Shown: one piece after another, positions 1-64,000 of the stretch
How positions within the stretch are numbered: the stretch's first letter is position 1
Layout of the letters: every line of letters begins with the position of its first letter
Virus record (IMG/VR): IMGVR_UViG_3300032296_003821
Location: 1-64,000 of that record
Direction: 5' to 3' (one strand)
DNA length: 64,000 nucleotides
From: a virus
The notes under the pieces: generated by a model
What the model saw: the letters and a program-made list of their open reading frames with translations, nothing else
Told to the model about the DNA's origin: nothing
Databases searched by the model: none
Program-made: the position numbers and the translations under genes

Positions 1-47
1 CTGCCCCACATTTTGATGTTTGAGCACTCGATTATTCACCTGAATTA

Positions 48-89
48 GGTCATTATGGTAGACAGGTGGGTTCGAATCCCACATGACCA
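48..89 (+). tRNA. tRNA-like element or tRNA 3' remnant
   Basis: A textbook T arm is present at 66-82 (GTGGG, loop TTCGAAT, CCCAC). It is followed by ATGACC at 83-88, which pairs perfectly with GGTCAT at 48-53. Only about 12 bases (54-65) lie between the 5' strand and the T arm, so there is no room for full D and anticodon arms. No convincing 7-bp acceptor partner was found around position 14, where a normal 76-nt tRNA would start. It could be a degenerate tRNA, a tRNA-like structure, or the 3' end of a tRNA whose 5' half I cannot fold. CCA is not fully encoded (CCAC). Confidence 0.35.
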
Positions 90-90
90 C

Positions 91-107
91 TATCTTTTTA
101 ATTATAC
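91..107 (+). repeat. 17-bp direct repeat, copy 1
   Basis: TATCTTTTTAATTATAC occurs here and identically at 468-484. Both copies are followed about 8-10 bases later by a GC-rich AAGCCCGG hairpin, so the unit is repeat plus hairpin. The TATCTTT core resembles the -7 element of Bacteroidota promoters (TAnnTTTG), but no TTTG is seen at the expected upstream distance. It may be a duplicated promoter/leader unit for small phage genes. Confidence 0.55.
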
Positions 108-115
108 GACCCCTT

Positions 116-137
116 AAGCCCGGTAACCCGGGCTTTT
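116..137 (+). terminator. GC-rich hairpin with T tract, copy 1
   Basis: AAGCCCGG (116-123) pairs perfectly with CCGGGCTT (128-135) around a TAAC loop and runs into TTTT. This fits an intrinsic terminator closing the tRNA-like region, or a leader hairpin. A near-copy lies at 495-520. Confidence 0.6.
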
Positions 138-180
138 GGGGGCGGAAGTAGGGTCGCACGAGCGGGTTCGTATATTGAGG

Positions 181-188
181 TATAAATA
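181..188 (+). promoter_or_regulatory. T4-type late promoter-like TATAAATA
   Basis: An exact match to the T4 late -10 consensus TATAAATA lies 12 bases before the ATG at 201. The match is short in AT-rich DNA, but it lies in a locally GC-richer stretch and directly before a gene. Confidence 0.45.
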
Positions 189-200
189 AAGATAAGACAT

Positions 201-458
201 ATGATTAAAGTTGATTTCAAGATTATCGATCCAGTAAGTAACCAGACCATTAAGACATACAGCCTAGATTTAGAGCCAAGCCGTGTACTCATTGAGGTAG
301 ATGAAGCCCGAGCCGTGTGGGATGAGTACCAGGTGGTAGCCTCAAGTGTAGACCCTGTACCATTTGTGGTTTACAAGATCAAGACACATAAGCAAGAAAT
401 GATGGAGCGCCAGTGGTTAATGGATCTACATTACGAGGTCTGCGACCAGGATTTCTAG
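201..458 (+). CDS. hypothetical protein, 85 aa
   Basis: I do not recognise this protein. The ATG follows a TATAAATA box, and the frame is open to a stop just before the second copy of the repeat/hairpin unit. The first half looks like a beta-strand-rich domain (alternating hydrophobics in residues 2-30) and the C-terminal third is helical and charged. Codon choice stands out: AAG, CAG and GAG are frequent, whereas genes after 1168 overwhelmingly use AAA, CAA and GAA. That suggests a separately acquired segment. No signal peptide or membrane segment is visible. Confidence 0.6.
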   Translation: MIKVDFKIIDPVSNQTIKTYSLDLEPSRVLIEVDEARAVWDEYQVVASSVDPVPFVVYKIKTHKQEMMERQWLMDLHYEVCDQDF

Positions 459-467
459 CCAACCAAG

Positions 468-484
468 TATCTTTTTAATTATAC
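468..484 (+). repeat. 17-bp direct repeat, copy 2
   Basis: Identical to 91-107 and again followed by an AAGCCCGG hairpin. It sits between the stop at 458 and the small gene at 529, so the repeat/hairpin unit behaves like an intergenic regulatory cassette. Confidence 0.55.
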
Positions 485-494
485 AATACACCCT

Positions 495-520
495 AAGCCC
501 GGTTTCATAACCCGGGCTTT
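495..520 (+). terminator. GC-rich hairpin, copy 2
   Basis: AAGCCCGG (495-502) pairs with CCGGGCTT (512-519), and the stem can extend through TT/AA with one bulged C. The T tract is short (TTTC). It ends only 9 bases before the ATG at 529, so it may act as a leader hairpin controlling translation rather than as a terminator. Confidence 0.45.
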
Positions 521-528
521 CGGTGGCC

Positions 529-705
529 ATGAGCACACACCAATTTATCCAACAGAACCAAGACCGTATTGAGAACATAGACGGTAACCTAGATGAAGCC
601 GCAATTACCATTATGAATGATAATGGGCGCCTGGAGTTTTATTATTTTGAAAATGGGGTCATGGTCAGCGCCAGGGCTAAAAACCCAAATGTGTGCGAAT
701 GGTAA
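529..705 (+). CDS. hypothetical protein, 58 aa
   Basis: A small acidic protein of unknown function. An upstream in-frame GTG at 523 is possible, but the ATG at 529 (MSTHQF) is the more likely start. The central part (NDNGRLEFYYFENGVMVSA) reads like two beta strands joined by a turn. It sits directly downstream of the second repeat/hairpin unit and shares the GC-richer composition of this patch. The frame is well formed, but at this length the coding call is not certain. Confidence 0.5.
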   Translation: MSTHQFIQQNQDRIENIDGNLDEAAITIMNDNGRLEFYYFENGVMVSARAKNPNVCEW

Positions 706-1056
706 CTGGTGTTGGGTCTGGAGACCATGGAGACCCGAGACCCGAGATCCAAGACCTTATATCCTGGTAAGGGGATCTGGTGGCGTACGGCGGTATATAT
801 ATGGTATATATATGGTATTATGTATAGGGTACCACGCGCGTTGGGGTCAATATATGCGTGGTATGGCGATTTCCATTACTTAGAGTAAATCTCTTCCTTT
901 TAACCCTTTACCCACATCGACCCATTATATAATTATATATTTCCGATTTGCACATTTTTTGGAAACGCCCGTAAATCCCAAATCCTTCTTTTTAAAAAAT
1001 TTCTTGGCATCGAGCAAGTATATACGCATATCAAGTGTGGTTTTCATAACCTCACC
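706..1056. other. non-coding stretch of about 350 bp
   Basis: No gene is supported here. The left part (706-870) is GC-richer with short internal repeats: GAGACC/GAGACCCGAGACCCGAGA near 721-748 and tandem GTATATATATG near 796-815. The right part is AT-rich with pyrimidine tracts. The 88-residue frame that overlaps from 617 is out of frame with the 529 gene, rich in Trp and Arg, and looks accidental. Confidence 0.5.
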
Positions 1057-1066
1057 ATATTTATTA
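1057..1066 (+). promoter_or_regulatory. late-promoter-like ATATTTATTA
   Basis: A variant of the recurrent ATATTTATAA motif, only 2 bases before the ATG of a 32-codon ORF and about 100 bases before the adhesin gene. Such close placement would imply an essentially leaderless transcript. Confidence 0.3.
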
Positions 1067-1068
1067 TC

Positions 1069-1167
1069 ATGATAAAAAAAGCACTTTTAATCCCAGTTTA
1101 TTTAACGCTTGGTTACATTTTTATTGTTACTTGTTCAATTATGTCCCTTATTAATTTACTAAAATAA
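1069..1167 (+). CDS. 32-aa hydrophobic microprotein
   Basis: ATG at 1069 opens a 32-codon frame ending in TAA at 1165-1167, immediately before the ATG at 1168. It encodes MIKKALLIPVYL followed by a hydrophobic stretch to about residue 30, ending LLK. That is two Lys, one membrane-spanning helix and a short tail, typical of a single-pass inner-membrane microprotein. The start lies right after a late-promoter-like motif and the stop abuts the next start, which supports translation. Function unknown; a holin-like or superinfection role cannot be told from sequence. Confidence 0.45.
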   Translation: MIKKALLIPVYLTLGYIFIVTCSIMSLINLLK

Positions 1168-2349
1168 ATGCCTACACTTAATTATTCATTTGAAGAACTT
1201 TGGGGTGAACGTGGTGAAGGAACTTCCTCCATCAATTTAACCGCCGGTACAACTTATAATTTTCTTATTACAAGTAGTATAGGTGCGGGTTATCTTACCC
1301 TCGAAACTGTTCGTAATTACGATGGTGTTACCCCTAAAAACACTTCCGGTTCATACACTGCACTTACCAATATTGCTTCATCTGTTATTTCAGATTATAT
1401 TGCTGGGTTCTCTGTTCCACAAGGTTTTAGTTCATTTGTTTATACCCCAGCTTCTAATGTAGATGGCTCTACACTTAAGTTACGTGGTGTAGGAGGTGTT
1501 ATTTTAGGAAGTGGAAGTAATGCTCCTACTCCACCCCCTCCAACTTCAGCTACTTTCCAAGTAGATACTACTCAAACAACAGTAGGTTCAACAGGAAATA
1601 CTCAATTTAAATTACCTTTAACTAATAATGGTGTAATTAATTTTACTATTGATTGGGGTGATGGAAACACTGATGTGATTACTTTTTGGAACCAAGCAGA
1701 AACTACTCACACATATGCTACCCCTGGTGTATATGAGGTTGAAATTACCTCTGGTGTACTTAGAGGTTGGTCATTTGCTGGTACTGGGGATAGAAATAAA
1801 TTAATAGAAGTTTATGATTGGAGTGTTTGGGACTTTAATGTTGCTGGGGCATTTAGAGGATGTAATAATTTAATTTCTAGTGCTACTTCTGTTCCTACTA
1901 TTACTAGCAATGCATTAAATAACATGTTTCAACAGACAACTAATTTTAATGGACCATTAAATGGGTGGGATGTGTCTGGAGTTGAAAATTTCCAACAAAT
2001 GTTTTTAAATGCTTCTACATTTAATCAACCATTAAACAATTGGGATGTAAGTAGTGCTACTAATATGAATGGTATGTTTGATGGAGCAACATCATTTGAT
2101 CAAAATATTGGTGGATGGGATATCTTAAATGTTACTAATTTTAATAACTTTATGGCTTCCAAAACACCTTCAACGTTCTCTACAACTAATTTAAATGCTA
2201 TTTATAGTGGTTGGAGTGCTTTACCTAGTTTACAAAGTAATGTAACCGCTAGTTTTGGTACCGCTAATTATACTGCTGCGGCTGCTGCTGGAAGGAATAC
2301 TTTAGTAACTACTTATAATTGGACTATTACTGATGGTGGTCAAGTATAG
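1168..2349 (+). CDS. BspA/DUF285-type repeat protein with PKD-like domain (putative adhesin)
   Basis: Residues 1-115 form a beta-rich N-terminal region. A proline-rich linker (about 119-126) leads to a PKD-like domain near 160-205 (DWGDG, then THTYATPGVYEV). Residues about 245-330 carry three repeats of the kind NxPLNxWDVSxxxNxxxMF, the signature of BspA/DUF285 surface repeats. PKD plus BspA modules are usual in surface adhesins of Bacteroidota and Firmicutes. In a phage a receptor-binding or virion-decorating role is the reasonable inference. There is no signal peptide, as expected for a virion protein. Confidence 0.75.
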   Translation: MPTLNYSFEELWGERGEGTSSINLTAGTTYNFLITSSIGAGYLTLETVRNYDGVTPKNTSGSYTALTNIASSVISDYIAGFSVPQGFSSFVYTPASNVDGSTLKLRGVGGVILGSGSNAPTPPPPTSATFQVDTTQTTVGSTGNTQFKLPLTNNGVINFTIDWGDGNTDVITFWNQAETTHTYATPGVYEVEITSGVLRGWSFAGTGDRNKLIEVYDWSVWDFNVAGAFRGCNNLISSATSVPTITSNALNNMFQQTTNFNGPLNGWDVSGVENFQQMFLNASTFNQPLNNWDVSSATNMNGMFDGATSFDQNIGGWDILNVTNFNNFMASKTPSTFSTTNLNAIYSGWSALPSLQSNVTASFGTANYTAAAAAGRNTLVTTYNWTITDGGQV

Positions 2350-2424
2350 TATATACGGATAGAAGTATTTTTATAGGTCTAAAAAATAGCTTGGAGGGTT
2401 GAAATATATTTCTTATATTTACGG

Positions 2425-2432
2425 TATAAATA
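2425..2432 (+). promoter_or_regulatory. T4-type late promoter-like TATAAATA
   Basis: An exact TATAAATA, 16 bases before the ATG at 2449, which also carries an AAAGGTT start context. It heads a run of four small genes (2449-3949). Confidence 0.45.
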
Positions 2433-2448
2433 AATAAAAATAAAGGTT

Positions 2449-2781
2449 ATGAAAGAAAAAGACATCCAAGATCTACAAAATGCTGTTGAAAGTGTTGAAA
2501 ATGTTCAAACAGTAGAACAAGCAGAAGCTCGTATCAAAGAACTTAAAAAAGGAATTCGTAAACTAGAAGTTGCTGTTATTGTAATTGGTTTGGGTATTTT
2601 GAGTTTAATTATTCTCCCTATTATCGGAATTATTTCATTTAACTTTACTTTAGCTTTGACTATTGTAGGAGGTATTTTGTTGATTATTAAAGCATTTAAA
2701 GACGGAGAAGTTCTTGAATTAGAGAAATATTTTTTAGAACTAGTTTACAAACAATCTAATAATACAAAAGATGGAGAATAA
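2449..2781 (+). CDS. small membrane protein with N-terminal coiled coil
   Basis: 110 residues. Residues 1-40 form a charged helix with heptad-like spacing. Two hydrophobic segments follow (about 41-63 and 65-81), and a charged C-terminal tail. The topology suggests an inner-membrane hairpin with both ends on the same side. Function is unknown; phage membrane proteins of this shape include holins and superinfection-exclusion proteins, but nothing here decides it. The next gene starts inside its last codons (11-bp overlap), indicating translational coupling. Confidence 0.65.
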   Translation: MKEKDIQDLQNAVESVENVQTVEQAEARIKELKKGIRKLEVAVIVIGLGILSLIILPIIGIISFNFTLALTIVGGILLIIKAFKDGEVLELEKYFLELVYKQSNNTKDGE

Positions 2782-3013
2782 AAAATATCAACCAAGTAGA
2801 AAAATTACAACTGCAGACGGAACCATTATGTATATGTTTGATGGTAAACTTCACAATTGGGAAGGTCCGGCAATGATCCCTCAAGGCGATAATCGTAAAA
2901 GAGAGTATTATCTCAATGGAATTAAAATGAGCCAAGAACAATGGAAAGAAGCTCTTAAAGGAAGAGAAGGTTTACCTTGGTATAAAGGATCAGGCGCTAA
3001 AGCACGATTTTAA
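2771..3013 (+). CDS. hypothetical protein with MORN-like strand pattern, 80 aa
   Basis: The pattern GTIMYMFDGKLHNWEGPA then REYYLNGIKMSQEQW resembles short phage proteins whose beta hairpins read like MORN repeats (hydrophobic residue, G, K, xxxGPA). It overlaps the membrane protein upstream by 11 bp. The C-terminus is basic. No catalytic motif is seen, and the role is unknown. Confidence 0.65.
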   Translation: MENKKYQPSRKITTADGTIMYMFDGKLHNWEGPAMIPQGDNRKREYYLNGIKMSQEQWKEALKGREGLPWYKGSGAKARF

Positions 3014-3030
3014 CACGCAAAATAAAGGTT

Positions 3031-3483
3031 ATGAAACGTATATCAAATGAGGAAACTTTAAATTACGTTCCGTATGAAAGAACTCCTCTATCACCTCAAC
3101 CCGCATATTTTTCTATTTTTATAGATGATGAAGGGTGGGAACAAGTAAAATATTATACAGCTCGTTATAGACAAAGTGTAAGTGGTTCAAATGGAGATCA
3201 ATCTGTTTATATTTTAGAAAGTTCTTCTATACCTGACATGGTAAAAATAGGTTATACAAAAGGGGACCCAATTGATCGAGCTAATACTTTGAGTAAATCT
3301 ACAGGTGTTCCCACCCCATTTAATGTTGTATATTCATACAGTTGCTTTAATGGAGAAAGAATTGAAAAAGCAGTTCATAAACACTTCAGAAAAAAACGAG
3401 TTAATTCACAACGAGAATTCTTTTATGTTGAGTTAGATGAAGCTATTAAAGTAATAGAAGATTTAGGAGCTAAACTAGATTAA
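3031..3483 (+). CDS. T5orf172/MUG113-type GIY-YIG-like protein
   Basis: Residues 58-145 match the T5orf172 pattern: SVYILESSSIPDMVKIGYTKG, then R83, a conserved EKAVHKHF helix (112-119) and a terminal REFFYVELDEAI. This family belongs to the GIY-YIG superfamily, here with VYIL/KIGYT in place of the classic GIY/YIG, and is widespread in phages and mobile elements. Residues 1-57 are an unrelated extension. The start follows an AAAGGTTATG context. A DNA-nicking function is plausible but unproven for this family. Confidence 0.75.
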   Translation: MKRISNEETLNYVPYERTPLSPQPAYFSIFIDDEGWEQVKYYTARYRQSVSGSNGDQSVYILESSSIPDMVKIGYTKGDPIDRANTLSKSTGVPTPFNVVYSYSCFNGERIEKAVHKHFRKKRVNSQREFFYVELDEAIKVIEDLGAKLD

Positions 3484-3491
3484 TATTTATA
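3483..3491 (+). promoter_or_regulatory. late-promoter-like ATATTTATA
   Basis: ATATTTATA overlaps the stop of the preceding gene and lies 20 bases before the ATG at 3512. It is part of the recurrent ATATTTATAA family. Confidence 0.4.
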
Positions 3492-3511
3492 CGCGAAATC
3501 AATGATTTTAT

Positions 3512-3949
3512 ATGGCACTTAAAAATGTATTTGCATTATTTGGGTTTCCGGATGAAGAGAATCCTGAACGTTTAAAACTTGAAGCTGAATTAGAGGATTA
3601 TAAAGAATCTCCTCATTTTAAGTTAGGGATGTTTCATAAATTGATCATGAATGGTCATTTATTTTCAAAGCAAGTTACCAAATTTTTCGCTAAAGCAGAT
3701 CCTTCCCTGGATGTAAAAGGAATAGATCAAGCAGGTGAATACATGATGTATACCAGAGCTTGGTTTTGGATTGAGCAAGTTAAAATTAGATCCAAAGTTT
3801 GGAAAGATGCTTTGAAACAGTATTCAAATGAAGAATTTTTAATATCTCTCCGGTTGAGTATTTCTTACTTTGAAAGTACAGAAGAATATGAAAAGTGTGC
3901 TCATTTGAAAAAAATACAAGACTTTGTACAAAAGAACTTGCCCAAGTAA
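3512..3949 (+). CDS. hypothetical helical protein with C-terminal UVR-like motif
   Basis: 145 residues, mostly helical. The C-terminus (about 125-142, STEEYEKCAHLKKIQDF) resembles a UVR motif, the helical hairpin used by UvrB/UvrC and several adaptor proteins for protein-protein contact. The middle is Trp/Phe-rich (RAWFWIEQVKIRSKVW). I do not recognise the rest. It has its own upstream ATATTTATA box and is followed by a candidate host-type promoter. Confidence 0.65.
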   Translation: MALKNVFALFGFPDEENPERLKLEAELEDYKESPHFKLGMFHKLIMNGHLFSKQVTKFFAKADPSLDVKGIDQAGEYMMYTRAWFWIEQVKIRSKVWKDALKQYSNEEFLISLRLSISYFESTEEYEKCAHLKKIQDFVQKNLPK

Positions 3950-3968
3950 AAGAAAGTTATTATCTTTA
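3937..3968 (+). promoter_or_regulatory. candidate Bacteroidota-type promoter
   Basis: CTTG at 3937-3940, a 20-base spacer, then TATCTTTA at 3961-3968. The Bacteroidota vegetative consensus is TTTG, about 20 bases, then TAnnTTTG. It lies before the 55-codon gene at 4036 and the HD gene at 4221, which would suit an early or middle transcript. Confidence 0.4.
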
Positions 3969-4035
3969 ATTATATTTTGATATTAAATTATTGAAAATAT
4001 AAAGGGTTATAATAAAAATAAGTAAATAAAATAAA

Positions 4036-4203
4036 ATGAAAAATAAAGAATTAGTATTAAGACGGCTAGAGTCTCTAGAAGGAAAATTAAAACGTTTGAG
4101 AAGTGCTCTAAACGAAAGAAATGTAGATGCTGCTCGTCAAATTTTACAAGAAGCACTCGAAATTAAAGAGGACACTCAAGCAATCGTAGAACGTGAAAAT
4201 TAA
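4036..4203 (+). CDS. 55-aa coiled-coil protein
   Basis: ATG at 4036 opens a 55-codon frame ending in TAA at 4201-4203. The product is a highly charged helix: MKNKELVLRRLESLEGKL, then an RxALNERNVDAARQILQEA segment, with leucines at heptad spacing over almost its whole length. A small coiled-coil adaptor is likely. It fills the otherwise empty gap between 3949 and 4221, and the next gene begins with an AAAAGTTATG context 17 bases later. Function unknown. Confidence 0.65.
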   Translation: MKNKELVLRRLESLEGKLKRLRSALNERNVDAARQILQEALEIKEDTQAIVEREN

Positions 4204-4220
4204 TTAAGTAAATAAAAGTT

Positions 4221-5015
4221 ATGAATCTTACCGCCGAACAAATCCAATCAAATTGGAATGAATTAATGGATTATATTGATAAATATATTTCCGAACCCCG
4301 TAAAGAAAAATTATTAGAATTTTATGAGCAATATGCAGACCGTTTGATGTTAATGCCTGCTGCGCATAAAAAAGAATACCATAATGCTTTCCCCGGAGGA
4401 TATGTAGAACATGTTTTACGCGTTATTCGATGTGCTCTTAAGCAAGCTAAATTATGGGAATCTGAAGGTTGTGACATGACTACATTTACAACTGAAGAAT
4501 TAGTATTTTCAGCCCTAAATCATGATTTAGGTAAAATGGGAGACGAAAATGAAGAATCATATATCCCCCAGACTGATAATTGGAGAAAGGAAAAATTAGG
4601 AGAAGATTATATGTTCAACACTAAAGTTCCATTCTCATCAGTTCCCGATAGAGGTTTATTTATGCTCCAATCACATGGTGTCCAGTATACATTTAATGAA
4701 ATGTTAGCTATTCAGACACATGATGGTTTATATGATGAAGCAAATAAGAAATATTTAATGGCATTTATGCCAGAACAAAAACCAAGAACATCTCTTCCAT
4801 TTATTATCCACCAGGCAGATTTAATGGCAGCACGTATCGAGTTTGAACGTGAATGGTTACCTAAGTTAAAAGAGGACAAAAAGTCCGTGGATAACGGAAA
4901 AGGAAATTTTACATTGGGGAATAAACCCAACATGTCTAAAAAGACATCAACCAAAACTAAAGCTTTAGGTACGTTTAAAAGTGAAGGTTTAAAAAACATA
5001 TTTGATAGCTTATGA
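4221..5015 (+). CDS. HD-domain phosphohydrolase
   Basis: 264 residues. HD-superfamily metal ligands are visible: H54 and H64 in HNAFPGGYVEHVLRV, H101-D102 in ALNHDLGK, H151, H167-D168 in QTHDG, and H197/D200 in IIHQADLMA. This arrangement resembles YhaM-type and other HD nucleic-acid or nucleotide phosphohydrolases. The substrate cannot be assigned. The C-terminal 50 residues are basic and low in complexity. It overlaps the next gene by 4 bp (ATGA). Confidence 0.8.
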   Translation: MNLTAEQIQSNWNELMDYIDKYISEPRKEKLLEFYEQYADRLMLMPAAHKKEYHNAFPGGYVEHVLRVIRCALKQAKLWESEGCDMTTFTTEELVFSALNHDLGKMGDENEESYIPQTDNWRKEKLGEDYMFNTKVPFSSVPDRGLFMLQSHGVQYTFNEMLAIQTHDGLYDEANKKYLMAFMPEQKPRTSLPFIIHQADLMAARIEFEREWLPKLKEDKKSVDNGKGNFTLGNKPNMSKKTSTKTKALGTFKSEGLKNIFDSL

Positions 5016-5293
5016 CAACAGTGATAATTAGCGTTTTAGCGGTTTTAGTCGTGATTCTAGGATTCACGACTTTTAACCTTATGCGCAAAGTAGAAAAACA
5101 AGAAGACGTATTAGCAGGATATTTAGCATATCTAGATCGTTTATCTCGCACAATTGAAATTTCAGACAAAAAACTTAAAGAACTAGACCGTGGAGGTGTG
5201 TTTCAAGCGGATGATGAAGTTGGGGTTATATTTCAATCAATTTTAAAAATTCAAGAAATCCTCAATGAGTTCAACCTTAGAAAGTTCAGTTAA
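5012..5293 (+). CDS. small membrane-anchored protein, 93 aa
   Basis: Residues 4-22 form a single hydrophobic helix (VIISVLAVLVVILGFTTF). A charged coiled-coil-like cytoplasmic or periplasmic tail follows. No lipobox. It is translationally coupled to the HD gene (ATGA overlap) and touches the sigma factor gene downstream. Function unknown. Confidence 0.65.
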   Translation: MTTVIISVLAVLVVILGFTTFNLMRKVEKQEDVLAGYLAYLDRLSRTIEISDKKLKELDRGGVFQADDEVGVIFQSILKIQEILNEFNLRKFS

Positions 5294-5294
5294 A

Positions 5295-6002
5295 ATGCCT
5301 AAAAAACCGGGAAGTAAAAATTACTTTACTCAAGATACTGAGGATGCGATCGTGTTGTATAATAACACGGTCGATCCTGTATTGAAAAGTAAGATTTATG
5401 AAGACCGTATCCATTACGCATTTTTCAAATTAACCCAGAATATAATCCATACGTTCAAATTCTACCACACTGAAGTAGAAAATTTAGAACATTTACAACA
5501 TGAGATTATAGTATTTCTTTTATCTAAAATCCACTTATTCAATCCCCAGAATGGAGCCAAAGCATATTCTTACTTTGGTACTATTGTAAAACGATGGTGT
5601 ATTTTATACAACGAGAAAAATTATAAAAGTAAAATTAGCAAGGTTTCAGTAGATGAATTATCTAAAGATGATTCAGATCATACTTACACTATTGAACCAA
5701 ACAATTCAGATGATCGATTATCTCATTTTATGGACGAATATGTTGAATTCGTCAGCTTTAACTTATACGAAATCTTCCCTAAAGAATATGACGCGAAAAT
5801 TGCGGATGCGGTTTTAGAGTTGTTTAGAAAACGAGATAGTATAGACGTATTCAATAAAAAGGCACTCTACATTTATATACACGAAATGATTCCAGATGCT
5901 AAGACTCCTAAGATCACTAAAATAGCAGGTATATTATACGACGTATTTAAGAGAAATTACCTATTTTATCTAGAAGAAGGATATATGAGTTTCCAACTCT
6001 AG
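5295..6002 (+). CDS. 55: T4 gp55-like late sigma factor
   Basis: A sigma-70 region 2-like core is visible: helices with KLTQNIIHTFKFYH, HLQHEIIVFLLSKIHLFNP, and then AYSYFGTIVKRWCILYN, the part that in gp55-type factors contacts the -10 element and RNA polymerase. T4 gp55 is 185 residues; this one is about 235 with a longer C-terminus. I chose ATG 5295 (MPKKPGSKNYF), just after the upstream stop, over ATG 5265, which would overlap by 29 bp. Its presence fits the recurrent ATATTTATAA/TATAAATA motifs before late genes. The assignment rests on pattern recognition, not a search. Confidence 0.7.
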   Translation: MPKKPGSKNYFTQDTEDAIVLYNNTVDPVLKSKIYEDRIHYAFFKLTQNIIHTFKFYHTEVENLEHLQHEIIVFLLSKIHLFNPQNGAKAYSYFGTIVKRWCILYNEKNYKSKISKVSVDELSKDDSDHTYTIEPNNSDDRLSHFMDEYVEFVSFNLYEIFPKEYDAKIADAVLELFRKRDSIDVFNKKALYIYIHEMIPDAKTPKITKIAGILYDVFKRNYLFYLEEGYMSFQL

Positions 6003-6011
6003 TAGTTGTTT

Positions 6012-6021
6012 ATATTTATAA
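6012..6021 (+). promoter_or_regulatory. late-promoter-like ATATTTATAA
   Basis: The motif lies 12 bases before the ATG at 6034 and heads the baseplate operon. Confidence 0.5.
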
Positions 6022-6033
6022 AAAACAATACAT

Positions 6034-6372
6034 ATGAGTAATTTAGAATCAAACGTATTTGGTAAGAAAAAATTCTCGGATATTCTCAAGGAAATTTACG
6101 AAAACCAAAAGAAAAAAGAGACCCAAATCACAGCTTTGATAGGTGAATTAAAACCACTTATCAATGACATTGGTGATGCTACTTTAATTGTTCCTTTAAT
6201 CAAGGAATATATGGAATTAGGTATCAAAAATGATGAGCAGCTAATTAAAATGGCTACAATCATTCAACGCGCTCTTGCTACTGGTAAATCGGAAGAAGAA
6301 GGATTTGGAATGACTGAAGAAGAAAAAGCACAATTATTATCTGAGGTTAAAAAATTCAATCCTAAAGATTAA
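6034..6372 (+). CDS. hypothetical helical protein at head of baseplate operon
   Basis: 112 residues, all-helical and charged, with no membrane segment. It follows a late-promoter-like motif and overlaps the spike gene by 1 bp (TAATG), so it is probably a virion or assembly protein of the baseplate. The central part (ELKPLINDIGDATLIVPLIKEYME) looks like a helical hairpin. Function not recognised. Confidence 0.65.
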   Translation: MSNLESNVFGKKKFSDILKEIYENQKKKETQITALIGELKPLINDIGDATLIVPLIKEYMELGIKNDEQLIKMATIIQRALATGKSEEEGFGMTEEEKAQLLSEVKKFNPKD

Positions 6373-7676
6373 TGGCATACGGTAAATTTGGTTTCCCATC
6401 AATGACTAGTAGGGCATTAGGAAACCCTAAAAATTTCAATTCTAAAAAAAAACAAAGTGGCGAAATTCTTGTAAGAGTTAATGACATTATCTTAGATGAA
6501 AACCATGCCCAATATAACCCTGACCAAGGATTAAATCAAATAGGAACCATAATAGGTAATAAAGCCAATTTTGATGGAACTATTGAAAACCAAATTATTA
6601 GAGCTCGCCCAGCATTTAGTGCTGCTTCAAAATATCCAACAGTAAATGAATATGTAAAAGCTTGGAAACATATTACTCCAAATGAACCTGCTGGTTCTTG
6701 GGTATATGGTGAAGTAGTTCCTGTATGGGGTATGCTTTCTCCAAATGTTAGCCCTTATCCTACTAATACAACTAGTTTATTACCTCCTTCACAACAATTA
6801 GATTATACTCAAGTTGAAGCTGGTGGTGTAAATGTTGTAAATAATGAAGTACAACAAATTAACTTGAATTCTCCTAATAGTATTAGTCAAGCTACTTTTG
6901 TAGAACGTTCAAATATTCACCCATTAATGCCCTATATGGGTGATATATTATATGAAGGTAGATGGGGTAATAGTATCCGATTAGGAAGTACTGCAAAATC
7001 AAAAAGTATATTTGCTAATCCTTGGTCTCGTTCAGGTACAAATGGTGATCCTATTACTATAATCAGAAACGGTCAAGATAGAAATGCAAATGAATTTGGA
7101 GCTGAACCTATAGTTGAAAATATTAAAAGAGATTTATCTTCTATTTATTTAACTTCAACTCAAGCTCTCCCTTATGATCTTTCAGGACTCCAAGCTATAC
7201 CTTATAAATCATATACTATTTCAGGAATACCTAAACCAGTAACTCCATCCCAATTTATATCTCCTCAAATATTACTTAATTCAGATAGAATAGTAATAGA
7301 TGCTCAATCTAATGATGTATTAGTTGGAGCCAATAGATCAATTGGACTGTTTGGAGGTATTAGTATCAACATTGAGTCAGGCCAGATTAATATGTCAGCT
7401 AATGACATTAAATTAGGAGTTAGCTCAGATGAAAGTGCAATGCAACCAGTATTAAAAGGAAATGACACTGTTAATATTCTTCTTCAATTAACTAATGTAC
7501 TCCAAGGACTTTCAGAAGTATTAAAAGTAGCTAAAATTTACCCTGAAGGAGCAACTATTAGTGATACCGCATCCTTAATAATTTCAGGTCAAGCATTGAG
7601 TATTTTAGAAGAAGTAGAAAAAAAATTAAAAGATCAAACCAATGGTATTAAGTCAAATTTTGTAAAAACTATTTAA
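6372..7676 (+). CDS. gp5-like baseplate hub/central spike protein
   Basis: 434 residues. The middle (FVERSNIHPLMPYMGDILYEGRWGNS) matches the OB-fold-containing structural protein seen at the spike position in T4-superfamily phages. The C-terminal third (DRIVIDAQSNDVLVGANRSIGLFGG, INIESGQINMSANDIKLG) shows the regular short-strand pattern of an intertwined beta-helical spike, as in T4 gp5C. No lysozyme domain is evident, unlike T4 gp5 (575 aa). Position between a late promoter and gp25/gp6 supports the call. Confidence 0.65.
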   Translation: MAYGKFGFPSMTSRALGNPKNFNSKKKQSGEILVRVNDIILDENHAQYNPDQGLNQIGTIIGNKANFDGTIENQIIRARPAFSAASKYPTVNEYVKAWKHITPNEPAGSWVYGEVVPVWGMLSPNVSPYPTNTTSLLPPSQQLDYTQVEAGGVNVVNNEVQQINLNSPNSISQATFVERSNIHPLMPYMGDILYEGRWGNSIRLGSTAKSKSIFANPWSRSGTNGDPITIIRNGQDRNANEFGAEPIVENIKRDLSSIYLTSTQALPYDLSGLQAIPYKSYTISGIPKPVTPSQFISPQILLNSDRIVIDAQSNDVLVGANRSIGLFGGISINIESGQINMSANDIKLGVSSDESAMQPVLKGNDTVNILLQLTNVLQGLSEVLKVAKIYPEGATISDTASLIISGQALSILEEVEKKLKDQTNGIKSNFVKTI

Positions 7677-9836
7677 ATGGCTGGATATAATTTAAAACAA
7701 ATACCAAATGGGAGTTTACCTGATTATAGTAATGTAATTAATGCTTTTCAAAGTGATTCTTCTTTATTTGATATTTCAAAACAGTTAGAATTAAGAAACT
7801 TAGTATTAGATGTTACTCCTAGATTAATTAGTTTAACTCAAAACATAGTTGAAGATTTTAGACAAGTATCTCAATCAAGAAATTTACCTTTATCTTTAGA
7901 AGAAGCTGAATTTGATCTAAATAAAGATGGAATTTTAGATGATGAAGAAAAACAAGAATATGAAAAATCTCAACTTATAAATACTTTTACTTCTTCATTA
8001 GATACTATATATTTTTCTAAGTATGGTTTTACTACGGCTGATCTAATTAAATTTAATGATTTATCTCGAAAAGATAAAAATAAAGCAATTGAAACTTATG
8101 TTAAAAGCAAAGTTACTGGAAGTTCTCAATATCAAAATATTTCTTCTTCTGTAGCCTTAATTGATCGAATAATTCAATCAAGTATATCCGCTGGAGAAGA
8201 ATTATTTAAAATATTAAAATCAAATAAATTAAAAACTGTTAGGGGTAAAATATATGATAGTGTTACTAATACCCCTATAAGAGGAGCTAAAATAAAATTT
8301 ATGTCCTCTGATGGAGAAGATTTTGATTACTATAATGATACTAGTGATAGAAAAGGGAGATTTAAAATAGAAGTTCCTAAAATTTCCGATGGTATATTAG
8401 CTGATAACCCCCCACTTCCTCAAACAGAAAATCCTCAATTAGTTACTATTAGTGGAGATATTATGATTCCTGAAGGAGAAAACCCTTTAGGATTTGTAGT
8501 TTATGTTTCTGATGAAGATGGAACCCCAACCACTCCACTTTACCAGATTTTTCCTAAAAAAAAAGAAATAACTTTAATAAACACTACTGTTGATAATCTT
8601 GGTCAAACCAATAGTCAAGTATCTAGTTCCCGTTATATCCCTGGATTTTCAAACTTTTCAGTCCCCCAAGATTTTAAATATTTAACAGCTCAAAAAATTG
8701 GAACTAATTTTAAACAAACTTTAGAAGGTAATACAATTACGTATTCATTTGATTTTGAATATTTTAGATCTGTAACAAATGCTGTTGGGGTAAATGCAAA
8801 CCAAAACCAAAATAAACCCAGCACTATCCTTATTTCTGCAAACCTTCCAGGAATACTTTACTCTCCAGTTGAAATATCTCCTTATAAAGGAGACGGTGAT
8901 ATTAAACGTAATTTAGATATTATCACCTTAGATCCTATAAAAATTGATTTTCAAGAAATATTAAATGCTTCATTAGCTATTAAAAAAGAACAAGTTGATA
9001 GATTAAATCAAAATAAAAAAGATTTACAATACTATGCTCAGGAAAAATTAAGTCAATTAGAAATCCAACTTAAAAAAACCGCTATTCCTTTTTGTTTAAC
9101 ATTAATAGCTTCTTTTGGTATAACTAAAGTAAATGAATTAATATCTGAAGGTAGAGAAAATTTAATGGATGAATTAAAAACTTGTCCTGCCCAAGAAGAA
9201 ATTGCTATAATAATCAGTAAAAAAAATAAAATAGTAAGACAATTAAATAATGCTCTTACTGCTATAGAACGAACTAATAACGCTCTTTCAATTTCTGCTA
9301 GTGTTATAGATGTTTTAAATGCATCTTTATTAATAGTAAAAAATGTACCTATTCCAACTTCAACTGGTGTTCCTGGAGTACCTGGGATTCCTATTAATGT
9401 AATTAACAAAATTCAAGAAATAATAACTAAAACAGAAAAAGTTTTAACAGTATTGAAAGGAGTAAATATAGGTTTAATAGCTATTTTAGGTATTTTAAGA
9501 CAAACTTTAGCTACTATAGTTCGTTATTTAAATTTACTAGACAATCTTATCCAAAGCTGCTACCCAGAAGCTAACCAAGAACAACTTTCAGCTGAATTGA
9601 CAGCTTTGACTATCCAACAATCCCCTACATCCCCAGTAATTACAAATGTAAATGGTTTTGAAATGGGTGTTGAAACAGAAAATTCACCCAATACTTTAAA
9701 ACGCAGAAGAGCCATTGCACGTAATAAACAAGGAGTAGTAATGTTAAAAGGAGAATGGTCATTTAGTTCAATTGATCAAATATTAATAGATGAACTAGTA
9801 TTCTATATCCAAGTAAATAATTTAAAAGCTGATTAA
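7677..9836 (+). CDS. large baseplate/tail protein with carboxypeptidase-regulatory-like and Ca-loop motifs
   Basis: 719 residues. An EF-hand/dockerin-like loop is seen at about 80-91 (DLNKDGILDDEE). A carboxypeptidase-regulatory-like beta-sandwich begins near 186 (TVRGKIYDSVTNTPIRGAKI, then the GRFKIEVP strand). The C-terminal half (about 430-640) is long amphipathic helix with a hydrophobic stretch near 605-625. A final short beta domain follows. It directly abuts the spike gene and precedes gp25, so a hub or tape-like baseplate role is likely. I cannot equate it with a particular T4 protein. Confidence 0.6.
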   Translation: MAGYNLKQIPNGSLPDYSNVINAFQSDSSLFDISKQLELRNLVLDVTPRLISLTQNIVEDFRQVSQSRNLPLSLEEAEFDLNKDGILDDEEKQEYEKSQLINTFTSSLDTIYFSKYGFTTADLIKFNDLSRKDKNKAIETYVKSKVTGSSQYQNISSSVALIDRIIQSSISAGEELFKILKSNKLKTVRGKIYDSVTNTPIRGAKIKFMSSDGEDFDYYNDTSDRKGRFKIEVPKISDGILADNPPLPQTENPQLVTISGDIMIPEGENPLGFVVYVSDEDGTPTTPLYQIFPKKKEITLINTTVDNLGQTNSQVSSSRYIPGFSNFSVPQDFKYLTAQKIGTNFKQTLEGNTITYSFDFEYFRSVTNAVGVNANQNQNKPSTILISANLPGILYSPVEISPYKGDGDIKRNLDIITLDPIKIDFQEILNASLAIKKEQVDRLNQNKKDLQYYAQEKLSQLEIQLKKTAIPFCLTLIASFGITKVNELISEGRENLMDELKTCPAQEEIAIIISKKNKIVRQLNNALTAIERTNNALSISASVIDVLNASLLIVKNVPIPTSTGVPGVPGIPINVINKIQEIITKTEKVLTVLKGVNIGLIAILGILRQTLATIVRYLNLLDNLIQSCYPEANQEQLSAELTALTIQQSPTSPVITNVNGFEMGVETENSPNTLKRRRAIARNKQGVVMLKGEWSFSSIDQILIDELVFYIQVNNLKAD

Positions 9837-9840
9837 TTTA

Positions 9841-9850
9841 ATATTTATAA
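9841..9850 (+). promoter_or_regulatory. late-promoter-like ATATTTATAA
   Basis: The motif ends only 4 bases before the ATG at 9855. If it is a -10 box the transcript would be leaderless. Confidence 0.45.
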
Positions 9851-9854
9851 ACAT

Positions 9855-10190
9855 ATGAAAACCGACGGATTAAAAAAACTAATTAAAGAAGCTGTACGAG
9901 AGGCAATCCAAGAGGAATTAAAAGACATTCTTTTGGAAGCAGTTCGTTCACCAAAAACAATCGTAAAGGAATCTATTCAAACAATAGATACACCTAAACC
10001 TACTTTTACTCCACCAATAATGGATACTAGAAAGGCGTATGCTGATATTATGAATGAAACTATGCTAAGTTTTACATCACAAGATGCTCAGACCGCTTTT
10101 AGACCACAAGTAAGTGATCCTGTAAATGGAAACTTAGGTTCTGGTGAAGTAGGAATGGATCAAATTATGAATCTGTTAAATAGTAAATAA
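9855..10190 (+). CDS. hypothetical protein with N-terminal tag-like helix, 111 aa
   Basis: The first 35 residues (MKTDGLKKLIKEAVREAIQEE) form an amphipathic helix of the type seen at the start of many proteins in 24832-37679. LLEA (about 31-34) is a possible LxE-type protease site. The rest is Pro/Gln-rich and probably extended. It is embedded among baseplate genes with a 1-bp overlap into gp25. Virion association is inferred; no function is recognised. Confidence 0.6.
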   Translation: MKTDGLKKLIKEAVREAIQEELKDILLEAVRSPKTIVKESIQTIDTPKPTFTPPIMDTRKAYADIMNETMLSFTSQDAQTAFRPQVSDPVNGNLGSGEVGMDQIMNLLNSK

Positions 10191-10594
10191 TGGCGTTTAG
10201 TCCCCAACAAATAGCTCCTGTAGATTTTGACGCAAGTGTTGCCGTTGGGGTTAATATTCCTTTTAGTGGTCCTGCTGTTTTTATTTCAAATTACCAAACA
10301 AAAGATGCTATTAAAAATAATCTTATTAATTTTTTCTTAACCAACCCCGGAGAACGTCCATTAAATCCATTATTTGGGGGTGGATTACGAGAATTTATAT
10401 TTGAACAAATTACTGAAGATAATTTAAATTTTTTAAGAGAAGATATAAATGATAAACTTATAATATATTTTCCTAATATAATAATTAATGATTTAACAGT
10501 TACAGGACAGAGTGATACTAATCAAATAACTGTAACTTTAAAATATTCTGTGTTAAACACTTCTATAAACGATACTTTAGAAATACAATTTTAA
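10190..10594 (+). CDS. 25: baseplate wedge protein gp25
   Basis: 134 residues, close to T4 gp25 (132). The GPW/gp25 fold is recognisable: DAIKNNLINFFLTNPGERPL, then PLFGGGLREFIFEQ, and a C-terminal strand set (INDLTVTGQ, ITVTLKYSV). gp25 joins gp6 and gp53 in the wedge and belongs to the lysozyme-like sheath-initiator family shared by all contractile tails. It overlaps its upstream neighbour by 1 bp and is followed by gp6 as in T4-like clusters. Confidence 0.9.
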   Translation: MAFSPQQIAPVDFDASVAVGVNIPFSGPAVFISNYQTKDAIKNNLINFFLTNPGERPLNPLFGGGLREFIFEQITEDNLNFLREDINDKLIIYFPNIIINDLTVTGQSDTNQITVTLKYSVLNTSINDTLEIQF

Positions 10595-10597
10595 TAA

Positions 10598-12442
10598 ATG
10601 GCAACCTCTAAAAAAGATATAAAATATATTAACCGTGATTTTACTGATTTTAGAACACGATTAATAGAATTTACTCGTACATATTTTCCTAACACATATA
10701 CAGACTTTTCCCCAACATCACCAGGTATGATGTTTATGGAACAAACTGCATATGTAGGAGATGTTTTAAGTTTCTATTTAGATAACCAATTTCAAGAAGT
10801 ATTTACTCAATATGCTCAACAAACAAATAATGTTTATGAATTAGCATATATGTTTGGGTATAAACCAAACGTTTCAACAGCTGCTCAAACTGTAATTGAT
10901 TTTTACCAACAAGTTCCTTCTAAATTAGTTCTTGGAGAATATGTTCCTGATTATGATTATGCTTTAACAATTAATGAAAATGCTACTGTAACTTCTCAAA
11001 ATGGAACTTCTTTTATTATTCAAGATAAAATAGATTTTTCCATCTCAAGTTCCCAAGACCCTACATCTGTTTCAGTATATCAAGTAGCAGCTAACAATCC
11101 ACAATATTTTTTATTAAAGAAAAGTAGAAGAGCATTATCAGCTACCGTTAATACTCAAACATTTACATTTACTGATCCTGTTCCTTTTAATACTATAACA
11201 GTTTCAACTAATAATTTCCTTAAAATTTTAGATATTATTGACTCAGATGGTAATAAATGGTATGAAGTAGATCATTTAGGTCAAGAAATGGTATTAGATT
11301 CTATTAAAAATACAAATGTAAATGATCCAAATACTAATGGAGATACACCATATCTTCTTCGTTTAAAAAAAGTTCAAAGACGTTTTGCTACTAAAGTAAT
11401 TTCAACTACCCAATTCCAAATCCAATTTGGTGCTGGTTCTCCAACTACTACTGATGAAGAAATTACTCCTAATGCTGATAACGTAGGAATAGGTTTACCA
11501 TTTGAAAAAGATAAATTAACAGCTGCTTATTCTCCTGTAAACTTTTTATATACCAAAACATATGGTATAGCACCCTCTAATACTACTTTAACTATTAGAT
11601 ATTTAACAGGTGGAGGAGTTTCATCAAATGTAGAAGCTAGCACATTAACCAGTATAACTCCTGGATTTGCTCAATTTAATCAAGTTAATTTAACTCCTAG
11701 TACTGCAAATTATGTATTTAATTCTTTAGCAGCTAATAATCCTTCTGCAGCTGATGGTGGTAAAGCAGGAGATACTATAGAAGAAATTCGTCAAAATACT
11801 TTAGCGCTTATAGCCTCCCAAAAACGATCAGTTACAGCAGACGATTATTTGATTCGTGCTTTAAGTATGCCTTCTGATTATGGTGCTGTATCTAAAGCAT
11901 ATATTGAACAACCTAAATTAACAGATGCTCAAGTTTCAACTATTGAGACTCTTAATTTATATGTTTTATCATTAAATTCTCAAGGACAATTAGATTATGC
12001 TACAGATACATTAAAAAATAATTTACGAACCTATATGTCCCAATATAGAATGATTGGTGATAATATTGAAATTAGAAATGCGTTTATAATTAATATTGCT
12101 GTTGATTTTGAAATTATAGTTTTACCTGAATTTAATAACAATGAAGTATTACTAGCATGTATTACTGCTTTACAAACATATTTTAATATAAATAATTGGC
12201 AAATTAATCAACCTATTTTACTTCGTGATTTATATATTTTACTTGATAGAATAGCAGGCGTCCAAACTGTTAAAAATATTTCTATTTCAAATAAAGCAGG
12301 AGCTAATGCTGGATATTCACAATATGCTTATGACATAACCGGAGCAACACAAAATCAAGTAATTTATCCTTCATTAGATCCTAGCATTTTTGAAGTAAGA
12401 TACCCTAATACTGACATAAAAGGCAAAGTAGTTCCTTTATAA
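10598..12442 (+). CDS. 6: baseplate wedge protein gp6 (baseplate J-like)
   Basis: 614 residues against 660 in T4 gp6. The N-terminus (INRDFTDFRTRLIEFTRTYFPNTY, then SPGMMFMEQTAYVGDVLSFYLDNQ) is the highly conserved start of gp6/J-like proteins. The C-terminal half has the J-like core (RSVTADDYLIRAL and the ring-forming region). Two copies per wedge form the iris-like inner ring around the hub. It follows gp25 directly. Confidence 0.9.
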   Translation: MATSKKDIKYINRDFTDFRTRLIEFTRTYFPNTYTDFSPTSPGMMFMEQTAYVGDVLSFYLDNQFQEVFTQYAQQTNNVYELAYMFGYKPNVSTAAQTVIDFYQQVPSKLVLGEYVPDYDYALTINENATVTSQNGTSFIIQDKIDFSISSSQDPTSVSVYQVAANNPQYFLLKKSRRALSATVNTQTFTFTDPVPFNTITVSTNNFLKILDIIDSDGNKWYEVDHLGQEMVLDSIKNTNVNDPNTNGDTPYLLRLKKVQRRFATKVISTTQFQIQFGAGSPTTTDEEITPNADNVGIGLPFEKDKLTAAYSPVNFLYTKTYGIAPSNTTLTIRYLTGGGVSSNVEASTLTSITPGFAQFNQVNLTPSTANYVFNSLAANNPSAADGGKAGDTIEEIRQNTLALIASQKRSVTADDYLIRALSMPSDYGAVSKAYIEQPKLTDAQVSTIETLNLYVLSLNSQGQLDYATDTLKNNLRTYMSQYRMIGDNIEIRNAFIINIAVDFEIIVLPEFNNNEVLLACITALQTYFNINNWQINQPILLRDLYILLDRIAGVQTVKNISISNKAGANAGYSQYAYDITGATQNQVIYPSLDPSIFEVRYPNTDIKGKVVPL

Positions 12443-12446
12443 CGCC

Positions 12447-12456
12447 ATATTTATAA
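12447..12456 (+). promoter_or_regulatory. late-promoter-like ATATTTATAA
   Basis: The motif lies 12 bases before the ATG at 12469, in the short gap after gp6. Confidence 0.5.
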
Positions 12457-12468
12457 TAAAATATATAA

Positions 12469-13593
12469 ATGGCTGTATATAAAATATTCCCAACCCAGGA
12501 TACAACTCTTTATTCTACATTACCTTCAATGAATACTGGATTGGATGCTATTTTAGAAGTATCTAACCAACAAAATATTAGTGGAGATCCTACAGTAGCA
12601 AGATATCTTATTCAATTCGATACTGAAGAAATAATTGATATTATTGATAATAAGATTGCTGGGAATAATTCTAGTATTTATTTAAAAAACTTTATTGCTG
12701 AAGCTCAAGGTATAAATGCAAATATTTCTCTTGAAATTCGTCCTATTGCTCAAGAGTGGGATAATGGAACAGGATATGTTTTAAATTCTCCAAATACAAC
12801 AGATGGTGCTTCTTGGACTTTTTCAGCTTATTCTGGTTCAACTTCTTGGAGCTTAAGTGGCTCTAATTCAGGAGGAACATACACTGGGTCATATAATTCT
12901 ACATATGCTGATCAAGGAGGAGGAAATTGGTATACATCTTCAATTTATTTAGTTACTGAGTCTTTTGGTTTACGTAGTAATAAAGATATTAATTTAAATG
13001 TTAGTACTACAGTTAATGCTTGGTATAGTGCTTCACTTCCAAATTATGGGTTTATAGTTAAACTTTCTAATTCTTCGGAATTTTCAACCAGTGAAGATAT
13101 TCAACCTATGTTAAAATATTATAGTGTTGATACAAATACAATTTATCCCCCATGTCTTGAATTCAGATGGAGAGATTATAAAACAGTTTTAACTGGGTCA
13201 GCTACTGGAAGTATAGTTACTACTTCTAATATTAAAATGTCCCTTGCCGAAAATCCCGGTATTTTCTACCCAGAAAGTATAAACAGATTCTACGTCAATG
13301 TAAGCCCTTTATACCCAGCAAGAGTATATCAAACATCTTCTTTATACACTAATTTAAATTATTTACCAACTGCTTCATATTATGCAATAAAAGACTTGGA
13401 TACTAACGAGTATGTTGTTAACTTCGATGACAATTATACTCAAATTAGTTCCGATTCAACTGGTAATTATTTTGATATTTACATGAGTGGTTTAGAACCT
13501 GAAAGATATTATAAAATTTTAATTAAATCTATCATTAATGGTTCTACAATGATTTACGATGATAGCTATTATTTTAAAGTTATTAACGGATGA
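12469..13593 (+). CDS. structural protein with CBM96/DNRLRE-like N-terminus
   Basis: 374 residues, beta-rich with no signal peptide. The start (KIFPTQDTTLYSTLPSMNTG, then ARYLIQFD) resembles the DNRLRE/CBM96-type sandwich: an opening DxxLYS motif, NTG loop and a YLIQFD strand. The second half contains Ig-like strands (PARVYQTSS, ERYYKILIKS). Position between gp6 and the 1999-residue protein argues for a baseplate or fibre-attachment role. It overlaps the next gene by 4 bp. Confidence 0.6.
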   Translation: MAVYKIFPTQDTTLYSTLPSMNTGLDAILEVSNQQNISGDPTVARYLIQFDTEEIIDIIDNKIAGNNSSIYLKNFIAEAQGINANISLEIRPIAQEWDNGTGYVLNSPNTTDGASWTFSAYSGSTSWSLSGSNSGGTYTGSYNSTYADQGGGNWYTSSIYLVTESFGLRSNKDINLNVSTTVNAWYSASLPNYGFIVKLSNSSEFSTSEDIQPMLKYYSVDTNTIYPPCLEFRWRDYKTVLTGSATGSIVTTSNIKMSLAENPGIFYPESINRFYVNVSPLYPARVYQTSSLYTNLNYLPTASYYAIKDLDTNEYVVNFDDNYTQISSDSTGNYFDIYMSGLEPERYYKILIKSIINGSTMIYDDSYYFKVING

Positions 13594-13952
13594 GTGAAAA
13601 TATAAATTTACAAAAACAAGTATTTAATAAAGGAGTTTATTCTAAAATTATAAATACTGATTTTACAGAACTTGGAGTTACCCCTATTCAACAACAAATA
13701 GAAACCCAACCTACTGTTGAAGATTTTTTTAATTTATATAATGAATTATTTTATGACATACCTGAATTAGGAGGAGTAAATTCACATGAATATTTAATTA
13801 CAAAGAGCAGTGAATATATTAATTTTTCTCCTAACCAGGATGAAATAGATGCTCTTCAAACTGAAATATCTCAATTAAGAGTTGAATTATTAGATACACA
13901 AAAACAGCTTTTAGAAGCTCAAACAGGAACAACATTAGCTAATCCACAATAA
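13590..13952 (+). CDS. hypothetical baseplate-operon protein, 120 aa
   Basis: An acidic protein with a C-terminal coiled coil (about 88-112, ALQTEISQLRVELLDTQKQL). It is coupled on both sides: a 4-bp overlap upstream and a 1-bp TAATG overlap downstream. A small trimerising or adaptor subunit for the giant protein that follows is plausible. Not recognised. Confidence 0.6.
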   Translation: MSENINLQKQVFNKGVYSKIINTDFTELGVTPIQQQIETQPTVEDFFNLYNELFYDIPELGGVNSHEYLITKSSEYINFSPNQDEIDALQTEISQLRVELLDTQKQLLEAQTGTTLANPQ

Positions 13953-16900
13953 TGGCCGCAGAAATTATTCCAATAAGTACTCAAGATTATTTTTTACAAA
14001 ATTATAATCCTCAAGAAACGAACTTAATCCCTTCGTTTGAACTAAATACAGTATTAACTGAAAATAGTTATATTGAATATTTTGTTTATGATATTAATAA
14101 AACTATCCTTTACTCTAGCTATAGTTATTCTCAATATACTGTTTTAGCTAATGGTCAATCTGCAGGGTCAAATAATGAAATCTCCCAAATAATAGTTGAT
14201 CCCGAACAATCACTTATCAACACTGGATTTTCAGAAGGTGAATATGTAACTTACTTTAATTTTTTAAATAAAAAAATAGGTTCTAATTTAGAACAACTTT
14301 TTATTTCTGAAATTTCTTCTGATAGAACTGAACTTCGTTTAGATAGTACAGTATTAACGGAATTTAGTATTGTAGACCAAACAACAAATTTTGTTATAGA
14401 AAGAGAAAATACCCCTTACTTTCTCGATTTCTATCTTAATTTTGGAGACAATAGATTAGTTATTGCTAATAATATTTTACTTGATAATCAGGACCCAAAC
14501 AATCCTACTATTTTAGTAAAATTATATGAAGCTTTACCTGAAAATTTTGATTTAAACTCTACACTTTGGATAGTAACTTTAGTTGAAGAACCTGTTGCTT
14601 ATCAAGTAAGTTTTCCTATAATTCCTGTTGAAGTTATAGACACTTTTCCTTTAAAAGGGCCTAATTTTAATTTAGATTTAAAAGATCAAATTAATAACTC
14701 TACAATAACTTTAGATTATACTTCTTTAACTACAACGGCTTTAACTAGTTCCCAAAACCAATTAAAAAGTTTACTTGAAGAAAAAGGTCTTGACATTAAT
14801 ATAGATTATAGTGATTTCAACAACTATATTCATTTTAGCTCAGCTCAACTTCGTCTTGAAAATTTTTATTATAAAATCCAACTTATTGAAGAGTATACTG
14901 AAAATATTAACTTACTTAATTCAACAACTAACTCTCCATTTTATACAAGTAGTAGTATAGCTGAATATGAATCTAAAATAGATAATATTATAACTTATTT
15001 TGATGATTATGAGTATTATTTATATTATGAAATAGGTCCATATGCTTGGCCTAAAACAAATTTACAAAAACCATATATACTTGCTACATCTGATAGCAAT
15101 GAAGTATTAACTTGGATAGGGAGCACTAACCCTTCAAGTCCTAATTATGGAGGACTTCTACTTTCAGCTTCCTTATTTGATAATGATAATAAAGATTACC
15201 TTCTTTATACCATCCCGGAATACTTAAGAGATGATCCTCAAAATAAACCATATGAAACTTTTATTCAAATGGTTGGTCAACTTTATGATGGTATTTGGGT
15301 TTACTATAAAGATGTTATTAGTAAATACAATAATGATAATCGTTTAGAATATGGTGTTTCAAAAGATATAGTAGCAGATGCTATTCGCGATTTTGGAATT
15401 AAATTATATCAAAATAATTTTTCAAATGATGATTTATATACTGCCTTTTTAGGTTTAACTCCTCAAGGTGGTTTATTCCCATTCCCAAATATTACGGGTT
15501 CACTTCCAACTCCTAGTGGATTTGAATATATTGATACTTTAATATCTGCCTCTAACGATTATATGCCGTTAGATGACGTAAATAAATCGTTATATAAACG
15601 TATTTATCATAATTTACCATACCTATTGAAGGCAAAAGGTACATTACCTGGTCTGCGCACTTTAATTACTTCATATGGTATTCCTGATACAGTATTGAGA
15701 ATTAATGAATTTGGGGGTAAAGATAAATCAAATATAAATGATTGGGACGATTGGCAAAATGTATTTAATTATGCCTACTATAATACTGGAAGTAATAATA
15801 TTACTACAGATTGGAATCTTAATTCAGATTGGAATTCTCCTGATAATATTCCTTCTACTTTAGAATTTAGATTTAAAGTTCCTGATTTGTCTATTGTAAG
15901 TGGTTCGGCATATGTAGATCTTTGGAGAACTGATAATGATTCTAGAATTCAACTCCGTTACACCGGATCAGGTTTAACAACTGATCCCTACTCAGGTGCA
16001 ATTGTTAATCCCTACTACCAATTTACTCATCTAGATTTCATCCCAGATTTTGCAGGTAATCCAACATTTTCAGCAAGTGTATATTTACCATTTGCAAATG
16101 AAGGGTGGTGGTCAATAATGGCAACCCGTAATGGAAATGAATTTAAATTATACGCCGGAAATAACATCTATGAAGGTGGTGAAAATGGAACTCAATTAGG
16201 ATTTTATGCTACATCTTCAATAAATGTAGCTAGTACTGCTTGGACGTCATCTGTAACTTCACAATTTATGCCTCAAGGTACAGAAATGTATCTTCAAGAA
16301 ATCCGTTACTACAATACAGTATTAAGTGAAAGTGTATTTAAGGATTACATTATGAATCCTTATTCAAGTGAAGGAAATACAATTAATAGTTCTCCTGATC
16401 AACTTACATTTAGATTAACCCTAGGAGGTGAACTTTATACTGGATCACTTTCAGTACATCCTAAAATTACAGGTTCTTGGTCTGCAACTAGTTCATTTGC
16501 TACAAATAGTAGTGCTTCATTTGCTGTAACACCAACATTTGTCTCTAATACAGAATATTTCTTTTTTGATCAACCTGTAGTTGGTATTAAAAATGCTATA
16601 TCTGATAAAATACGAGTAGAAAATTCTATTATCCCAACAGGAAGTGTTTTATCTCCATTTAGATCATTAGCACAGAATTTAGCTGCTAGCCAGAGTTATA
16701 CTGCAAATACAAATTTACTTGAGGTAGCATTTGCACCCCAAGATGAAATTAATGATGATATTATATCTCAAATTGGATATTTTAATATAGGAGAATATAT
16801 AGGTGACCCTAGACAACGCTCATCCTCAGCTACTTCATATCCTGATTTAAATCGTTTACGTAACGAATATTTTGAAAAATATACTTCAAATTATGACTTA

Positions 16901-19900
16901 AACGACTACATTCGTTTGATCAAATATTTTGATAACTCGTTATTTAAAATGATTAAAGACTTTGTACCTGCGCGTACAAGTCTTGCTTCTGGTGTTGTTA
17001 TCAAACAAACACTTTTAGAAAGAAATAAATATCCACAACCACAAGTTGATATAAATTCTACTATAGCATATGCCTCTAGTGGATCTCAAAATAATATTCC
17101 ACTTGTTTTTCAAGACATTTCAGTTTCAGGTACAGTTGCCCCACAATGGAATGATTATCAACCTGGGACTATAGAAAATTTTAGTGGTGGTACTGGAGGC
17201 GTATTTGAACCATTTAATGGAATTAATACTTCACCTTATGGACCAAATGGAACAGGACCAGAAAATATATTTGGTATTACTCAAAGTTGGTACGAAACTA
17301 CAATTACCCCATCAGGATCTGTTTTAATATTGCATGATGCCCAAGATGAATTTTATGATGGTGAATTTAGTGGTTCTGTTCTAACGGTAACTACCCAAAG
17401 TCTATTTACCCCATATCCTTCAGAATTTACAAATTTTTATTATAAACATGTTCATTATTATCCAACAACTGGTCAAGAAGTAGATAGTGGAATATGGGAT
17501 GATATATTTTTAAATCCTGTAACTTCTCCTAAAAACGGTGAATTATTTTTACTGTCAAATAAAGATAATGGAACTAGTACTCAATATTTAAAAATTGCCA
17601 AATTTGATTGTAGTGGCAGTAATGTATCTTCTACTCTAGAACAAATAGAATCAGTTTATATTTTAAACGCCAATACAAATACTAATGTATATACTAAATA
17701 TGAAGTAACACTCATTAATGAATCCCCAGATTATTACTTATATGATGTTTTAAATGATCCACCTATATCAACCCCATTATCACTTTCCATCCCTAACCAA
17801 TTATTCAATTATAGAGTTTCAGCATCTAACGTTCCAGGTTTACAACCTGTATCAACTGGTACTTCTCCAACTACTATAAACTCTTATGGTACAGCAACAG
17901 GAAATGCTCTTGGATATTTTGATGCTTTTTCTGGAATTCATACTTTAGGAGATACACCTAATACTGTATTAGCAGTTACTGGGTCTGCTGTAATCTCTGG
18001 AAGTAGTGGTAGATTTTTCATTTATCTAGATAGACAAGGAACTTCTACCACATTAAGTACCGCTAACTACACCTCAGAAACCCCAATTGCTATTTCAGCT
18101 TCATATTATGGATTACAAGGAGATCAATTATATTTAGCAGCAACTACTACAAACCCAACATTTGGAGCTACTAGAATTAGATCAGGTAGTTTACTAATTA
18201 CCCAAAGTAGAGCAGTTAATACATCTAGTTGTCTTCCGGTAATATTTGAACCATATGTAACAGTTCCAAACTATTATAGTAGTGATTATAATCCATTACT
18301 TAATAACGTATTTACTGATCGTTTAAGTACAATTTATCAAGATGTTGATTATTCAACAGGTATTTATACTCCAACTAACTTTTCTTTTTTAATTAGTGGT
18401 AGTGCTTTAAAAGCAGCAGTTCAAGATTCTAATTATACTTCAAAACGTGTAATTTTACCACGTTATGAAGGTAGTAAATCTACTTCTCAACAATTAAATA
18501 AATTTACTTTAGGAGATACGGGAACATATGGTAAACTTCCAACTGTAGAAAGTTTAAAAACTATGGTTGCTTATTGTGATGATATTGGAGGGTGGCCACC
18601 TGAAAGAGAAAATGCTTCTGCTGCATTTGTAAAATATCTAATTAAATCAGATGGTAGTGTTATTATCCCTAACACAACTCCAAATTCATTAGCTGATAAC
18701 CAAGAAACATTTGAATCAGGAGAAAACGTATTAGTTCAATTTACAGGAACAGGTAATCAAGTTACCCCAATTAGAAAAATAATTCGTGGTGGTACTCGTA
18801 TTGAACCTATTATATATACTCAATATGGTCAAAATCCTGCAAGTTGGAATACTACGATGTCTTTTTCAACAGATTTTATTACATCTACTGCTGTAGGAAA
18901 TTATGTAGCTAAATCTGCTCCATCAACAGATAACAGTGTTATTGCTGATGGTACAACATATTCTGGAATAAATATGAATAATAATATATTATTAGGAGCC
19001 CAAGCATCAGCATGGACTAATAATTATTATACTGTTAATCAAGATATAATAGATGAAAATGTTACTTTAATTGCTGGAGGTGAAATCGAAGTTGGAATTT
19101 TAGTAGGTGCTTTAGGAGCTCAATATCATTATGTTACTATTAGATTAGTAAGAGAACGAGGTGGAGTAAAAACAGAATTAACTTCATCAACTAAATTAGC
19201 CAATCAATCTTCTTATAATTCTTCAATTGATACTTGGGGTTCAAATGATATAGCTTATATTTACCCTAAATTTAACCTTTCAGCTCAACTTAATCCACAA
19301 GATATTTTAGCTGGAGATAGAATTTATTATGATGCTGCCCATGTTACTTCTACATATGGAATAGCAGGAAATCCATCAACCTCCACAGTTTATATCAATA
19401 GAAATACTTCTTATCTTTTTATAGGTCAATCTCCTGCTCAAACAAATACTATTGTATATTCTACAGGAGTTAATACTTTATGGGGTTATCCTAATAATAC
19501 TAAATTATATGCTATAACCTGTTCCAATTCTACATTAAATCAGTTATATGATAATGGATTTGTTATGAATGATATAACAGGATCAGGATTTAATTCTATT
19601 ATACTTGAATGGAATGTTAAATATGGAGATGAGTTTAAATTTGAAGGAAACGAAAATAATGTATTCGTAGTTAAACGAGCATACGACGTAAATGATTTTG
19701 ATTCTGAAAGAATTTCCCAAACAGGATCTGTTGAAATCCAATTTAATGCCCAATTACCTTCTCAATCTATTAATTTAGATCACTTTGCAATTAGAAGATA
19801 TGTTGATGACGCTTCACAAATTTTAATTGAAGGTTTTAAACCTACAGGTTCAAGTGGCCCATATATTTTAAGACCAGAATATATAACTCCTGAATTGGAT

Positions 19901-19951
19901 AAAGGAGTTGATGACTATATATTGATTCTTAAGGAAAAAGGCTTGATTTAG
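13952..19951 (+). CDS. giant tail/baseplate protein, 1999 aa, LamG-like insert
   Basis: The largest gene in the window. Residues about 420-580 are helical with a conserved-looking core (YLLYTIPEYLRDD, QMVGQLYDGIWVYYKDVI, LPYLLKAKGTLPGLRTLI), reminiscent of P2 gpI/gp7-type wedge proteins that link baseplate to fibres. About 635-790 looks like a LamG/concanavalin-like sandwich (STLEFRFKVPDLS, NGNEFKLYAG). The remainder is beta-rich and Ser/Thr-rich. Position after gp6 corresponds to gp7 in T4 (1032 aa); size and content suggest a functional counterpart or fusion, not a clear homologue. Confidence 0.65.
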   Translation: MAAEIIPISTQDYFLQNYNPQETNLIPSFELNTVLTENSYIEYFVYDINKTILYSSYSYSQYTVLANGQSAGSNNEISQIIVDPEQSLINTGFSEGEYVTYFNFLNKKIGSNLEQLFISEISSDRTELRLDSTVLTEFSIVDQTTNFVIERENTPYFLDFYLNFGDNRLVIANNILLDNQDPNNPTILVKLYEALPENFDLNSTLWIVTLVEEPVAYQVSFPIIPVEVIDTFPLKGPNFNLDLKDQINNSTITLDYTSLTTTALTSSQNQLKSLLEEKGLDINIDYSDFNNYIHFSSAQLRLENFYYKIQLIEEYTENINLLNSTTNSPFYTSSSIAEYESKIDNIITYFDDYEYYLYYEIGPYAWPKTNLQKPYILATSDSNEVLTWIGSTNPSSPNYGGLLLSASLFDNDNKDYLLYTIPEYLRDDPQNKPYETFIQMVGQLYDGIWVYYKDVISKYNNDNRLEYGVSKDIVADAIRDFGIKLYQNNFSNDDLYTAFLGLTPQGGLFPFPNITGSLPTPSGFEYIDTLISASNDYMPLDDVNKSLYKRIYHNLPYLLKAKGTLPGLRTLITSYGIPDTVLRINEFGGKDKSNINDWDDWQNVFNYAYYNTGSNNITTDWNLNSDWNSPDNIPSTLEFRFKVPDLSIVSGSAYVDLWRTDNDSRIQLRYTGSGLTTDPYSGAIVNPYYQFTHLDFIPDFAGNPTFSASVYLPFANEGWWSIMATRNGNEFKLYAGNNIYEGGENGTQLGFYATSSINVASTAWTSSVTSQFMPQGTEMYLQEIRYYNTVLSESVFKDYIMNPYSSEGNTINSSPDQLTFRLTLGGELYTGSLSVHPKITGSWSATSSFATNSSASFAVTPTFVSNTEYFFFDQPVVGIKNAISDKIRVENSIIPTGSVLSPFRSLAQNLAASQSYTANTNLLEVAFAPQDEINDDIISQIGYFNIGEYIGDPRQRSSSATSYPDLNRLRNEYFEKYTSNYDLNDYIRLIKYFDNSLFKMIKDFVPARTSLASGVVIKQTLLERNKYPQPQVDINSTIAYASSGSQNNIPLVFQDISVSGTVAPQWNDYQPGTIENFSGGTGGVFEPFNGINTSPYGPNGTGPENIFGITQSWYETTITPSGSVLILHDAQDEFYDGEFSGSVLTVTTQSLFTPYPSEFTNFYYKHVHYYPTTGQEVDSGIWDDIFLNPVTSPKNGELFLLSNKDNGTSTQYLKIAKFDCSGSNVSSTLEQIESVYILNANTNTNVYTKYEVTLINESPDYYLYDVLNDPPISTPLSLSIPNQLFNYRVSASNVPGLQPVSTGTSPTTINSYGTATGNALGYFDAFSGIHTLGDTPNTVLAVTGSAVISGSSGRFFIYLDRQGTSTTLSTANYTSETPIAISASYYGLQGDQLYLAATTTNPTFGATRIRSGSLLITQSRAVNTSSCLPVIFEPYVTVPNYYSSDYNPLLNNVFTDRLSTIYQDVDYSTGIYTPTNFSFLISGSALKAAVQDSNYTSKRVILPRYEGSKSTSQQLNKFTLGDTGTYGKLPTVESLKTMVAYCDDIGGWPPERENASAAFVKYLIKSDGSVIIPNTTPNSLADNQETFESGENVLVQFTGTGNQVTPIRKIIRGGTRIEPIIYTQYGQNPASWNTTMSFSTDFITSTAVGNYVAKSAPSTDNSVIADGTTYSGINMNNNILLGAQASAWTNNYYTVNQDIIDENVTLIAGGEIEVGILVGALGAQYHYVTIRLVRERGGVKTELTSSTKLANQSSYNSSIDTWGSNDIAYIYPKFNLSAQLNPQDILAGDRIYYDAAHVTSTYGIAGNPSTSTVYINRNTSYLFIGQSPAQTNTIVYSTGVNTLWGYPNNTKLYAITCSNSTLNQLYDNGFVMNDITGSGFNSIILEWNVKYGDEFKFEGNENNVFVVKRAYDVNDFDSERISQTGSVEIQFNAQLPSQSINLDHFAIRRYVDDASQILIEGFKPTGSSGPYILRPEYITPELDKGVDDYILILKEKGLI

Positions 19952-19953
19952 CA

Positions 19954-19963
19954 ATATTTATTA
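19954..19963 (+). promoter_or_regulatory. late-promoter-like ATATTTATTA
   Basis: A variant motif 27 bases before the ATG at 19991, directly after the giant gene. Confidence 0.35.
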
Positions 19964-19990
19964 CATATAATACACCAATAATAAAACACA

Positions 19991-20656
19991 ATGGGATATT
20001 TAAATAACCAAGTCGTAACAGTAGATGCGATTTTAACAAATAAAGGTAGAGAACTTTTAGCAAAAAATGACGGTTCATTCCGTATTACACAATTTGCTTT
20101 AGCAGATGATGAGATCGATTATACATTGTATAACCCAACTCATCCATCTGGATCTTCATTTTATGGTGAAGCCATCCAAAACATGCCTTTACTTGAAGCG
20201 TTTCCAATTGAAACCCAAATCATGAAATATAAATTAGCTACTCTACCACGTGGAACAGCTAAATTACCTGTACTTGATTTAGGATACTCAGCAATTACAT
20301 TAGTACAAGGAGCTTCACTTGCAATTACTCCTCAAACATTAAACTATTTAGGAAACAATCAAACCTTTGAAACTAGCGGTTATTCAGCTACAATTTCTGA
20401 TGTTCGTCTATTTAGTACATTTACTGGAATCGGAATCAATACTCCGGCAGCAATCGCAGCTAATGCAGCAGTTACCTCAACAACTACACTTGGAACAAAT
20501 GTATCAACAACAGTGATTGGTTCTCAAATTAACCTAAGAGCAACTACAGTTAATACATTATTTGGCACAAATACCCAATTATCAGCTACATTAACTGTTG
20601 TAGGCCTAGATAGCGGTGCTCGCTTAACTATCCCAGTTGTAATTAATCAAAACTAA
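19991..20656 (+). CDS. phage structural protein, 221 aa
   Basis: The N-terminal half (VTVDAILTNKGRELLAKNDG, ITQFALADDEIDYTLYN) is a segment I recognise as recurring in T4-superfamily virion proteins of unknown role. The C-terminal half is a Thr/Ala-rich beta region. It has its own late-promoter-like motif and sits in the tail module, so a baseplate or fibre-connector role is inferred. Confidence 0.6.
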   Translation: MGYLNNQVVTVDAILTNKGRELLAKNDGSFRITQFALADDEIDYTLYNPTHPSGSSFYGEAIQNMPLLEAFPIETQIMKYKLATLPRGTAKLPVLDLGYSAITLVQGASLAITPQTLNYLGNNQTFETSGYSATISDVRLFSTFTGIGINTPAAIAANAAVTSTTTLGTNVSTTVIGSQINLRATTVNTLFGTNTQLSATLTVVGLDSGARLTIPVVINQN

Positions 20657-20670
20657 TTAAAATATAAATA

Positions 20671-21684
20671 ATGGCGTTTAAAAGATTTGATCCTGAAGAT
20701 TTTGTAGTAAGTAGTGATTCAATCACTTCTACACTTTGGTCAACCGGAGCCCCTACTCTAACAGAATTTTATACCTCTTCAGTTCAAGCAGCTGGGTCAT
20801 CTGGTAATTATTATTTAAGTGTATATCAAACTTCTTCTTTATTAACCTCAGCACAAGTACAGTTTGACATTGCTTATGCTGATGCTTTAGGAAGTGGTAG
20901 TACATTATATAACCCAATCGTACCTGAAAATTCATATACTAAAACAGTTTATGGACAATACCGTTCATTGATTTTAGAAGATGAAAATGCTTATTTTACT
21001 TTTGGAGTAGGAAATAATGTTATAACTAGTTCATTCTTTTGGGTTATTTCTATTGAACGTGCAAATTATAAACAATCTCTCTTCCCGGGTTCATTAAATC
21101 TCCAACTTTCAGGTTCAGGGGGAATTATTAACTTAACAGATAATTCTTTAGATGCTCCTGTTAATCAATTTATAGGATCATCTCAAGTATACCAATTAAT
21201 TTCAGGCTCAAATGGTACAGCCGGTTCATTATCAGGTAGCGGGTATGTCTCAAATTCAGGCTCATATGGTTTAGTATTCCCTCAATTAGGAACTATTTTA
21301 ATTAATCCATATGCTGTATCTCAATCTATAGGATTATTTCCTTCCCGTTCCAATAATTCAGATGGTTTTAATAATAATCGATTATTAAATTCGATTGTTT
21401 TAGGTGAATCATTTACATTGAATTCCCAAGAGACAATTACTTCAGATTATGTATTTGTTAGAGCACGTAACTCAGAATTTAACTACTCAGAAAACCCATC
21501 ATTTATTTCAGGTTCTACAGGTGAAGTAATTTATAGTAATTTTATTAATGCTCCTCAAGTTTATATTACAACTGTAGGAATGTATAATGATAGTAATGAT
21601 CTATTAGCAGTTGCTAAAATGTCACGTCCATTATTAAAAGATTTTACAAAAGAAGCACTCATACGAGTTAAACTAGATTTTTAA
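20671..21684 (+). CDS. tail structural protein, paralogue A
   Basis: 337 residues, beta-rich and Ser/Gly-rich. The C-terminal 70 residues (RARNSEFNYSENPSFISGS, then TTVGMYNDSNDLLAVAKM) match the C-terminus of the next gene almost position by position, so the two are tandem paralogues with divergent N-terminal parts. The shared end is probably a common attachment or oligomerisation domain. Confidence 0.6.
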   Translation: MAFKRFDPEDFVVSSDSITSTLWSTGAPTLTEFYTSSVQAAGSSGNYYLSVYQTSSLLTSAQVQFDIAYADALGSGSTLYNPIVPENSYTKTVYGQYRSLILEDENAYFTFGVGNNVITSSFFWVISIERANYKQSLFPGSLNLQLSGSGGIINLTDNSLDAPVNQFIGSSQVYQLISGSNGTAGSLSGSGYVSNSGSYGLVFPQLGTILINPYAVSQSIGLFPSRSNNSDGFNNNRLLNSIVLGESFTLNSQETITSDYVFVRARNSEFNYSENPSFISGSTGEVIYSNFINAPQVYITTVGMYNDSNDLLAVAKMSRPLLKDFTKEALIRVKLDF

Positions 21685-21690
21685 GAATGA

Positions 21691-22644
21691 ATGAGCGTAT
21701 TCAAGTCATTTATAACGTCTGATGTCATTGTATCTCCTTTTGAGGTAAATAAATCATTTACCTTTAGAGGAAATGAATTAACTGCCTCAAATGTAGAAAT
21801 TGATAGATACCTTGGAAAAAATGTTACAGCTTCTCTTTGGACCTCAGGTTCATACCCAACAGGACAAATTAATATACAAGATCAAATTTTAGTATATCGT
21901 TCAATTAGAGAACTTTATTATTCAAATTATCTTTTAAATGATGATGGTTCTCCTGCAGCAACTGCCTCTTTTAATTTAGATGGAACTATAACAGGAACTG
22001 CTTATACTCCAAATTATTACAATTATTTATCTTCTACCCTCCCAGCAAATAGGTATTTCCCAACATCATCAGATGACGTGATAGGAGTTATTTCTATTCC
22101 TTCTAATTTATTTGGACAATATATAAAACCTGGAACATTTACTCTTTCAAATTCTAATTTTATTTTAAATGATGATGGTGAAGGTAATATTATATCTGGA
22201 AGTTACAAAATAGGAGATATAATTTATGAGCATGGAATAATTATATTAACTAGTGATGGTATTCCTGATGAAGATGGATATGGTTTTGTTACCTATGAAG
22301 GTGGTCTTTATGATGTAGGAGATGTATCTTTCATTACTAATTTTGTTAATGGAACTGATATTACTTGTTCATTTTCATCCTCTCTTACAATATTTGAAAC
22401 TCAATATAAATGCACTATTCGAGAAAATGAATTTAATTTCTCCCAAAACCCAACTTTAATTTCAGGAAGTTCAAACAGCGGAGTTGTATATAACTTTGCA
22501 ACAGGTTCTTATTTTTCACCTTATGTGACTACAGTAGGTCTATATGACAACAATTATAACTTATTAGCTGTAGCTAAACTTGCACAACCTCTCCCTACAT
22601 CTGCTGTTACTGATACTTCTATATTAGTAAACTTAGATCTCTAA
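21691..22644 (+). CDS. tail structural protein, paralogue B
   Basis: 317 residues. The C-terminus (IRENEFNFSQNPTLISGSS, then TTVGLYDNNYNLLAVAKL) pairs with that of the preceding protein. The N-terminal part opens with VFKSFITSDVIVSPFEVNKS. Beta-rich throughout. It ends the tail module; the next gene is a GIY-YIG protein followed by replication genes. Confidence 0.6.
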   Translation: MSVFKSFITSDVIVSPFEVNKSFTFRGNELTASNVEIDRYLGKNVTASLWTSGSYPTGQINIQDQILVYRSIRELYYSNYLLNDDGSPAATASFNLDGTITGTAYTPNYYNYLSSTLPANRYFPTSSDDVIGVISIPSNLFGQYIKPGTFTLSNSNFILNDDGEGNIISGSYKIGDIIYEHGIIILTSDGIPDEDGYGFVTYEGGLYDVGDVSFITNFVNGTDITCSFSSSLTIFETQYKCTIRENEFNFSQNPTLISGSSNSGVVYNFATGSYFSPYVTTVGLYDNNYNLLAVAKLAQPLPTSAVTDTSILVNLDL

Positions 22645-22647
22645 ATC

Positions 22648-23097
22648 ATGAATTGGTTATATAAAAAAGAAGAAATCTCTGATTTCTCTCAATTCCCAAA
22701 TAACACATTTGGGTTCATTTACAAGATTACCCATATACCTTCAGGTAAATCCTACATTGGTAAAAAAGTACTTTACCATAACAAAAAAGTAAAGTTAACC
22801 AAAAAAGAACTTGCAATGTATGAAGGTGTAGCAGGCCGTAGAGCTTCCTACAAAATGGTAATTACTGAATCCGATTGGAAAAAATATTGGGGTTCAAACA
22901 AAACATTACTTGAACTTAAAAAAACTGAACCATTAGAAAATTTCAAACGCGAGATTTTGATAATGTGCCCTACTAAAAAACTTTTAACGTACTACGAAAC
23001 ACAAACATTATTTGTTTATAGAGTTTTAGAGGAACCCGATCTATATTTTAATGACAATATTTTAGGCAAGTTTTTCCGAAAAGATTTTGATATCTAA
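22648..23097 (+). CDS. GIY-YIG-type endonuclease-like protein
   Basis: 149 residues. FGFIYKITHIPSGKSYIGKK (about 22-41) carries the GIY-YIG signature as FIY...YIG with the downstream K. A WKKYWGSNKTLLEL motif (about 76-90) and an ETQTLF helix with Glu (about 116) follow, as in Seg-like and related phage enzymes. A free-standing homing endonuclease or a T4-type repair/recombination nuclease are both possible. It separates the structural module from the replication genes. Confidence 0.75.
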   Translation: MNWLYKKEEISDFSQFPNNTFGFIYKITHIPSGKSYIGKKVLYHNKKVKLTKKELAMYEGVAGRRASYKMVITESDWKKYWGSNKTLLELKKTEPLENFKREILIMCPTKKLLTYYETQTLFVYRVLEEPDLYFNDNILGKFFRKDFDI

Positions 23098-23120
23098 AAA
23101 AGATATTGTATCTTAAGGTT

Positions 23121-24050
23121 ATGGTAAATGAACTGTTAGTTAATCTAGTTAACGGTGTCTTAGGCACAGGCAAACGTACAGCACGAGGGAATCAAGCATA
23201 CACTTGTCCATTTTGTCATCACCATAAACCAAAACTTGAAGTTAATTTTACCGAAAACAAAGACGGTGTTAATAAATGGGCTTGTTGGGCTTGCGGTAAA
23301 AAAGGTAAAACCATAAGAAGTTTATTTAAACAAGTACAAGTTGATGCTTCCTACTTTCAAGAACTTTCTAAACTTGTAAAAAATGTCTCTACTGAAGATA
23401 TAGGAGAGGTAAAACATGCTTTACTTGAATTGCCAAAGGAATTTAAAACCTTTATTAACAATAAAGATATTGTAGCAAGACATGCTTTTGCTTATCTCAA
23501 AAAAAGAAATATTACCAAACAAGATATTCTTAAATATAATATAGGCTATTGTGATTCAGGACAATATGCTAATATGATTGTTATACCCTCATATGATAGC
23601 ACCGGTAAATTAAATTATTTTACCGCGAGATCATTTGAGAAAGATCCTTACACCAAGTACCGCAACCCTGAAACGTCTCGCGATATTATACCGTTTGAAT
23701 TGTTTATTAACTGGGATTTGCCTATTATACTATGTGAGGGTCCATTTGATGCTATGGCGATCAAACGCAACGTAGTTCCATTGCTTGGTAAAAATATTCA
23801 ATCTAGTTTGATGAAAAAGCTAGTAGAATCTAAAGTACAAAAAATATATATTGCCCTAGACAACGATGCTATTTCAAAAGCCCTTGGTTTTTGTGAACAG
23901 CTTTTGGACATTGGGAAAGAAGTCTATTTGGTAGAACTTGAAGGTAAAGATCCTAGTGAAATGGGGTTTGAAAACTTCACCAAATTGATACAAACCGTTT
24001 CTCCATTAACACAATATAAACTTATGGAGAAAAAATTATTTACTCTATGA
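23121..24050 (+). CDS. DNA primase, DnaG/gp61 type
   Basis: An N-terminal zinc finger is present: C29-x2-C32 (CPFC) and C55-x2-C58 (CWAC). A helical linker leads to a Toprim core with ILCEGPFDAMAIK (about 203-215, catalytic Glu) and ALDNDA (about 244-249, DxD). About 310 residues, the size of T4 gp61 (342). I chose ATG 23121, in an AAGGTTATG context, over a TTG at 23106. It makes RNA primers for lagging-strand synthesis; no helicase gene is adjacent. It overlaps the next gene by 4 bp. Confidence 0.85.
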   Translation: MVNELLVNLVNGVLGTGKRTARGNQAYTCPFCHHHKPKLEVNFTENKDGVNKWACWACGKKGKTIRSLFKQVQVDASYFQELSKLVKNVSTEDIGEVKHALLELPKEFKTFINNKDIVARHAFAYLKKRNITKQDILKYNIGYCDSGQYANMIVIPSYDSTGKLNYFTARSFEKDPYTKYRNPETSRDIIPFELFINWDLPIILCEGPFDAMAIKRNVVPLLGKNIQSSLMKKLVESKVQKIYIALDNDAISKALGFCEQLLDIGKEVYLVELEGKDPSEMGFENFTKLIQTVSPLTQYKLMEKKLFTL

Positions 24051-24820
24051 AGAAAAGGAACATTAAACAATCCTACAATCGCATCTTAGAAATCTCAGAT
24101 GATGCAACCCAAATAACCCTCCCAGATTCTCGCTACTATCGTCGCAATGGAAAGTATTACCCTTCAGTAACATATGTTTTAGGTTACTATCCAAAAGGAA
24201 AATTTTTTGAAAATTGGCTAAAACAAGTAGGTTTCTCTGCTGACTATATTGTTAAAAAAGCAGCTGAAGAAGGTACTCAAGTGCATGAACTAGCTGAAGC
24301 TTATTTAAATGGTGAGGAATTAAACTTTCTAGATGAACGTGGTCGTCCACAATATAATCCTGATGTTTGGCAAATGTTTTTACGTTTTGTTGAATTTTGG
24401 GAAACATTCAAACCTACCTTAATTGAAACTGAAGTTCACATCTTTTCAGATGAACTTAAAGTAGCAGGTACGTGTGACTTAATCGTTAGAATCAATGGTG
24501 AATTGTGGTTATTGGATTTAAAAACATCCAATCAACTTCAAACAGTATATGAGCTACAAACCGCAGTTTATGGTCAATGTTATGAAGAATGTTTTGGACA
24601 AAAAATAGATCGTTATGGTATCCTATGGTTAAAATCATCTAAACGAGGTGCTAAAAAGGATAAAATGCAAGGCAAAGGTTGGGAGATAGTTGAATCATCT
24701 CGCACATTTGAGGAAAACATTGATATCTTTAAAACAGTAAAACGCTTATTTGATTTAGAAAACCCAACACATTCTCCAGTATTTACTGAATTTAGAACAA
24801 CAGCTAAACGAGATTTGTAA
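24047..24820 (+). CDS. PD-(D/E)XK nuclease, RecB/Cas4-like
   Basis: 257 residues. The RecB-family motifs appear in order: H80 in GTQVHELAEAYL, D144 in AGTCDLIV, D157-x-K159 in LLDLKTS, and Q171-x3-Y175 in LQTAVYGQ. This is a complete metal-dependent exonuclease active site. It lies directly after primase with a 4-bp overlap, indicating a role in replication-linked recombination or end processing. There are no Cas4-type cysteines. Confidence 0.85.
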   Translation: MKKRNIKQSYNRILEISDDATQITLPDSRYYRRNGKYYPSVTYVLGYYPKGKFFENWLKQVGFSADYIVKKAAEEGTQVHELAEAYLNGEELNFLDERGRPQYNPDVWQMFLRFVEFWETFKPTLIETEVHIFSDELKVAGTCDLIVRINGELWLLDLKTSNQLQTVYELQTAVYGQCYEECFGQKIDRYGILWLKSSKRGAKKDKMQGKGWEIVESSRTFEENIDIFKTVKRLFDLENPTHSPVFTEFRTTAKRDL

Positions 24821-24831
24821 TACGTATAAGT

Positions 24832-25581
24832 ATGATAAGCCTGGTTCAATTGTTAAAGGAGGTTCAAACCCAACCTAAAGCCATTTTGATGGCAGGTCCT
24901 GCGGGCGCAGGAAAATCCTATACACTTAACCAATTAGGTCTTCAAGGCTTTACTACAATTAATGTAGATGATGATTTTGAAGAACTCTTACAAAAAGAAC
25001 TAGGCAAATCAGACTTTGCTTCAATGTCTCCCGAAGAACTTTCCATTGCTGCTAAAATGATGGGTAAGGCTAGAGCTACAACTAAAGAAAAAGAGTTGTT
25101 AGCTACCACTAATCTGAACAATATCATTGTTGATGGAACTGGTGCCTCATATAAGGTAGTGGCAAAGAAAAAGGAAGAACTTGAAAACATGGGTTATGAT
25201 GTCTTCATGATTCTAATTTATGTTTCACCGATGACTTCGCTGACTCGTAACGCTCAACGTGGTAGAAGTTTACCTACAAGCGCAGTATTGAAAAGCTGGG
25301 CTAATGTAGTTAACAATATTGAACCATACAGACAATTATTTGGAAATAATATAGTTGTTATCAACAACGACCCTTCAGACGCTAATAAAACATTTGATTC
25401 TGAAGCTATTCAAAAATTATTTCCTATGCCAAAAGGAAAAGAAAAATCTCCTGAGGAAATAGCAAAAATTAAAGCCGAAAGAGAAGCAACTAATCAACAA
25501 ATCCAAGCTTTACTCCAAAAAGAACCTGAATTTGATTCAATGGAGGTAGCAAAAAGTAAAGTAAATGAATTCACTCGTTAA
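24832..25581 (+). CDS. zeta-toxin/polynucleotide-kinase-like P-loop kinase
   Basis: 249 residues. The N-terminus MISLVQLLKEVQTQ is a short amphipathic helix like those on many following genes. A Walker A (GPAGAGKS, 22-29) sits on a short strand. NVDDDFEELL, NIIVDGTGA (Walker B-like) and RNAQRGRSLP (lid arginines) complete a zeta/PNK-type kinase. The C-terminal 60 residues are a charged helix. Such kinases phosphorylate nucleotide-sugars or nucleic-acid ends; the substrate is unknown here. It is the first gene of the proposed cargo cassette and overlaps the next by 17 bp. Confidence 0.75.
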   Translation: MISLVQLLKEVQTQPKAILMAGPAGAGKSYTLNQLGLQGFTTINVDDDFEELLQKELGKSDFASMSPEELSIAAKMMGKARATTKEKELLATTNLNNIIVDGTGASYKVVAKKKEELENMGYDVFMILIYVSPMTSLTRNAQRGRSLPTSAVLKSWANVVNNIEPYRQLFGNNIVVINNDPSDANKTFDSEAIQKLFPMPKGKEKSPEEIAKIKAEREATNQQIQALLQKEPEFDSMEVAKSKVNEFTR

Positions 25582-27262
25582 GTCACTTATACAACCTATT
25601 TTAGAACAAGAAAAACAAAAAATTGCTCTTGTTCCTGGTGGATTTAAACCACCTACAGTGGGTCATTTCTCTTTAGTTGATGAAGTAGCTAAAAACCCAA
25701 ACATTGATAAAGTACTTGTTTTAATCGGTCATAAAAACCGAGACGGTGTCTCTAAAATAGAAAGTAAAAAAATATGGGATATTTACAAAAAATATCTCCC
25801 TTCAAACGTTGAAATCCAAATCTCAGATAATTCTTCTCCAATAGCAGATGTCGCCTCAATAATCAAAAACAATCCAGACACTATGTTTTATCCTGTAGTA
25901 GGAATTCGAGGTGAAATGGATTTAGGTGATCTAAAACGCTTTGATAGCTTAAAAGGAAAATACGATAATTTCCAAACCATTGTAATCAAATCAGAAGAAG
26001 GTGAAAATCGTGTTAGCGGTACAAATACACGTGCTGCTTTAATTGGTGGAGAAAAAGAAAGATTCCAATCATATCTTCCAACTGAACTTTCAGATGAAGA
26101 AAAAGAAGAAGTTTGGTCTATTCTCCAAAAAACACCTATTGAAGAAATGTATGCTGAACCTAGTGAGTTTAGCTACCCCCCAATGATTAAATCACTTACA
26201 GAATATATGTTAGATAAAGGTATGAATATTCGTCCTTTACCTAAAGTAAAATTTGTAAACGATGATGCTGAAAATGCTAAAAATTTCTTCGGTAAAACAG
26301 CATATTATAATCCGAATGAACGCGTTATAGTACTTTATACTATGGGTCGTCATCCTAAAGATGTTATGCGTTCTTATGCACATGAAATGATCCACCACAT
26401 GCAAAACTGTGATGGTCGTTTGGAAGGTATTACCACTCAAAATACAAACGAGGAAGGTGATTTACCTGAAATCGAAAGAGAAGCATACGAAAAAGGAAAT
26501 ATGACTTTCCGAAATTGGACAGATACACTTACTGAAGGTGTACTTGGAAATAAAATAGTATGTGATAATTGTGGATGGAGTTGGAAAATAGTAGATGGTG
26601 GAGATGATTTATATATTTGCCATAAGTGTGGGCATGACAATACTCCAATGTCTTTAAATGAAGGCCGTTACGATAAAATATCAAATCAAATATCCTCTGC
26701 TATTTTTAAACAATGGAGAGAAGATATTAACAATGGTGCTAAAGCATCTCGTTTAGAGCAATCATTCCCGTTTGGAGACGAAGAAATTTCAATAGACGCT
26801 AACATCTCAGTTGTTCCTGGTTTAGGAAAATTAAATGTAGATGGTGGTGCTGATGATACTGAAGATTATATCCAAGTACGTTTTGAAATTGATCCTGAAA
26901 AACTCCCTGAATTTTGGGAAGAAATTTCAATGAATTTAAAAGATGTTATCCGTCATGAAATTGAACATTTAACTCATGGTGAAGGATTTACCTCCAACCC
27001 AAGTAAAACGATGGAAGATGATATGTTTATCCGTCAAATGATAGACATGGAAATGTTACCTAGAGCAGATTATTTTAAACTTGAAAAAGAAATAGATGCT
27101 AATTTGCAAGGAATGTATTTTCGCGCTAAAAAAGAAAAACGTCCATTTGGAGATGTAATCAACACGTATTTAGATGCTCAAGATATTACACCTGATCAAA
27201 AAGAAGAAATAATGGATCTTTGGAGACGTAGGCTACCTGCATTAAATTTGCCAAAATTCTAA
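25565..27262 (+). CDS. multidomain fusion: nucleotidyltransferase, metalloprotease-like, zinc ribbon, second HExxH domain
   Basis: 565 residues. After a tag-like helix (MNSLVKSLIQPILEQE), residues 20-170 form a NMNAT/cytidylyltransferase-type domain: PGGFKPPTVGHF with T31-V-G-H34, and VSGTNTR (149-155) as the C-terminal nucleotide motif. H273-E-M-I-H277 is a zinc-protease HExxH motif. A zinc ribbon follows with C333/C336 and C352/C355. A second H464-E-I-E-H468 lies near the end. LTE-G (322-325) and LNE-G (364-367) bracket the ribbon and match the prohead-protease specificity of T4 gp21. Cleavage would give products of about 324, 42 and 199 residues. This reading is inference. Confidence 0.7.
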   Translation: MNSLVKSLIQPILEQEKQKIALVPGGFKPPTVGHFSLVDEVAKNPNIDKVLVLIGHKNRDGVSKIESKKIWDIYKKYLPSNVEIQISDNSSPIADVASIIKNNPDTMFYPVVGIRGEMDLGDLKRFDSLKGKYDNFQTIVIKSEEGENRVSGTNTRAALIGGEKERFQSYLPTELSDEEKEEVWSILQKTPIEEMYAEPSEFSYPPMIKSLTEYMLDKGMNIRPLPKVKFVNDDAENAKNFFGKTAYYNPNERVIVLYTMGRHPKDVMRSYAHEMIHHMQNCDGRLEGITTQNTNEEGDLPEIEREAYEKGNMTFRNWTDTLTEGVLGNKIVCDNCGWSWKIVDGGDDLYICHKCGHDNTPMSLNEGRYDKISNQISSAIFKQWREDINNGAKASRLEQSFPFGDEEISIDANISVVPGLGKLNVDGGADDTEDYIQVRFEIDPEKLPEFWEEISMNLKDVIRHEIEHLTHGEGFTSNPSKTMEDDMFIRQMIDMEMLPRADYFKLEKEIDANLQGMYFRAKKEKRPFGDVINTYLDAQDITPDQKEEIMDLWRRRLPALNLPKF

Positions 27263-27271
27263 CTTTACAAA

Positions 27272-27799
27272 ATGCCAAATTTATTAGATTTATACGAAGC
27301 AATCAAACCAAAATATCTCATTTTTTGTGATATGGATGGTGTATTAGTTGACTTTGATAAAGGATATGAAGAACTAACTGGTAAAAGTACAAAACACCAT
27401 GACGTTCAAGATAAAAACGATTTCTGGAGACTATTAGATAAAAGTCTTGAAGAAAAAGGTCTAGAAGAATATGATTATTGGGTAAATTTGCCTTGGATGC
27501 CTGATGGTAAAACCCTTTGGAACTATATTTCCCCATATAAACCATATGTTTTAACAGCCCCTTCATTAGACCCAGGTTCTAAAGTAGCAAAACGTGAATG
27601 GGTAGAAAAAGAATTACCTGAGGCAAAAAATGTATACTTTAGAAAAGCAGCTCTTAAACCAGAATTTTCAGGTAAAAATCGTATTTTGATAGACGATAGA
27701 GAAGATACTATTGAGGGTTGGATTGCTAAAGGAGGCATCGGTATCCACCATACTTCAGCAGCTAATACTATTAAACAATTAAAAGATTTAGGCTTATAA
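27272..27799 (+). CDS. HAD-family 5'(3')-deoxyribonucleotidase-like phosphatase
   Basis: 175 residues. HAD motif I is FCDMDGVLVDF (about 17-27, nucleophile Asp and acid/base Asp). Motif II is at the TAPS segment. Motif III Lys is within the RKAALKP region, and the acidic motif IV is ILIDDREDTIEGW. The layout matches NT5C-type nucleotidases that dephosphorylate dNMPs. The N-terminus PNLLDLYEAIKP again looks like a short amphipathic helix placed before the first strand. It overlaps the next gene by 1 bp. Confidence 0.8.
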   Translation: MPNLLDLYEAIKPKYLIFCDMDGVLVDFDKGYEELTGKSTKHHDVQDKNDFWRLLDKSLEEKGLEEYDYWVNLPWMPDGKTLWNYISPYKPYVLTAPSLDPGSKVAKREWVEKELPEAKNVYFRKAALKPEFSGKNRILIDDREDTIEGWIAKGGIGIHHTSAANTIKQLKDLGL

Positions 27800-28371
27800 T
27801 GGCAGATTCAGTTTTAAAAAAAGAATTCCAAAAACGTGATGTAGAACGTTTACGTAACCTTGTAAAAGGTAAACATGGTGACCGTACTACTATGGGAATT
27901 GGTTATAGTGGTGAAGTAAGAGAAGATCACAAAGAAGGCGATGTTTGGGAAGAAAAAGGTAAAACTTGGACTATCCGAGATGGCATTAAAGAAAATATTA
28001 CTAAGCTAGATAAAATAAAAAAAGTAGCTGTTCCATTATTTTGTCCTAAATGCAAACAAGTAATGGATAAACAGTTAGATCCATTTTATTTTAAAGCATA
28101 TGGTGAATGTTTGGATTGTAGAGCCAAAACAGAAACCCAGATGAAAATTGCTGGTACTTGGCAAGATTATGTTAATCAAACATTTAATACTGAAATTGAT
28201 CAACAAATACAAGAATATAAAAATTGGTTTGAAAATATCTTAGCTGATACAGCAGATGGATATGTTTCTGAAAATGGTGAAGTACAAAAATGGGTCGGAG
28301 GAATAGACAAAGAACGTGCCCAAGAGTCTTTAGATGATGTAGTTAAATATTTAAATTCACTAAAAAAATAA
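27799..28371 (+). CDS. zinc-finger protein of unknown function, 190 aa
   Basis: KKEFQKRDVERLRNLVKGKHGD, then HKEGDVWEEKGKTWTIRDGI and a zinc site CPKC (about 79-82) with CLDC about 20 residues later. I recall this arrangement as a conserved protein of unknown role in T4-superfamily phages. The C-terminal third is helical. It shares TAATG overlaps with both neighbours. A structural zinc and a DNA- or protein-binding role are likely. Confidence 0.65.
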   Translation: MADSVLKKEFQKRDVERLRNLVKGKHGDRTTMGIGYSGEVREDHKEGDVWEEKGKTWTIRDGIKENITKLDKIKKVAVPLFCPKCKQVMDKQLDPFYFKAYGECLDCRAKTETQMKIAGTWQDYVNQTFNTEIDQQIQEYKNWFENILADTADGYVSENGEVQKWVGGIDKERAQESLDDVVKYLNSLKK

Positions 28372-28997
28372 TGGAAATTTTTACTATGTTTACAACTATA
28401 ATTGTAGCATTAATCACAGCTGTGGTTGGTCCTATTGTAGTTAATTGGGTAAAACTTAAAATGGAGAAAAAAGAAGATAAAACTCCTGTACGTGAGGCCC
28501 TTGAAACTTCTAACTTAATAGAAGATCAATTAGATGCCATAATGGAAGAACTTGATTGTGATCGTATTTGGTTAGCCCAATTTCATAATGGAGGACATTT
28601 TTACCCTACAGGTAAATCTATTCAGAAGTTTTCATTTTTTCATGAAAAAACATCCCCGAATACCCCAAATATTCAACATACATTCCAAAATATCCCAGTA
28701 TCTCTATTCCCTAGAGTATTAGCTAAAATTTATAAAGACACAGAATTAGCTATTGATGATGTAAGTACAGCTGAAGACACATATGGTTTAGAACATTTAA
28801 CTCTACAATTTGGAACTAAATCTATTTGTATGCTTGGCTTGTATAGTTTAGATGATCATTTAATTGGTGTGTTAGGTATATCATTTAAAGAACCACATCA
28901 CCTAGTAAGAGATGAATGGTCTTTTATCAGACAGAAAACAGGAGTGATAGGAACACTACTTTCCGAATATTTATACACAAATAACAAGAAGAAATAA
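28371..28997 (+). CDS. membrane-anchored GAF-like protein
   Basis: 208 residues. One hydrophobic helix at about 6-26 (MFTTIIVALITAVVGPIVVNW) is followed by a charged linker and a domain whose strands and loops resemble GAF sensors (DRIWLAQFHNGGHF, then SICMLGLYSLDDHLIGVLGIS). A start at the second Met (28386) is possible. It could be a membrane-bound regulator placed in the host envelope. Unlike its neighbours it has a membrane anchor rather than a tag-like helix. Confidence 0.6.
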   Translation: MEIFTMFTTIIVALITAVVGPIVVNWVKLKMEKKEDKTPVREALETSNLIEDQLDAIMEELDCDRIWLAQFHNGGHFYPTGKSIQKFSFFHEKTSPNTPNIQHTFQNIPVSLFPRVLAKIYKDTELAIDDVSTAEDTYGLEHLTLQFGTKSICMLGLYSLDDHLIGVLGISFKEPHHLVRDEWSFIRQKTGVIGTLLSEYLYTNNKKK

Positions 28998-29587
28998 TGG
29001 ATAATTTTGACTTAAAAAAATTCTTAAAGGAAAGCAAAGCCATTGAGAACTTAAATCCTTCTATTAAAGCCATAAACGAAGGCGAAGCCGCTTACGAATA
29101 TGAAAAAGGTAAGAAAGAAGGAGAAGAAATCGAAAAGAAAAAAATGACCAAAGAGGCAATGAAAAAACAAATCAAAGATATGATTGTTGCTGAATTAGAT
29201 GGTGCCGCTGTTGCAGCTGAAGACTATGACCCAGTTTACGAAGACAATGACCCAGGAGAAGAAGAAGCAGATATGATGGATGCTTATGCTGATGGTGGGT
29301 TTTTAGATGAAGCTAAAAAAGATAAAGAAGAAGACGTTGAAGACGTTGAAGTAACTGACACTGAAGAAGAAATGCCTGCCGATGAAGAAATGCCTGCTGA
29401 AGAAGCACCTGCTGGTGGTTTAGAAGATATCGCTGCTGACATGGAAGGTACTGAAGGTGATCTTATGGATCATCTTATGAAAGCATTCCAGATTGCAAAA
29501 GGAATGGGTAATGAAAAACTTGAAACACAAGTCGGAAACACACTTAAATTTTTCGTTAGCGAATATATTGGTGGTGGAGAAGGCTAA
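28997..29587 (+). CDS. acidic protein with N-terminal tag and INE-G site, 196 aa
   Basis: MDNFDLKKFLKESKAIENL is an amphipathic helix, and I26-N-E28 before G29 fits a gp21-type cleavage site. The middle (about 75-145) is extremely acidic, with runs of Glu/Asp and Pro-Ala-Glu-Glu repeats. The C-terminal 40 residues are helical (DHLMKAFQIAKGMG). Acidic low-complexity virion proteins often serve as scaffold or internal proteins. It is a plausible packaged protein; the function is not recognised. Confidence 0.6.
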   Translation: MDNFDLKKFLKESKAIENLNPSIKAINEGEAAYEYEKGKKEGEEIEKKKMTKEAMKKQIKDMIVAELDGAAVAAEDYDPVYEDNDPGEEEADMMDAYADGGFLDEAKKDKEEDVEDVEVTDTEEEMPADEEMPAEEAPAGGLEDIAADMEGTEGDLMDHLMKAFQIAKGMGNEKLETQVGNTLKFFVSEYIGGGEG

Positions 29588-29596
29588 TATTTAATA
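29587..29596 (+). promoter_or_regulatory. late-promoter-like variant ATATTTAATA
   Basis: A weak match to the recurrent motif, 20 bases before the ATG of the histone-like gene at 29617. It lies in one of the few non-overlapping gaps of this cassette. Confidence 0.3.
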
Positions 29597-29616
29597 ATCT
29601 ATAATTAATAAAATCT

Positions 29617-29787
29617 ATGAACACAACACAACTTTTAGACGCAATCAAAGAACAAGTTGCTATTATGGAAGCTGAGCATGCTAAAACATCTAAAGCAGCT
29701 CGCGGACGTGCACGTAGTGCAGCTAATAGTATTAAAAAACTTGCAGCAGATTTCAAAAAGACATCAACTGCAGAAGACAAAGCTTAA
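29617..29787 (+). CDS. histone H1-like small basic protein, 56 aa
   Basis: ATG 29617 opens a 56-codon frame ending in TAA at 29785-29787, 3 bases before the next ATG. The first half is an amphipathic helix (TTQLLDAIKEQVAIMEAEH). The second half (KTSKAARGRARSAANSIKKL then DFKKTS) matches the pattern of Bacteroidota histone H1-like/Hc1 proteins: KGNKAAGTRAR, then a KKLAQ helix. Those proteins bind and compact DNA. A virion-packaged or host-nucleoid-directed DNA-binding protein is a good inference. Confidence 0.65.
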   Translation: MNTTQLLDAIKEQVAIMEAEHAKTSKAARGRARSAANSIKKLAADFKKTSTAEDKA

Positions 29788-29790
29788 GAA

Positions 29791-30597
29791 ATGAAACTAC
29801 ATGAGGCATTTTCACCAGACGAATCTAAAAAAATCTATGACAATTTTTTGGCAATCGTAAATGATCCAAAACGTCGTGATAGATTAGTTAGAAAGCATGG
29901 TAAAAATGCCGAAAATGTAGCTTATGGTACTGCTGTAAATCAAGTAAAAAAACAAGCAGCCAACAACATTGAAGAACCACAACCCGAAGAAACAATGGAA
30001 AACAATAGATTGAGAGAAATGGTTATTGATGCTTTAACAGAGAAAAAATCAACAGCATTCACTTCAGAATATGATGATAAATTCACTGATAAACGTAAAA
30101 ATTTACCTGATGGATTACAAAAATCTATTTTAAAAAAACAAGGTAAATTAGAAGAAGACCTTGACCTAGGCCATACCGATGATGAACCGCATATGATTAA
30201 AGCAGAACTTTACCAAATCGGTACATATGCTTTGGAACTTTATAAAATGCTTAACAAGTTTGAAGGCCCTCAAGAAGTCGATCTTCCAGCTTGGTGGCAG
30301 TCAAAAATTACTACTGCTAAAAATATGGTTTCTTCGGCAAAACACTATCTTGATTTTGAGTTAAAAGAACCAAAACTTGATGCTATCATAAGTGCTCAAG
30401 ATAAAGAAGAAGCAATTGATGAAAAATTAAAACCTTCTATGGGTGCAGGTGCATATGTTGATGATTTTAGAAAATCTGATGCACCACAATTCAAAGGTAA
30501 ATCAAAAGCGAAAAAAAATAAAATGGCTGTAGCCGCTTATTTGTCTGCTAAAGATAAAATCAAAGAAGCTATTTTAGCTAAACTTAAAGAAAAATAA
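29791..30597 (+). CDS. conserved T4-superfamily virion-type protein, 268 aa
   Basis: Two segments are familiar from T4-like phages of aquatic bacteria: HMIKAELYQIGTYALELY with a nearby DLPAWWQSKITTAKNMV (about 133-185), and a basic C-terminal MGAGAYVDDFRKSDAPQFKG motif followed by KKNKMAVAAYL. The N-terminus MKLHEAFSPDE is short and helical. The role is unknown; the basic C-terminus suggests DNA or capsid contact. A 1-bp overlap joins it to the next gene. Confidence 0.65.
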   Translation: MKLHEAFSPDESKKIYDNFLAIVNDPKRRDRLVRKHGKNAENVAYGTAVNQVKKQAANNIEEPQPEETMENNRLREMVIDALTEKKSTAFTSEYDDKFTDKRKNLPDGLQKSILKKQGKLEEDLDLGHTDDEPHMIKAELYQIGTYALELYKMLNKFEGPQEVDLPAWWQSKITTAKNMVSSAKHYLDFELKEPKLDAIISAQDKEEAIDEKLKPSMGAGAYVDDFRKSDAPQFKGKSKAKKNKMAVAAYLSAKDKIKEAILAKLKEK

Positions 30598-31091
30598 TGA
30601 CACGCGAAGAACTTGTAAATAGACTCAAGGCTTTAACTAAGCAGGTGTACTCAAACATGACAGTAACACCTGAAGAGGCAGTTCAATATGATGAACTGAC
30701 CAAATTCCCTGAGCTTAAAAAAGTTATCGTTGACCTATTAACCCCAGAATATGATAGCTTTGTAGCATCAATTGATTGGGTTGCACCACGTCCTTCTACA
30801 TTTAGAATCAATTTACAAAACGGACAACTGTTTTATTTGATCTATGGTAAACGTAGTTGGATTGCACAGGTAGAAGGTAAAAAATATTACCTACTTAATT
30901 TACCTGAAGAAGAAAGAGCTGCTATGTCTATAGCAAATATTTTACGCTATGGTGCTAAAGCAGAAGAAGGAACAGAAATGGGGGCTGAAGGTGGAGCAGC
31001 TGATCTAGGAGCTGAACTCCCAGGAGCAGAAGCCCCAGCAGCAGAAACCCCACCAGCTGAAACACCAGAAGAAACACCAGCAGAAGCATAA
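30597..31091 (+). CDS. hypothetical protein with Ala/Glu/Pro-rich tail, 164 aa
   Basis: TREELVNRLKALTKQVYSN is an N-terminal amphipathic helix. Residues 30-115 form a small alpha/beta domain (IDWVAPRPSTFRINLQNGQ, FYLIYGKRSWIAQVEGKKYY). The last 45 residues are a low-complexity Ala/Glu/Pro/Gly tail resembling the acidic tail of the 28997 protein. Function unknown. TAATG overlaps on both sides. Confidence 0.6.
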   Translation: MTREELVNRLKALTKQVYSNMTVTPEEAVQYDELTKFPELKKVIVDLLTPEYDSFVASIDWVAPRPSTFRINLQNGQLFYLIYGKRSWIAQVEGKKYYLLNLPEEERAAMSIANILRYGAKAEEGTEMGAEGGAADLGAELPGAEAPAAETPPAETPEETPAEA

Positions 31092-32089
31092 TGGATATTT
31101 TAGAACAATTTATACGAAGCGTATCTTACAAATTTCCAAAAGGATACCCTGATATGAAGGATCCTAAGGATGTTGAATTTCTTAATAAACTAATAAGTGA
31201 AGTAGTTGATCCTAAAATGGTTATCAACGAACAACAAACCGAATACGATGATCGTATTAAAGAAGCTTTAGGTGTAGAACAAATTCCAATATGTCAAACA
31301 CCACTTGAGATAGGAAAAGATTTTAATTTAAGTGGAAAAGATGCTGAAATTTGGAAAAAATTATTTGGCGTTAAACCAATAGCAGCCAGAACAGGTAAAC
31401 AAACCGCTGGATCTGGTAATGGTGAAGTTTCTACATATTGGGCATTTCAATACAACAAAACTGGAAAATTCCAAGTAGAAGATAGACGAGGTGCTGACAA
31501 CCCAGATTTAATAATCAACAACTTAGGTGTTGAAATTAAAGACTATGGTTCCAAAATGATTACCTTAGGTAAATTTTTTGGTGATAAAAAATCATATGGT
31601 CTTTTAAGTAACTTATTTGGATTCAAAAGCTTACTTGAAGCCCTTAAAGAAAACAAATTCCCAGAAGAATCTACAGCCAACCCAGGAACATTTAAATCTT
31701 CTGAATTAGTAGATGCTGCTCGTTTAATGTTAAGTTTCTATAAAGAAGCTAAACTAAAAGAATTTGCTGAAAAATATCAATTTGAAATAGTACTAAACCT
31801 ATTTAAACGTGTAGAAGCTATTTTAAATGAACTTCAACTTGGTTCAGGTGCATCACCAGAAGATGTAGCTGGTGGTATTTTAAAAACCATGATTAAAACA
31901 AAACTTAATAAAAAACCATTAATTGGTCAAGCTAAGGGATATGTTTTAAATGTTAATGTGACTGGTTTAGGAGATTTCGTTGAAATTACAAACGAAAAAA
32001 TAGATGCACTTAACAATGAAGATTTGTTAAATAATGTAGCTGTTACTTCATCTGAAATGAAAATGAATTTTGATGCTTTATTCAAATAA
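31091..32089 (+). CDS. putative PD-(D/E)XK-type nuclease in cargo cassette, 332 aa
   Basis: The N-terminus is helical (MDILEQFIRSVSYKF) and VINE (about 56-59) is a possible protease site. A candidate nuclease core reads NPDLIINNLGVEIKDYG, with P138-D139 and E148-I-K150: the spacing PD...8...ExK with hydrophobic strands fits the restriction-enzyme fold. The rest is helical. The protein might degrade or process DNA on entry, or belong to restriction and DNA repair. The catalytic assignment is tentative because only one motif set is seen. Confidence 0.5.
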   Translation: MDILEQFIRSVSYKFPKGYPDMKDPKDVEFLNKLISEVVDPKMVINEQQTEYDDRIKEALGVEQIPICQTPLEIGKDFNLSGKDAEIWKKLFGVKPIAARTGKQTAGSGNGEVSTYWAFQYNKTGKFQVEDRRGADNPDLIINNLGVEIKDYGSKMITLGKFFGDKKSYGLLSNLFGFKSLLEALKENKFPEESTANPGTFKSSELVDAARLMLSFYKEAKLKEFAEKYQFEIVLNLFKRVEAILNELQLGSGASPEDVAGGILKTMIKTKLNKKPLIGQAKGYVLNVNVTGLGDFVEITNEKIDALNNEDLLNNVAVTSSEMKMNFDALFK

Positions 32090-32090
32090 T

Positions 32091-32969
32091 ATGGACAAGA
32101 CTCGCCTTAAAAAACTCATCCAAGAAGTATATCACCATGTTACAGAAGAAAAATGTAGCTGTGGTTGTAACACTTGTGAAAACGTAGGTAACGCTGGCGT
32201 TATCTTAAACGAAAGTATAGCTCCAAGGGAAATATTATCGGAAAATCTGCGTTATCACGTGGAAAATAAACTCCCACTTACTGAAAATACGTTCCGATAT
32301 GGTTCCAAATCGTTTCTTAATTTATGGGCAGAAGCTCGTTCATTGTATTTACGTGAAGTAATTCATGTTAACGATGATGATAAAGAAATTTTAGAGGAAA
32401 CTGATCTTGGAAACTATGGAATGTATGAAGGTGTTAAAGTACCTTTAGACTTACCTATGTTAGAGGAAGGTGAAGAAGAATTAAATATAGGAGATATCAT
32501 TGAAATTAACCCTAAAGAATTTCCTAACTTTGAATTCCCATATGGCACTGAAGGTGAAATTGAAGATATAAACAAAGCAGATTACGCTAGTGACGATTTA
32601 GTCTATACAGTTAAAATCAAATATATTGATAGTCAAGGAGATGAAGCTAATACTTTACATATTGAAAATTCATCTCAATATTTGAATGAAACTGAGAAAA
32701 AGAAAACACCACCAATTGGAAAACCAAAACGTGGTGGATCTAAAAAATTCTACGTTTACGTTAGAGATAAAGGAAAAGTTAAAAAAGTATCTTTCGGACA
32801 AGCAGGTATGTCTGCTAAAATAAATGACCCAAAAGCACGCCGTGCATTTGCTGCTCGTCATGATTGTAAAAATAAAAAAGACAGAACAAAACCATCTTAT
32901 TGGTCATGTCGCTTACCAAGATATGCTAAATTACTTGGATTAAAATCATCTTTTTCAGGATTCTGGTGA
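32091..32969 (+). CDS. tagged protein with Cys cluster and basic C-terminal domain, 292 aa
   Basis: I chose ATG 32091 (MDKTRLKKLIQEVYHHV), just after the upstream stop, over a Met at 32070. The tag helix is followed by CSCGCNTC (22-29), then L39-N-E41 before S42, an LxE cleavage-type site. A beta domain (about 120-195, DIIEINPKEFPNFEFPYGTEG) follows. The C-terminal 80 residues (KKFYVYVRDKGKVKKVSFG, RRAFAARHDCKNKKDRTKP, YWSCRLPR) form a basic Cys-containing module I recall from many T4-superfamily phage proteins. It probably binds nucleic acid or capsid. Confidence 0.6.
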   Translation: MDKTRLKKLIQEVYHHVTEEKCSCGCNTCENVGNAGVILNESIAPREILSENLRYHVENKLPLTENTFRYGSKSFLNLWAEARSLYLREVIHVNDDDKEILEETDLGNYGMYEGVKVPLDLPMLEEGEEELNIGDIIEINPKEFPNFEFPYGTEGEIEDINKADYASDDLVYTVKIKYIDSQGDEANTLHIENSSQYLNETEKKKTPPIGKPKRGGSKKFYVYVRDKGKVKKVSFGQAGMSAKINDPKARRAFAARHDCKNKKDRTKPSYWSCRLPRYAKLLGLKSSFSGFW

Positions 32970-33376
32970 TGGATAGATTAGATAAACTTATCAACGAAGT
33001 TCTTTCTGAAGAAAAGAAAAAACGTGACAGATGTCTTCGTATTGCAGACCGCAAATACGACAAACCATCTGCTTACAAATCTGGCGCTGTTGTAAAATGC
33101 CGCAAAGGAATGATTTGGAAAGGCTTAAAAGAAGAAGTTATTCAAGAAAAAGTAAAAGAAACCCTCCGCACTTGGTTCAAACGTAAAGGAACACCTGGTA
33201 AAAAAGGTGGATGGGTTGATTGTAATGCACCAATCAGAAAAGATGGTAAAGTAACAGGATATAAAGCATGTGGACGTGAAGAAGGTGAAAAACGTTCAAA
33301 ATATCCATCATGTCGTCCTACACCTGCTCAATGTAAAACACCTGGTAAAGGTAAAAAATGGGGAAAAACAAAATGA
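32969..33376 (+). CDS. basic DUF5872-like protein with N-terminal tag
   Basis: ATG 32969 overlaps the preceding stop (TGATG); a GTG one codon upstream is less likely. MDRLDKLINEVLSEEKKK is a tag-like helix ending in an LSE motif. Residues about 20-50 hold an RCLRIADRKYDKPSAYKSGA/CRKGMIW module. The C-terminal half (LRTWFKRKGTPGKKGGWVDC, then CGREEGEKR and CRPTPAQCKT) matches the DUF5872-type pattern. It is strongly basic with 7 Cys. A DNA-binding internal protein is plausible. Confidence 0.6.
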   Translation: MDRLDKLINEVLSEEKKKRDRCLRIADRKYDKPSAYKSGAVVKCRKGMIWKGLKEEVIQEKVKETLRTWFKRKGTPGKKGGWVDCNAPIRKDGKVTGYKACGREEGEKRSKYPSCRPTPAQCKTPGKGKKWGKTK

Positions 33377-33618
33377 TTAGTTTATTAGAGTTATTGAAAC
33401 AACAGGAATCACCTGAATCTCCACCTTACATGTATTCACCTGTGGGGTTTGGATGCCATGTTTGTAAATTTTATTATATGGAAGACGACAAACATATGTG
33501 CGGCAATTCATATTACAAACATTATATGAAAACTAATGAACTTATAGATGAAGAAGGAAATCAAATTAAAGATCCTTCAAAATGGTGTTCAAATTGGTTT
33601 TTACCAAAAGATGAATGA
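33373..33618 (+). CDS. small Cys-rich, HiPIP-like protein
   Basis: I chose ATG 33373 (MISLLELLKQQE), overlapping the upstream stop by 4 bp, over 33358. After a tag-like helix come CHVC, HMCGN and KWCSNWF: four Cys in a C-x2-C-x10-C-x(25-30)-C-x2-W layout that recalls high-potential iron-sulfur proteins. An Fe-S or zinc site is possible. Function is unknown; it overlaps the next gene by 4 bp. Confidence 0.55.
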   Translation: MISLLELLKQQESPESPPYMYSPVGFGCHVCKFYYMEDDKHMCGNSYYKHYMKTNELIDEEGNQIKDPSKWCSNWFLPKDE

Positions 33619-33875
33619 GACCCTATATAGACATAGAAGTTACTGACAAATATATTATTCGCGAATTTAGCGAAAATATAGACCCAATTGAACTATTATG
33701 GCATCGTGATGATGAAGATAGAACAGTTGAAATCCTAGAAGATACAGACTGGAAACTCCAATTAGAAGATCAGTTGCCTACCTCCCTAAAAGAACGTATA
33801 TTTATACCAAGACACGAATGGCATAGAGTCATTAAAGGAACTGGTACTTTAAAATTAAAAATACATAAATCATGA
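33615..33875 (+). CDS. cupin-like small protein
   Basis: 86 residues. Strands TDKYIIREFSEN, ELLWHRDDEDRTVEIL and FIPRHEWHRVIKGTGTLKL show a double-stranded beta-helix fragment with His residues (WH near 29-30 and RHEWHR near 71-76), as in small phage-encoded cupin-like proteins. Metal binding is possible. Overlaps of 4 bp on both sides place it firmly in this operon. Confidence 0.6.
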   Translation: MRPYIDIEVTDKYIIREFSENIDPIELLWHRDDEDRTVEILEDTDWKLQLEDQLPTSLKERIFIPRHEWHRVIKGTGTLKLKIHKS

Positions 33876-34141
33876 AGCTAGACGGCTTAAAACAATTGGT
33901 AAAAGAAGAACTTAAACGTGCTTTAAATGAAGAACTTAAAGACCAAGTTCCTACTGAACCTGGAAAATATAAAGTAGAATATACTATTGATGGTGGTTCA
34001 GGTGGTGATGATGAAATAGTAACTATCACTCAAGAAGATATAGATAATGCTGAGGGCTCAACAAAAATATGGCAATATAAAATTGATAACCATCTTTTTG
34101 GACGTGGTGATAGAGTAATGAGTGTTAAAAAAATAACATAA
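33872..34141 (+). CDS. tagged small protein, 89 aa
   Basis: MKLDGLKQLVKEELKRALNEE is a clear amphipathic tag helix with L18-N-E20 as an LxE site. It closely resembles the start of the 9855 protein. The remainder is a small beta domain (KYKVEYTIDGG, EIVTITQEDI, WQYKIDNHLFG). Function not recognised. Confidence 0.6.
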   Translation: MKLDGLKQLVKEELKRALNEELKDQVPTEPGKYKVEYTIDGGSGGDDEIVTITQEDIDNAEGSTKIWQYKIDNHLFGRGDRVMSVKKIT

Positions 34142-34142
34142 A

Positions 34143-34871
34143 ATGAATAAAGAAACTTTACGTATGCAAATGTTGGCTGGTATTATTACAGAGAGTCAAT
34201 ATAAAGAAAAAATGAATGAAAATAATGTTGGGAGTGTTGATGTTTCTCTAGTAAAAGATTTAATGAATGATCCCAATGTTAAAAAAATAACTGCTAAACT
34301 TAAAGCGGATCCTGAAGCACTTAAAAAAACCATTAAATTTGTTTCAACATATGCTAATAAAGAAGTCCCATTAAATGAAAATGATAAAATAACTAATTTA
34401 ATGATGCAAAAACTAGCAGTAGATGAAATTCCATGGAAAGAATTTGTTAAAAAGGGAGATATATTATACTTAGGTGATAAACCTCTTGAATCTTACACAA
34501 CAGAAGAATTAGCTAGTTTAATTAAAGCTTCTCGAGCTGATAAAGAAGCTCAAACAGCAGCAGAAAAAGCAAGAGAAGAAAAAGCAAGAGAAGAGGCTAA
34601 AAAACAGCTTCAAATGAATAAAAAAGATAAATTATATTCTATTGCTAGTTGGTTAGGATTTCCTGCTCTTTTAGGATCAATGATGGCTGGATTTGTAGAT
34701 TCTGCTGCACCCGGAGGAGTAGTGTTAGTAAGTGCTTTAACGGCGGCATTGCTTGGTTTAGGAGTTGGAGCTCTTGCTACTAAAGGATTTAAAGAAAAAG
34801 TATTACATGAAGAAGATATGAGTATTGAAGACCAAATTCAAAAAATTATTGATTTAGGAAAATCAATGTAA
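34143..34871 (+). CDS. tagged membrane protein with RMQxLAG motif, 242 aa
   Basis: The N-terminus ETLRMQMLAGIITESQYKEK carries an RMQxLAG motif also found at the extreme C-terminus of the gp22 scaffold (RMQKLAGLL). A helical charged middle (about 125-160) is rich in Ala/Lys/Glu. Two hydrophobic segments (about 168-185 and 190-212, Gly/Ala-rich) could form a membrane hairpin. A packaged protein that inserts in the host membrane on ejection is one possibility. It ends the operon before a strong terminator. Confidence 0.6.
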   Translation: MNKETLRMQMLAGIITESQYKEKMNENNVGSVDVSLVKDLMNDPNVKKITAKLKADPEALKKTIKFVSTYANKEVPLNENDKITNLMMQKLAVDEIPWKEFVKKGDILYLGDKPLESYTTEELASLIKASRADKEAQTAAEKAREEKAREEAKKQLQMNKKDKLYSIASWLGFPALLGSMMAGFVDSAAPGGVVLVSALTAALLGLGVGALATKGFKEKVLHEEDMSIEDQIQKIIDLGKSM

Positions 34872-34921
34872 TATATAGACAGATTCATAGCCTGTCGACT
34901 TAAAAAAAAATTAATAGAGCT

Positions 34922-34955
34922 GTGGCCTAATCTTTGGATTAGGTCACTTTTTTTT
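34922..34955 (+). terminator. strong intrinsic terminator
   Basis: An 11-bp stem GTGGCCTAATC / GATTAGGTCAC (one G-U pair) with a TTTG loop is followed by eight T residues. It closes the 24832-34871 gene cluster. Confidence 0.9.
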
Positions 34956-34964
34956 GTATCTTTA
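34933..34964 (+). promoter_or_regulatory. candidate Bacteroidota-type promoter within the terminator
   Basis: TTTG at 34933-34936 (the terminator loop), a 20-base spacer, then TATCTTTA at 34957-34964. This fits TTTG/TAnnTTTG of Bacteroidota vegetative promoters, one mismatch in the last base. It lies 15 bases before the ATG of the FAD oxidoreductase gene, suggesting that gene is read by unmodified host polymerase. Confidence 0.5.
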
Positions 34965-34979
34965 AATATAAAATAGAAT

Positions 34980-36275
34980 ATGGACAAGAAAATAGTAATA
35001 GTAGGAGCCGGAGTAGCAGGTGTGAATGCGGCAACAAAATTAGTGGATAACGGTTATCCTGGAGAATTAATCACAGTAATTGATATGGGTAAAGATCCAT
35101 ACAAACGTAAACCTGAAGAAGTAATGACAGGTTTTCTTGGTGCTGGAGGTTGGTCAGATGGTAAATTGACTTATCATACTGCAATTGGAGGACAGTTATC
35201 AAAATACTGTGGTGATGATAAAGCAATGGAATTGATGGATCAAGTGATTACCAATTTCAAACGTTTTCACCCTAAACCTGAAGAAGTACAATGTTCAAAC
35301 CCTGTTGAGGAACCTGAATTTATCAAACCATATTTTGGTCTACGTTTATTCCCAGTATGGCACGTTGGAACAGATTATCTATCTGAAATTGCTAAAAACT
35401 GGTACGATTATTTAGTATCTAAAGGTGTTGTATTTCATTGGGAAACTAAAGTAGAATCTATTGATTTTAAAAATAACCGAGCTTACACACATAATGCTGA
35501 TATCACATATGATGAACTTATTTTCGGTGTAGGCAAATCAGGTATTGACTTTGCTCAAGAATTAGCCCAAGAATATAAACTCCCAGATGAACCTAAATCA
35601 GTTCAAATCGGAGTACGTTTTGAAGCACCACAAGAACACTTTCAAAAACTAATCGATATTTCATATGACTTTAAGTTATATAGAAAATTTGATGATGAAG
35701 GAGTATCGTTACGTTCATTCTGTACAAACAATAATGCCGCTTATGTTGCTGTAGAAGAAACATATGGAGATCACAGTTACAATGGTCACGCTAAGAAAGA
35801 TGAAGCGTATAGAAACAACATGACTAACTTCGGTATATTGATGGAAATCAATGGTATTGAAGATCCATTTACTTGGTCACGAGAAGTTGTAAATAAACTA
35901 CAATCAAATGGAACTGGTTTGTATTATAGTCCATCTCGTCAACCATCTACTACATCTGAAGGTAATAATGTAACTGCTACTCAAATTAGTTTAGATACAT
36001 TAACTCATGTTGTAGAACCTGCTATGGGTGGTTATTTTAAGTATGTAATGGATTTTATTATGGATATGAAAAAAGTATTTCCAACACTGCAAAATGATTG
36101 GGGTATGTATATTCCTGAAGTAAAATACTTGTCACCTGAAGTGAAAGTAGATTATAGTAATCTTAGTTTAGTAGATTATCCTAACGTACATTTCGTAGGT
36201 GATGCTTTGAGTGCACGTGGTATTACAGTGTCAGGAGCGCAAGCAATTTATGTAGCAGAAAGTTTTTTAAAATAA
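34980..36275 (+). CDS. FAD-dependent oxidoreductase
   Basis: 431 residues. It opens with a Rossmann dinucleotide fold: KKIVIVGAGVAGVNAATKL (GxGxxG) and a downstream acidic residue in VIDMG. The FLGAGGWSDGKLT segment and a C-terminal VHFVGDALSARGITVSGAQA match FAD-dependent dehydrogenases of the COG2509 type. Substrate is unknown. It has its own host-like promoter after a terminator, so it is likely expressed separately from the late cassette. Such metabolic enzymes are unusual in phages. Confidence 0.75.
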   Translation: MDKKIVIVGAGVAGVNAATKLVDNGYPGELITVIDMGKDPYKRKPEEVMTGFLGAGGWSDGKLTYHTAIGGQLSKYCGDDKAMELMDQVITNFKRFHPKPEEVQCSNPVEEPEFIKPYFGLRLFPVWHVGTDYLSEIAKNWYDYLVSKGVVFHWETKVESIDFKNNRAYTHNADITYDELIFGVGKSGIDFAQELAQEYKLPDEPKSVQIGVRFEAPQEHFQKLIDISYDFKLYRKFDDEGVSLRSFCTNNNAAYVAVEETYGDHSYNGHAKKDEAYRNNMTNFGILMEINGIEDPFTWSREVVNKLQSNGTGLYYSPSRQPSTTSEGNNVTATQISLDTLTHVVEPAMGGYFKYVMDFIMDMKKVFPTLQNDWGMYIPEVKYLSPEVKVDYSNLSLVDYPNVHFVGDALSARGITVSGAQAIYVAESFLK

Positions 36276-36280
36276 AAGTT

Positions 36281-36811
36281 ATGAGAATAGGATTTTGTGG
36301 AACAATTTCAGTTGGTAAAACAACATTAGTTAATGCATTAAGAGAATTACCTGAATTTGCTGATTATGAATTTAGAACAGAGCGTTCAAAATACTTACGT
36401 GATTTAGGTATTCCATTAAACACTGACTCAACATTAAAAGGTCAATTTGTATTTTTGGCTGAACGTTCAAGTGAATTATATTTAGAAAATGTAATTACTG
36501 ATCGTACTGTTATTGATGTAATGGCATTTACGCGTTTAGCTGATTCAATTCCATATTATATAGGTGATACATTAAACGAAGTTGCTGCTCATTTATTGCG
36601 CGAATATGACTATATTTTCTATGTTTCACCTGAGGGTGTTGAATTAGAAGATAATGGAGTGCGTGCTATAGATGAAAAATATCGAATGGAAATTGACCAA
36701 GAGATTTGTAAAATTATCGAGAAACATAAAACTAAAATCCCTCATTTCTCCAGATTATCAGGTACTACCGAGGAAAGAATCAAGAAATTGAAACAAGTAA
36801 TGGGTCTCTAA
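36281..36811 (+). CDS. NadR-like/AAA_28 P-loop kinase
   Basis: 176 residues. Walker A is GTISVGKTTL (about 7-16). TDRTVIDVMAFT (about 84-95) carries the DR motif and RxxRSKYLRDLGI is an AAA_28/NadR-type element. The family includes ribosylnicotinamide kinase domains and nucleoside/lipid kinases. It follows the FAD enzyme by 5 bases with an AAAAGTTATG start, so the two are one transcript. Cofactor or NAD salvage is an inference only. Confidence 0.7.
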   Translation: MRIGFCGTISVGKTTLVNALRELPEFADYEFRTERSKYLRDLGIPLNTDSTLKGQFVFLAERSSELYLENVITDRTVIDVMAFTRLADSIPYYIGDTLNEVAAHLLREYDYIFYVSPEGVELEDNGVRAIDEKYRMEIDQEICKIIEKHKTKIPHFSRLSGTTEERIKKLKQVMGL

Positions 36812-36820
36812 TATTTATAA
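36811..36820 (+). promoter_or_regulatory. late-promoter-like ATATTTATAAATA
   Basis: ATATTTATAA continues as TATAAATA, an exact T4 late -10. It lies 13 bases before the ATG at 36834. Confidence 0.55.
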
Positions 36821-36833
36821 ATAAAATTAGACA

Positions 36834-37679
36834 ATGAAAAAATCTCGTTTACTCGAAATCATACGTGAAGAAATTAGTGCTGTTTTACATGAAGGTGAAG
36901 CAGAAGAAAAAGCAGCAAAAGCTGCTGCTATCAAAGCTACAGATTTAGAAATTAAAGCTCTAGAAAAGAAAAAAGCTGACATGATGAAAAGCGGTGTCGC
37001 TGAATCAGAAGAACTTAATGAAATTCCAGATTTCGGTGGTCGATTTGATAAGCAAGTAGCAGCAAAATATGGTGAAGAAGATACACTAGAAGCAGCTATG
37101 GAAAAAGTTGTTAACAGAACACTTTCGGATAGAGGAATATCTAAAGCAGATGTATCTAAAATGGATAAAGAAGGTTTAAAAGGTCTTTTGAAAGCTATCC
37201 GTCAACAAATTTCTGGTAAAGGTCAAACTTCTGCTGTTGCTCAAGCTTTGAAAAAACAAACAGAATTTGATGATTCAGGAAGCAAATTACAAGATAACCA
37301 AACAAATAATGCTATCTTAAAAGCATTAGGTTTAAAAGAACCAGGACAACGTGGTAGAAAAGCTGCTGAAAAACCTGCTGAAGCACCTAAAGCTAAAAAA
37401 GAAACAACTCCAAAAGCAGCATCTAAAGCAGAACCTGCAGATGATGAAGATGCAGCAGCAACAAAAGCAGCAGCTAGCGATTCAACAGCAAAAGAATTAG
37501 CTTCTACCCCAGAAGAAAAGAAAATTAAATTCAATCAATTCCTAGCTTCAGTTAAGAAAAATAAAGACGATAAAGCTAAAATTGATGGTATTTTAAAACT
37601 AGCAAAAGATAAATTCAAATTCGCTAAATCAATGATGGACGATTTGAAACGTGCTGCTGGTAGAGAAGTTGAAGCATGA
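36834..37679 (+). CDS. tagged Lys/Ala-rich internal-protein candidate, 281 aa
   Basis: MKKSRLLEIIREEISAVLHE is a typical tag helix, and L18-H-E20 before G21 is a strong match to gp21 cleavage. A second site, LNE (about 62-64), follows. Residues 75-160 may form a folded helical domain. The rest is Lys/Ala/Glu/Pro low complexity, with a terminal basic helix (KFKFAKSMMDDLKRAAG). Composition is like histone-type or T4 internal proteins. It has a late-promoter-like motif of its own. Confidence 0.6.
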   Translation: MKKSRLLEIIREEISAVLHEGEAEEKAAKAAAIKATDLEIKALEKKKADMMKSGVAESEELNEIPDFGGRFDKQVAAKYGEEDTLEAAMEKVVNRTLSDRGISKADVSKMDKEGLKGLLKAIRQQISGKGQTSAVAQALKKQTEFDDSGSKLQDNQTNNAILKALGLKEPGQRGRKAAEKPAEAPKAKKETTPKAASKAEPADDEDAAATKAAASDSTAKELASTPEEKKIKFNQFLASVKKNKDDKAKIDGILKLAKDKFKFAKSMMDDLKRAAGREVEA

Positions 37680-38041
37680 TCCAAAATAAAACATTCCAAC
37701 TAAAGCTATCCCATCTTATCATAGGTGGGATACTTTTATTGTTACTAGTATTTTTAGTTAAGTGTGATGTTGAAAAACCTACCCCAACTGACAAATACGA
37801 AAAACAAAAACAGGAAATTGAGCGACTAAGAAACAATATTGAAGTATTGAAATTTGGTCAAAAAGTTTTAAACAAACAACTCGATCAACAAAATCACATT
37901 GTTGATTCATTGAATATAGAAATTAAACACACCGAAAAAGAGCTACAACAAACACGCACATATTATGGCAACAAAATTAAAGATCTTACTAGTGCTTCTA
38001 ATACTGAGCTCGAGCAGTTTTTCTCAGACCGTTACAGATAA
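37676..38041 (+). CDS. inner-membrane coiled-coil protein, i-spanin-like
   Basis: 121 residues. A short basic cytoplasmic start leads to one transmembrane helix (about 12-29, HLIIGGILLLLLVFLVKC). A periplasmic coiled coil follows (about 42-105, EIERLRNNIEVLK, LNIEIKHTEKELQQ). This is the layout of Rz-type i-spanins. The next gene starts inside it in another frame (77-bp overlap), as o-spanin genes often do. No endolysin gene is seen nearby, so the call is tentative. Confidence 0.5.
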   Translation: MIQNKTFQLKLSHLIIGGILLLLLVFLVKCDVEKPTPTDKYEKQKQEIERLRNNIEVLKFGQKVLNKQLDQQNHIVDSLNIEIKHTEKELQQTRTYYGNKIKDLTSASNTELEQFFSDRYR

Positions 38042-38393
38042 AATTTGTTTTTCACACGATAAAGCACGAGCTATTGCAATTGACCTTACACGAGGTGATT
38101 CTGCTATTGCTGAATTGAAAGTTGTAAATAAAATGGTATGGCAGTTGAATGAAAAAATTGACGCCAAAGATAGCACAATCAGCATTTACGTATCTAAAGA
38201 AAAAAATTATCTTAAGCAAGTAGCAGACTATGAAAAGATTGTTACTGTACAAGATACTGTAATTAAAGGACTAGAAAAAGACGTTAAAGATCTTACTCGC
38301 AAAAACGCTAACTTAAAGAAAGGTATTAAATGGTTAGGTGGAGGATTCGTGGCTTCCCTACTTGTTATTCTTACATTGGTGGCAGTTAAATAA
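37965..38393 (+). CDS. secreted coiled-coil protein with C-terminal membrane anchor
   Basis: 142 residues. A signal peptide (KLKILLVLLILSSSSFS, cleavage probably after SFS or SFSQ) is followed by a long helical region (about 45-115) and a C-terminal transmembrane helix (WLGGGFVASLLVILTLVAV). No lipobox Cys is seen at the signal peptide, so it is not a classical o-spanin. A unimolecular-spanin-like protein also has an outer-membrane N-end and an inner-membrane C-end. It overlaps the upstream i-spanin-like gene by 77 bp and the terminase by 1 bp. Confidence 0.5.
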   Translation: MATKLKILLVLLILSSSSFSQTVTDKICFSHDKARAIAIDLTRGDSAIAELKVVNKMVWQLNEKIDAKDSTISIYVSKEKNYLKQVADYEKIVTVQDTVIKGLEKDVKDLTRKNANLKKGIKWLGGGFVASLLVILTLVAVK

Positions 38394-39994
38394 TGGAAGA
38401 AAAAAGTCTAAAACAAGTCGTCCGCGAGGAGTATATAAAGTGCGCCCAATCCCCGGCATATTTTATGAAAAAATACTGCCAGATCCAGCATCCAAAGCGT
38501 GGACGAATGCCTTTTAACCTTTATCCATTCCAAGAAAAAGTACTTACTCTATTCCAAGAGAACCCATACTCAATAGTACTTAAATCTCGCCAGTTAGGTA
38601 TCTCAACATTAGCAGCAGGTTATTCACTGTGGATGATGATCTTCCATGAAGATAAAAACATCCTTTGTATTGCAACAAAACAGGAAACCGCTAAAAACAT
38701 GGTTACTAAGGTAAAATTTATGTATGAAAGCTTACCTTCCTGGTTGAAATTTGCAAACAAACCTGACGAAGCAAATAAATTAACACTTCGACTGCCAAAT
38801 GGATCTCAAATTAAAGCAGTTGGTGCATCAGCAGATGCAGGTCGATCAGAAGCCGTTTCATTGTTGATTATAGATGAGGCCGCCTTTATTCACAATATTG
38901 GTGAGATTTGGGCCTCAGCTCAACAAACCTTAGCTACCGGTGGTGGATGTATTGCATTATCTACACCTTATGGTACAGGTAACTGGTTCCATCAAACGTG
39001 GGTTGCTGCTGAAATGGGTGACAATAGTTTCTTACCTATTAGATTACCTTGGGAAGTTCACCCTGAACGAGATCAATCATGGAGAGACCAACAAGATAAA
39101 GATTTAGGTATTCGAATGGCAGCACAAGAATGTGACTGTGATTTTACAACATCGGGTGATACAGTATTCACCCCTGAAGACATTACTTTTTACGAACAAT
39201 TTCACGTGAAAGAACCTCTAGAAAAACGTGGTATTGATCAAAACCTATGGATTTGGGAACCAGCGGATTATTCGAGGAGTTATCTGATCGTAGCTGATGT
39301 AGCGCGTGGCGATGGCAAGGATTATTCGGCGTTTCACATCTTTGATGTCGAAACATTCACTCAGGTAGGTGAATATAAGGGCCAAATTAATACAAAAGAT
39401 TATGGACATTTACTAGTAAGCATTGCAACAGAATACAACAATGCCTTATTAGCAGTCGAAAATCAAAGCGTAGGTTGGTCAACCGTACAAACCATTTTAG
39501 ACAGAGGTTATCAAAATTTCTATTACTCACCAAAAGGTGGAGCAAATAATGTAGATTCTTTCTTTGATCCCTACATGGACCATAGCAAAATGACCCCAGG
39601 CTTTACAATGTCAAATACAACTCGTCCTATAGCAATTGGAAAATTCCAAGAAGCTGTTATGGATAAAGGAGTAGTTTTCCATTCAGCTCGCCTATTAGAG
39701 GAAATGAAAGTATTTATATGGAGAAACGGTAGAGCAGAAGCACAAGCAGGATACAACGATGACCTAGTAATGGCATTTTGTATTGGTTGTTACTTACGTG
39801 AAACCGCATTTAAACTTAGAACAAGTAATATGGAAATGACTAAAAGTATGTTAAATGGTATTGGTAATTCCAAAACCGCATATGCTGGAGGTTATTCCAA
39901 TGGGCCTAGTTATGCTGATAAGTATAACAATAACCCATTTCAAATAGACAACCCTTACTCAAACGGCAAAGAAGACATTTCTTGGCTTTTATAA
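38393..39994 (+). CDS. 17: terminase large subunit (gp17)
   Basis: 533 residues, against 610 in T4 gp17. The ATPase has an adenine-binding FQEKVL segment, Walker A SRQLGIST (65-72) and Walker B LLIIDEAAF (157-165, D161-E162), with a coupling STPYGTGNW motif. The RNase H-like nuclease begins near 298 with IVADVARGDGKDYSAF (D302); later acidic residues lie around the AVENQSVGW and YNDDLVMAF segments. It packages DNA into the prohead through the portal encoded next. The small terminase is not recognised nearby. Confidence 0.95.
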   Translation: MEEKSLKQVVREEYIKCAQSPAYFMKKYCQIQHPKRGRMPFNLYPFQEKVLTLFQENPYSIVLKSRQLGISTLAAGYSLWMMIFHEDKNILCIATKQETAKNMVTKVKFMYESLPSWLKFANKPDEANKLTLRLPNGSQIKAVGASADAGRSEAVSLLIIDEAAFIHNIGEIWASAQQTLATGGGCIALSTPYGTGNWFHQTWVAAEMGDNSFLPIRLPWEVHPERDQSWRDQQDKDLGIRMAAQECDCDFTTSGDTVFTPEDITFYEQFHVKEPLEKRGIDQNLWIWEPADYSRSYLIVADVARGDGKDYSAFHIFDVETFTQVGEYKGQINTKDYGHLLVSIATEYNNALLAVENQSVGWSTVQTILDRGYQNFYYSPKGGANNVDSFFDPYMDHSKMTPGFTMSNTTRPIAIGKFQEAVMDKGVVFHSARLLEEMKVFIWRNGRAEAQAGYNDDLVMAFCIGCYLRETAFKLRTSNMEMTKSMLNGIGNSKTAYAGGYSNGPSYADKYNNNPFQIDNPYSNGKEDISWLL

Positions 39995-40003
39995 AATAAA
40001 AAT

Positions 40004-41902
40004 ATGGCAGATACAGGATTATTTTCACGATTAAGACGATTATTTTCAACTGATGTTATTATCCGTAATGAAGGAGATAACCAATTGAAAGTATTTGATA
40101 TAAACAAGATCCAAGTTTCAGGTGAATATGAAACCAATGCGTTGGTAGATAGATTCAATCGTATCTATACTAACTCACACACCTCAATTTATGGATATCA
40201 AAGCTCGTTTAATTACCAAACTCTACGCCCCACACTTTATTCCGAATATGATTCAATGGATACAGATGCTATCATTGCTTCTGCCCTAGATATCTTAGCG
40301 GATGAAAGTACATTGCGTAATGACATGGGTGAGGTATTACAAATTCGCTCATCTGATGAAGATGTACAAAAAATTCTATATAATCTATTTTACGATGTAT
40401 TGAATGTAGAATTTAACTTATGGCCTTGGATTCGTAACATGTTAAAATATGGTGATTTCTTCTTGAAACTAGAAATTGCTGAAAAGTTTGGTGTGTATAA
40501 TGTAATCCCTTATAATGCATTCCATATTGAAAGACAAGATGGATATGATAAAGATCATCCAAATTCAGTACGTTTTCGTTTTGATCCAGATGGTATTTCA
40601 TCCCCTTCAGACTATGGTTACTACAACGTACCAAATTCAGGTAATCAAGCAAATGCTATTTTCTTTGACAACTATGAAATGGCACACTTCCGTTTATTAA
40701 CGGATACTAACTTTTTACCTTATGGTAGATCGTATTTAGAGCCTGCTCGTAAATTGTTTAAACAATATATTATGATGGAAGATGCGATGTTAATTCACCG
40801 TATTGTTCGCGCACCTGAAAAACGTATCTTCTACATCAATGTTGGAAACATTGCACCTGCTGAGGTAGAAAACTTCATGCAGAAAACAATTTCCAAAATG
40901 AAACGTACTCCTTATATTGACCAAAACACTGGTGATTATAACTTGAAGTACAATATGCAGAATCTACTTGAAGACTTCTATATCCCAGTACGTGGTAATG
41001 ATCAAGCAACTAAAATTGATAATTTAGCAGGTTTACAATGGCAAGGTATTGAAGACGTTACCTACTTACGTGATAAATTATTTGCTGCCCTTAAGGTGCC
41101 TAAAGCATTTATGGGTTACGAAAAAGATTTGACTGGTAAAGCTACATTAGCTGCTGAAGATATTCGATTTGCACGTACAATTGAGCGTATTCAACGTATT
41201 GTAGTATCTGAGTTGACTAAAATTGCTCTTGTTCACTTATATGCTCAAGGTTATCGTGACGAAAGCATGACAAACTTTGAATTGTCATTAACTACACCTT
41301 CAATCATTTACGATCAAGAAAGAGTAGCATTAATGAAAGAAAAAGTTGATCTAGCTACTCAAATGATGGAAAATAAAATCCTTCCTACTGATTGGATTTA
41401 TGAAAACTTATTCCATTTAAGTGAAGATCAATATGATGAATATAGAGATTTGCTTTTACAAGATGCTAAACGTAAATTCCGTATTGCACAAATTGAAAAC
41501 GAAGGTAACGACCCACTTGAAACTGGAAAATCTTATGGTACACCACACGATCTAGCTTCTTTATATGGTAGAGGCAGATATGAAGCAACTAATGTACCTT
41601 TAGGGTATGATGAGGAAAAAGATTTAGGTCGCCCTGAGGAAAAAATTACAGATAAAAATACACAAGATAATGCGTTTGGAAAAGACAGACTTGGAACAGA
41701 CGGCGTTAAAAAAGACGGAGACGAATCAGATTCAATTAGACCTCAATACAAAGGTGGCAGTCCATTAGCTCTTGAAACTAAAGGTAAACCAAACCCTAAC
41801 AAGAGAATGTTTAACGATATCAAAAATCAACACAAACAAATGATCTTTGAATCAGACATTAGGGGGAATTCACTATTAGATGAATCACAGATACGAGAGT
41901 AA
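40004..41902 (+). CDS. 20: portal protein (gp20)
   Basis: 632 residues; T4 gp20 is 524. The T4-type portal is recognisable from GYQSSFNYQTLRPTLYSEYDS, MDTDAIIASALDILADEST, the RAPEKRIFYINVGNIAP clip segment and GIEDVTYLRDKLFAALKVPKA. The extra length is a C-terminal tail (about 510-632) with charged low complexity. It forms the dodecameric ring at the capsid vertex. It lies between terminase and the head-assembly genes, as in T4-like genomes. Confidence 0.93.
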   Translation: MADTGLFSRLRRLFSTDVIIRNEGDNQLKVFDINKIQVSGEYETNALVDRFNRIYTNSHTSIYGYQSSFNYQTLRPTLYSEYDSMDTDAIIASALDILADESTLRNDMGEVLQIRSSDEDVQKILYNLFYDVLNVEFNLWPWIRNMLKYGDFFLKLEIAEKFGVYNVIPYNAFHIERQDGYDKDHPNSVRFRFDPDGISSPSDYGYYNVPNSGNQANAIFFDNYEMAHFRLLTDTNFLPYGRSYLEPARKLFKQYIMMEDAMLIHRIVRAPEKRIFYINVGNIAPAEVENFMQKTISKMKRTPYIDQNTGDYNLKYNMQNLLEDFYIPVRGNDQATKIDNLAGLQWQGIEDVTYLRDKLFAALKVPKAFMGYEKDLTGKATLAAEDIRFARTIERIQRIVVSELTKIALVHLYAQGYRDESMTNFELSLTTPSIIYDQERVALMKEKVDLATQMMENKILPTDWIYENLFHLSEDQYDEYRDLLLQDAKRKFRIAQIENEGNDPLETGKSYGTPHDLASLYGRGRYEATNVPLGYDEEKDLGRPEEKITDKNTQDNAFGKDRLGTDGVKKDGDESDSIRPQYKGGSPLALETKGKPNPNKRMFNDIKNQHKQMIFESDIRGNSLLDESQIRE

Positions 41903-41911
41903 GGAAATTCT

Positions 41912-41921
41912 ATATATTTAT
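41912..41921 (+). promoter_or_regulatory. late-promoter-like ATATTTATAAATA
   Basis: ATATTTATAA continuing as TATAAATA, about 21 bases before the ATG at 41943, at the head of the head-assembly genes. Confidence 0.5.
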
Positions 41922-41942
41922 AAATAAACAAATATTACCAGA

Positions 41943-42806
41943 ATGCAAGTTAAACATTCAAAGTATAAAAACACGGGTATCCTCTTTGAACTTTTGGTTC
42001 GCCAGATCACCACAGACACACTGGATGGAAAGGATTCTCCGGCTAAAGATATACTTAAAAAATATTTCGTTAAGTCGGAATTGGGTCGTGAGTATAAGTT
42101 ATATGAAACGTTACTTAAAAGAACATCATTAACTGAAGGTAAAGCAAACGTTGTAGTAGATACATTAATCGAATCTTCTAAAACATTAAATAGAGGAGCT
42201 ATTAAACGTCAGAAATACAATCTGATCAGCGAGATCCAAAAATATTATGATTTAAACGAGTTTTTTAATCATAAGCTACCAAACTATAAAATGTTTGCTG
42301 CATTCTATACGTTGACTGAAATTGCAAACGCCCAACACACTGTTGACCCTGATCAAGCTATCAACAATAAAGTAACTATTTTAGAGCATTTAACTGCTGC
42401 TAAAATTGAAGAAAATAAAGTACGTGATGAGGTAATGGGTGAATTTGAAAAAGCCGATAAAGACGTTCGTTTTTTAGCATATAAAATGGTATTAGAAAGC
42501 TTTAATACAAAATATAACGACCTACATCCACGTCAAAAAGAAATTCTTAAAGAATTTATTACTTCGGTTGACAATAAACCACGTTTAAAAGAATTTTACA
42601 CTGCCAAGGTAGTTGAAATTAAAGAAGAATTAGCTAAACTCAATGCTAAAACTAAAAACGAAGTAACCAAAATTAAAATCAACGAAATCATCAACATTAT
42701 CCAGATACCTGCTAAAACAGCTAAAATTACTGATAATGATTTAGTTGACTTGTTACAGTATTATGATTTAATCAACGAGTTAGAAACTGTAAATGGAAAA
42801 AATTAA
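41943..42806 (+). CDS. conserved head-operon protein, 287 aa
   Basis: All-helical and basic. The opening KHSKYKNTGILFELLVRQIT is a segment I recall in T4-superfamily phages at the same position between portal and protease. L63-T-E65 before G66 is a possible prohead-protease site. In T4 this position holds gp67 and gp68, small scaffold-core proteins, but this one is larger and not clearly related. A scaffold, core or packaged role is likely. It overlaps the next gene by 14 bp. Confidence 0.65.
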   Translation: MQVKHSKYKNTGILFELLVRQITTDTLDGKDSPAKDILKKYFVKSELGREYKLYETLLKRTSLTEGKANVVVDTLIESSKTLNRGAIKRQKYNLISEIQKYYDLNEFFNHKLPNYKMFAAFYTLTEIANAQHTVDPDQAINNKVTILEHLTAAKIEENKVRDEVMGEFEKADKDVRFLAYKMVLESFNTKYNDLHPRQKEILKEFITSVDNKPRLKEFYTAKVVEIKEELAKLNAKTKNEVTKIKINEIINIIQIPAKTAKITDNDLVDLLQYYDLINELETVNGKN

Positions 42807-43296
42807 AGAAATAATTCGCAAGAAACTAGCAGAAATGAGCGCTACCGGAATGGGTGGTGCTTCGTTTTCTCCTGGTCAAGGAATGAATTATGCTACTCCA
42901 AAAGCATTTAAAAAAACAAAAAATATTAAAGAAGGTCCTGGAGCTAGTTTAGGAATGGGTCCAAGTGCTGGTTCCGAAGGTGTAAAAGATAATGCTTACG
43001 TAAAACAATTCAAATATAAACTAGTACCTAAGAAAATTAAAGGATCTGGTTTAGAAGTTAAGCAACTTTGGGAAGATGAAACATTAAACGAAATGAATGA
43101 CGTTCAAAAAAGACGCATTGCTTCGTTAGACGAGATTGAAAAATTAATGAACGAAATTCAACCACTTGTTTCAAACGCAAAAAATGAGACAATTGAATTA
43201 TATGGTGGAAATGCTGGTTCATATGATATCAATAAACCAATCGAAATAGTTTTAAGCTATTTAAAAGAAATAAAACAACTCTTATCAGAAAAATAA
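42793..43296 (+). CDS. tagged head-operon protein, 167 aa
   Basis: MEKIKEIIRKKLAEMS is a tag-like N-terminal helix ending with an LAE motif. A Gly-rich linker (ATGMGGASFSPGQGMNY) and a basic middle (FKYKLVPKKIKG) follow. The C-terminal 65 residues form a helical hairpin (KRRIASLDEIEKLMNEIQ). It may be a core or internal protein. A 1-bp overlap (TAATG) joins it to the next gene. Confidence 0.6.
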   Translation: MEKIKEIIRKKLAEMSATGMGGASFSPGQGMNYATPKAFKKTKNIKEGPGASLGMGPSAGSEGVKDNAYVKQFKYKLVPKKIKGSGLEVKQLWEDETLNEMNDVQKRRIASLDEIEKLMNEIQPLVSNAKNETIELYGGNAGSYDINKPIEIVLSYLKEIKQLLSEK

Positions 43297-45143
43297 TGAA
43301 AAAGACATTACAAGATCAGTATTTGTTAATCAAAGAAGGTAAAGGACACGTTGGTGTTTTCCTTACAGAAGCAAAGCGTCAATTCCCAAATATCGTACGC
43401 AATGCTGCTACATTTGATGAAGCAGTAGCATCACTTAAGACCAAAAACATCATCTCAGAAAATGTAATTTCTGTAATGCCTGCTATGATGGATCGTCCTA
43501 AAAAAGAATCTTATGAAACTGCGTTTGAAGCATTCTTAGCTGAAGCAAAAAAGAAAAACGAAGACGAAAAAGTTAAAGCAGAAGAAAAAAAAGTTTCTAA
43601 ACCTGTAGAAGAAGATCTTGCCCATAACTACGATAATTCAGATGATAAGAATCCTGACAATATGATCTTTGGTCAAATTATGATGGGTTATTATGCTGAA
43701 ATGAAAGATCCTAAAAATGCTAATAAGACGATGCAAGAACTTAAAGACATCGTATTTAAAAACTTAGAAAAAGACCCAATTTACTATACAAAAAATGGTC
43801 AATTTGGTGTTAAAGATTTAGGATATGTAACTGAAGCACCTGGTTTGGGTGAGCCAAAAGAAGCTAAAGGTAAATACAAATCATCTGGATACGGTGACTT
43901 AAAAGAAGGTGTAGAAAAATTTAAGTCGGATGTTAAAGATGCTGTAACTAAAAAAAAAGATAGCAAATTTACTGATGAAGAAATTAAAGCTAAACTAAAA
44001 CAAAAACGTGAAGCTGAACTTAAGCGTAGAAAAGAAGCAGGTGAATCACTTGAAGAAATTGCATTGCGTGAAGTAGTTCAAAATATGATTTTTGAAGAAT
44101 TGAATTCTGAAGAATTTGAAGATACTCTTTTTAGACTTGAACAACCACATTTAAGTGATAAAGAAGCTTTAACCACAATTCAAAAAATATATGCTCGTCA
44201 CAGTCAAGGACTTAATTCAATTTCTCAAAATATAGAAGAAAGTGATGTTGATGAAGCATATCAATTGGTAAACATTAATCCTGTAAAAAGCGATAAAGAA
44301 AGGGGTGAAAGAGAACCACAACCTTTCAAAATGTCTTATATTGATCCTTCAGTAGTAGATTCACTTACTAAAAACCAACACTTAAGAATCCTTAGAAGCC
44401 CATCTGACCCAGAAAACATTACACTCGCTATTCGTGCTAGATTGGTCCCAACATCTGCTAAAAATTTAGGAAAAACTACAGATAATTTAAATAAACTTCC
44501 ATTAGATATTCCATCAGATTTTAAAAACTTTTTAACTGATACAAACAATATTTCTGGAGAAAAACAACTTCCAACAAGAGAAGGTGTTGCTGAATTGTAT
44601 AAAGTACTTAGCAATGCTACTTTAAATAAAAATGGTAGTCTTGTATTGAAGGTTCCAAACCCAAATTACGAAAAATCACCTGAATCTTTAAAAGAAAGTG
44701 TTGAAAAGGATTTAGCAGATATCAACAAAGAAGCAGAACACGAAGTTCTACAAGCTAAATTAGACAAAATTGACGCTCTAATCGACCATAGACGTTCTAA
44801 ACTTTCAAAACTTGACGAGGATGAGGATATGAAAGCCTTAACTGACAAGAAAAAAGTTAAAGAACTTGAAAAAGACATTAAAAAACTAGAGGTAGCTCGT
44901 AAAAAAGTTGAAAAAATGATGTCGAAATTTAAAGGTAAAAAAGCAGCCTCTAAAGAAGTAATTGACGAAATGGAAGATGAACCATCAACTGAATATCTAG
45001 AATATAAAGAAGATGCTGAAAATCGTTACGACGCTGGAGAAAGCATCGATTCAATCCTTGGCAACTATAACAATATCTCTCAAGATATGAAAGATATGTT
45101 ACGTAATGATCTAGAAGGTAAAATGGACGGAATGGATTATTAA
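43296..45143 (+). CDS. large charged head-core protein candidate, 615 aa
   Basis: Very rich in Lys/Glu and helical. The N-terminus MKKTLQDQYLLIKEGKGHVG carries I12-K-E14 before G15 and L23-T-E25 before A26, both gp21-type sites. Residues 110-160 look like a folded domain (NMIFGQIMMGYYAEMKDPKN). The C-terminal third is a long coiled coil (LDKIDALIDHRRSKLSKLDE, KKVKELEKDIKKLE). It lies directly upstream of gp21. Scaffold-core or packaged-internal protein are both possible; it is not recognised. Confidence 0.6.
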   Translation: MKKTLQDQYLLIKEGKGHVGVFLTEAKRQFPNIVRNAATFDEAVASLKTKNIISENVISVMPAMMDRPKKESYETAFEAFLAEAKKKNEDEKVKAEEKKVSKPVEEDLAHNYDNSDDKNPDNMIFGQIMMGYYAEMKDPKNANKTMQELKDIVFKNLEKDPIYYTKNGQFGVKDLGYVTEAPGLGEPKEAKGKYKSSGYGDLKEGVEKFKSDVKDAVTKKKDSKFTDEEIKAKLKQKREAELKRRKEAGESLEEIALREVVQNMIFEELNSEEFEDTLFRLEQPHLSDKEALTTIQKIYARHSQGLNSISQNIEESDVDEAYQLVNINPVKSDKERGEREPQPFKMSYIDPSVVDSLTKNQHLRILRSPSDPENITLAIRARLVPTSAKNLGKTTDNLNKLPLDIPSDFKNFLTDTNNISGEKQLPTREGVAELYKVLSNATLNKNGSLVLKVPNPNYEKSPESLKESVEKDLADINKEAEHEVLQAKLDKIDALIDHRRSKLSKLDEDEDMKALTDKKKVKELEKDIKKLEVARKKVEKMMSKFKGKKAASKEVIDEMEDEPSTEYLEYKEDAENRYDAGESIDSILGNYNNISQDMKDMLRNDLEGKMDGMDY

Positions 45144-45144
45144 T

Positions 45145-45777
45145 ATGAGCAAACAACTTTTAATAGAAACCAGACATTTTGATCCAAAACCAATGAAATT
45201 GGTTGAGGGTATGAGCAAAAGCGGTAACGTTTTTGTTGAAGGGATATTGGCTACTGTAGAGGTAAAAAATGGAAATGGTCGCTATTACAAACGTGAATTG
45301 TGGGAACGCGAAATTGATAACTTTACACGCAAAATCCAAATGAAATCTACCGAAACGGTAGGTGAGTTGGATCATCCTGATTCGCAAGTAATCAACCTTA
45401 AAAACGCATCTCATGCTATACGTGAAGTATGGTGGAGAGGGGATGAAATTTGGGGTAAAGTAGAAATATTCTCTGATATGGGTGATTTAGGCACTACATC
45501 AGGTCGTATTGCAGGTGCATTAGTCAAAAATGGCTTAATCATTGGTATTTCTTCTCGTGGAATGGGTTCCCTAAAACAAATGGGTGAGGTAATGGAAGTA
45601 CAAGACGACTTTGAATTACTTACTTGGGATTTAGTTTCCAACCCATCTAACCCAGATTCATGGATGAAAAATGGTGCTTTAAATGAATCAAGATCAACAT
45701 ATTTGCATGATTACGCACGTACAAATTCAATAGTTACTGAAATATTATGTGCTAAAGGTACATGTCCGATATTTTAA
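45145..45777 (+). CDS. 21: prohead core protease (gp21)
   Basis: 210 residues; T4 gp21 is 212. The conserved catalytic elements are visible: H77 in GELDHPDS and Ser in LIIGISSRGMGS (136-137), with the WDLVSNPSNPDSW segment near 161-173. In T4 it cleaves the scaffold and capsid proteins after Glu in (L/I)-x-E sites, then self-destructs. Matching LxE sites occur in many proteins of this window. A terminator follows directly. Confidence 0.93.
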   Translation: MSKQLLIETRHFDPKPMKLVEGMSKSGNVFVEGILATVEVKNGNGRYYKRELWEREIDNFTRKIQMKSTETVGELDHPDSQVINLKNASHAIREVWWRGDEIWGKVEIFSDMGDLGTTSGRIAGALVKNGLIIGISSRGMGSLKQMGEVMEVQDDFELLTWDLVSNPSNPDSWMKNGALNESRSTYLHDYARTNSIVTEILCAKGTCPIF

Positions 45778-45799
45778 AACATGCAAACCGGTGAAAATT

Positions 45800-45826
45800 A
45801 GCCCTCTTTTTGAGGGCTTTTTTTTT
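45800..45826 (+). terminator. intrinsic terminator after gp21
   Basis: AGCCCTC (45800-45806) pairs with GAGGGCT (45812-45818) around a TTTTT loop and is followed by a run of T residues. It separates the protease from the scaffold and capsid genes. Confidence 0.9.
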
Positions 45827-45869
45827 CTTTGCGACTTTGAGTATATCAACACATATATATAACTCGAAT

Positions 45870-45937
45870 ATGCCACCCCCCCTCACATCTTATGTGGCAT
45901 CGATATAAAAAATTCTATTACGTTTCTTAATAAACGT
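45870..45937 (+). promoter_or_regulatory. structured leader of the scaffold/capsid transcript
   Basis: About 140 bases separate the terminator from gp22. A 7-bp stem ATGCCAC (45870-45876) / GTGGCAT (45894-45900) encloses a C-rich 17-base loop. A second 6-bp stem ACGTTT (45920-45925) / AAACGT (45932-45937) follows. No ATATTTATAA motif or ORF is visible. This unusually long leader may set the high expression of scaffold and capsid. Confidence 0.4.
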
Positions 45938-45965
45938 ATTTTCCCAACAAAATAATTTAGGAAAA

Positions 45966-47264
45966 ATGGCAACAAACAGAGACTTGCTCAAAGAAGCAAT
46001 TGCTGATGCTAAAGCTGTTAAAGAAACCGCTATCGCAAACGCAAAAGCAGCTCTAGAAGAAGCCTTCACACCTCAATTGAAAACAATGTTCGCTGCAAAA
46101 CTCCAAGAAATGGAAAAAGAAGAACTCGAAGAAGAAGGATTTGGTAAAGCCAATGCCGATTCAGACGAAGGATTCAGCCAAGGAATGGATGAAAAAGCAT
46201 TAGACGAATATGCAGAACTACAACCAGATAGAGATATAGATGGTGATGGTGATGTAGATGCTCAAGATGCAGCAATGATGGAAATTGATTTGGAAGAGCT
46301 TTTACGCGAGCTAGAAGAAGAGGAAACAGCGGAAGGCCTTTACGAAGCCGAAGAAGAGGAAGAAGAATCTGAAGAAGAGGAAGAAGAATCTGAAGAAGGT
46401 GAAGACGAAGGTGAACCACTTGACCTCGAAGACATGACCGATGAGGATCTTAAATCAATGATTGAAGATGTTATCAAAGACATGATCGAAGCAGGCGAAC
46501 TCGAAGCTGGCCACGAAGGTGGTGAAGAAGAGGAAGCTGAAGAAACAGGCATAGAAGACGAAGAAGAAGTCGACTTAGCAGAACTTTTAAGAGAAATTGA
46601 AGAAATGGAAGAAATGAAAGAACCAGTTGATGAACTTTTTGGTATTAAATCAAGAGCTGTCAGAGACTTTGAAAGAGCAAACCCAGGTTTACTCGACAAA
46701 GTTAAATCAGCTCAAGATGAAAAATCCAAAATTTCCATGATGAAAGATGCTATGGATAAATTTAGAGCAGATTACATCAGAGATACTAAAAGCCCAGGTG
46801 TAGCCAATGCCGCAGTAGCTAGAGTGTGGGAATATGTAGGAGTTGAACCTGCTACTATTCCATCATCATCAGGAGATACAGCAGCAGGAATGTTAGGCCA
46901 AAGAGAATCTATGGAACCTGAATTGGCTGAAGCATTGAAAACTATTGAAGCTCTTAAGTCTGAATTGAACGAAATCAATTTGTTAAATGCTAAATTGCTT
47001 TATACAAATAAAATCTTCAAAGCTAAAAACTTAAACGAAAACCAAAAAGTGAAAGTGTTGAGTTCTTTTGACAAAGCAACAACTGTAGGTGAAGTTAAGA
47101 TGGTATTTGAAACTTTAAATGAGGGAATCAAAGTTTCTAAAAATACAATCAAAGAAAACCTAGGTAGTGCTTCAAAAGCAATGGTAACACCTAACGCTAA
47201 AAAACCAATCGTAGAGTCAAACGATGCATTCTTACGTATGCAAAAATTGGCAGGATTACTTTAA
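45966..47264 (+). CDS. 22: prohead core scaffold protein (gp22-like)
   Basis: 432 residues; T4 gp22 is 269. Very acidic and helical, rich in Glu runs (about 115-215), with a C-terminal coiled coil (ELAEALKTIEALKSELNEI) and the ending NDAFLRMQKLAGLL typical of T4-superfamily scaffolds. A calcium-loop-like sequence DRDIDGDGDVDAQD lies at 88-101. It sits between gp21 and gp23 as in T4. It should form the prohead core and be degraded by gp21. The acidic segment is much enlarged. Confidence 0.85.
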   Translation: MATNRDLLKEAIADAKAVKETAIANAKAALEEAFTPQLKTMFAAKLQEMEKEELEEEGFGKANADSDEGFSQGMDEKALDEYAELQPDRDIDGDGDVDAQDAAMMEIDLEELLRELEEEETAEGLYEAEEEEEESEEEEEESEEGEDEGEPLDLEDMTDEDLKSMIEDVIKDMIEAGELEAGHEGGEEEEAEETGIEDEEEVDLAELLREIEEMEEMKEPVDELFGIKSRAVRDFERANPGLLDKVKSAQDEKSKISMMKDAMDKFRADYIRDTKSPGVANAAVARVWEYVGVEPATIPSSSGDTAAGMLGQRESMEPELAEALKTIEALKSELNEINLLNAKLLYTNKIFKAKNLNENQKVKVLSSFDKATTVGEVKMVFETLNEGIKVSKNTIKENLGSASKAMVTPNAKKPIVESNDAFLRMQKLAGLL

Positions 47265-47292
47265 TTAATTTAATAAAAAACAAAAACAGAAA

Positions 47293-48990
47293 ATGTCAAA
47301 CATTAATTCTCTTTTAGAAAGCGCAGCTGGCAGTTGGAAAAACATGCAAAGCGACGCAGCTCGTATGGCCGCAAAATGGGGCAAAACGGGTCTTTTGGAA
47401 GGATTGAGCACAGAAGTTGAGAAAAACAACATGGCTTTGATCCTCGAAAACCAAGCAAAACAACTTGTTGTTGAGCAATCTTCTACAAACGTAGGTGGTG
47501 CTACCTTTACAGTAGGTCAAGGTGAGCAGTGGGCTGGTGTAGCTCTTCCATTGGTACGTAAAGTATTCGGTTCTTTATCATCTAAAGAATTCGTTTCTGT
47601 ACAACCAATGAATTTGCCTTCTGGTCTAGTATTCTTCTTAGATTTCCAATATGGTGATGCTAACGGTAAAATTGCTCCTACTGGTCCATTTGGTCCTGGT
47701 GGTGATACTTACGGTGCTACTTCATCTATGTATGGTAACACAAACCCAGCTAATGGTGGTGACCCAACTAACGGTTTATATGGTGCAGGTCGTTTTGCAT
47801 ACTCAATCAACCAATTCTCAGCTTCAGCAGTTACTACATGTACTACAGCTTCTTGGTCTGATGTTGAATATAATTCTGACTTATCATCTTCTATCGCTGC
47901 TGGTTACTGGACTAAAGTTGCAGTTCCTGTAACTTCATTATCTGGTTCAGACCTTAAAGGTGTTCGTGCATTCGTAGTAGCTTCAGGTTCAGTAGTAACT
48001 CCAACTCAACAAGCTAAATACCTTCCACAGTATACTTACACTGATGGTACTAATGTATACTTTATTGCAACTGGTTCAGTTAACACTGCTAACCTTCCAT
48101 TGAATGGTGGTACTAACACAGTATTCTACAACCTTCAACCAGCTGACAACTACCGTGGTGATTTTGAAGATCAATCATCTGCAAATCGTGGTGGTTATCC
48201 AAATGCTAATTCTACATCTGCAGATCAATTAGCTATTCCACAAATCAACATCCAAATGAAATCTGAGGCTATTGTTGCTAAAACTCGCAAGTTGAAAGCA
48301 CAATGGACACCAGAATTCGCTCAAGATTTGAACGCATACCAATCTTTGGATGCTGAAGCTGAATTGACTTCAATCATGAGCGAGTACATTGCATTGGAAA
48401 TCGATCTTGAAGTATTGGATATGTTGATCCAAGACGCATCTGCAGCAGATGAGTACTGGTCAACTAAAAACAACAACTACTTGAATGCTGATAAAACAGC
48501 TTGGGAAAACAACGCTGGTTACTACAACACTCAAGGTCAGTGGTTCCAAACTTTAGGTACTAAAATGCAGAAAGTTTCTAACAAAATTCACCAAAAAACT
48601 CTACGTGGTGGTGCAAACTTCATCGTATGTGCTCCAAGTGTAGCAACTATCCTCGAGTCAATCCCAGGATTTGCTTCATCTTCTGATGGTGATGTAACTA
48701 AAGCTAGCTACGCATTCGGTATCCAGAAAGCTGGTCAAATGAACAACCGTTATACAGTTTACAAAAACCCTTACATGACTGAAAATGTAATGTTGATGGG
48801 TTATAGAGGATCACAATTCCTTGAAACTGGTGCGGTATTTGCTCCGTATGTTCCATTAATCATGACACCTCTTGTGTACGATCCAGATACATTTACTCCA
48901 CGTAAAGGACTCTTGACTCGTTACGCTAAGAAAATGATCCGTCCTGAATTCTTCGGTCGTATCTATGTTAACGATTTGAACGTACTTTAA
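47293..48990 (+). CDS. 23: major capsid protein (gp23)
   Basis: 565 residues; T4 gp23 is 521. HK97-fold capsid protein of the T4 type: N-terminal region with NVGGATFTVGQGE, MNLPSGLVFFLDFQYG, the long QINIQMKSEAIVAKTRKLKA helix region, a GGANFIVCAPSVATIL strand and a C-terminal FAPYVPLIMTPLVYDPD, RYAKKMIRPEFFGRI. A VVE site at 59-61 lies near where T4 gp23 is cut (Glu65). Codons are the best optimised in the window, fitting high expression. Confidence 0.96.
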   Translation: MSNINSLLESAAGSWKNMQSDAARMAAKWGKTGLLEGLSTEVEKNNMALILENQAKQLVVEQSSTNVGGATFTVGQGEQWAGVALPLVRKVFGSLSSKEFVSVQPMNLPSGLVFFLDFQYGDANGKIAPTGPFGPGGDTYGATSSMYGNTNPANGGDPTNGLYGAGRFAYSINQFSASAVTTCTTASWSDVEYNSDLSSSIAAGYWTKVAVPVTSLSGSDLKGVRAFVVASGSVVTPTQQAKYLPQYTYTDGTNVYFIATGSVNTANLPLNGGTNTVFYNLQPADNYRGDFEDQSSANRGGYPNANSTSADQLAIPQINIQMKSEAIVAKTRKLKAQWTPEFAQDLNAYQSLDAEAELTSIMSEYIALEIDLEVLDMLIQDASAADEYWSTKNNNYLNADKTAWENNAGYYNTQGQWFQTLGTKMQKVSNKIHQKTLRGGANFIVCAPSVATILESIPGFASSSDGDVTKASYAFGIQKAGQMNNRYTVYKNPYMTENVMLMGYRGSQFLETGAVFAPYVPLIMTPLVYDPDTFTPRKGLLTRYAKKMIRPEFFGRIYVNDLNVL

Positions 48991-49016
48991 TCGGTAGTAA
49001 ATAATCGAATATGAAG

Positions 49017-49039
49017 AGCCTGGCGAAAGCCAGGCTTTT
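49017..49039 (+). terminator. intrinsic terminator after gp23
   Basis: AGCCTGGC (49017-49024) pairs perfectly with GCCAGGCT (49029-49036) around a GAAA tetraloop and runs into TTTT. It ends the capsid transcript and makes the upstream start of the following frame (49011) implausible. Confidence 0.9.
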
Positions 49040-49052
49040 CTATTTTCTCCCA

Positions 49053-49062
49053 ATATTTATTA
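49053..49062 (+). promoter_or_regulatory. late-promoter-like ATATTTATTA
   Basis: A motif variant 14 bases before the chosen PhoH start at 49077, just after the terminator. Confidence 0.45.
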
Positions 49063-49076
49063 GCAAATATAGTTAT

Positions 49077-49775
49077 ATGACAGATTTTAACAGAACTCCT
49101 GAAGCGCAGGAAGTATTTAAAGCAAAAAGAAAACCAAAAGGTCCTATCAAGTTCAACATTCAATTGAATGAAGAACAAAAAACCGCTAAATCTAAAATTT
49201 TAACCAATACAGTAACCATATTACGTGGTAAAGCAGGTTCTGGTAAATCTTTATTAGCAGCTAACGTAGCACTTGATTTGTTATTTAGTCGTGAAATTGA
49301 AAAGATTATCATTACACGACCAACTGTAGTAGCAGGACAAGATATTGGTTTCCTACCAGGAGATGTTAATGAAAAATTAGCCCCATTTACTGCTCCAGTG
49401 TATGAAAATATGCACCGTTTATACAACAAAGATAAAATCGAAAAATGTATAGCAGATGGTGAAATTGAAATTGTACCTGTATCATTTATGCGAGGTAGAA
49501 ACTTTACTGATTGTTTAGTTGTAGTAGATGAAGCACAAAATTTAACAGACAATCAAACAGAACTTTTATTAACTCGTATATGCTCAGGTAGTAAAATGAT
49601 CTTTTGTGGTGATGGTGCTCAAATTGACTTGAAAGATAAGAAAACATCTGGGTTCGATGTTGTATGTAAACATATGAAAGAAGTACCTGGATTTGAGGTA
49701 GTTACATTAGAGAGAAATCACAGACATCCAATAGTAGATGATATTTTAGAGGTATACAAATCTTTCAGAGGATAG
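49077..49775 (+). CDS. phoH: PhoH-like P-loop ATPase
   Basis: 232 residues from ATG 49077 (MTDFNRTPEA). An in-frame ATG at 49011 lies inside the terminator and is rejected. Walker A is GKAGSGKS (51-58), followed by IIITRPTVVAGQDIGFLPGD, Walker B LVVVDEAQN, and the sensor segment FCGDGAQIDL. PhoH-like proteins are common in phages; the family has RNA-linked ATPase/helicase-like activity, but the phage role is unsettled. It stands alone between a terminator and the fibre genes. Confidence 0.9.
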   Translation: MTDFNRTPEAQEVFKAKRKPKGPIKFNIQLNEEQKTAKSKILTNTVTILRGKAGSGKSLLAANVALDLLFSREIEKIIITRPTVVAGQDIGFLPGDVNEKLAPFTAPVYENMHRLYNKDKIEKCIADGEIEIVPVSFMRGRNFTDCLVVVDEAQNLTDNQTELLLTRICSGSKMIFCGDGAQIDLKDKKTSGFDVVCKHMKEVPGFEVVTLERNHRHPIVDDILEVYKSFRG

Positions 49776-49777
49776 CC

Positions 49778-49787
49778 ATATTTATAA
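49778..49787 (+). promoter_or_regulatory. late-promoter-like ATATTTATAAATA
   Basis: Exact TATAAATA within the motif, 11 bases before the ATG at 49799. Confidence 0.55.
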
Positions 49788-49798
49788 ATAAAAGATAA

Positions 49799-50287
49799 AT
49801 GGCTAATCTATATGTAACCATTACGGAAGAAATCACTCTCCCTAATACCACTACAGAAAAAACAACCACATTTAAAACTATATCGAACATTAATCAAATT
49901 GTTCGACGTGTAGATACCATTGCCACTACATTTAGTGGTTCAGGTATTGAAATTTTACGTTTTTGTGATAGTGAAGAAGAGCAAACAGGTGGTGCTTTTG
50001 TAAAATCAGATACACAGTATGTTAGAATTACCAATTTATCTACACAATATAATACTTTAATATATTTAATAGCTAATGATAACACTGAAAGTGCTATTTT
50101 TAGTTTAGATCCTGGAAAAACATTAATGTTAGGAGATGCTGATATTAATACTCCTTCAATTGGTGATTATGTAGTGGATGGATATGTAGATGAAACTTAT
50201 TATAGCCCATTAACCTATATCAGTTCAGTAAAAGCAAAAGCAATTTCAGGAAGTACACAATTAGAGTATTTTGTAGCATCAACTTAA
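49799..50287 (+). CDS. virion protein candidate, 162 aa
   Basis: Beta-rich. It opens NLYVTITEEITLPNTTT and has strands VRITNLSTQYNTLIYLI and SAIFSLDPGKTLMLGD. No membrane segment. It has its own late-promoter-like motif and sits between PhoH and the fibre genes, suggesting a head-decoration, neck or fibre component. Not recognised. Confidence 0.6.
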   Translation: MANLYVTITEEITLPNTTTEKTTTFKTISNINQIVRRVDTIATTFSGSGIEILRFCDSEEEQTGGAFVKSDTQYVRITNLSTQYNTLIYLIANDNTESAIFSLDPGKTLMLGDADINTPSIGDYVVDGYVDETYYSPLTYISSVKAKAISGSTQLEYFVAST

Positions 50288-50296
50288 TATTTATAA
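50287..50296 (+). promoter_or_regulatory. late-promoter-like ATATTTATAAATA
   Basis: The motif overlaps the end of the preceding gene and lies 10 bases before the ATG at 50307. Confidence 0.55.
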
Positions 50297-50306
50297 ATAA
50301 AAGAAA

Positions 50307-50585
50307 ATGGCAAATTTAACATTAAGAGCAGTAAAAGGTTCTCCACTTACCAATGCCGAATTGGATGGTAACTTTGAATATTTTACTGGGTCACACGCGA
50401 TAACAGGTTCATTAACAATAACTAATAATTTAACGGTAACAGGATCTACCTCACTTTCAGGTTCCCTCGCATTACCTCAATTATTAACTTTTGAATGTGT
50501 TGATAATGCAACAGCAGCAGCTGCAGGTGTTCCTGTAGGTGGGTTATATAGAAATGGTAATATTATTCAAATAAGAACAGCTTAA
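50307..50585 (+). CDS. short tail-fibre-type protein, 92 aa
   Basis: ANLTLRAVKGSPLTNAELDGNF is a fibre N-terminal module seen in several phage fibres. SHAITGSLTITNNLTVTGSTS is the Gly/Ser/Thr repeat of fibre shafts. It looks like a trimmed fibre consisting of anchor plus short shaft, possibly a connector to the next, longer fibre. The stop at 50583-50585 is genuine in this sequence. Confidence 0.65.
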   Translation: MANLTLRAVKGSPLTNAELDGNFEYFTGSHAITGSLTITNNLTVTGSTSLSGSLALPQLLTFECVDNATAAAAGVPVGGLYRNGNIIQIRTA

Positions 50586-50604
50586 CCCTTTAAAACTTTA
50601 TAAA

Positions 50605-52575
50605 ATGCCATTCTTTTCAGGATCATTAAATCTCTCAGGATCAATTATAGCAACAGGTGTTATAACCAGTAATGGTTCACCTGTAGTTACTACTAGTAAT
50701 ACTAGCTCATTTGTAATTAATACCGGATCATTTGCAACCACCGGATCAAATACCTTTATAGGTAACCAAACTATAACAGGAAGTGTAACAAGCACTAGTG
50801 GATTTGTAGGATCTCTTACAGGAACTGCAACTACAGCTTCCTATATCAACCCAACCTTTATTTCAGCATCTGCTGCTGCTTCTGGATTTGGTTCTAGTGG
50901 TGGGAGCGTAACTACAGGTTCAAATAATTTTGTAGGTACTCAAAGAATAACAGGTAGTGTTATAGTTACAGGGTCTCTTATCGTTTCTGGTTCAAATACA
51001 TTTATTAATATAGGACCTGCTGAATTTACAGGAAGTGTTTCAAGTACAGGTGGATTTACAGGTTCACTACAGGGAACAGCAGCTACTGCTTCATATGTAG
51101 AAGTCGCTCAAACAGCATCTTATTTTAATGGAAATTCTATTAGTTCTTCATATGCATTAACCGCTCAAACCTTATTAGGAAGTGTTGTAAGTGCTTCTTA
51201 TGCAGAATCATCTTCATATGTACCTTATGTTGATTACTCAGGCCAAACAGATACTATCTTTATGAGCACCTCAGGACTCGCTTCAGATAATTATCCTGTA
51301 GTATTTTCAGCTAACGTAGGAAATAATTATACTAGTGTATATGGAGATGTTAATAATTTAAATTACAACCCTGTTTCTAACAATTTAAGTATATCTGGTA
51401 GTCTTACCATTACAGGATCGTTATCCCAAGGCTCTAGAAACTCAACCTCAGGAATTTTTTCTCATGCTCAAGGATCTAGTTCTTTATCTTCTGGAGTAAG
51501 TTCTCATGCTGAAGGTTTTAGAACCACAGCTTCAGGTAACTATTCACATGCTGAAGGTCAACAAACAATTGCTCTTGGTTCAGTTTCCCATGCTGAAGGA
51601 CAAATTACTTTATCAAGTGGTCAATATTCTCACGCTGAAGGATATAATACTACTTCATCAGGTTTTTACTCCCATGCCGAAGGGGAAAATACCCAAGCAA
51701 CAGGTCAAGGTTCTCATGCTGAAGGATCTTATACTATTTCTTCAGGTGGTAATTCTCATGCCGAAGGAGGATTTACTGTTGCTTCAGGTACTAATTCTCA
51801 TGCTGAAGGAGCTTACACTACTGCATCAGGTATTTTTTCTCATGCTGAAGGAAGTTTCACTAAAGCATTAGGTTTTTATTCACATGCTGAAGGTGGTGAT
51901 GGAATATCAAATGGTGGTATTGCTTTTGGTAATGGATCACATGCTGAAGGAAGACTTACAATAGCATCCGGTTCAAACTCACATGCCGAAGGTAGTTATT
52001 CAATATCTATAGGTTATGGATCTCATGCTGAAGGAGACACTACCATAGCATCAGGTTCCCACGCTCATACCGAAGGATTTAGCACTTCAGCTTCAGGTAA
52101 TTTTTCCCATGCTGAAGGGGTTGGAACATTTTCCCTAGGAATGGGTTCCCATGCAGAAGGAAATTATACAACTTCATCAGGTTATGTATCTCATGCTGAA
52201 GGAGAATATACTAAAGCATTAGGACAAGGTTCCCATGCTGAAGGAAATTATACCATTGCATTAGGAGATTGGTCTCATGCTGAAGGAAACCAAACAATAG
52301 CTTCAGGATCTTATCAACTTGTAGTAGGACAATATAATAAACGTGGAGATTCAACTTCATTAATGATTGTAGGAAATGGTAATGGTGATAATGATGTTAG
52401 CCGTAGAGACGCCTTTAAAGTAAGAATGTCTGGTTCAATCGTTCTACCAACTACACAGTCAGCTGCTCCATCTTGGACAGGTACCGATGGTGAAATGGTA
52501 TTTGCAACCGTAACAGGAAACTATTTATTCTATGTTTGGATGGGTGGTGCTTGGAGATCAGGCTCATTATCATAA
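50605..52575 (+). CDS. tail fibre with YadA-head-type SHAEG repeats, 656 aa
   Basis: Residues 1-200 are Gly/Ser/Thr shaft repeats (TGS, ASYxxx). About 285-565 hold roughly twenty 14-residue units with core SHAEG, the left-handed beta-roll repeat of trimeric YadA-type adhesin heads (Hep_Hag). The C-terminus (FKVRMSGSIVLPTTQSAAPS, LFYVWMGGAWRSGSLS) is a short cap. It is a receptor-binding fibre, likely trimeric. A paralogue lies at 55804, sharing the TASYINPTFISASAAA segment. Confidence 0.85.
   Translation: MPFFSGSLNLSGSIIATGVITSNGSPVVTTSNTSSFVINTGSFATTGSNTFIGNQTITGSVTSTSGFVGSLTGTATTASYINPTFISASAAASGFGSSGGSVTTGSNNFVGTQRITGSVIVTGSLIVSGSNTFINIGPAEFTGSVSSTGGFTGSLQGTAATASYVEVAQTASYFNGNSISSSYALTAQTLLGSVVSASYAESSSYVPYVDYSGQTDTIFMSTSGLASDNYPVVFSANVGNNYTSVYGDVNNLNYNPVSNNLSISGSLTITGSLSQGSRNSTSGIFSHAQGSSSLSSGVSSHAEGFRTTASGNYSHAEGQQTIALGSVSHAEGQITLSSGQYSHAEGYNTTSSGFYSHAEGENTQATGQGSHAEGSYTISSGGNSHAEGGFTVASGTNSHAEGAYTTASGIFSHAEGSFTKALGFYSHAEGGDGISNGGIAFGNGSHAEGRLTIASGSNSHAEGSYSISIGYGSHAEGDTTIASGSHAHTEGFSTSASGNFSHAEGVGTFSLGMGSHAEGNYTTSSGYVSHAEGEYTKALGQGSHAEGNYTIALGDWSHAEGNQTIASGSYQLVVGQYNKRGDSTSLMIVGNGNGDNDVSRRDAFKVRMSGSIVLPTTQSAAPSWTGTDGEMVFATVTGNYLFYVWMGGAWRSGSLS
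51459..52300 (+). repeat. 14-codon SHAEG repeat array 1
   Basis: About twenty 42-base units, each with a TCWCATGCTGAAGG-like core coding SHAEG. The units vary in the other nine codons. The array is in-frame coding DNA and a likely substrate for unit gain and loss. Confidence 0.85.
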
Positions 52576-52599
52576 CAAAAAACACAACATAATTAAAAT

Positions 52600-52624
52600 G
52601 GGCCTCTAAATGAGGCCCTTTTTT
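52600..52624 (+). terminator. intrinsic terminator after SHAEG fibre
   Basis: GGGCCTC (52600-52606) pairs with GAGGCCC (52612-52618) around a TAAAT loop and is followed by six T residues. It separates fibre genes from the neck genes. Confidence 0.9.
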
Positions 52625-52628
52625 ATTC

Positions 52629-52638
52629 ATATTTATAA
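52629..52638 (+). promoter_or_regulatory. late-promoter-like ATATTTATAA
   Basis: Directly after the terminator and 12 bases before the ATG of the gp13-like gene at 52651. Confidence 0.55.
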
Positions 52639-52650
52639 CAAAATAGAAAC

Positions 52651-53799
52651 ATGAACATTCCAATTTGGCCAGGCTCAAGTTCATTTCAACCCGGAGATAC
52701 TCCATTTGGGTTCTACGACTATGATCCACAATTCCAATCCGATGCTGATAAATTTGCAAAATTTGCTGCACAACGTTTGGGATATCCTTTAGTTGAAGTT
52801 GAATTACAAGATATAAACTTTTATACCGCACTTGAAGATGCTGTAACAACTTATGGAAATGAATTGTATGCTTACCAAGTAGCAGAAAACTTATTATCTT
52901 TTCAAGGTGCTCCTACAACTATTGGTGCTGCTAATAATGAGGTTATTCAAGAAAATATGGCCTCCATTGTTCGCTTGTCTCAACAATATGGTGAAGAAGC
53001 AGGTGTTGGAGGTACAATAACATACCGATCTGGTTCAATTAAACTCCAATCAGGGGTTCAAGAATATGATATGAATAAATGGGCCCTTGATAATGGAATC
53101 CAAGGTCGTATTGAAATTAAACGTATCTATTATGAAGCACCACCTGCAATCATGCGATATTTTGATCCATATGCTGGTACAGGTACAGGTATGATGCAAA
53201 TGCTTGATAGTTTTGGTTGGGGTTCATATTCACCAGCTATTAACTTTATGTTGATGCCAATCAACTATGACTTACAGAAAATTCAAGCAATTGAATTTAA
53301 CGATCAAATTCGTAAATCACAATATACATTTGAATTGGTAAACAATCAATTAAAAATATTCCCTATTCCGATTGTACACTACCAAGATTTATGGTTCCAA
53401 TATATTTTAGAATCAGACAGAAACCAACCATATGCTGAACGAAATGGTCAAAGTTTAATTACTAATGCTTCTAATGTACCTTATGAAAACCCAGTTTATT
53501 CACAAATAAATTCAATTGGACGTTCATGGATATTTGAATATGCTTTAGCTTTAGCAAAAGAAATGCTAGGATATGTTCGTGGAAAATACCAAACAGTCCC
53601 AATCCCAGGATCTGAAATTACATTAAACCAAAGTGATTTGATTACTGCTGCAACAAGTGAAAGAACAGCATTAATTGAACGTTTAAGAGCATATTTTGAC
53701 ACTACTTCTCGTAAATCTTTATTAGCAAATAAAGAAGCAGAAGCCGCTAGTCAAAAGAATATATTAGCAGATGTTCCAATGACAATTTTTATAGGATAA
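52651..53799 (+). CDS. 13: neck protein gp13-like
   Basis: 382 residues; T4 gp13 is 309. It opens NIPIWPGSSSFQPGDTPFGFYD and has LVEVELQDINFYTALEDAVTTYGNE, a pattern I recognise from gp13 of T4-superfamily phages. A helical domain near the C-terminus (RSWIFEYALALAKEMLGYVRGKY) and LIERLRAYFD follow. gp13 and gp14 form the collar that joins the head to the tail. The gp14-like gene follows after 1 base. Confidence 0.8.
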   Translation: MNIPIWPGSSSFQPGDTPFGFYDYDPQFQSDADKFAKFAAQRLGYPLVEVELQDINFYTALEDAVTTYGNELYAYQVAENLLSFQGAPTTIGAANNEVIQENMASIVRLSQQYGEEAGVGGTITYRSGSIKLQSGVQEYDMNKWALDNGIQGRIEIKRIYYEAPPAIMRYFDPYAGTGTGMMQMLDSFGWGSYSPAINFMLMPINYDLQKIQAIEFNDQIRKSQYTFELVNNQLKIFPIPIVHYQDLWFQYILESDRNQPYAERNGQSLITNASNVPYENPVYSQINSIGRSWIFEYALALAKEMLGYVRGKYQTVPIPGSEITLNQSDLITAATSERTALIERLRAYFDTTSRKSLLANKEAEAASQKNILADVPMTIFIG

Positions 53800-53800
53800 T

Positions 53801-54373
53801 ATGGCATTATTTGGCACTCAACGTGATGTTTCCTTATTCAGACACCTCAGCCGTGAGTTGATGTGGGATATTATTTCCCAACAATGTGCTTATTATCAAT
53901 TAATTGCTGACCAAACTAAAGTAAATATTTACGGTGAAGCAGCAGGTGCTAAATATTATAATGGTCCCGTTTTACTTAATGTTTTAATTGAAAGAGGAGA
54001 CAATGCTTCTCCAGTAGATGATTTTGGTGTAAGCTTTGATCGTCCTATGACATTTAGATTTTTACGTGATGATTTACGTGGTAAAAATCCTGTTAACTCT
54101 GGTGGCGGTCCTGATATAGGTAATTATGATAATACATCTTATGGAGCAGATATATTGCCTGAAGTAGGAGATATAATTATGTGGAATGAATCATACTGGG
54201 AAGTTGATAATGTAAATGATAATCAATTATTTGTTGGAAAAGACCCAGCATACCCATATGCAGAAAATCCTATTAATCCTGGATTAGAAAACTACGGTTC
54301 AAACTATTCAATTATTTGTACAGCACATTACGTACCTGCAGATAAAGTTCAGATTACAAGAGAAAGATTATAA
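53801..54373 (+). CDS. 14: neck protein gp14-like
   Basis: 190 residues; T4 gp14 is 256. The conserved feature is an N-terminal helix region ending with VNIYGEAAGAKYYNGPVLLN. Beta strands DFGVSFDRPMTFRFLRDDL and DIIMWNESYWEVDNV follow. Pairing and order with gp13 support the call. Confidence 0.8.
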   Translation: MALFGTQRDVSLFRHLSRELMWDIISQQCAYYQLIADQTKVNIYGEAAGAKYYNGPVLLNVLIERGDNASPVDDFGVSFDRPMTFRFLRDDLRGKNPVNSGGGPDIGNYDNTSYGADILPEVGDIIMWNESYWEVDNVNDNQLFVGKDPAYPYAENPINPGLENYGSNYSIICTAHYVPADKVQITRERL

Positions 54374-54376
54374 AAT

Positions 54377-55642
54377 ATGCCATCAGTAAGAAAACCTAAT
54401 CCAAAATCTCAACAAGAGATATCAAATAATCAGGTAGATCCATATGTGTTTCCTGAAACGGGGGAATCTTATGGTAATCCTAATATTCCTTCTGATTTTA
54501 GGCAATTTACTCCTGATCAACAAAGTGGAGTAGATTTTAATCGTTCCTATGAAATGTCATTTAAGGGAGATACTGTTAAACCTTTTACAGTAGGTCTTCA
54601 AGATATTGACGAATCTATAATGTACTATTTTCAAAACGTTATACGTCCATTTGTTTACCAGAATGGTGTACGAATTGAAGTACCTGTAATATATGGTTCT
54701 CCTGAAAAATGGAAATCTGTACAAAAAGATGGATTTTATAAAGACAAAAATGGTGCTATAATGGCTCCACTAATTATGTTTAAAAGAGATACTGTTGATA
54801 AAAATCGTTCTCTTACAAATAAATTAGATGCTAATCACCCACATCTTTATACTTCTTGGGCTAAATCATATAACCCAAAAAATTCATATTCAAATTTTAA
54901 CGTATTAACAAACCGTATACCTGTTAAACAATTTATTACTAATGTAGTGCCTGATTACGTTAATTTAACGTATACATGTGCTATTCAAACGTACTATGTT
55001 GAGCAGATGAATAAAATAATTGAAGCAATCAATTACGCATCTGATTCATATTGGGGTGATCCTGAGCGCTTTAAATTTAAGGCCTCTATTGATTCATATA
55101 GTACCGCGATTGAAATGTCTGATAATTCAAATCGCATTATAAAAGGCACTTTTACCATTAAATTGTTTGGTTATATCGTGCCTGATACAGTACAAAAAGA
55201 TGTAACAGCAATTAAAAAATATAATAGTAAAGCCCAAGTAATTATTGGAATGGAAACGGTTGATAGTTTAGCAGAAGTTAAACCACCAATTAAAAAACTT
55301 TCTCCTATATTTATAGACGATCAACAACTTGTAGTAAATTATATAGACCCTACCGTGCTTAATTACATAAATACCAACATACAAAAATTAGGAACATATG
55401 TAGACCCAATTACAGTAACATTTGCTAGTGGTTGGTTAACAGCCCCCTCAGGCCTTCCAGCAACATCATTAAATAATTTTTCTATATTTTGTAATGGTGC
55501 ATTGATAGAAAATGCAGCAATAGTTTCCTTTACCGTAAATGGTGCAAATAACTTAACAACTTTAGTAATTAATCCGAATGAACTAGGATATAGTTTTGAT
55601 TCTCAAGACGAAGTTGTAGCAATTGGTAAATTTAATAGTTAA
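54377..55642 (+). CDS. 15: gp15-like proximal tail sheath stabiliser
   Basis: 421 residues; T4 gp15 is 272. Matching order of elements: RIEVPVIYGSPEKWKSV, APLIMFKRD, a YTCAIQTYYVEQMNKIIEAIN helix region and IIKGTFTIKLFGYIVPD. T4 gp15 shows IRVPITYASKE, then LP.I, then a YELSIFTRYEDDMFQIVEQI segment and a terminal FEVNGWMYP. The C-terminal 100 residues are an extra beta domain. It immediately follows gp13 and gp14, as in T4. Confidence 0.65.
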   Translation: MPSVRKPNPKSQQEISNNQVDPYVFPETGESYGNPNIPSDFRQFTPDQQSGVDFNRSYEMSFKGDTVKPFTVGLQDIDESIMYYFQNVIRPFVYQNGVRIEVPVIYGSPEKWKSVQKDGFYKDKNGAIMAPLIMFKRDTVDKNRSLTNKLDANHPHLYTSWAKSYNPKNSYSNFNVLTNRIPVKQFITNVVPDYVNLTYTCAIQTYYVEQMNKIIEAINYASDSYWGDPERFKFKASIDSYSTAIEMSDNSNRIIKGTFTIKLFGYIVPDTVQKDVTAIKKYNSKAQVIIGMETVDSLAEVKPPIKKLSPIFIDDQQLVVNYIDPTVLNYINTNIQKLGTYVDPITVTFASGWLTAPSGLPATSLNNFSIFCNGALIENAAIVSFTVNGANNLTTLVINPNELGYSFDSQDEVVAIGKFNS

Positions 55643-55658
55643 CGTAAAATAGTTTAAA

Positions 55659-55802
55659 ATGGCAAAAGCAAAAGCACAAGCATCAGTTTCATTTATTAAA
55701 AAATCAAGAAAAAGAAGACCAGGCGTTCATGCAAAGTCTAAAACAAGTAAAAGTAAAAATAGTAAAAATTACGTTAAAAAATACGTAGCCCAAGGAAAAT
55801 AA
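55659..55802 (+). CDS. 47-aa highly basic microprotein
   Basis: ATG 55659 opens a 47-codon frame ending in TAA at 55800-55802, just before the fibre start at 55804. The sequence is about one-third Lys/Arg: SFIKKSRKRRPGVHAKSKTS, then KNYVKKYVAQGK. I recall near-identical small proteins (RPGVHxKxKTSKxKxSKNY, ending in GQG-R/K) in many unrelated tailed phages. Function is unknown; virion DNA or RNA binding is likely. A phage-wide conserved microprotein. Confidence 0.7.
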   Translation: MAKAKAQASVSFIKKSRKRRPGVHAKSKTSKSKNSKNYVKKYVAQGK

Positions 55803-55803
55803 G

Positions 55804-57807
55804 ATGTCATTAATTAAACCGGAACAGTTACGATCAGGATCATATAATATAACGGGTTCGTTATTTGGTACTTCTTCCTTTGCTACAACTGCGTCATATG
55901 CTTTAAATGTAGCTAATATAGACACAGGAAGTTTACTTATAACTGCTTCCGCTACTAATGACACTATTACTTTTACTAAAGGAGATGGATCAACATTTCC
56001 TATAGTAATAGATAATGTTGCAAGTGCTTCATATGCTTTAACAGCATCATATGCTGTTTCTGCTTCATATGAAATTAACTATGAAGTTTCTTCATCATAT
56101 GCTGAAACCGCTTCATTTGCTATTACAGCATCTTATGCTTTAAATGCACTTTCAAGTTCATATTCATTAACTTCTTCATATGCTGCAACTGCTTCATATA
56201 TTGATACTCTCTATAGTAGTAATTATACACAATCATTTACAAATCAATCTACTTGGACAGTAATTCATAATTTAGATACTCGTTATGTTATTGTACAAGT
56301 ATATGATACAGCATTTGATGAAGTAATCCCACAAAACATTGATTTAACAGATGACAATACTGTTACTATCACATTCCCTACCCCAGAAAGCGGAACTGCA
56401 GTTGTAACTGTAGGAGGTGCTTTACAAAATTCAGGAGCTGTATCTTCTTCATATGCTTTAAATTCTACAAGTGCATCATTTACTTTAACAGCATCATATA
56501 TTAACCCAACCTTTATTTCAGCTTCAGCAGCTGCTGCTGGGTTCGGTTCTGGAGGTACTATTACTATTCCTGGTAGTAATACTCAAATATTATTTAACAG
56601 TGCAAGTGCATTAGGAGCATCATCTAATTTCATATTTGATTATACTCTTGGAAGTTTACAACAAGGTTTTAATAACCTTGCTTCAGGACAATATTCACAT
56701 GCTGAAGGACAATTAGCAACAGCATCTGCAGTGTATTCACATGCCGAAGGAGGTGTTACTAGAGCAACTAATTTTTATGCTCATGCTGAGGGAGCTGACA
56801 CTACTGCTGCTGGAATAGCAGCTCATTCTGAAGGTAATTATACTTCAGCACAAGGAAATTATTCTCATGCTGAAGGAGTAAGTAATATATCCACAGGGCT
56901 AGGCTCTCATGCTGAAGGTCAACAAACTACATCCCAAGGAAATTATTCTCATACCGAAGGATATAGCACTAGTACTCTCGCAATATATTCACATGCTGAA
57001 GGATCAGGTACTACAACTCAAGGAGTAGGTTCTCATGCTGAAGGAAATTTAACTTATGCTAATGGCCCTTATTCACATGCTGAAGGTAATTCAACAATAG
57101 CAACTGGAAATTATTCTCATGCTGAGGGGTTTAGAACTTTAGCTAGTGGTCAATATTCACATACTGAAGGATATTATACTACTGCTTCGGGAAATGGAGC
57201 CCATACCGAAGGATACTATACAATAGCTTTAAATGAATTTTCCCATGCTGAAGGTAGATCTACAATAACCTCAGGACAATATTCTCATGCTGAAGGATAT
57301 GGAACCATAACCTCTGCACTTTATCAACATACCCAAGGTACTTTTAATCTTACTAGTTCAATAACCGGAGCATTTATTCATGGTAATGGTGCTGATGATT
57401 TGAATAGATCTAACTTAATATTTGCTGCAGGTAACCAAGTTCAAATTACTGGATCACTTGCAGTAACAGGATCACTAATTGTAACTGGATCTACTCAAGG
57501 AAATGTAGCTGCTTTAACAATATCTTCAAATACTGCATCTGTAGATTTAACTAGAGCTAGTTTCTTTACAATCACACTTACTTCAGGTGTTACTACACAT
57601 ATTAGTGCAAGTAATATTTTACCTGGTTCTACTAGCACAATACTAGTTACAACGGATGGAACTTCAAATGTATCTTTTCCATCAAACGTAAAACAACCAT
57701 CTGGTTCTTTTTATACTGCCTCTGCAGTATCTGCAAAAGATATATTGACATTTATATCATATGACTCAACAAATCTATATTTAGCAAGTGTTAAAAATTT
57801 AATATGA
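55804..57807 (+). CDS. second tail fibre with SHAEG repeats, 667 aa
   Basis: The N-terminal 120 residues contain ASYALTASYAVSASYE-type shaft repeats. A beta domain near 140-205 (TWTVIHNLDTRYVIVQVYD) comes next. About sixteen SHAEG-type 14-residue units span about 298-512. The C-terminal part (TRASFFTITLTSGVTTHIS) is a separate beta domain. It shares TASYINPTFISASAAA with the 50605 fibre. The two probably arose by duplication and have swapped C-terminal domains. Confidence 0.85.
   Translation: MSLIKPEQLRSGSYNITGSLFGTSSFATTASYALNVANIDTGSLLITASATNDTITFTKGDGSTFPIVIDNVASASYALTASYAVSASYEINYEVSSSYAETASFAITASYALNALSSSYSLTSSYAATASYIDTLYSSNYTQSFTNQSTWTVIHNLDTRYVIVQVYDTAFDEVIPQNIDLTDDNTVTITFPTPESGTAVVTVGGALQNSGAVSSSYALNSTSASFTLTASYINPTFISASAAAAGFGSGGTITIPGSNTQILFNSASALGASSNFIFDYTLGSLQQGFNNLASGQYSHAEGQLATASAVYSHAEGGVTRATNFYAHAEGADTTAAGIAAHSEGNYTSAQGNYSHAEGVSNISTGLGSHAEGQQTTSQGNYSHTEGYSTSTLAIYSHAEGSGTTTQGVGSHAEGNLTYANGPYSHAEGNSTIATGNYSHAEGFRTLASGQYSHTEGYYTTASGNGAHTEGYYTIALNEFSHAEGRSTITSGQYSHAEGYGTITSALYQHTQGTFNLTSSITGAFIHGNGADDLNRSNLIFAAGNQVQITGSLAVTGSLIVTGSTQGNVAALTISSNTASVDLTRASFFTITLTSGVTTHISASNILPGSTSTILVTTDGTSNVSFPSNVKQPSGSFYTASAVSAKDILTFISYDSTNLYLASVKNLI
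56695..57340 (+). repeat. 14-codon SHAEG repeat array 2
   Basis: About sixteen 42-base units with the same SHAEG core as the array at 51459, in a different fibre gene. The shared units could permit exchange between the two genes. Confidence 0.85.
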
Positions 57808-57808
57808 T

Positions 57809-58660
57809 ATGTTTATTCCATTTGGTTTTTTTCAAAATTACTCACTAGCTTCTGCTATTACTTCTTCAATTACAGGTTCTCCTTGGCAACAAATTGATAC
57901 TATTGTTTCAACTTTACGAAGCAATGTTACCGATTTTAGAAATCCAAGATTTTTTGTTTATCGATTAGATGGTAATGCTTTCAATATTAATGATGGTGGT
58001 AATGATATGTTTGATAGTGGAAATAGCACTATTCCTTGGCTCCGTTCCAATACAGTATACTGGAACCCAGGATCAGCAACTTATACTGCTTCACCGGCAA
58101 TGTCATATGCATTACAAACTAGTTCATTAACTGATACAAATTTATATTATGCCTCAATTGGGTATACCCAATCAGCAGGAACATTCCCAGCAGCACAAAG
58201 CGCAATATACCATCCGTTAACAATGATTAGTGCTCGTAGTGGTTCAGGACCAATTGGATGGCAAAAAACAGGAAATATTGGAGCTGATGGGGCCGGAAGT
58301 ATTTTAACAGGAAGTATATATACTGGTTCTGTAGTAAATGGATTTACAACATATGCTTACTTTAGGCAAACATATGGTCAAGCATCTGATCCAAACATAT
58401 GTGATGTTTATATGTTATTTGGACATCCAAACTGGGATTCTAATTTTGGAACTGTTGTTTGGTCTGCAAGTTTAAGTACTCAAGGACAGGGAGCTACATT
58501 ATATGCTACAGGATCTGCTTCTAATTTATTAGCAGTAACTACTCTATTAAGTCAAACAGGTAGTACTCCATCTGGTGCTAGTTTACCAATTAGTGCTAGT
58601 GATATTGCTACAGTCGTAGATAATTTTGCATTACGAATTAAACAATCACTATCTTATTAA
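57809..58660 (+). CDS. hypothetical fibre-associated protein, 283 aa
   Basis: It opens FIPFGFFQNYSLASAITSSI and includes a folded beta/alpha domain (NVTDFRNPRFFVYRLDGNAF, YYASIGYTQSAG). The start overlaps the fibre stop region by one spacer base. The N-terminal hydrophobic stretch is not a clear signal peptide. Position between fibre genes suggests a fibre tip or chaperone. Not recognised. Confidence 0.55.
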   Translation: MFIPFGFFQNYSLASAITSSITGSPWQQIDTIVSTLRSNVTDFRNPRFFVYRLDGNAFNINDGGNDMFDSGNSTIPWLRSNTVYWNPGSATYTASPAMSYALQTSSLTDTNLYYASIGYTQSAGTFPAAQSAIYHPLTMISARSGSGPIGWQKTGNIGADGAGSILTGSIYTGSVVNGFTTYAYFRQTYGQASDPNICDVYMLFGHPNWDSNFGTVVWSASLSTQGQGATLYATGSASNLLAVTTLLSQTGSTPSGASLPISASDIATVVDNFALRIKQSLSY

Positions 58661-58666
58661 CCCATA

Positions 58667-58676
58667 ATATTTATAA
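58667..58676 (+). promoter_or_regulatory. late-promoter-like ATATTTATAA
   Basis: Located 12 bases before the ATG at 58689. Confidence 0.5.
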
Positions 58677-58688
58677 CAAAATAAATTA

Positions 58689-58940
58689 ATGAGATTATTT
58701 TCCCCTGTCATAACCGGATCTTTAGATGTTACAGGCTCAGCATCTATAACTGGTTCTTTATTCGTAAAGAGTGATTCTAATGATATTTTTCTCATTAAAA
58801 ATTCAAATAATACTCCTGTTTTAACAGTATCCCAAAGTGGAGTAGTAATTTTTTCTACCCAATCTCAGGAGCTTGCAGGTCCTGCTCCAAATGGCGGGAT
58901 TTATTTTACTTCTGCATCATTTTTTGTTGGTCTCGATTAA
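58689..58940 (+). CDS. short fibre-like protein, 83 aa
   Basis: RLFSPVITGSLDVTGSASITG is the Gly-Ser-Thr shaft pattern. It continues VKSDSNDIFLIKNSNNTPVLTVSQSG and ends in a short AGPAPNGGIYFTSASFFVGLD segment. It resembles a truncated or modular fibre end. It could be a stand-alone subunit, or a remnant of a fibre gene. Confidence 0.55.
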   Translation: MRLFSPVITGSLDVTGSASITGSLFVKSDSNDIFLIKNSNNTPVLTVSQSGVVIFSTQSQELAGPAPNGGIYFTSASFFVGLD

Positions 58941-58983
58941 GGGTAACATATGTATAATAAAACAATTTAAATAAGAAAACAAT

Positions 58984-60246
58984 ATGGCAACTTGGAAAAA
59001 AGTCATTGTCTCGGGTAGTGCAGCAAACCTATCAGCTTTACAAGTAGACAACTTAACTTCCGGTCAGGTAGTAATTGGTGGTGGTACAGGTAACTTATCC
59101 ACAACAGCAGTTAACGGCACCGGAAACATTGTAGCAACTACTGGTGCTACAGGATTATCAGCATCTGGTTCATTTAGTGGTTCATTTCAAGGTACTTTTA
59201 CAGGTACTACGAATTTACCTGATTTAACTCAAGGTACTGGTATTACAGCATTTACGTATGACGGTGGTGCTACAGCAACAGTAGCAGTAAGTGGTGCATC
59301 TGCTTTAAGTACTAATAACATTACAAAATGGACAGGTACAGCATTTGCAAACTCCTCATTAACTGATAATGGTACAGCAATTACAGGTACTACTTCATTG
59401 CAATTATCTGGTGCCAATTCAAGCCTTTCAGGATCATTTAGTGGTTCATTCTTTGGTAATGGTGCTGGCTTAACGGGTGTTACTGCAACTCCAATATTCC
59501 CAACAATTGCTAAAACTGATTTAACTAGTACTGATCAATTCTTTATTAATGATGGTGCCAATAAGTATATTACTTATGGTAACCTATTAACTGATTTAGC
59601 TGGTACTAATTTAGCAGTTGAAGGTACAGATAGTTTAACATTAGCTACTACTATTACAGGTATTACTTCAATTAGTTCAACTGCCTTTACAGGATCACTT
59701 TTAGGTAATGTTAATGGTACTGCAAGTTGGGCTACAAATGCTTTAACAGCATCTAATATTACTCCTTCAATTACTAATAATACAAATAATTATGTATTAA
59801 CAGCAACTGGTGGAGGAACAATTAATGGTGAATCTAATTTACAATTTGATGGTACTACATTAACAGTAACAGGTAATCAAGTATTAACTGGTAATTTAAC
59901 AGTACAAGGTACAGCTTCATTCCAACAAACTACTAATTTAGAAGTTGCTGATAGATTTGTATTATTAGCTTCAGGTTCAAATACTGCAGGCGATGGTGGT
60001 TTAGTAATTCAACAAGGTACTCAAAACGTAGGTGAATTGTTTGGATATGAAAACTCAATTAATCGTTGGGGTTTCACATCAAGTTTTTCAGCAGGAAATT
60101 CTTCATTTTCAGCAGTAGCATATGCAACTACTACAGAAGTTTCTACAGCAGCCCCTGCAGCAGCTCCAATTTATGGTGGTGCTTCTAACGGCTATGGTAA
60201 TATACATGTTAATACAGCTACAGGAGATATTTTTATCTACTCTTAA
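58984..60246 (+). CDS. tail fibre with WKKVIVSGS anchor, 420 aa
   Basis: The N-terminus [21 protein letters not shown] matches that of the 60796 fibre and is probably the shared baseplate-anchor module. A long Gly/Ser/Thr shaft (SGSFSGSFQGTFTG) follows. The C-terminal part (TNLEVADRFVLLASGSNTAG, GELFGYENSINRWGFTSS) is a fibre domain common in T4-superfamily phages of aquatic bacteria. It ends AAPIYGGASNGYGNIHVN. Confidence 0.8.
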   Translation: MATWKKVIVSGSAANLSALQVDNLTSGQVVIGGGTGNLSTTAVNGTGNIVATTGATGLSASGSFSGSFQGTFTGTTNLPDLTQGTGITAFTYDGGATATVAVSGASALSTNNITKWTGTAFANSSLTDNGTAITGTTSLQLSGANSSLSGSFSGSFFGNGAGLTGVTATPIFPTIAKTDLTSTDQFFINDGANKYITYGNLLTDLAGTNLAVEGTDSLTLATTITGITSISSTAFTGSLLGNVNGTASWATNALTASNITPSITNNTNNYVLTATGGGTINGESNLQFDGTTLTVTGNQVLTGNLTVQGTASFQQTTNLEVADRFVLLASGSNTAGDGGLVIQQGTQNVGELFGYENSINRWGFTSSFSAGNSSFSAVAYATTTEVSTAAPAAAPIYGGASNGYGNIHVNTATGDIFIYS

Positions 60247-60265
60247 TAAATTAAATAAATTAGTT

Positions 60266-60466
60266 ATGTCTTTTATCGCAGGTCACGTCGCAGGTGATAA
60301 TAATGAGAAAAAACAACAACCTCTATCTTCTAACCAATTAACGGCTAAGGAGATAGAGGTTTTGCTTTCTATGATTAAACGTACAACTTTCCTTGGAGAG
60401 GATATTGAACCTTTATATAATTTGGTTGTAAAATTACAAAACCAATACATAGAACAAACTAAATAA
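60266..60466 (+). CDS. hypothetical protein, 66 aa
   Basis: I chose ATG 60266 (MSFIAGHVAGDNNEKK), preceded by a TTAGTT context, over a frame start at 60122 inside the upstream fibre gene. The C-terminal half is helical (TAKEIEVLLSMIKRTTF, IEPLYNLVVKLQNQYI). A small adaptor-like protein between two fibre genes. Function unknown. Confidence 0.6.
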   Translation: MSFIAGHVAGDNNEKKQQPLSSNQLTAKEIEVLLSMIKRTTFLGEDIEPLYNLVVKLQNQYIEQTK

Positions 60467-60474
60467 TTTAAGTT

Positions 60475-60714
60475 ATGAACCTATTCTCAGTTGACTTTTC
60501 CCATGCGGAATTGAACTTTATCCGTCAAGCATTAGAAACAGTTCCAATTCAAGGACGTGATGCTAAATTTTGTGCCTCTATTCAAATTAAGCTAGAACAT
60601 GAACTAGAGGAAATTACACAAATGATTAAAGCTGAAGAAGAATCAAAAATGTTAAGTCTTCAACAGATAATCCAACATGAAGAAACAAAAACTTCAACCA
60701 GGAAAAAACAATAA
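60475..60714 (+). CDS. hypothetical helical protein, 79 aa
   Basis: MNLFSVDFSHAELNFIRQAL, then a long charged helix (KLEHELEEITQMIKAEEESK) and a basic end (KTSTRKKQ). It starts 9 bases after the preceding stop. Both neighbours are fibre genes, so fibre-assembly chaperone is a guess. No domain recognised. Confidence 0.6.
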   Translation: MNLFSVDFSHAELNFIRQALETVPIQGRDAKFCASIQIKLEHELEEITQMIKAEEESKMLSLQQIIQHEETKTSTRKKQ

Positions 60715-60715
60715 T

Positions 60716-60795
60716 ATATTTATTACCGTATTATAGGCCCGAAAAGGGAAGTGGACACAGCATATTCTGTGTAACCAACCGTAATAAACATATAA
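60716..60795 (+). promoter_or_regulatory. late-promoter-like motif and hairpin leader of collagen-like fibre gene
   Basis: ATATTTATTA at 60716-60725 is followed by a 70-base leader with a 6-bp hairpin ACACAG (60755-60760) / CTGTGT (60767-60772). This leader is longer than those behind other such motifs (10-27 bases). It might act in post-transcriptional control. Confidence 0.35.
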
Positions 60796-63084
60796 ATGCC
60801 AAACTGGAAAAAAGTCATAGTATCGGGCTCGGATGCAGCCTTAAATTCTTTAAACGTAACATCCCACTTCACGGCAAGTGGTCTTATATATCCAACTGTA
60901 GATGGTACTGTTGGTCAAGTTATTATAACTGATGGTGCTGGAAATCTTTCATTTTCTCCTATAGAAAATACAGCAATAGTAATTAAAAATGTTTCAGGAG
61001 GTACTATTGCAAAAGGTACTCCATGTTATATTACATCATCTGGTACCTCAGGTAATATTGCTGGTGTTTGGCCTGCAGATGCCTCTAATCCTGCACGAAT
61101 GCCTGCAGGAGTCATTGCAGGAGAGACATTAAATAATGGTGATGAGGGTGTAGGTTTAATTAATGGCTATATTGGAGGTGTAGACACTTCAGCATTCGGT
61201 GCTGGTGATTCAATATATGTTAAAGCTGGTGGTGGTTATACTAATGTACGCCCAACAGGCTCATCTATTTTAGTACAAAAACTAGGTAATGTTGAAAAAT
61301 CAGCTATCAATGGTTCAGGTGTAATCAACGGCCCAGCATATTATAATGATTTACCCAATATACAATCAGGTTATACTTGGGTAGGAAATAGCAACGGAGT
61401 TGCAGTTGCAGTTGCAACATCTTCAATTCAAAATGTAGTAAGTGCTTCATATGCTACTTCAGCTTCATATGCTCAATTTGCCGCTACTCCAACAGTAGCA
61501 GGTGCAACAGGAGCAACAGGACCTCAAGGTGCTACTGGAATTACTGGCGCAACAGGAGTTACTGGTGCAACTGGACCTACTGGACCTCAAGGTGCTACTG
61601 GTGTAACTGGAGCAACAGGACCACAAGGAATTCAAGGAGCAACTGGGGTAACAGGAGCCACTGGTCCACAAGGAATACAAGGTGCAACAGGAGTTACTGG
61701 AGCTACTGGACCACAAGGGATACAAGGCGCAACAGGTATTACTGGAGCGACAGGCCCACAAGGAATACAAGGCGCAACAGGTATTACTGGAGCAACAGGC
61801 CCAACTGGACCACAAGGTGCTACTGGTATTACTGGTGCCACTGGTATAACAGGTGCTACTGGAGTTACTGGAGCGACAGGCCCAACTGGACCGCAAGGTG
61901 CAACCGGAGTAACTGGAGCTACTGGACCAACAGGTCCACAAGGCGCAACAGGTGTAACTGGAGCAACTGGTCCACAAGGAATACAAGGTGCAACAGGAAT
62001 CACTGGTGCAACAGGACCACAAGGGATACAAGGTGCAACCGGAGTAACCGGAGCAACAGGTCCTCAAGGTCCACAGGGCGCAACCGGAGTAACAGGTGCT
62101 ACTGGAGTTACTGGTGCAACAGGTATTACTGGAGCTACTGGACCACAAGGCCCGCAAGGCGCAACTGGGGTAACAGGTGCTACTGGTCCACAAGGACCAC
62201 AGGGCGCAACCGGAGTAACCGGAGCAACAGGGCCACAAGGTCCGCAAGGAGCTACTGGGATAACAGGCGCAACTGGAGTAACTGGTGCTACTGGGATAAC
62301 AGGTGCAACCGGAGTAACAGGTGCAACAGGTCCTCAAGGAATACAAGGCGCGACAGGAGTAACTGGAGCTACTGGTCCACAAGGAATACAAGGTGCTACT
62401 GGTGTAACTGGAGCTACTGGACCACAAGGTCCGCAAGGCGCAACAGGAGTAACCGGAGCTACGGGACCGCAAGGTCCACAAGGTGCCACTGGTGTGACAG
62501 GTGCGACAGGTGTAACTGGAGCTACTGGACCGCAAGGCGCAACCGGAGTAACCGGAGCTACTGGAGTTACTGGTGCAACAGGCGTTACTGGAGCTACTGG
62601 TGTTACAGGTGCTACTGGTGCTACATTAGCTGTAAACAATAACGTTAACAACTATGTTATTACCGCTACTGGAGGATCAAGTGTAAATGGTGAAGCTAAC
62701 ATGACGTTCGATGGTTCTACATTAAATGTTACAGGTACTATCCGCGCTACAACTAAATCCTTTATCATTGACCACCCAACCAAACTCAATAAAAAATTAC
62801 AATATGGTGTACTCGAGGGACCTGAACATTCAGTTTACCTTAGAGGACATTTATATAATACTAATGCAATTATATTCCCAGAATATTGGTCTACTTTAGT
62901 ATCAATAGATTCAACAACTGTTTCATTAACACCAGTTGGAAAGTACCAAAATTTATGGGTAAAAGAAATTACAGATACTCACATTATTGTAGGTTCTGAA
63001 ACAGAAGAAATCAATTGTTTCTATGCTGTGTTTGCAGAACGTAAAGATGTAGAAAAATTAGTAACAGAATTTGACAAAGAATAA
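60796..63084 (+). CDS. collagen-like tail fibre, 762 aa
   Basis: Residues 1-20 ([19 protein letters not shown]) repeat the anchor of the 58984 fibre. About 20-230 is a beta domain with [17 protein letters not shown]. Residues 236-610 are an unbroken-looking run of about 125 Gly-X-Y triplets, mostly GAT, GVT, GIT, GPQ and GIQ, as in phage and bacterial collagen-like proteins that form trimers. The C-terminus ([31 protein letters not shown]) is a head domain I recall from many fibres of marine phages. Confidence 0.85.
61501..62625 (+). repeat. collagen-like Gly-X-Y coding repeat, about 125 triplets
   Basis: An in-frame 9-base-periodic GGN-ACN-type repeat of 1125 bases. Thr dominates the Y position and Pro is limited mostly to GPQ and GPT triplets. 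Synonymous codons vary a lot between units (GGA/GGT/GGC; ACA/ACT/ACC), so the array is not a recent simple expansion. Confidence 0.85.
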
Positions 63085-63087
63085 GTT

Positions 63088-63723
63088 ATGGCTCTAAATT
63101 ATGGCCCTAATATAGTTACTAATGGATTAATCCTCCATTGGGACCCAGCTGATAAAAATTCTTATCCTGGATCTGGTACTACTATGTATGATTTAACAGG
63201 AAATGGAAACCATGCAACATTATATAATGGTGTAGGATATAATACTACCAATGGTGGTGTTTTAGAATTTGATGGTGCCAATGATATTGCTCATGGGGGG
63301 CCTAATATGGCATCTTCTAATTATACATTAATGGGAGTTGCTAGATATGTAACAATTACCGGACGAGTTATTGCTGGGTGGTATAATAACTGGTTATTAG
63401 GTCATTGGGCTGGATACACAAATGATCACTATGCTGAAGGATGGGTATATTATAACCCAACTATCCAAAATACCAACTGGGCTATTTATGCTGGCTCAGG
63501 AAATATTACATCAGATTCTTATCAATTTTACATGAATAATGTATTATTAGCTTCAAATAGTGAAGGCAGTCAAGGACCTAATGGGATAACACTTGGTGCT
63601 GGAGGAGGGGGATATGAATATTCAAATGCACAAACAGGACCTATACTGTTATATAACAGAGTGTTAACTCAACAAGAATTAACTCAAAATTACAACTCAT
63701 TAAAATCAAGATTCGGATTATAA
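63088..63723 (+). CDS. LamG-like (concanavalin-fold) fibre/receptor-binding protein, 211 aa
   Basis: NGLILHWDPADKNSYPGSG, TMYDLTGNGNHATLYNGVG and a terminal IGPILLYNRVLTQQELTQNY-like ending (TGPILLYNRVLTQQEL) are typical of LamG/laminin-type carbohydrate-binding domains in phage tail and structural proteins. The whole protein is one such domain. It starts 3 bases after the collagen-like fibre and probably forms its tip or a separate receptor-binding subunit. Confidence 0.7.
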   Translation: MALNYGPNIVTNGLILHWDPADKNSYPGSGTTMYDLTGNGNHATLYNGVGYNTTNGGVLEFDGANDIAHGGPNMASSNYTLMGVARYVTITGRVIAGWYNNWLLGHWAGYTNDHYAEGWVYYNPTIQNTNWAIYAGSGNITSDSYQFYMNNVLLASNSEGSQGPNGITLGAGGGGYEYSNAQTGPILLYNRVLTQQELTQNYNSLKSRFGL

Positions 63724-63724
63724 T

Positions 63725-64000
63725 ATGCCAACTTCAGTAGGACCAAATATCGTTAAACAAGAAAACTTAAAAACCGTTTTAGAAGCAGCAGATGTTAACT
63801 CTATGCTTCCTATGTCTACATTTTTAAATATGTCTTCATGGGTTGTAGGAAATGGAGGAATAGGTAATTACTCTGCAAATGGTAATTATGGAGAAAATGA
63901 ACGCTTAATAGGAACCGATCCGTGGGGTAATTCTGCAATAGTTTGGCAATCAAATCCTTCTGGAGATAATTATGCTGATGGTGGATGGAATAATGGATAT
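63725..64000 (+). CDS. partial tail protein, 5' end only
   Basis: ATG 63725 starts a frame open to the window end (92 codons). It opens PTSVGPNIVKQENLKTVLEAAD, a pattern shared with the start of the preceding LamG-like protein (GPNIVTNGLILHWDPAD): xGPNIV..., then AADxNS/PADKNS. So it is probably another structural protein of the same type, cut by the window edge. Confidence 0.6.
   Translation, partial: MPTSVGPNIVKQENLKTVLEAADVNSMLPMSTFLNMSSWVVGNGGIGNYSANGNYGENERLIGTDPWGNSAIVWQSNPSGDNYADGGWNNGY

Follow-up and report, generated by a model that had tools for sequence, protein, structure and literature searches.

A putative cassette polyprotein for phage heads with predicted prohead-protease sites at its module edges

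Overview

The protein of 565 residues described here, from the first 64,000 nucleotides of a virus record (the whole stretch analysed, hereafter the window; the record is itself a fragment, a 94,994-base virus contig), is probably a polyprotein of cassettes that is packaged into the phage head and processed there by the prohead protease. Its gene family is built by the shuffling of modules, and the modules are edged by a short motif, [LIM]xE, that resembles the cleavage rule of the T4 protease gp21. We infer that the protein is packaged and cleaved, and likewise that its leader functions in targeting and that its products are ejected.

Modules and predicted sites of the 565-residue protein

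The preliminary description, made from the DNA letters alone, had placed a single gene here, and one open frame of that size was indeed found on the + strand. It is divided as follows, a slash within a sequence marking the predicted cut.

25565..27262, + strand: gene for the modular polyprotein, 565 aa (nucleotidyltransferase, zincin 1, zinc ribbon, zincin 2), from the single open frame and relatives
25565..25606, + strand: leader MNSLVKSLIQPILE/, a capsid-targeting-like helix ending in ILE14 (residues 1-14), from the leaders of relatives and a helix at 2-16 in the model
25607..26146, + strand: HIGH-superfamily nucleotidyltransferase of NMNAT/NadD/CoaD fold (residues 15-194), phrog_3041 at 6e-12 and Foldseek NadD/CoaD at E 2e-5
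26138..26146, + strand: predicted cleavage site IEE194/M195, pLDDT <50 at 190-200, with an extra module inserted here in relatives L021, L022 and L029
26147..26536, + strand: zincin 1, a zincin-like domain (residues 195-324) with HEMIH at 273-277, from the model and the stand-alone homologue B23 gp332
26528..26536, + strand: predicted prohead-protease site LTE324/G325, from ribbon left-edge contexts and pLDDT <50 at 320-328
26537..26662, + strand: four-Cys zinc ribbon, a mobile cassette (residues 325-366) absent in, for example, L003
26654..26662, + strand: predicted prohead-protease site LNE366/G367, from [LIM]xE before GRYD and pLDDT <50 at 359-367
26663..27259, + strand: zincin 2, a zincin-like domain (residues 367-565) with HEIEH at 464-468, from the alignment of relatives and a model pLDDT of 83

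TVGH at 31-34 (the (H/T)xGH motif of the nucleotidyltransferase), both HExxH motifs and the ribbon cysteines were recovered at the positions first given for them, while VSGTNTR is present one residue later than reported, at 150-156 instead of 149-155. The cysteines form two CxxC knuckles (C333/C336 and C352/C355) that are invariant in the alignment of relatives. To judge from the modelled fold, whose matches are mixed (NadD/CoaD), NMNAT is the likeliest specificity of the nucleotidyltransferase; its cyanophage homologues are annotated as cytidylyltransferase. The MPTase core of zincins has been described as an N-terminal helix, three strands, the HExxH helix and a second helix with a Glu (PMC5512222), and zincin 1 shows this order (helix 204-217, strands 227-231, 246-249 and 254-258, helix 264-282 with HEMIH, helix 300-320), with the invariant E304/E306 in the second helix. 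Zincin 2 has invariant residues K508-E509 and D511-A512 in the alignment of relatives, and a fold search with it against the PDB returned nothing below E 0.2. A Pfam search with the whole 565-residue protein gave no match above cut-off, and neither NadV (PF04095) nor NAPRTase, which would support a NAD-salvage set, was found in the window's record, a fragment.

The two sites that flank the ribbon stand as first described. Two others at module boundaries had been overlooked, ILE14/Q15 after the N-terminal helix and IEE194/M195 between the nucleotidyltransferase and zincin 1, and a leader plus four proteins is now predicted in place of the three products originally proposed. IEE194 is kept in 10/22 aligned rows, less than the other sites, and is the weakest of those predicted. 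In an AF2 model (25 sequences, mean pLDDT 74.5, pTM 0.38) the stretches 190-200, 320-328 and 359-367 are low-confidence linkers that coincide with predicted sites; shorter low-confidence loops occur elsewhere, and confidence is low across the ribbon stretch. By this model the linkers are unstructured and the sites are not buried within one domain; such burial is what the preliminary description had named as evidence against its proposal.

Within the single protein LxE[GAS] occurs twice against 0.58 expected from composition (p=0.11), and three further conserved LxE lie within predicted helices or folded stretches (211-213, 300-302 and 447-449). The evidence of the preliminary description was therefore insufficient alone, and the significance of the sites comes from the comparison with relatives, that is from breakpoint enrichment, ribbon junctions and other cassettes.

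Module shuffling among relatives

The search of IMG/VR recovered 391 relatives of the 565-residue protein, of which 80 were kept for comparison. Among 88 representatives 50 module orders were counted by tags, some of them shortened by contig ends (many representatives come from contigs ending inside the gene), and these shuffled orders bear out the original proposal of a fusion of separable modules. In L003 the ribbon is cleanly missing and both LxE are retained (LTEGVLNEGRYDK), in some relatives zincin 2 is swapped for a different HEI[TA]H module, and others gain a HAD phosphatase (joined to the polyprotein behind [LM]NE in L034, L040, L042 and L051), a DUF5872-like stretch or other cassettes, with L021 carrying its extra module at the E194 junction. 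The ribbon gave no match in a search of annotated phage genomes, and the ribbon cassette is thus known only from metagenomic viruses.

The module inserted between nucleotidyltransferase and zincin in L021, L022 and L029 (...FERVND...MRKKNFQTSN...) resembles part of a stand-alone gene (L082 17221-17979) with the leader MKKSQLRQIIKE/A in vB_FspM_immuto (hereafter immuto), an isolated phage with a Flavobacterium host.

Breakpoints, the points where homology stops though both proteins continue, were collected from an all-against-all comparison of the 88 representatives, and [LI]xE proved the most enriched there of all residue pairs two apart. It was counted 81 times against 8.1 expected at left-end breakpoints (614 contexts) and 78 times against 7.5 expected at right-end breakpoints (565 contexts), and lay no more than 8 residues from breakpoints in 47-50% against 20%; the contexts were unique by 15-mer and still partly related, so these figures serve to rank the signal, not as exact probabilities. 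At the left edge of the ribbon, among 38 distinct contexts, P1 was Glu in 38/38 and P3 was L/I/V/M in 35/38, with P2 and P1' free, and the right edge had [LIMV]xE in 28/33. The left-edge pattern is that of the published gp21 cleavage rule, L/I-X-E (PMC9026906), and it upholds the earlier reading that prohead-protease-type sites bracket the ribbon. Immediately upstream of the GRYD module [LIM]xE was found in 20/20 true distinct contexts, and it was also present at the edges of the HAD module (8/8), DUF5872 (10/11) and the KDPFG cassette (9/12), against a baseline of 26% of random 20-aa windows carrying the motif.

These figures bear on the possibility that the multidomain protein stays whole, with LxE merely a flexible charged linker inherited with the modules. 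The motif is short, its density in a single protein is not significant and cleavage is something we infer, all of which would suit an uncut chain, but across unrelated neighbours P1 stays Glu and P3 stays aliphatic whereas P2 and P1' are variable, [LI]xE outranks all other residue pairs at breakpoints, and the same modules are found right behind N-terminal leaders. An uncut chain is on this evidence unlikely, and cleavable module edges are the reading that we prefer.

Leaders and stand-alone homologues

Of the representatives that start with the nucleotidyltransferase, 57/68 have a short leader, helix-like and with [LIM]xE (mostly LLE or ILE); the other 11/68 start directly with this domain, without a leader, and such members need another targeting route. 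In L227 and L235 a HAD domain takes the place of the nucleotidyltransferase behind one leader type, and in L198, L249 and L253 the ribbon lies directly behind the N-terminal leader (L253 starts MIKLKNILTE/SIVGNKIVCDNC, and other ribbon-first relatives are similar), which makes internal junctions and N-terminal capsid-targeting cleavage sites alike.

Homologues of single modules as separate genes, one of the checks originally suggested, were found in T4-like cyanophages. The nucleotidyltransferase homologues stand alone there behind T4-type leaders (MKKFSAFLNE/A in S-SM1 and Syn19, MKSYKEFLSE/A in S-H38, MKGFSNFLIE/A in S-H34, MRFRQFIIE/A in S-SZBM1), and a zincin 1 homologue occurs alone, also with a T4-type leader, in Synechococcus phage B23 (gp332, 124 aa, HELVH, MNYKQFLRE/S; L277 2959-3333). 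In the T4 IPIII leader residues 4 and 7 are described as targeting and residues 8 and 10 as processing residues (PMC9026906), and the leaders of the cyanophage homologues fit this description. At positions 4 and 7, aromatic residues as in T4-type leaders were seen only in the cyanophage homologues; the window leader, ending in ILE14, has none there. Mass spectrometry of virions purified from S-SZBM1 detected the nucleotidyltransferase homologue S-SZBM1_140 (2 peptides, 13.5% coverage; PMC9146016), and a homologue was found in S-CREM2 virions (PMC10665884); a virion proteome of S-SM1 is reported by Sullivan 2010 (PMC3037559). A literature search returned no virion proteomics of the window's phage or of immuto.

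Genome context

The window encodes a head protease and a major capsid protein, and the polyprotein gene has neighbours with leaders of their own.

24832..25581, + strand: Zeta-toxin/AAA_33-type kinase gene, Zeta_toxin at 1.6e-12, leader MISLVQLLKE/V
27272..27799, + strand: 5'-deoxyribonucleotidase/HAD gene, phrog_2643 at 1.7e-26, separate, own leader MPNLLDLYE/A
32966..33376, + strand: DUF5872 gene, stand-alone, LINE/V and LSE/E at its start
45145..45777, + strand: prohead core serine protease of the T4 gp21 family, Peptidase_S77 at 3.5e-27
47293..48990, + strand: Gp23-type major capsid protein, Gp23 at 5.4e-75

A gp21-family protease is encoded in 11/12 records tested (the window and 10/11 others). 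The N-terminal region of the major capsid protein has NSLLE/S (7-10) and TGLLE/G (34-37), and both LLE motifs are kept in nearly all recovered homologues, with LLQG in two rows. The kinase gene overlaps the 565-residue gene by 17 nt and opens a block (24832-38041) between the tail and head genes in which 14/20 genes have [LIM]xE in residues 2-30 against 7.3 expected (p=0.0005), compared with 3/23 of the tail-side genes of the window; the block may therefore be a set of genes for head cargo. The immuto homologue of the DUF5872 gene carries within it a cassette that LKE and LQE flank.

Several other features of these records were noted. The S77 protease frame of G011 (the record of L245; 50206-50733) has one in-frame TAG, which may reflect an error or stop-codon reassignment. 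The window genes at 29791 and 30597 (29791-31091; 268 and 164 aa) have their counterparts within one 841-aa immuto gene, gene 191 (L082 18039-20564), which by sequence looks like a second case of polyprotein and split genes. An AAA_28/thymidylate-kinase-like gene without a leader (36281-36811) adjoins a FAD/NAD-dependent oxidoreductase gene (34980-36275), both possible genes of nucleotide or NAD metabolism, and 28371-28997 encodes a hypothetical protein with a hydrophobic, membrane-like N-terminal helix and no match in Pfam. At 50605-52575 and 55804-57807 lie tail-fibre-like genes that have numerous SHAEG repeats, and 60796-63084 has long collagen-like GATGPQG repeats.

If the protein were instead a polyvalent protein, the chain would be packaged or injected and then cut by its own HExxH domains, not by the prohead protease. 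Auto-processing by zincins has been proposed for multidomain injected proteins (PMC5512222), and the 565-residue protein has two HExxH domains; against this, [LI]xE also starts stand-alone proteins that lack a zincin (the cyanophage cytidylyltransferase and the ribbon-first L253), is present in the major capsid protein and head genes, and matches the published gp21 rule. We therefore consider self-cleavage improbable and processing by the phage's head protease the better explanation. That the junctions are DNA-level recombination hot spots with a short common sequence, the LxE peptide being a by-product, is very improbable, since the breakpoints do fall sharply at the motif but at least nine codons serve L/I/V/M at P3 and many occur at P2 and P1' (39 contexts), leaving no common DNA word and placing the constraint on the protein (GAA at P1 is uninformative, since Glu is mostly encoded by GAA in any case, 1173 against 150 GAG), and since the motif is also enriched near the N-termini of unrelated genes.

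Proposed processing and its significance

In the proposed scheme of head processing, the N-terminal leader would take the precursor into a T4-type prohead core, where the phage's own gp21-family protease would cut after the Glu of each [LIM]xE linker (E14, E194, E324 and E366). Cleavage at these points would give the leader (1-14), the nucleotidyltransferase (15-194), zincin 1 (195-324), the 42-residue ribbon (325-366) and zincin 2 (367-565), the four proteins after the leader being of about 20, 15, 4.6 and 23 kDa; they would stay in the mature head and be ejected with the DNA. A plausible role for the enzymes would be in NAD or nucleotide metabolism and in the cleavage of host proteins at the start of infection. 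With the same short cleavable edge on every module, insertion, loss, swapping and gene splitting would do no harm to the neighbouring modules, and the gene would thus serve as an array of cargo cassettes for the virion.

We lean, with some reserve, towards a wider reading in which T4-like phages share a widespread plug-in cargo system, where modules edged by [LIM]xE are placed in any order on one capsid-targeted chain and released by the protease in the head; if so, one leader would load up to about seven enzymes, and a single recombination would add new cargo. The phage head protease would then be a polyprotein-processing enzyme too, beyond its action on scaffold, shell and propeptides, and the release of sets of virion cargo enzymes would parallel polyprotein processing in animal viruses. 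The [LIM]xE edges would offer a simple rule for predicting head-borne cargo among uncharacterised phage proteins and the limits of each mature protein, and would explain long phage genes of several domains that are called 'hypothetical' or oddly named.

Comparison with known systems

Literature searches returned no phage polyprotein cut by a prohead protease and, in the searchable literature, no account of module boundaries that coincide with internal sites for that protease. The architecture itself, at first thought to be undescribed, has the IMG/VR relatives counted above and a full-length relative of 42.8% identity in immuto gene 182 (annotated NMNAT/NadR, 907 aa), which likewise has an [LIM]xE-type site, MAE/GRYD, ahead of the second zincin, but differs in an extra N-terminal nucleotidyltransferase-like module (MSGVAGG...) and in having no ribbon. 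The cyanophage cytidylyltransferase (S-SM1 SSM1_190 and S-SZBM1_140) shares the nucleotidyltransferase homology and an L/IxE/A leader, whereas its chain has no zincin or ribbon.

In phiKZ and SPN3US a gp21-related protease cuts many internal head proteins after x-x-E, and the long propeptides of head proteins are cleaved at several positions (PMC10052503); these cuts remove propeptides, however, and the release of several enzymes from one chain is not reported. The T4 internal head proteins (IPI-III and Alt) are similar in their short L/I-x-E leader, in the S77 protease in the genome and as likely head cargo, but the window leader departs from theirs at the aromatic positions, and they are single proteins with terminal propeptides, whereas the 565-residue chain joins several enzymes by predicted cleavable internal linkers and, unlike them, belongs to a family whose modules are ordered differently from phage to phage. 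The polyvalent proteins of Iyer et al. 2017 (PMC5512222) also mix unlike enzymes in multidomain phage proteins, are rich in HExxH zincins and are presumed to enter along with the DNA, and by their criterion of at least two unlike domains in one chain the present protein (nucleotidyltransferase, two HExxH domains, ribbon) would be one of them; that work differs in proposing auto-processing by zincins, in naming the prohead protease only in the title of a reference and in including, in its main text, no NMNAT or zinc ribbon. By analogy, the putative cassette polyprotein resembles the T4 internal proteins merged with the polyvalent proteins.
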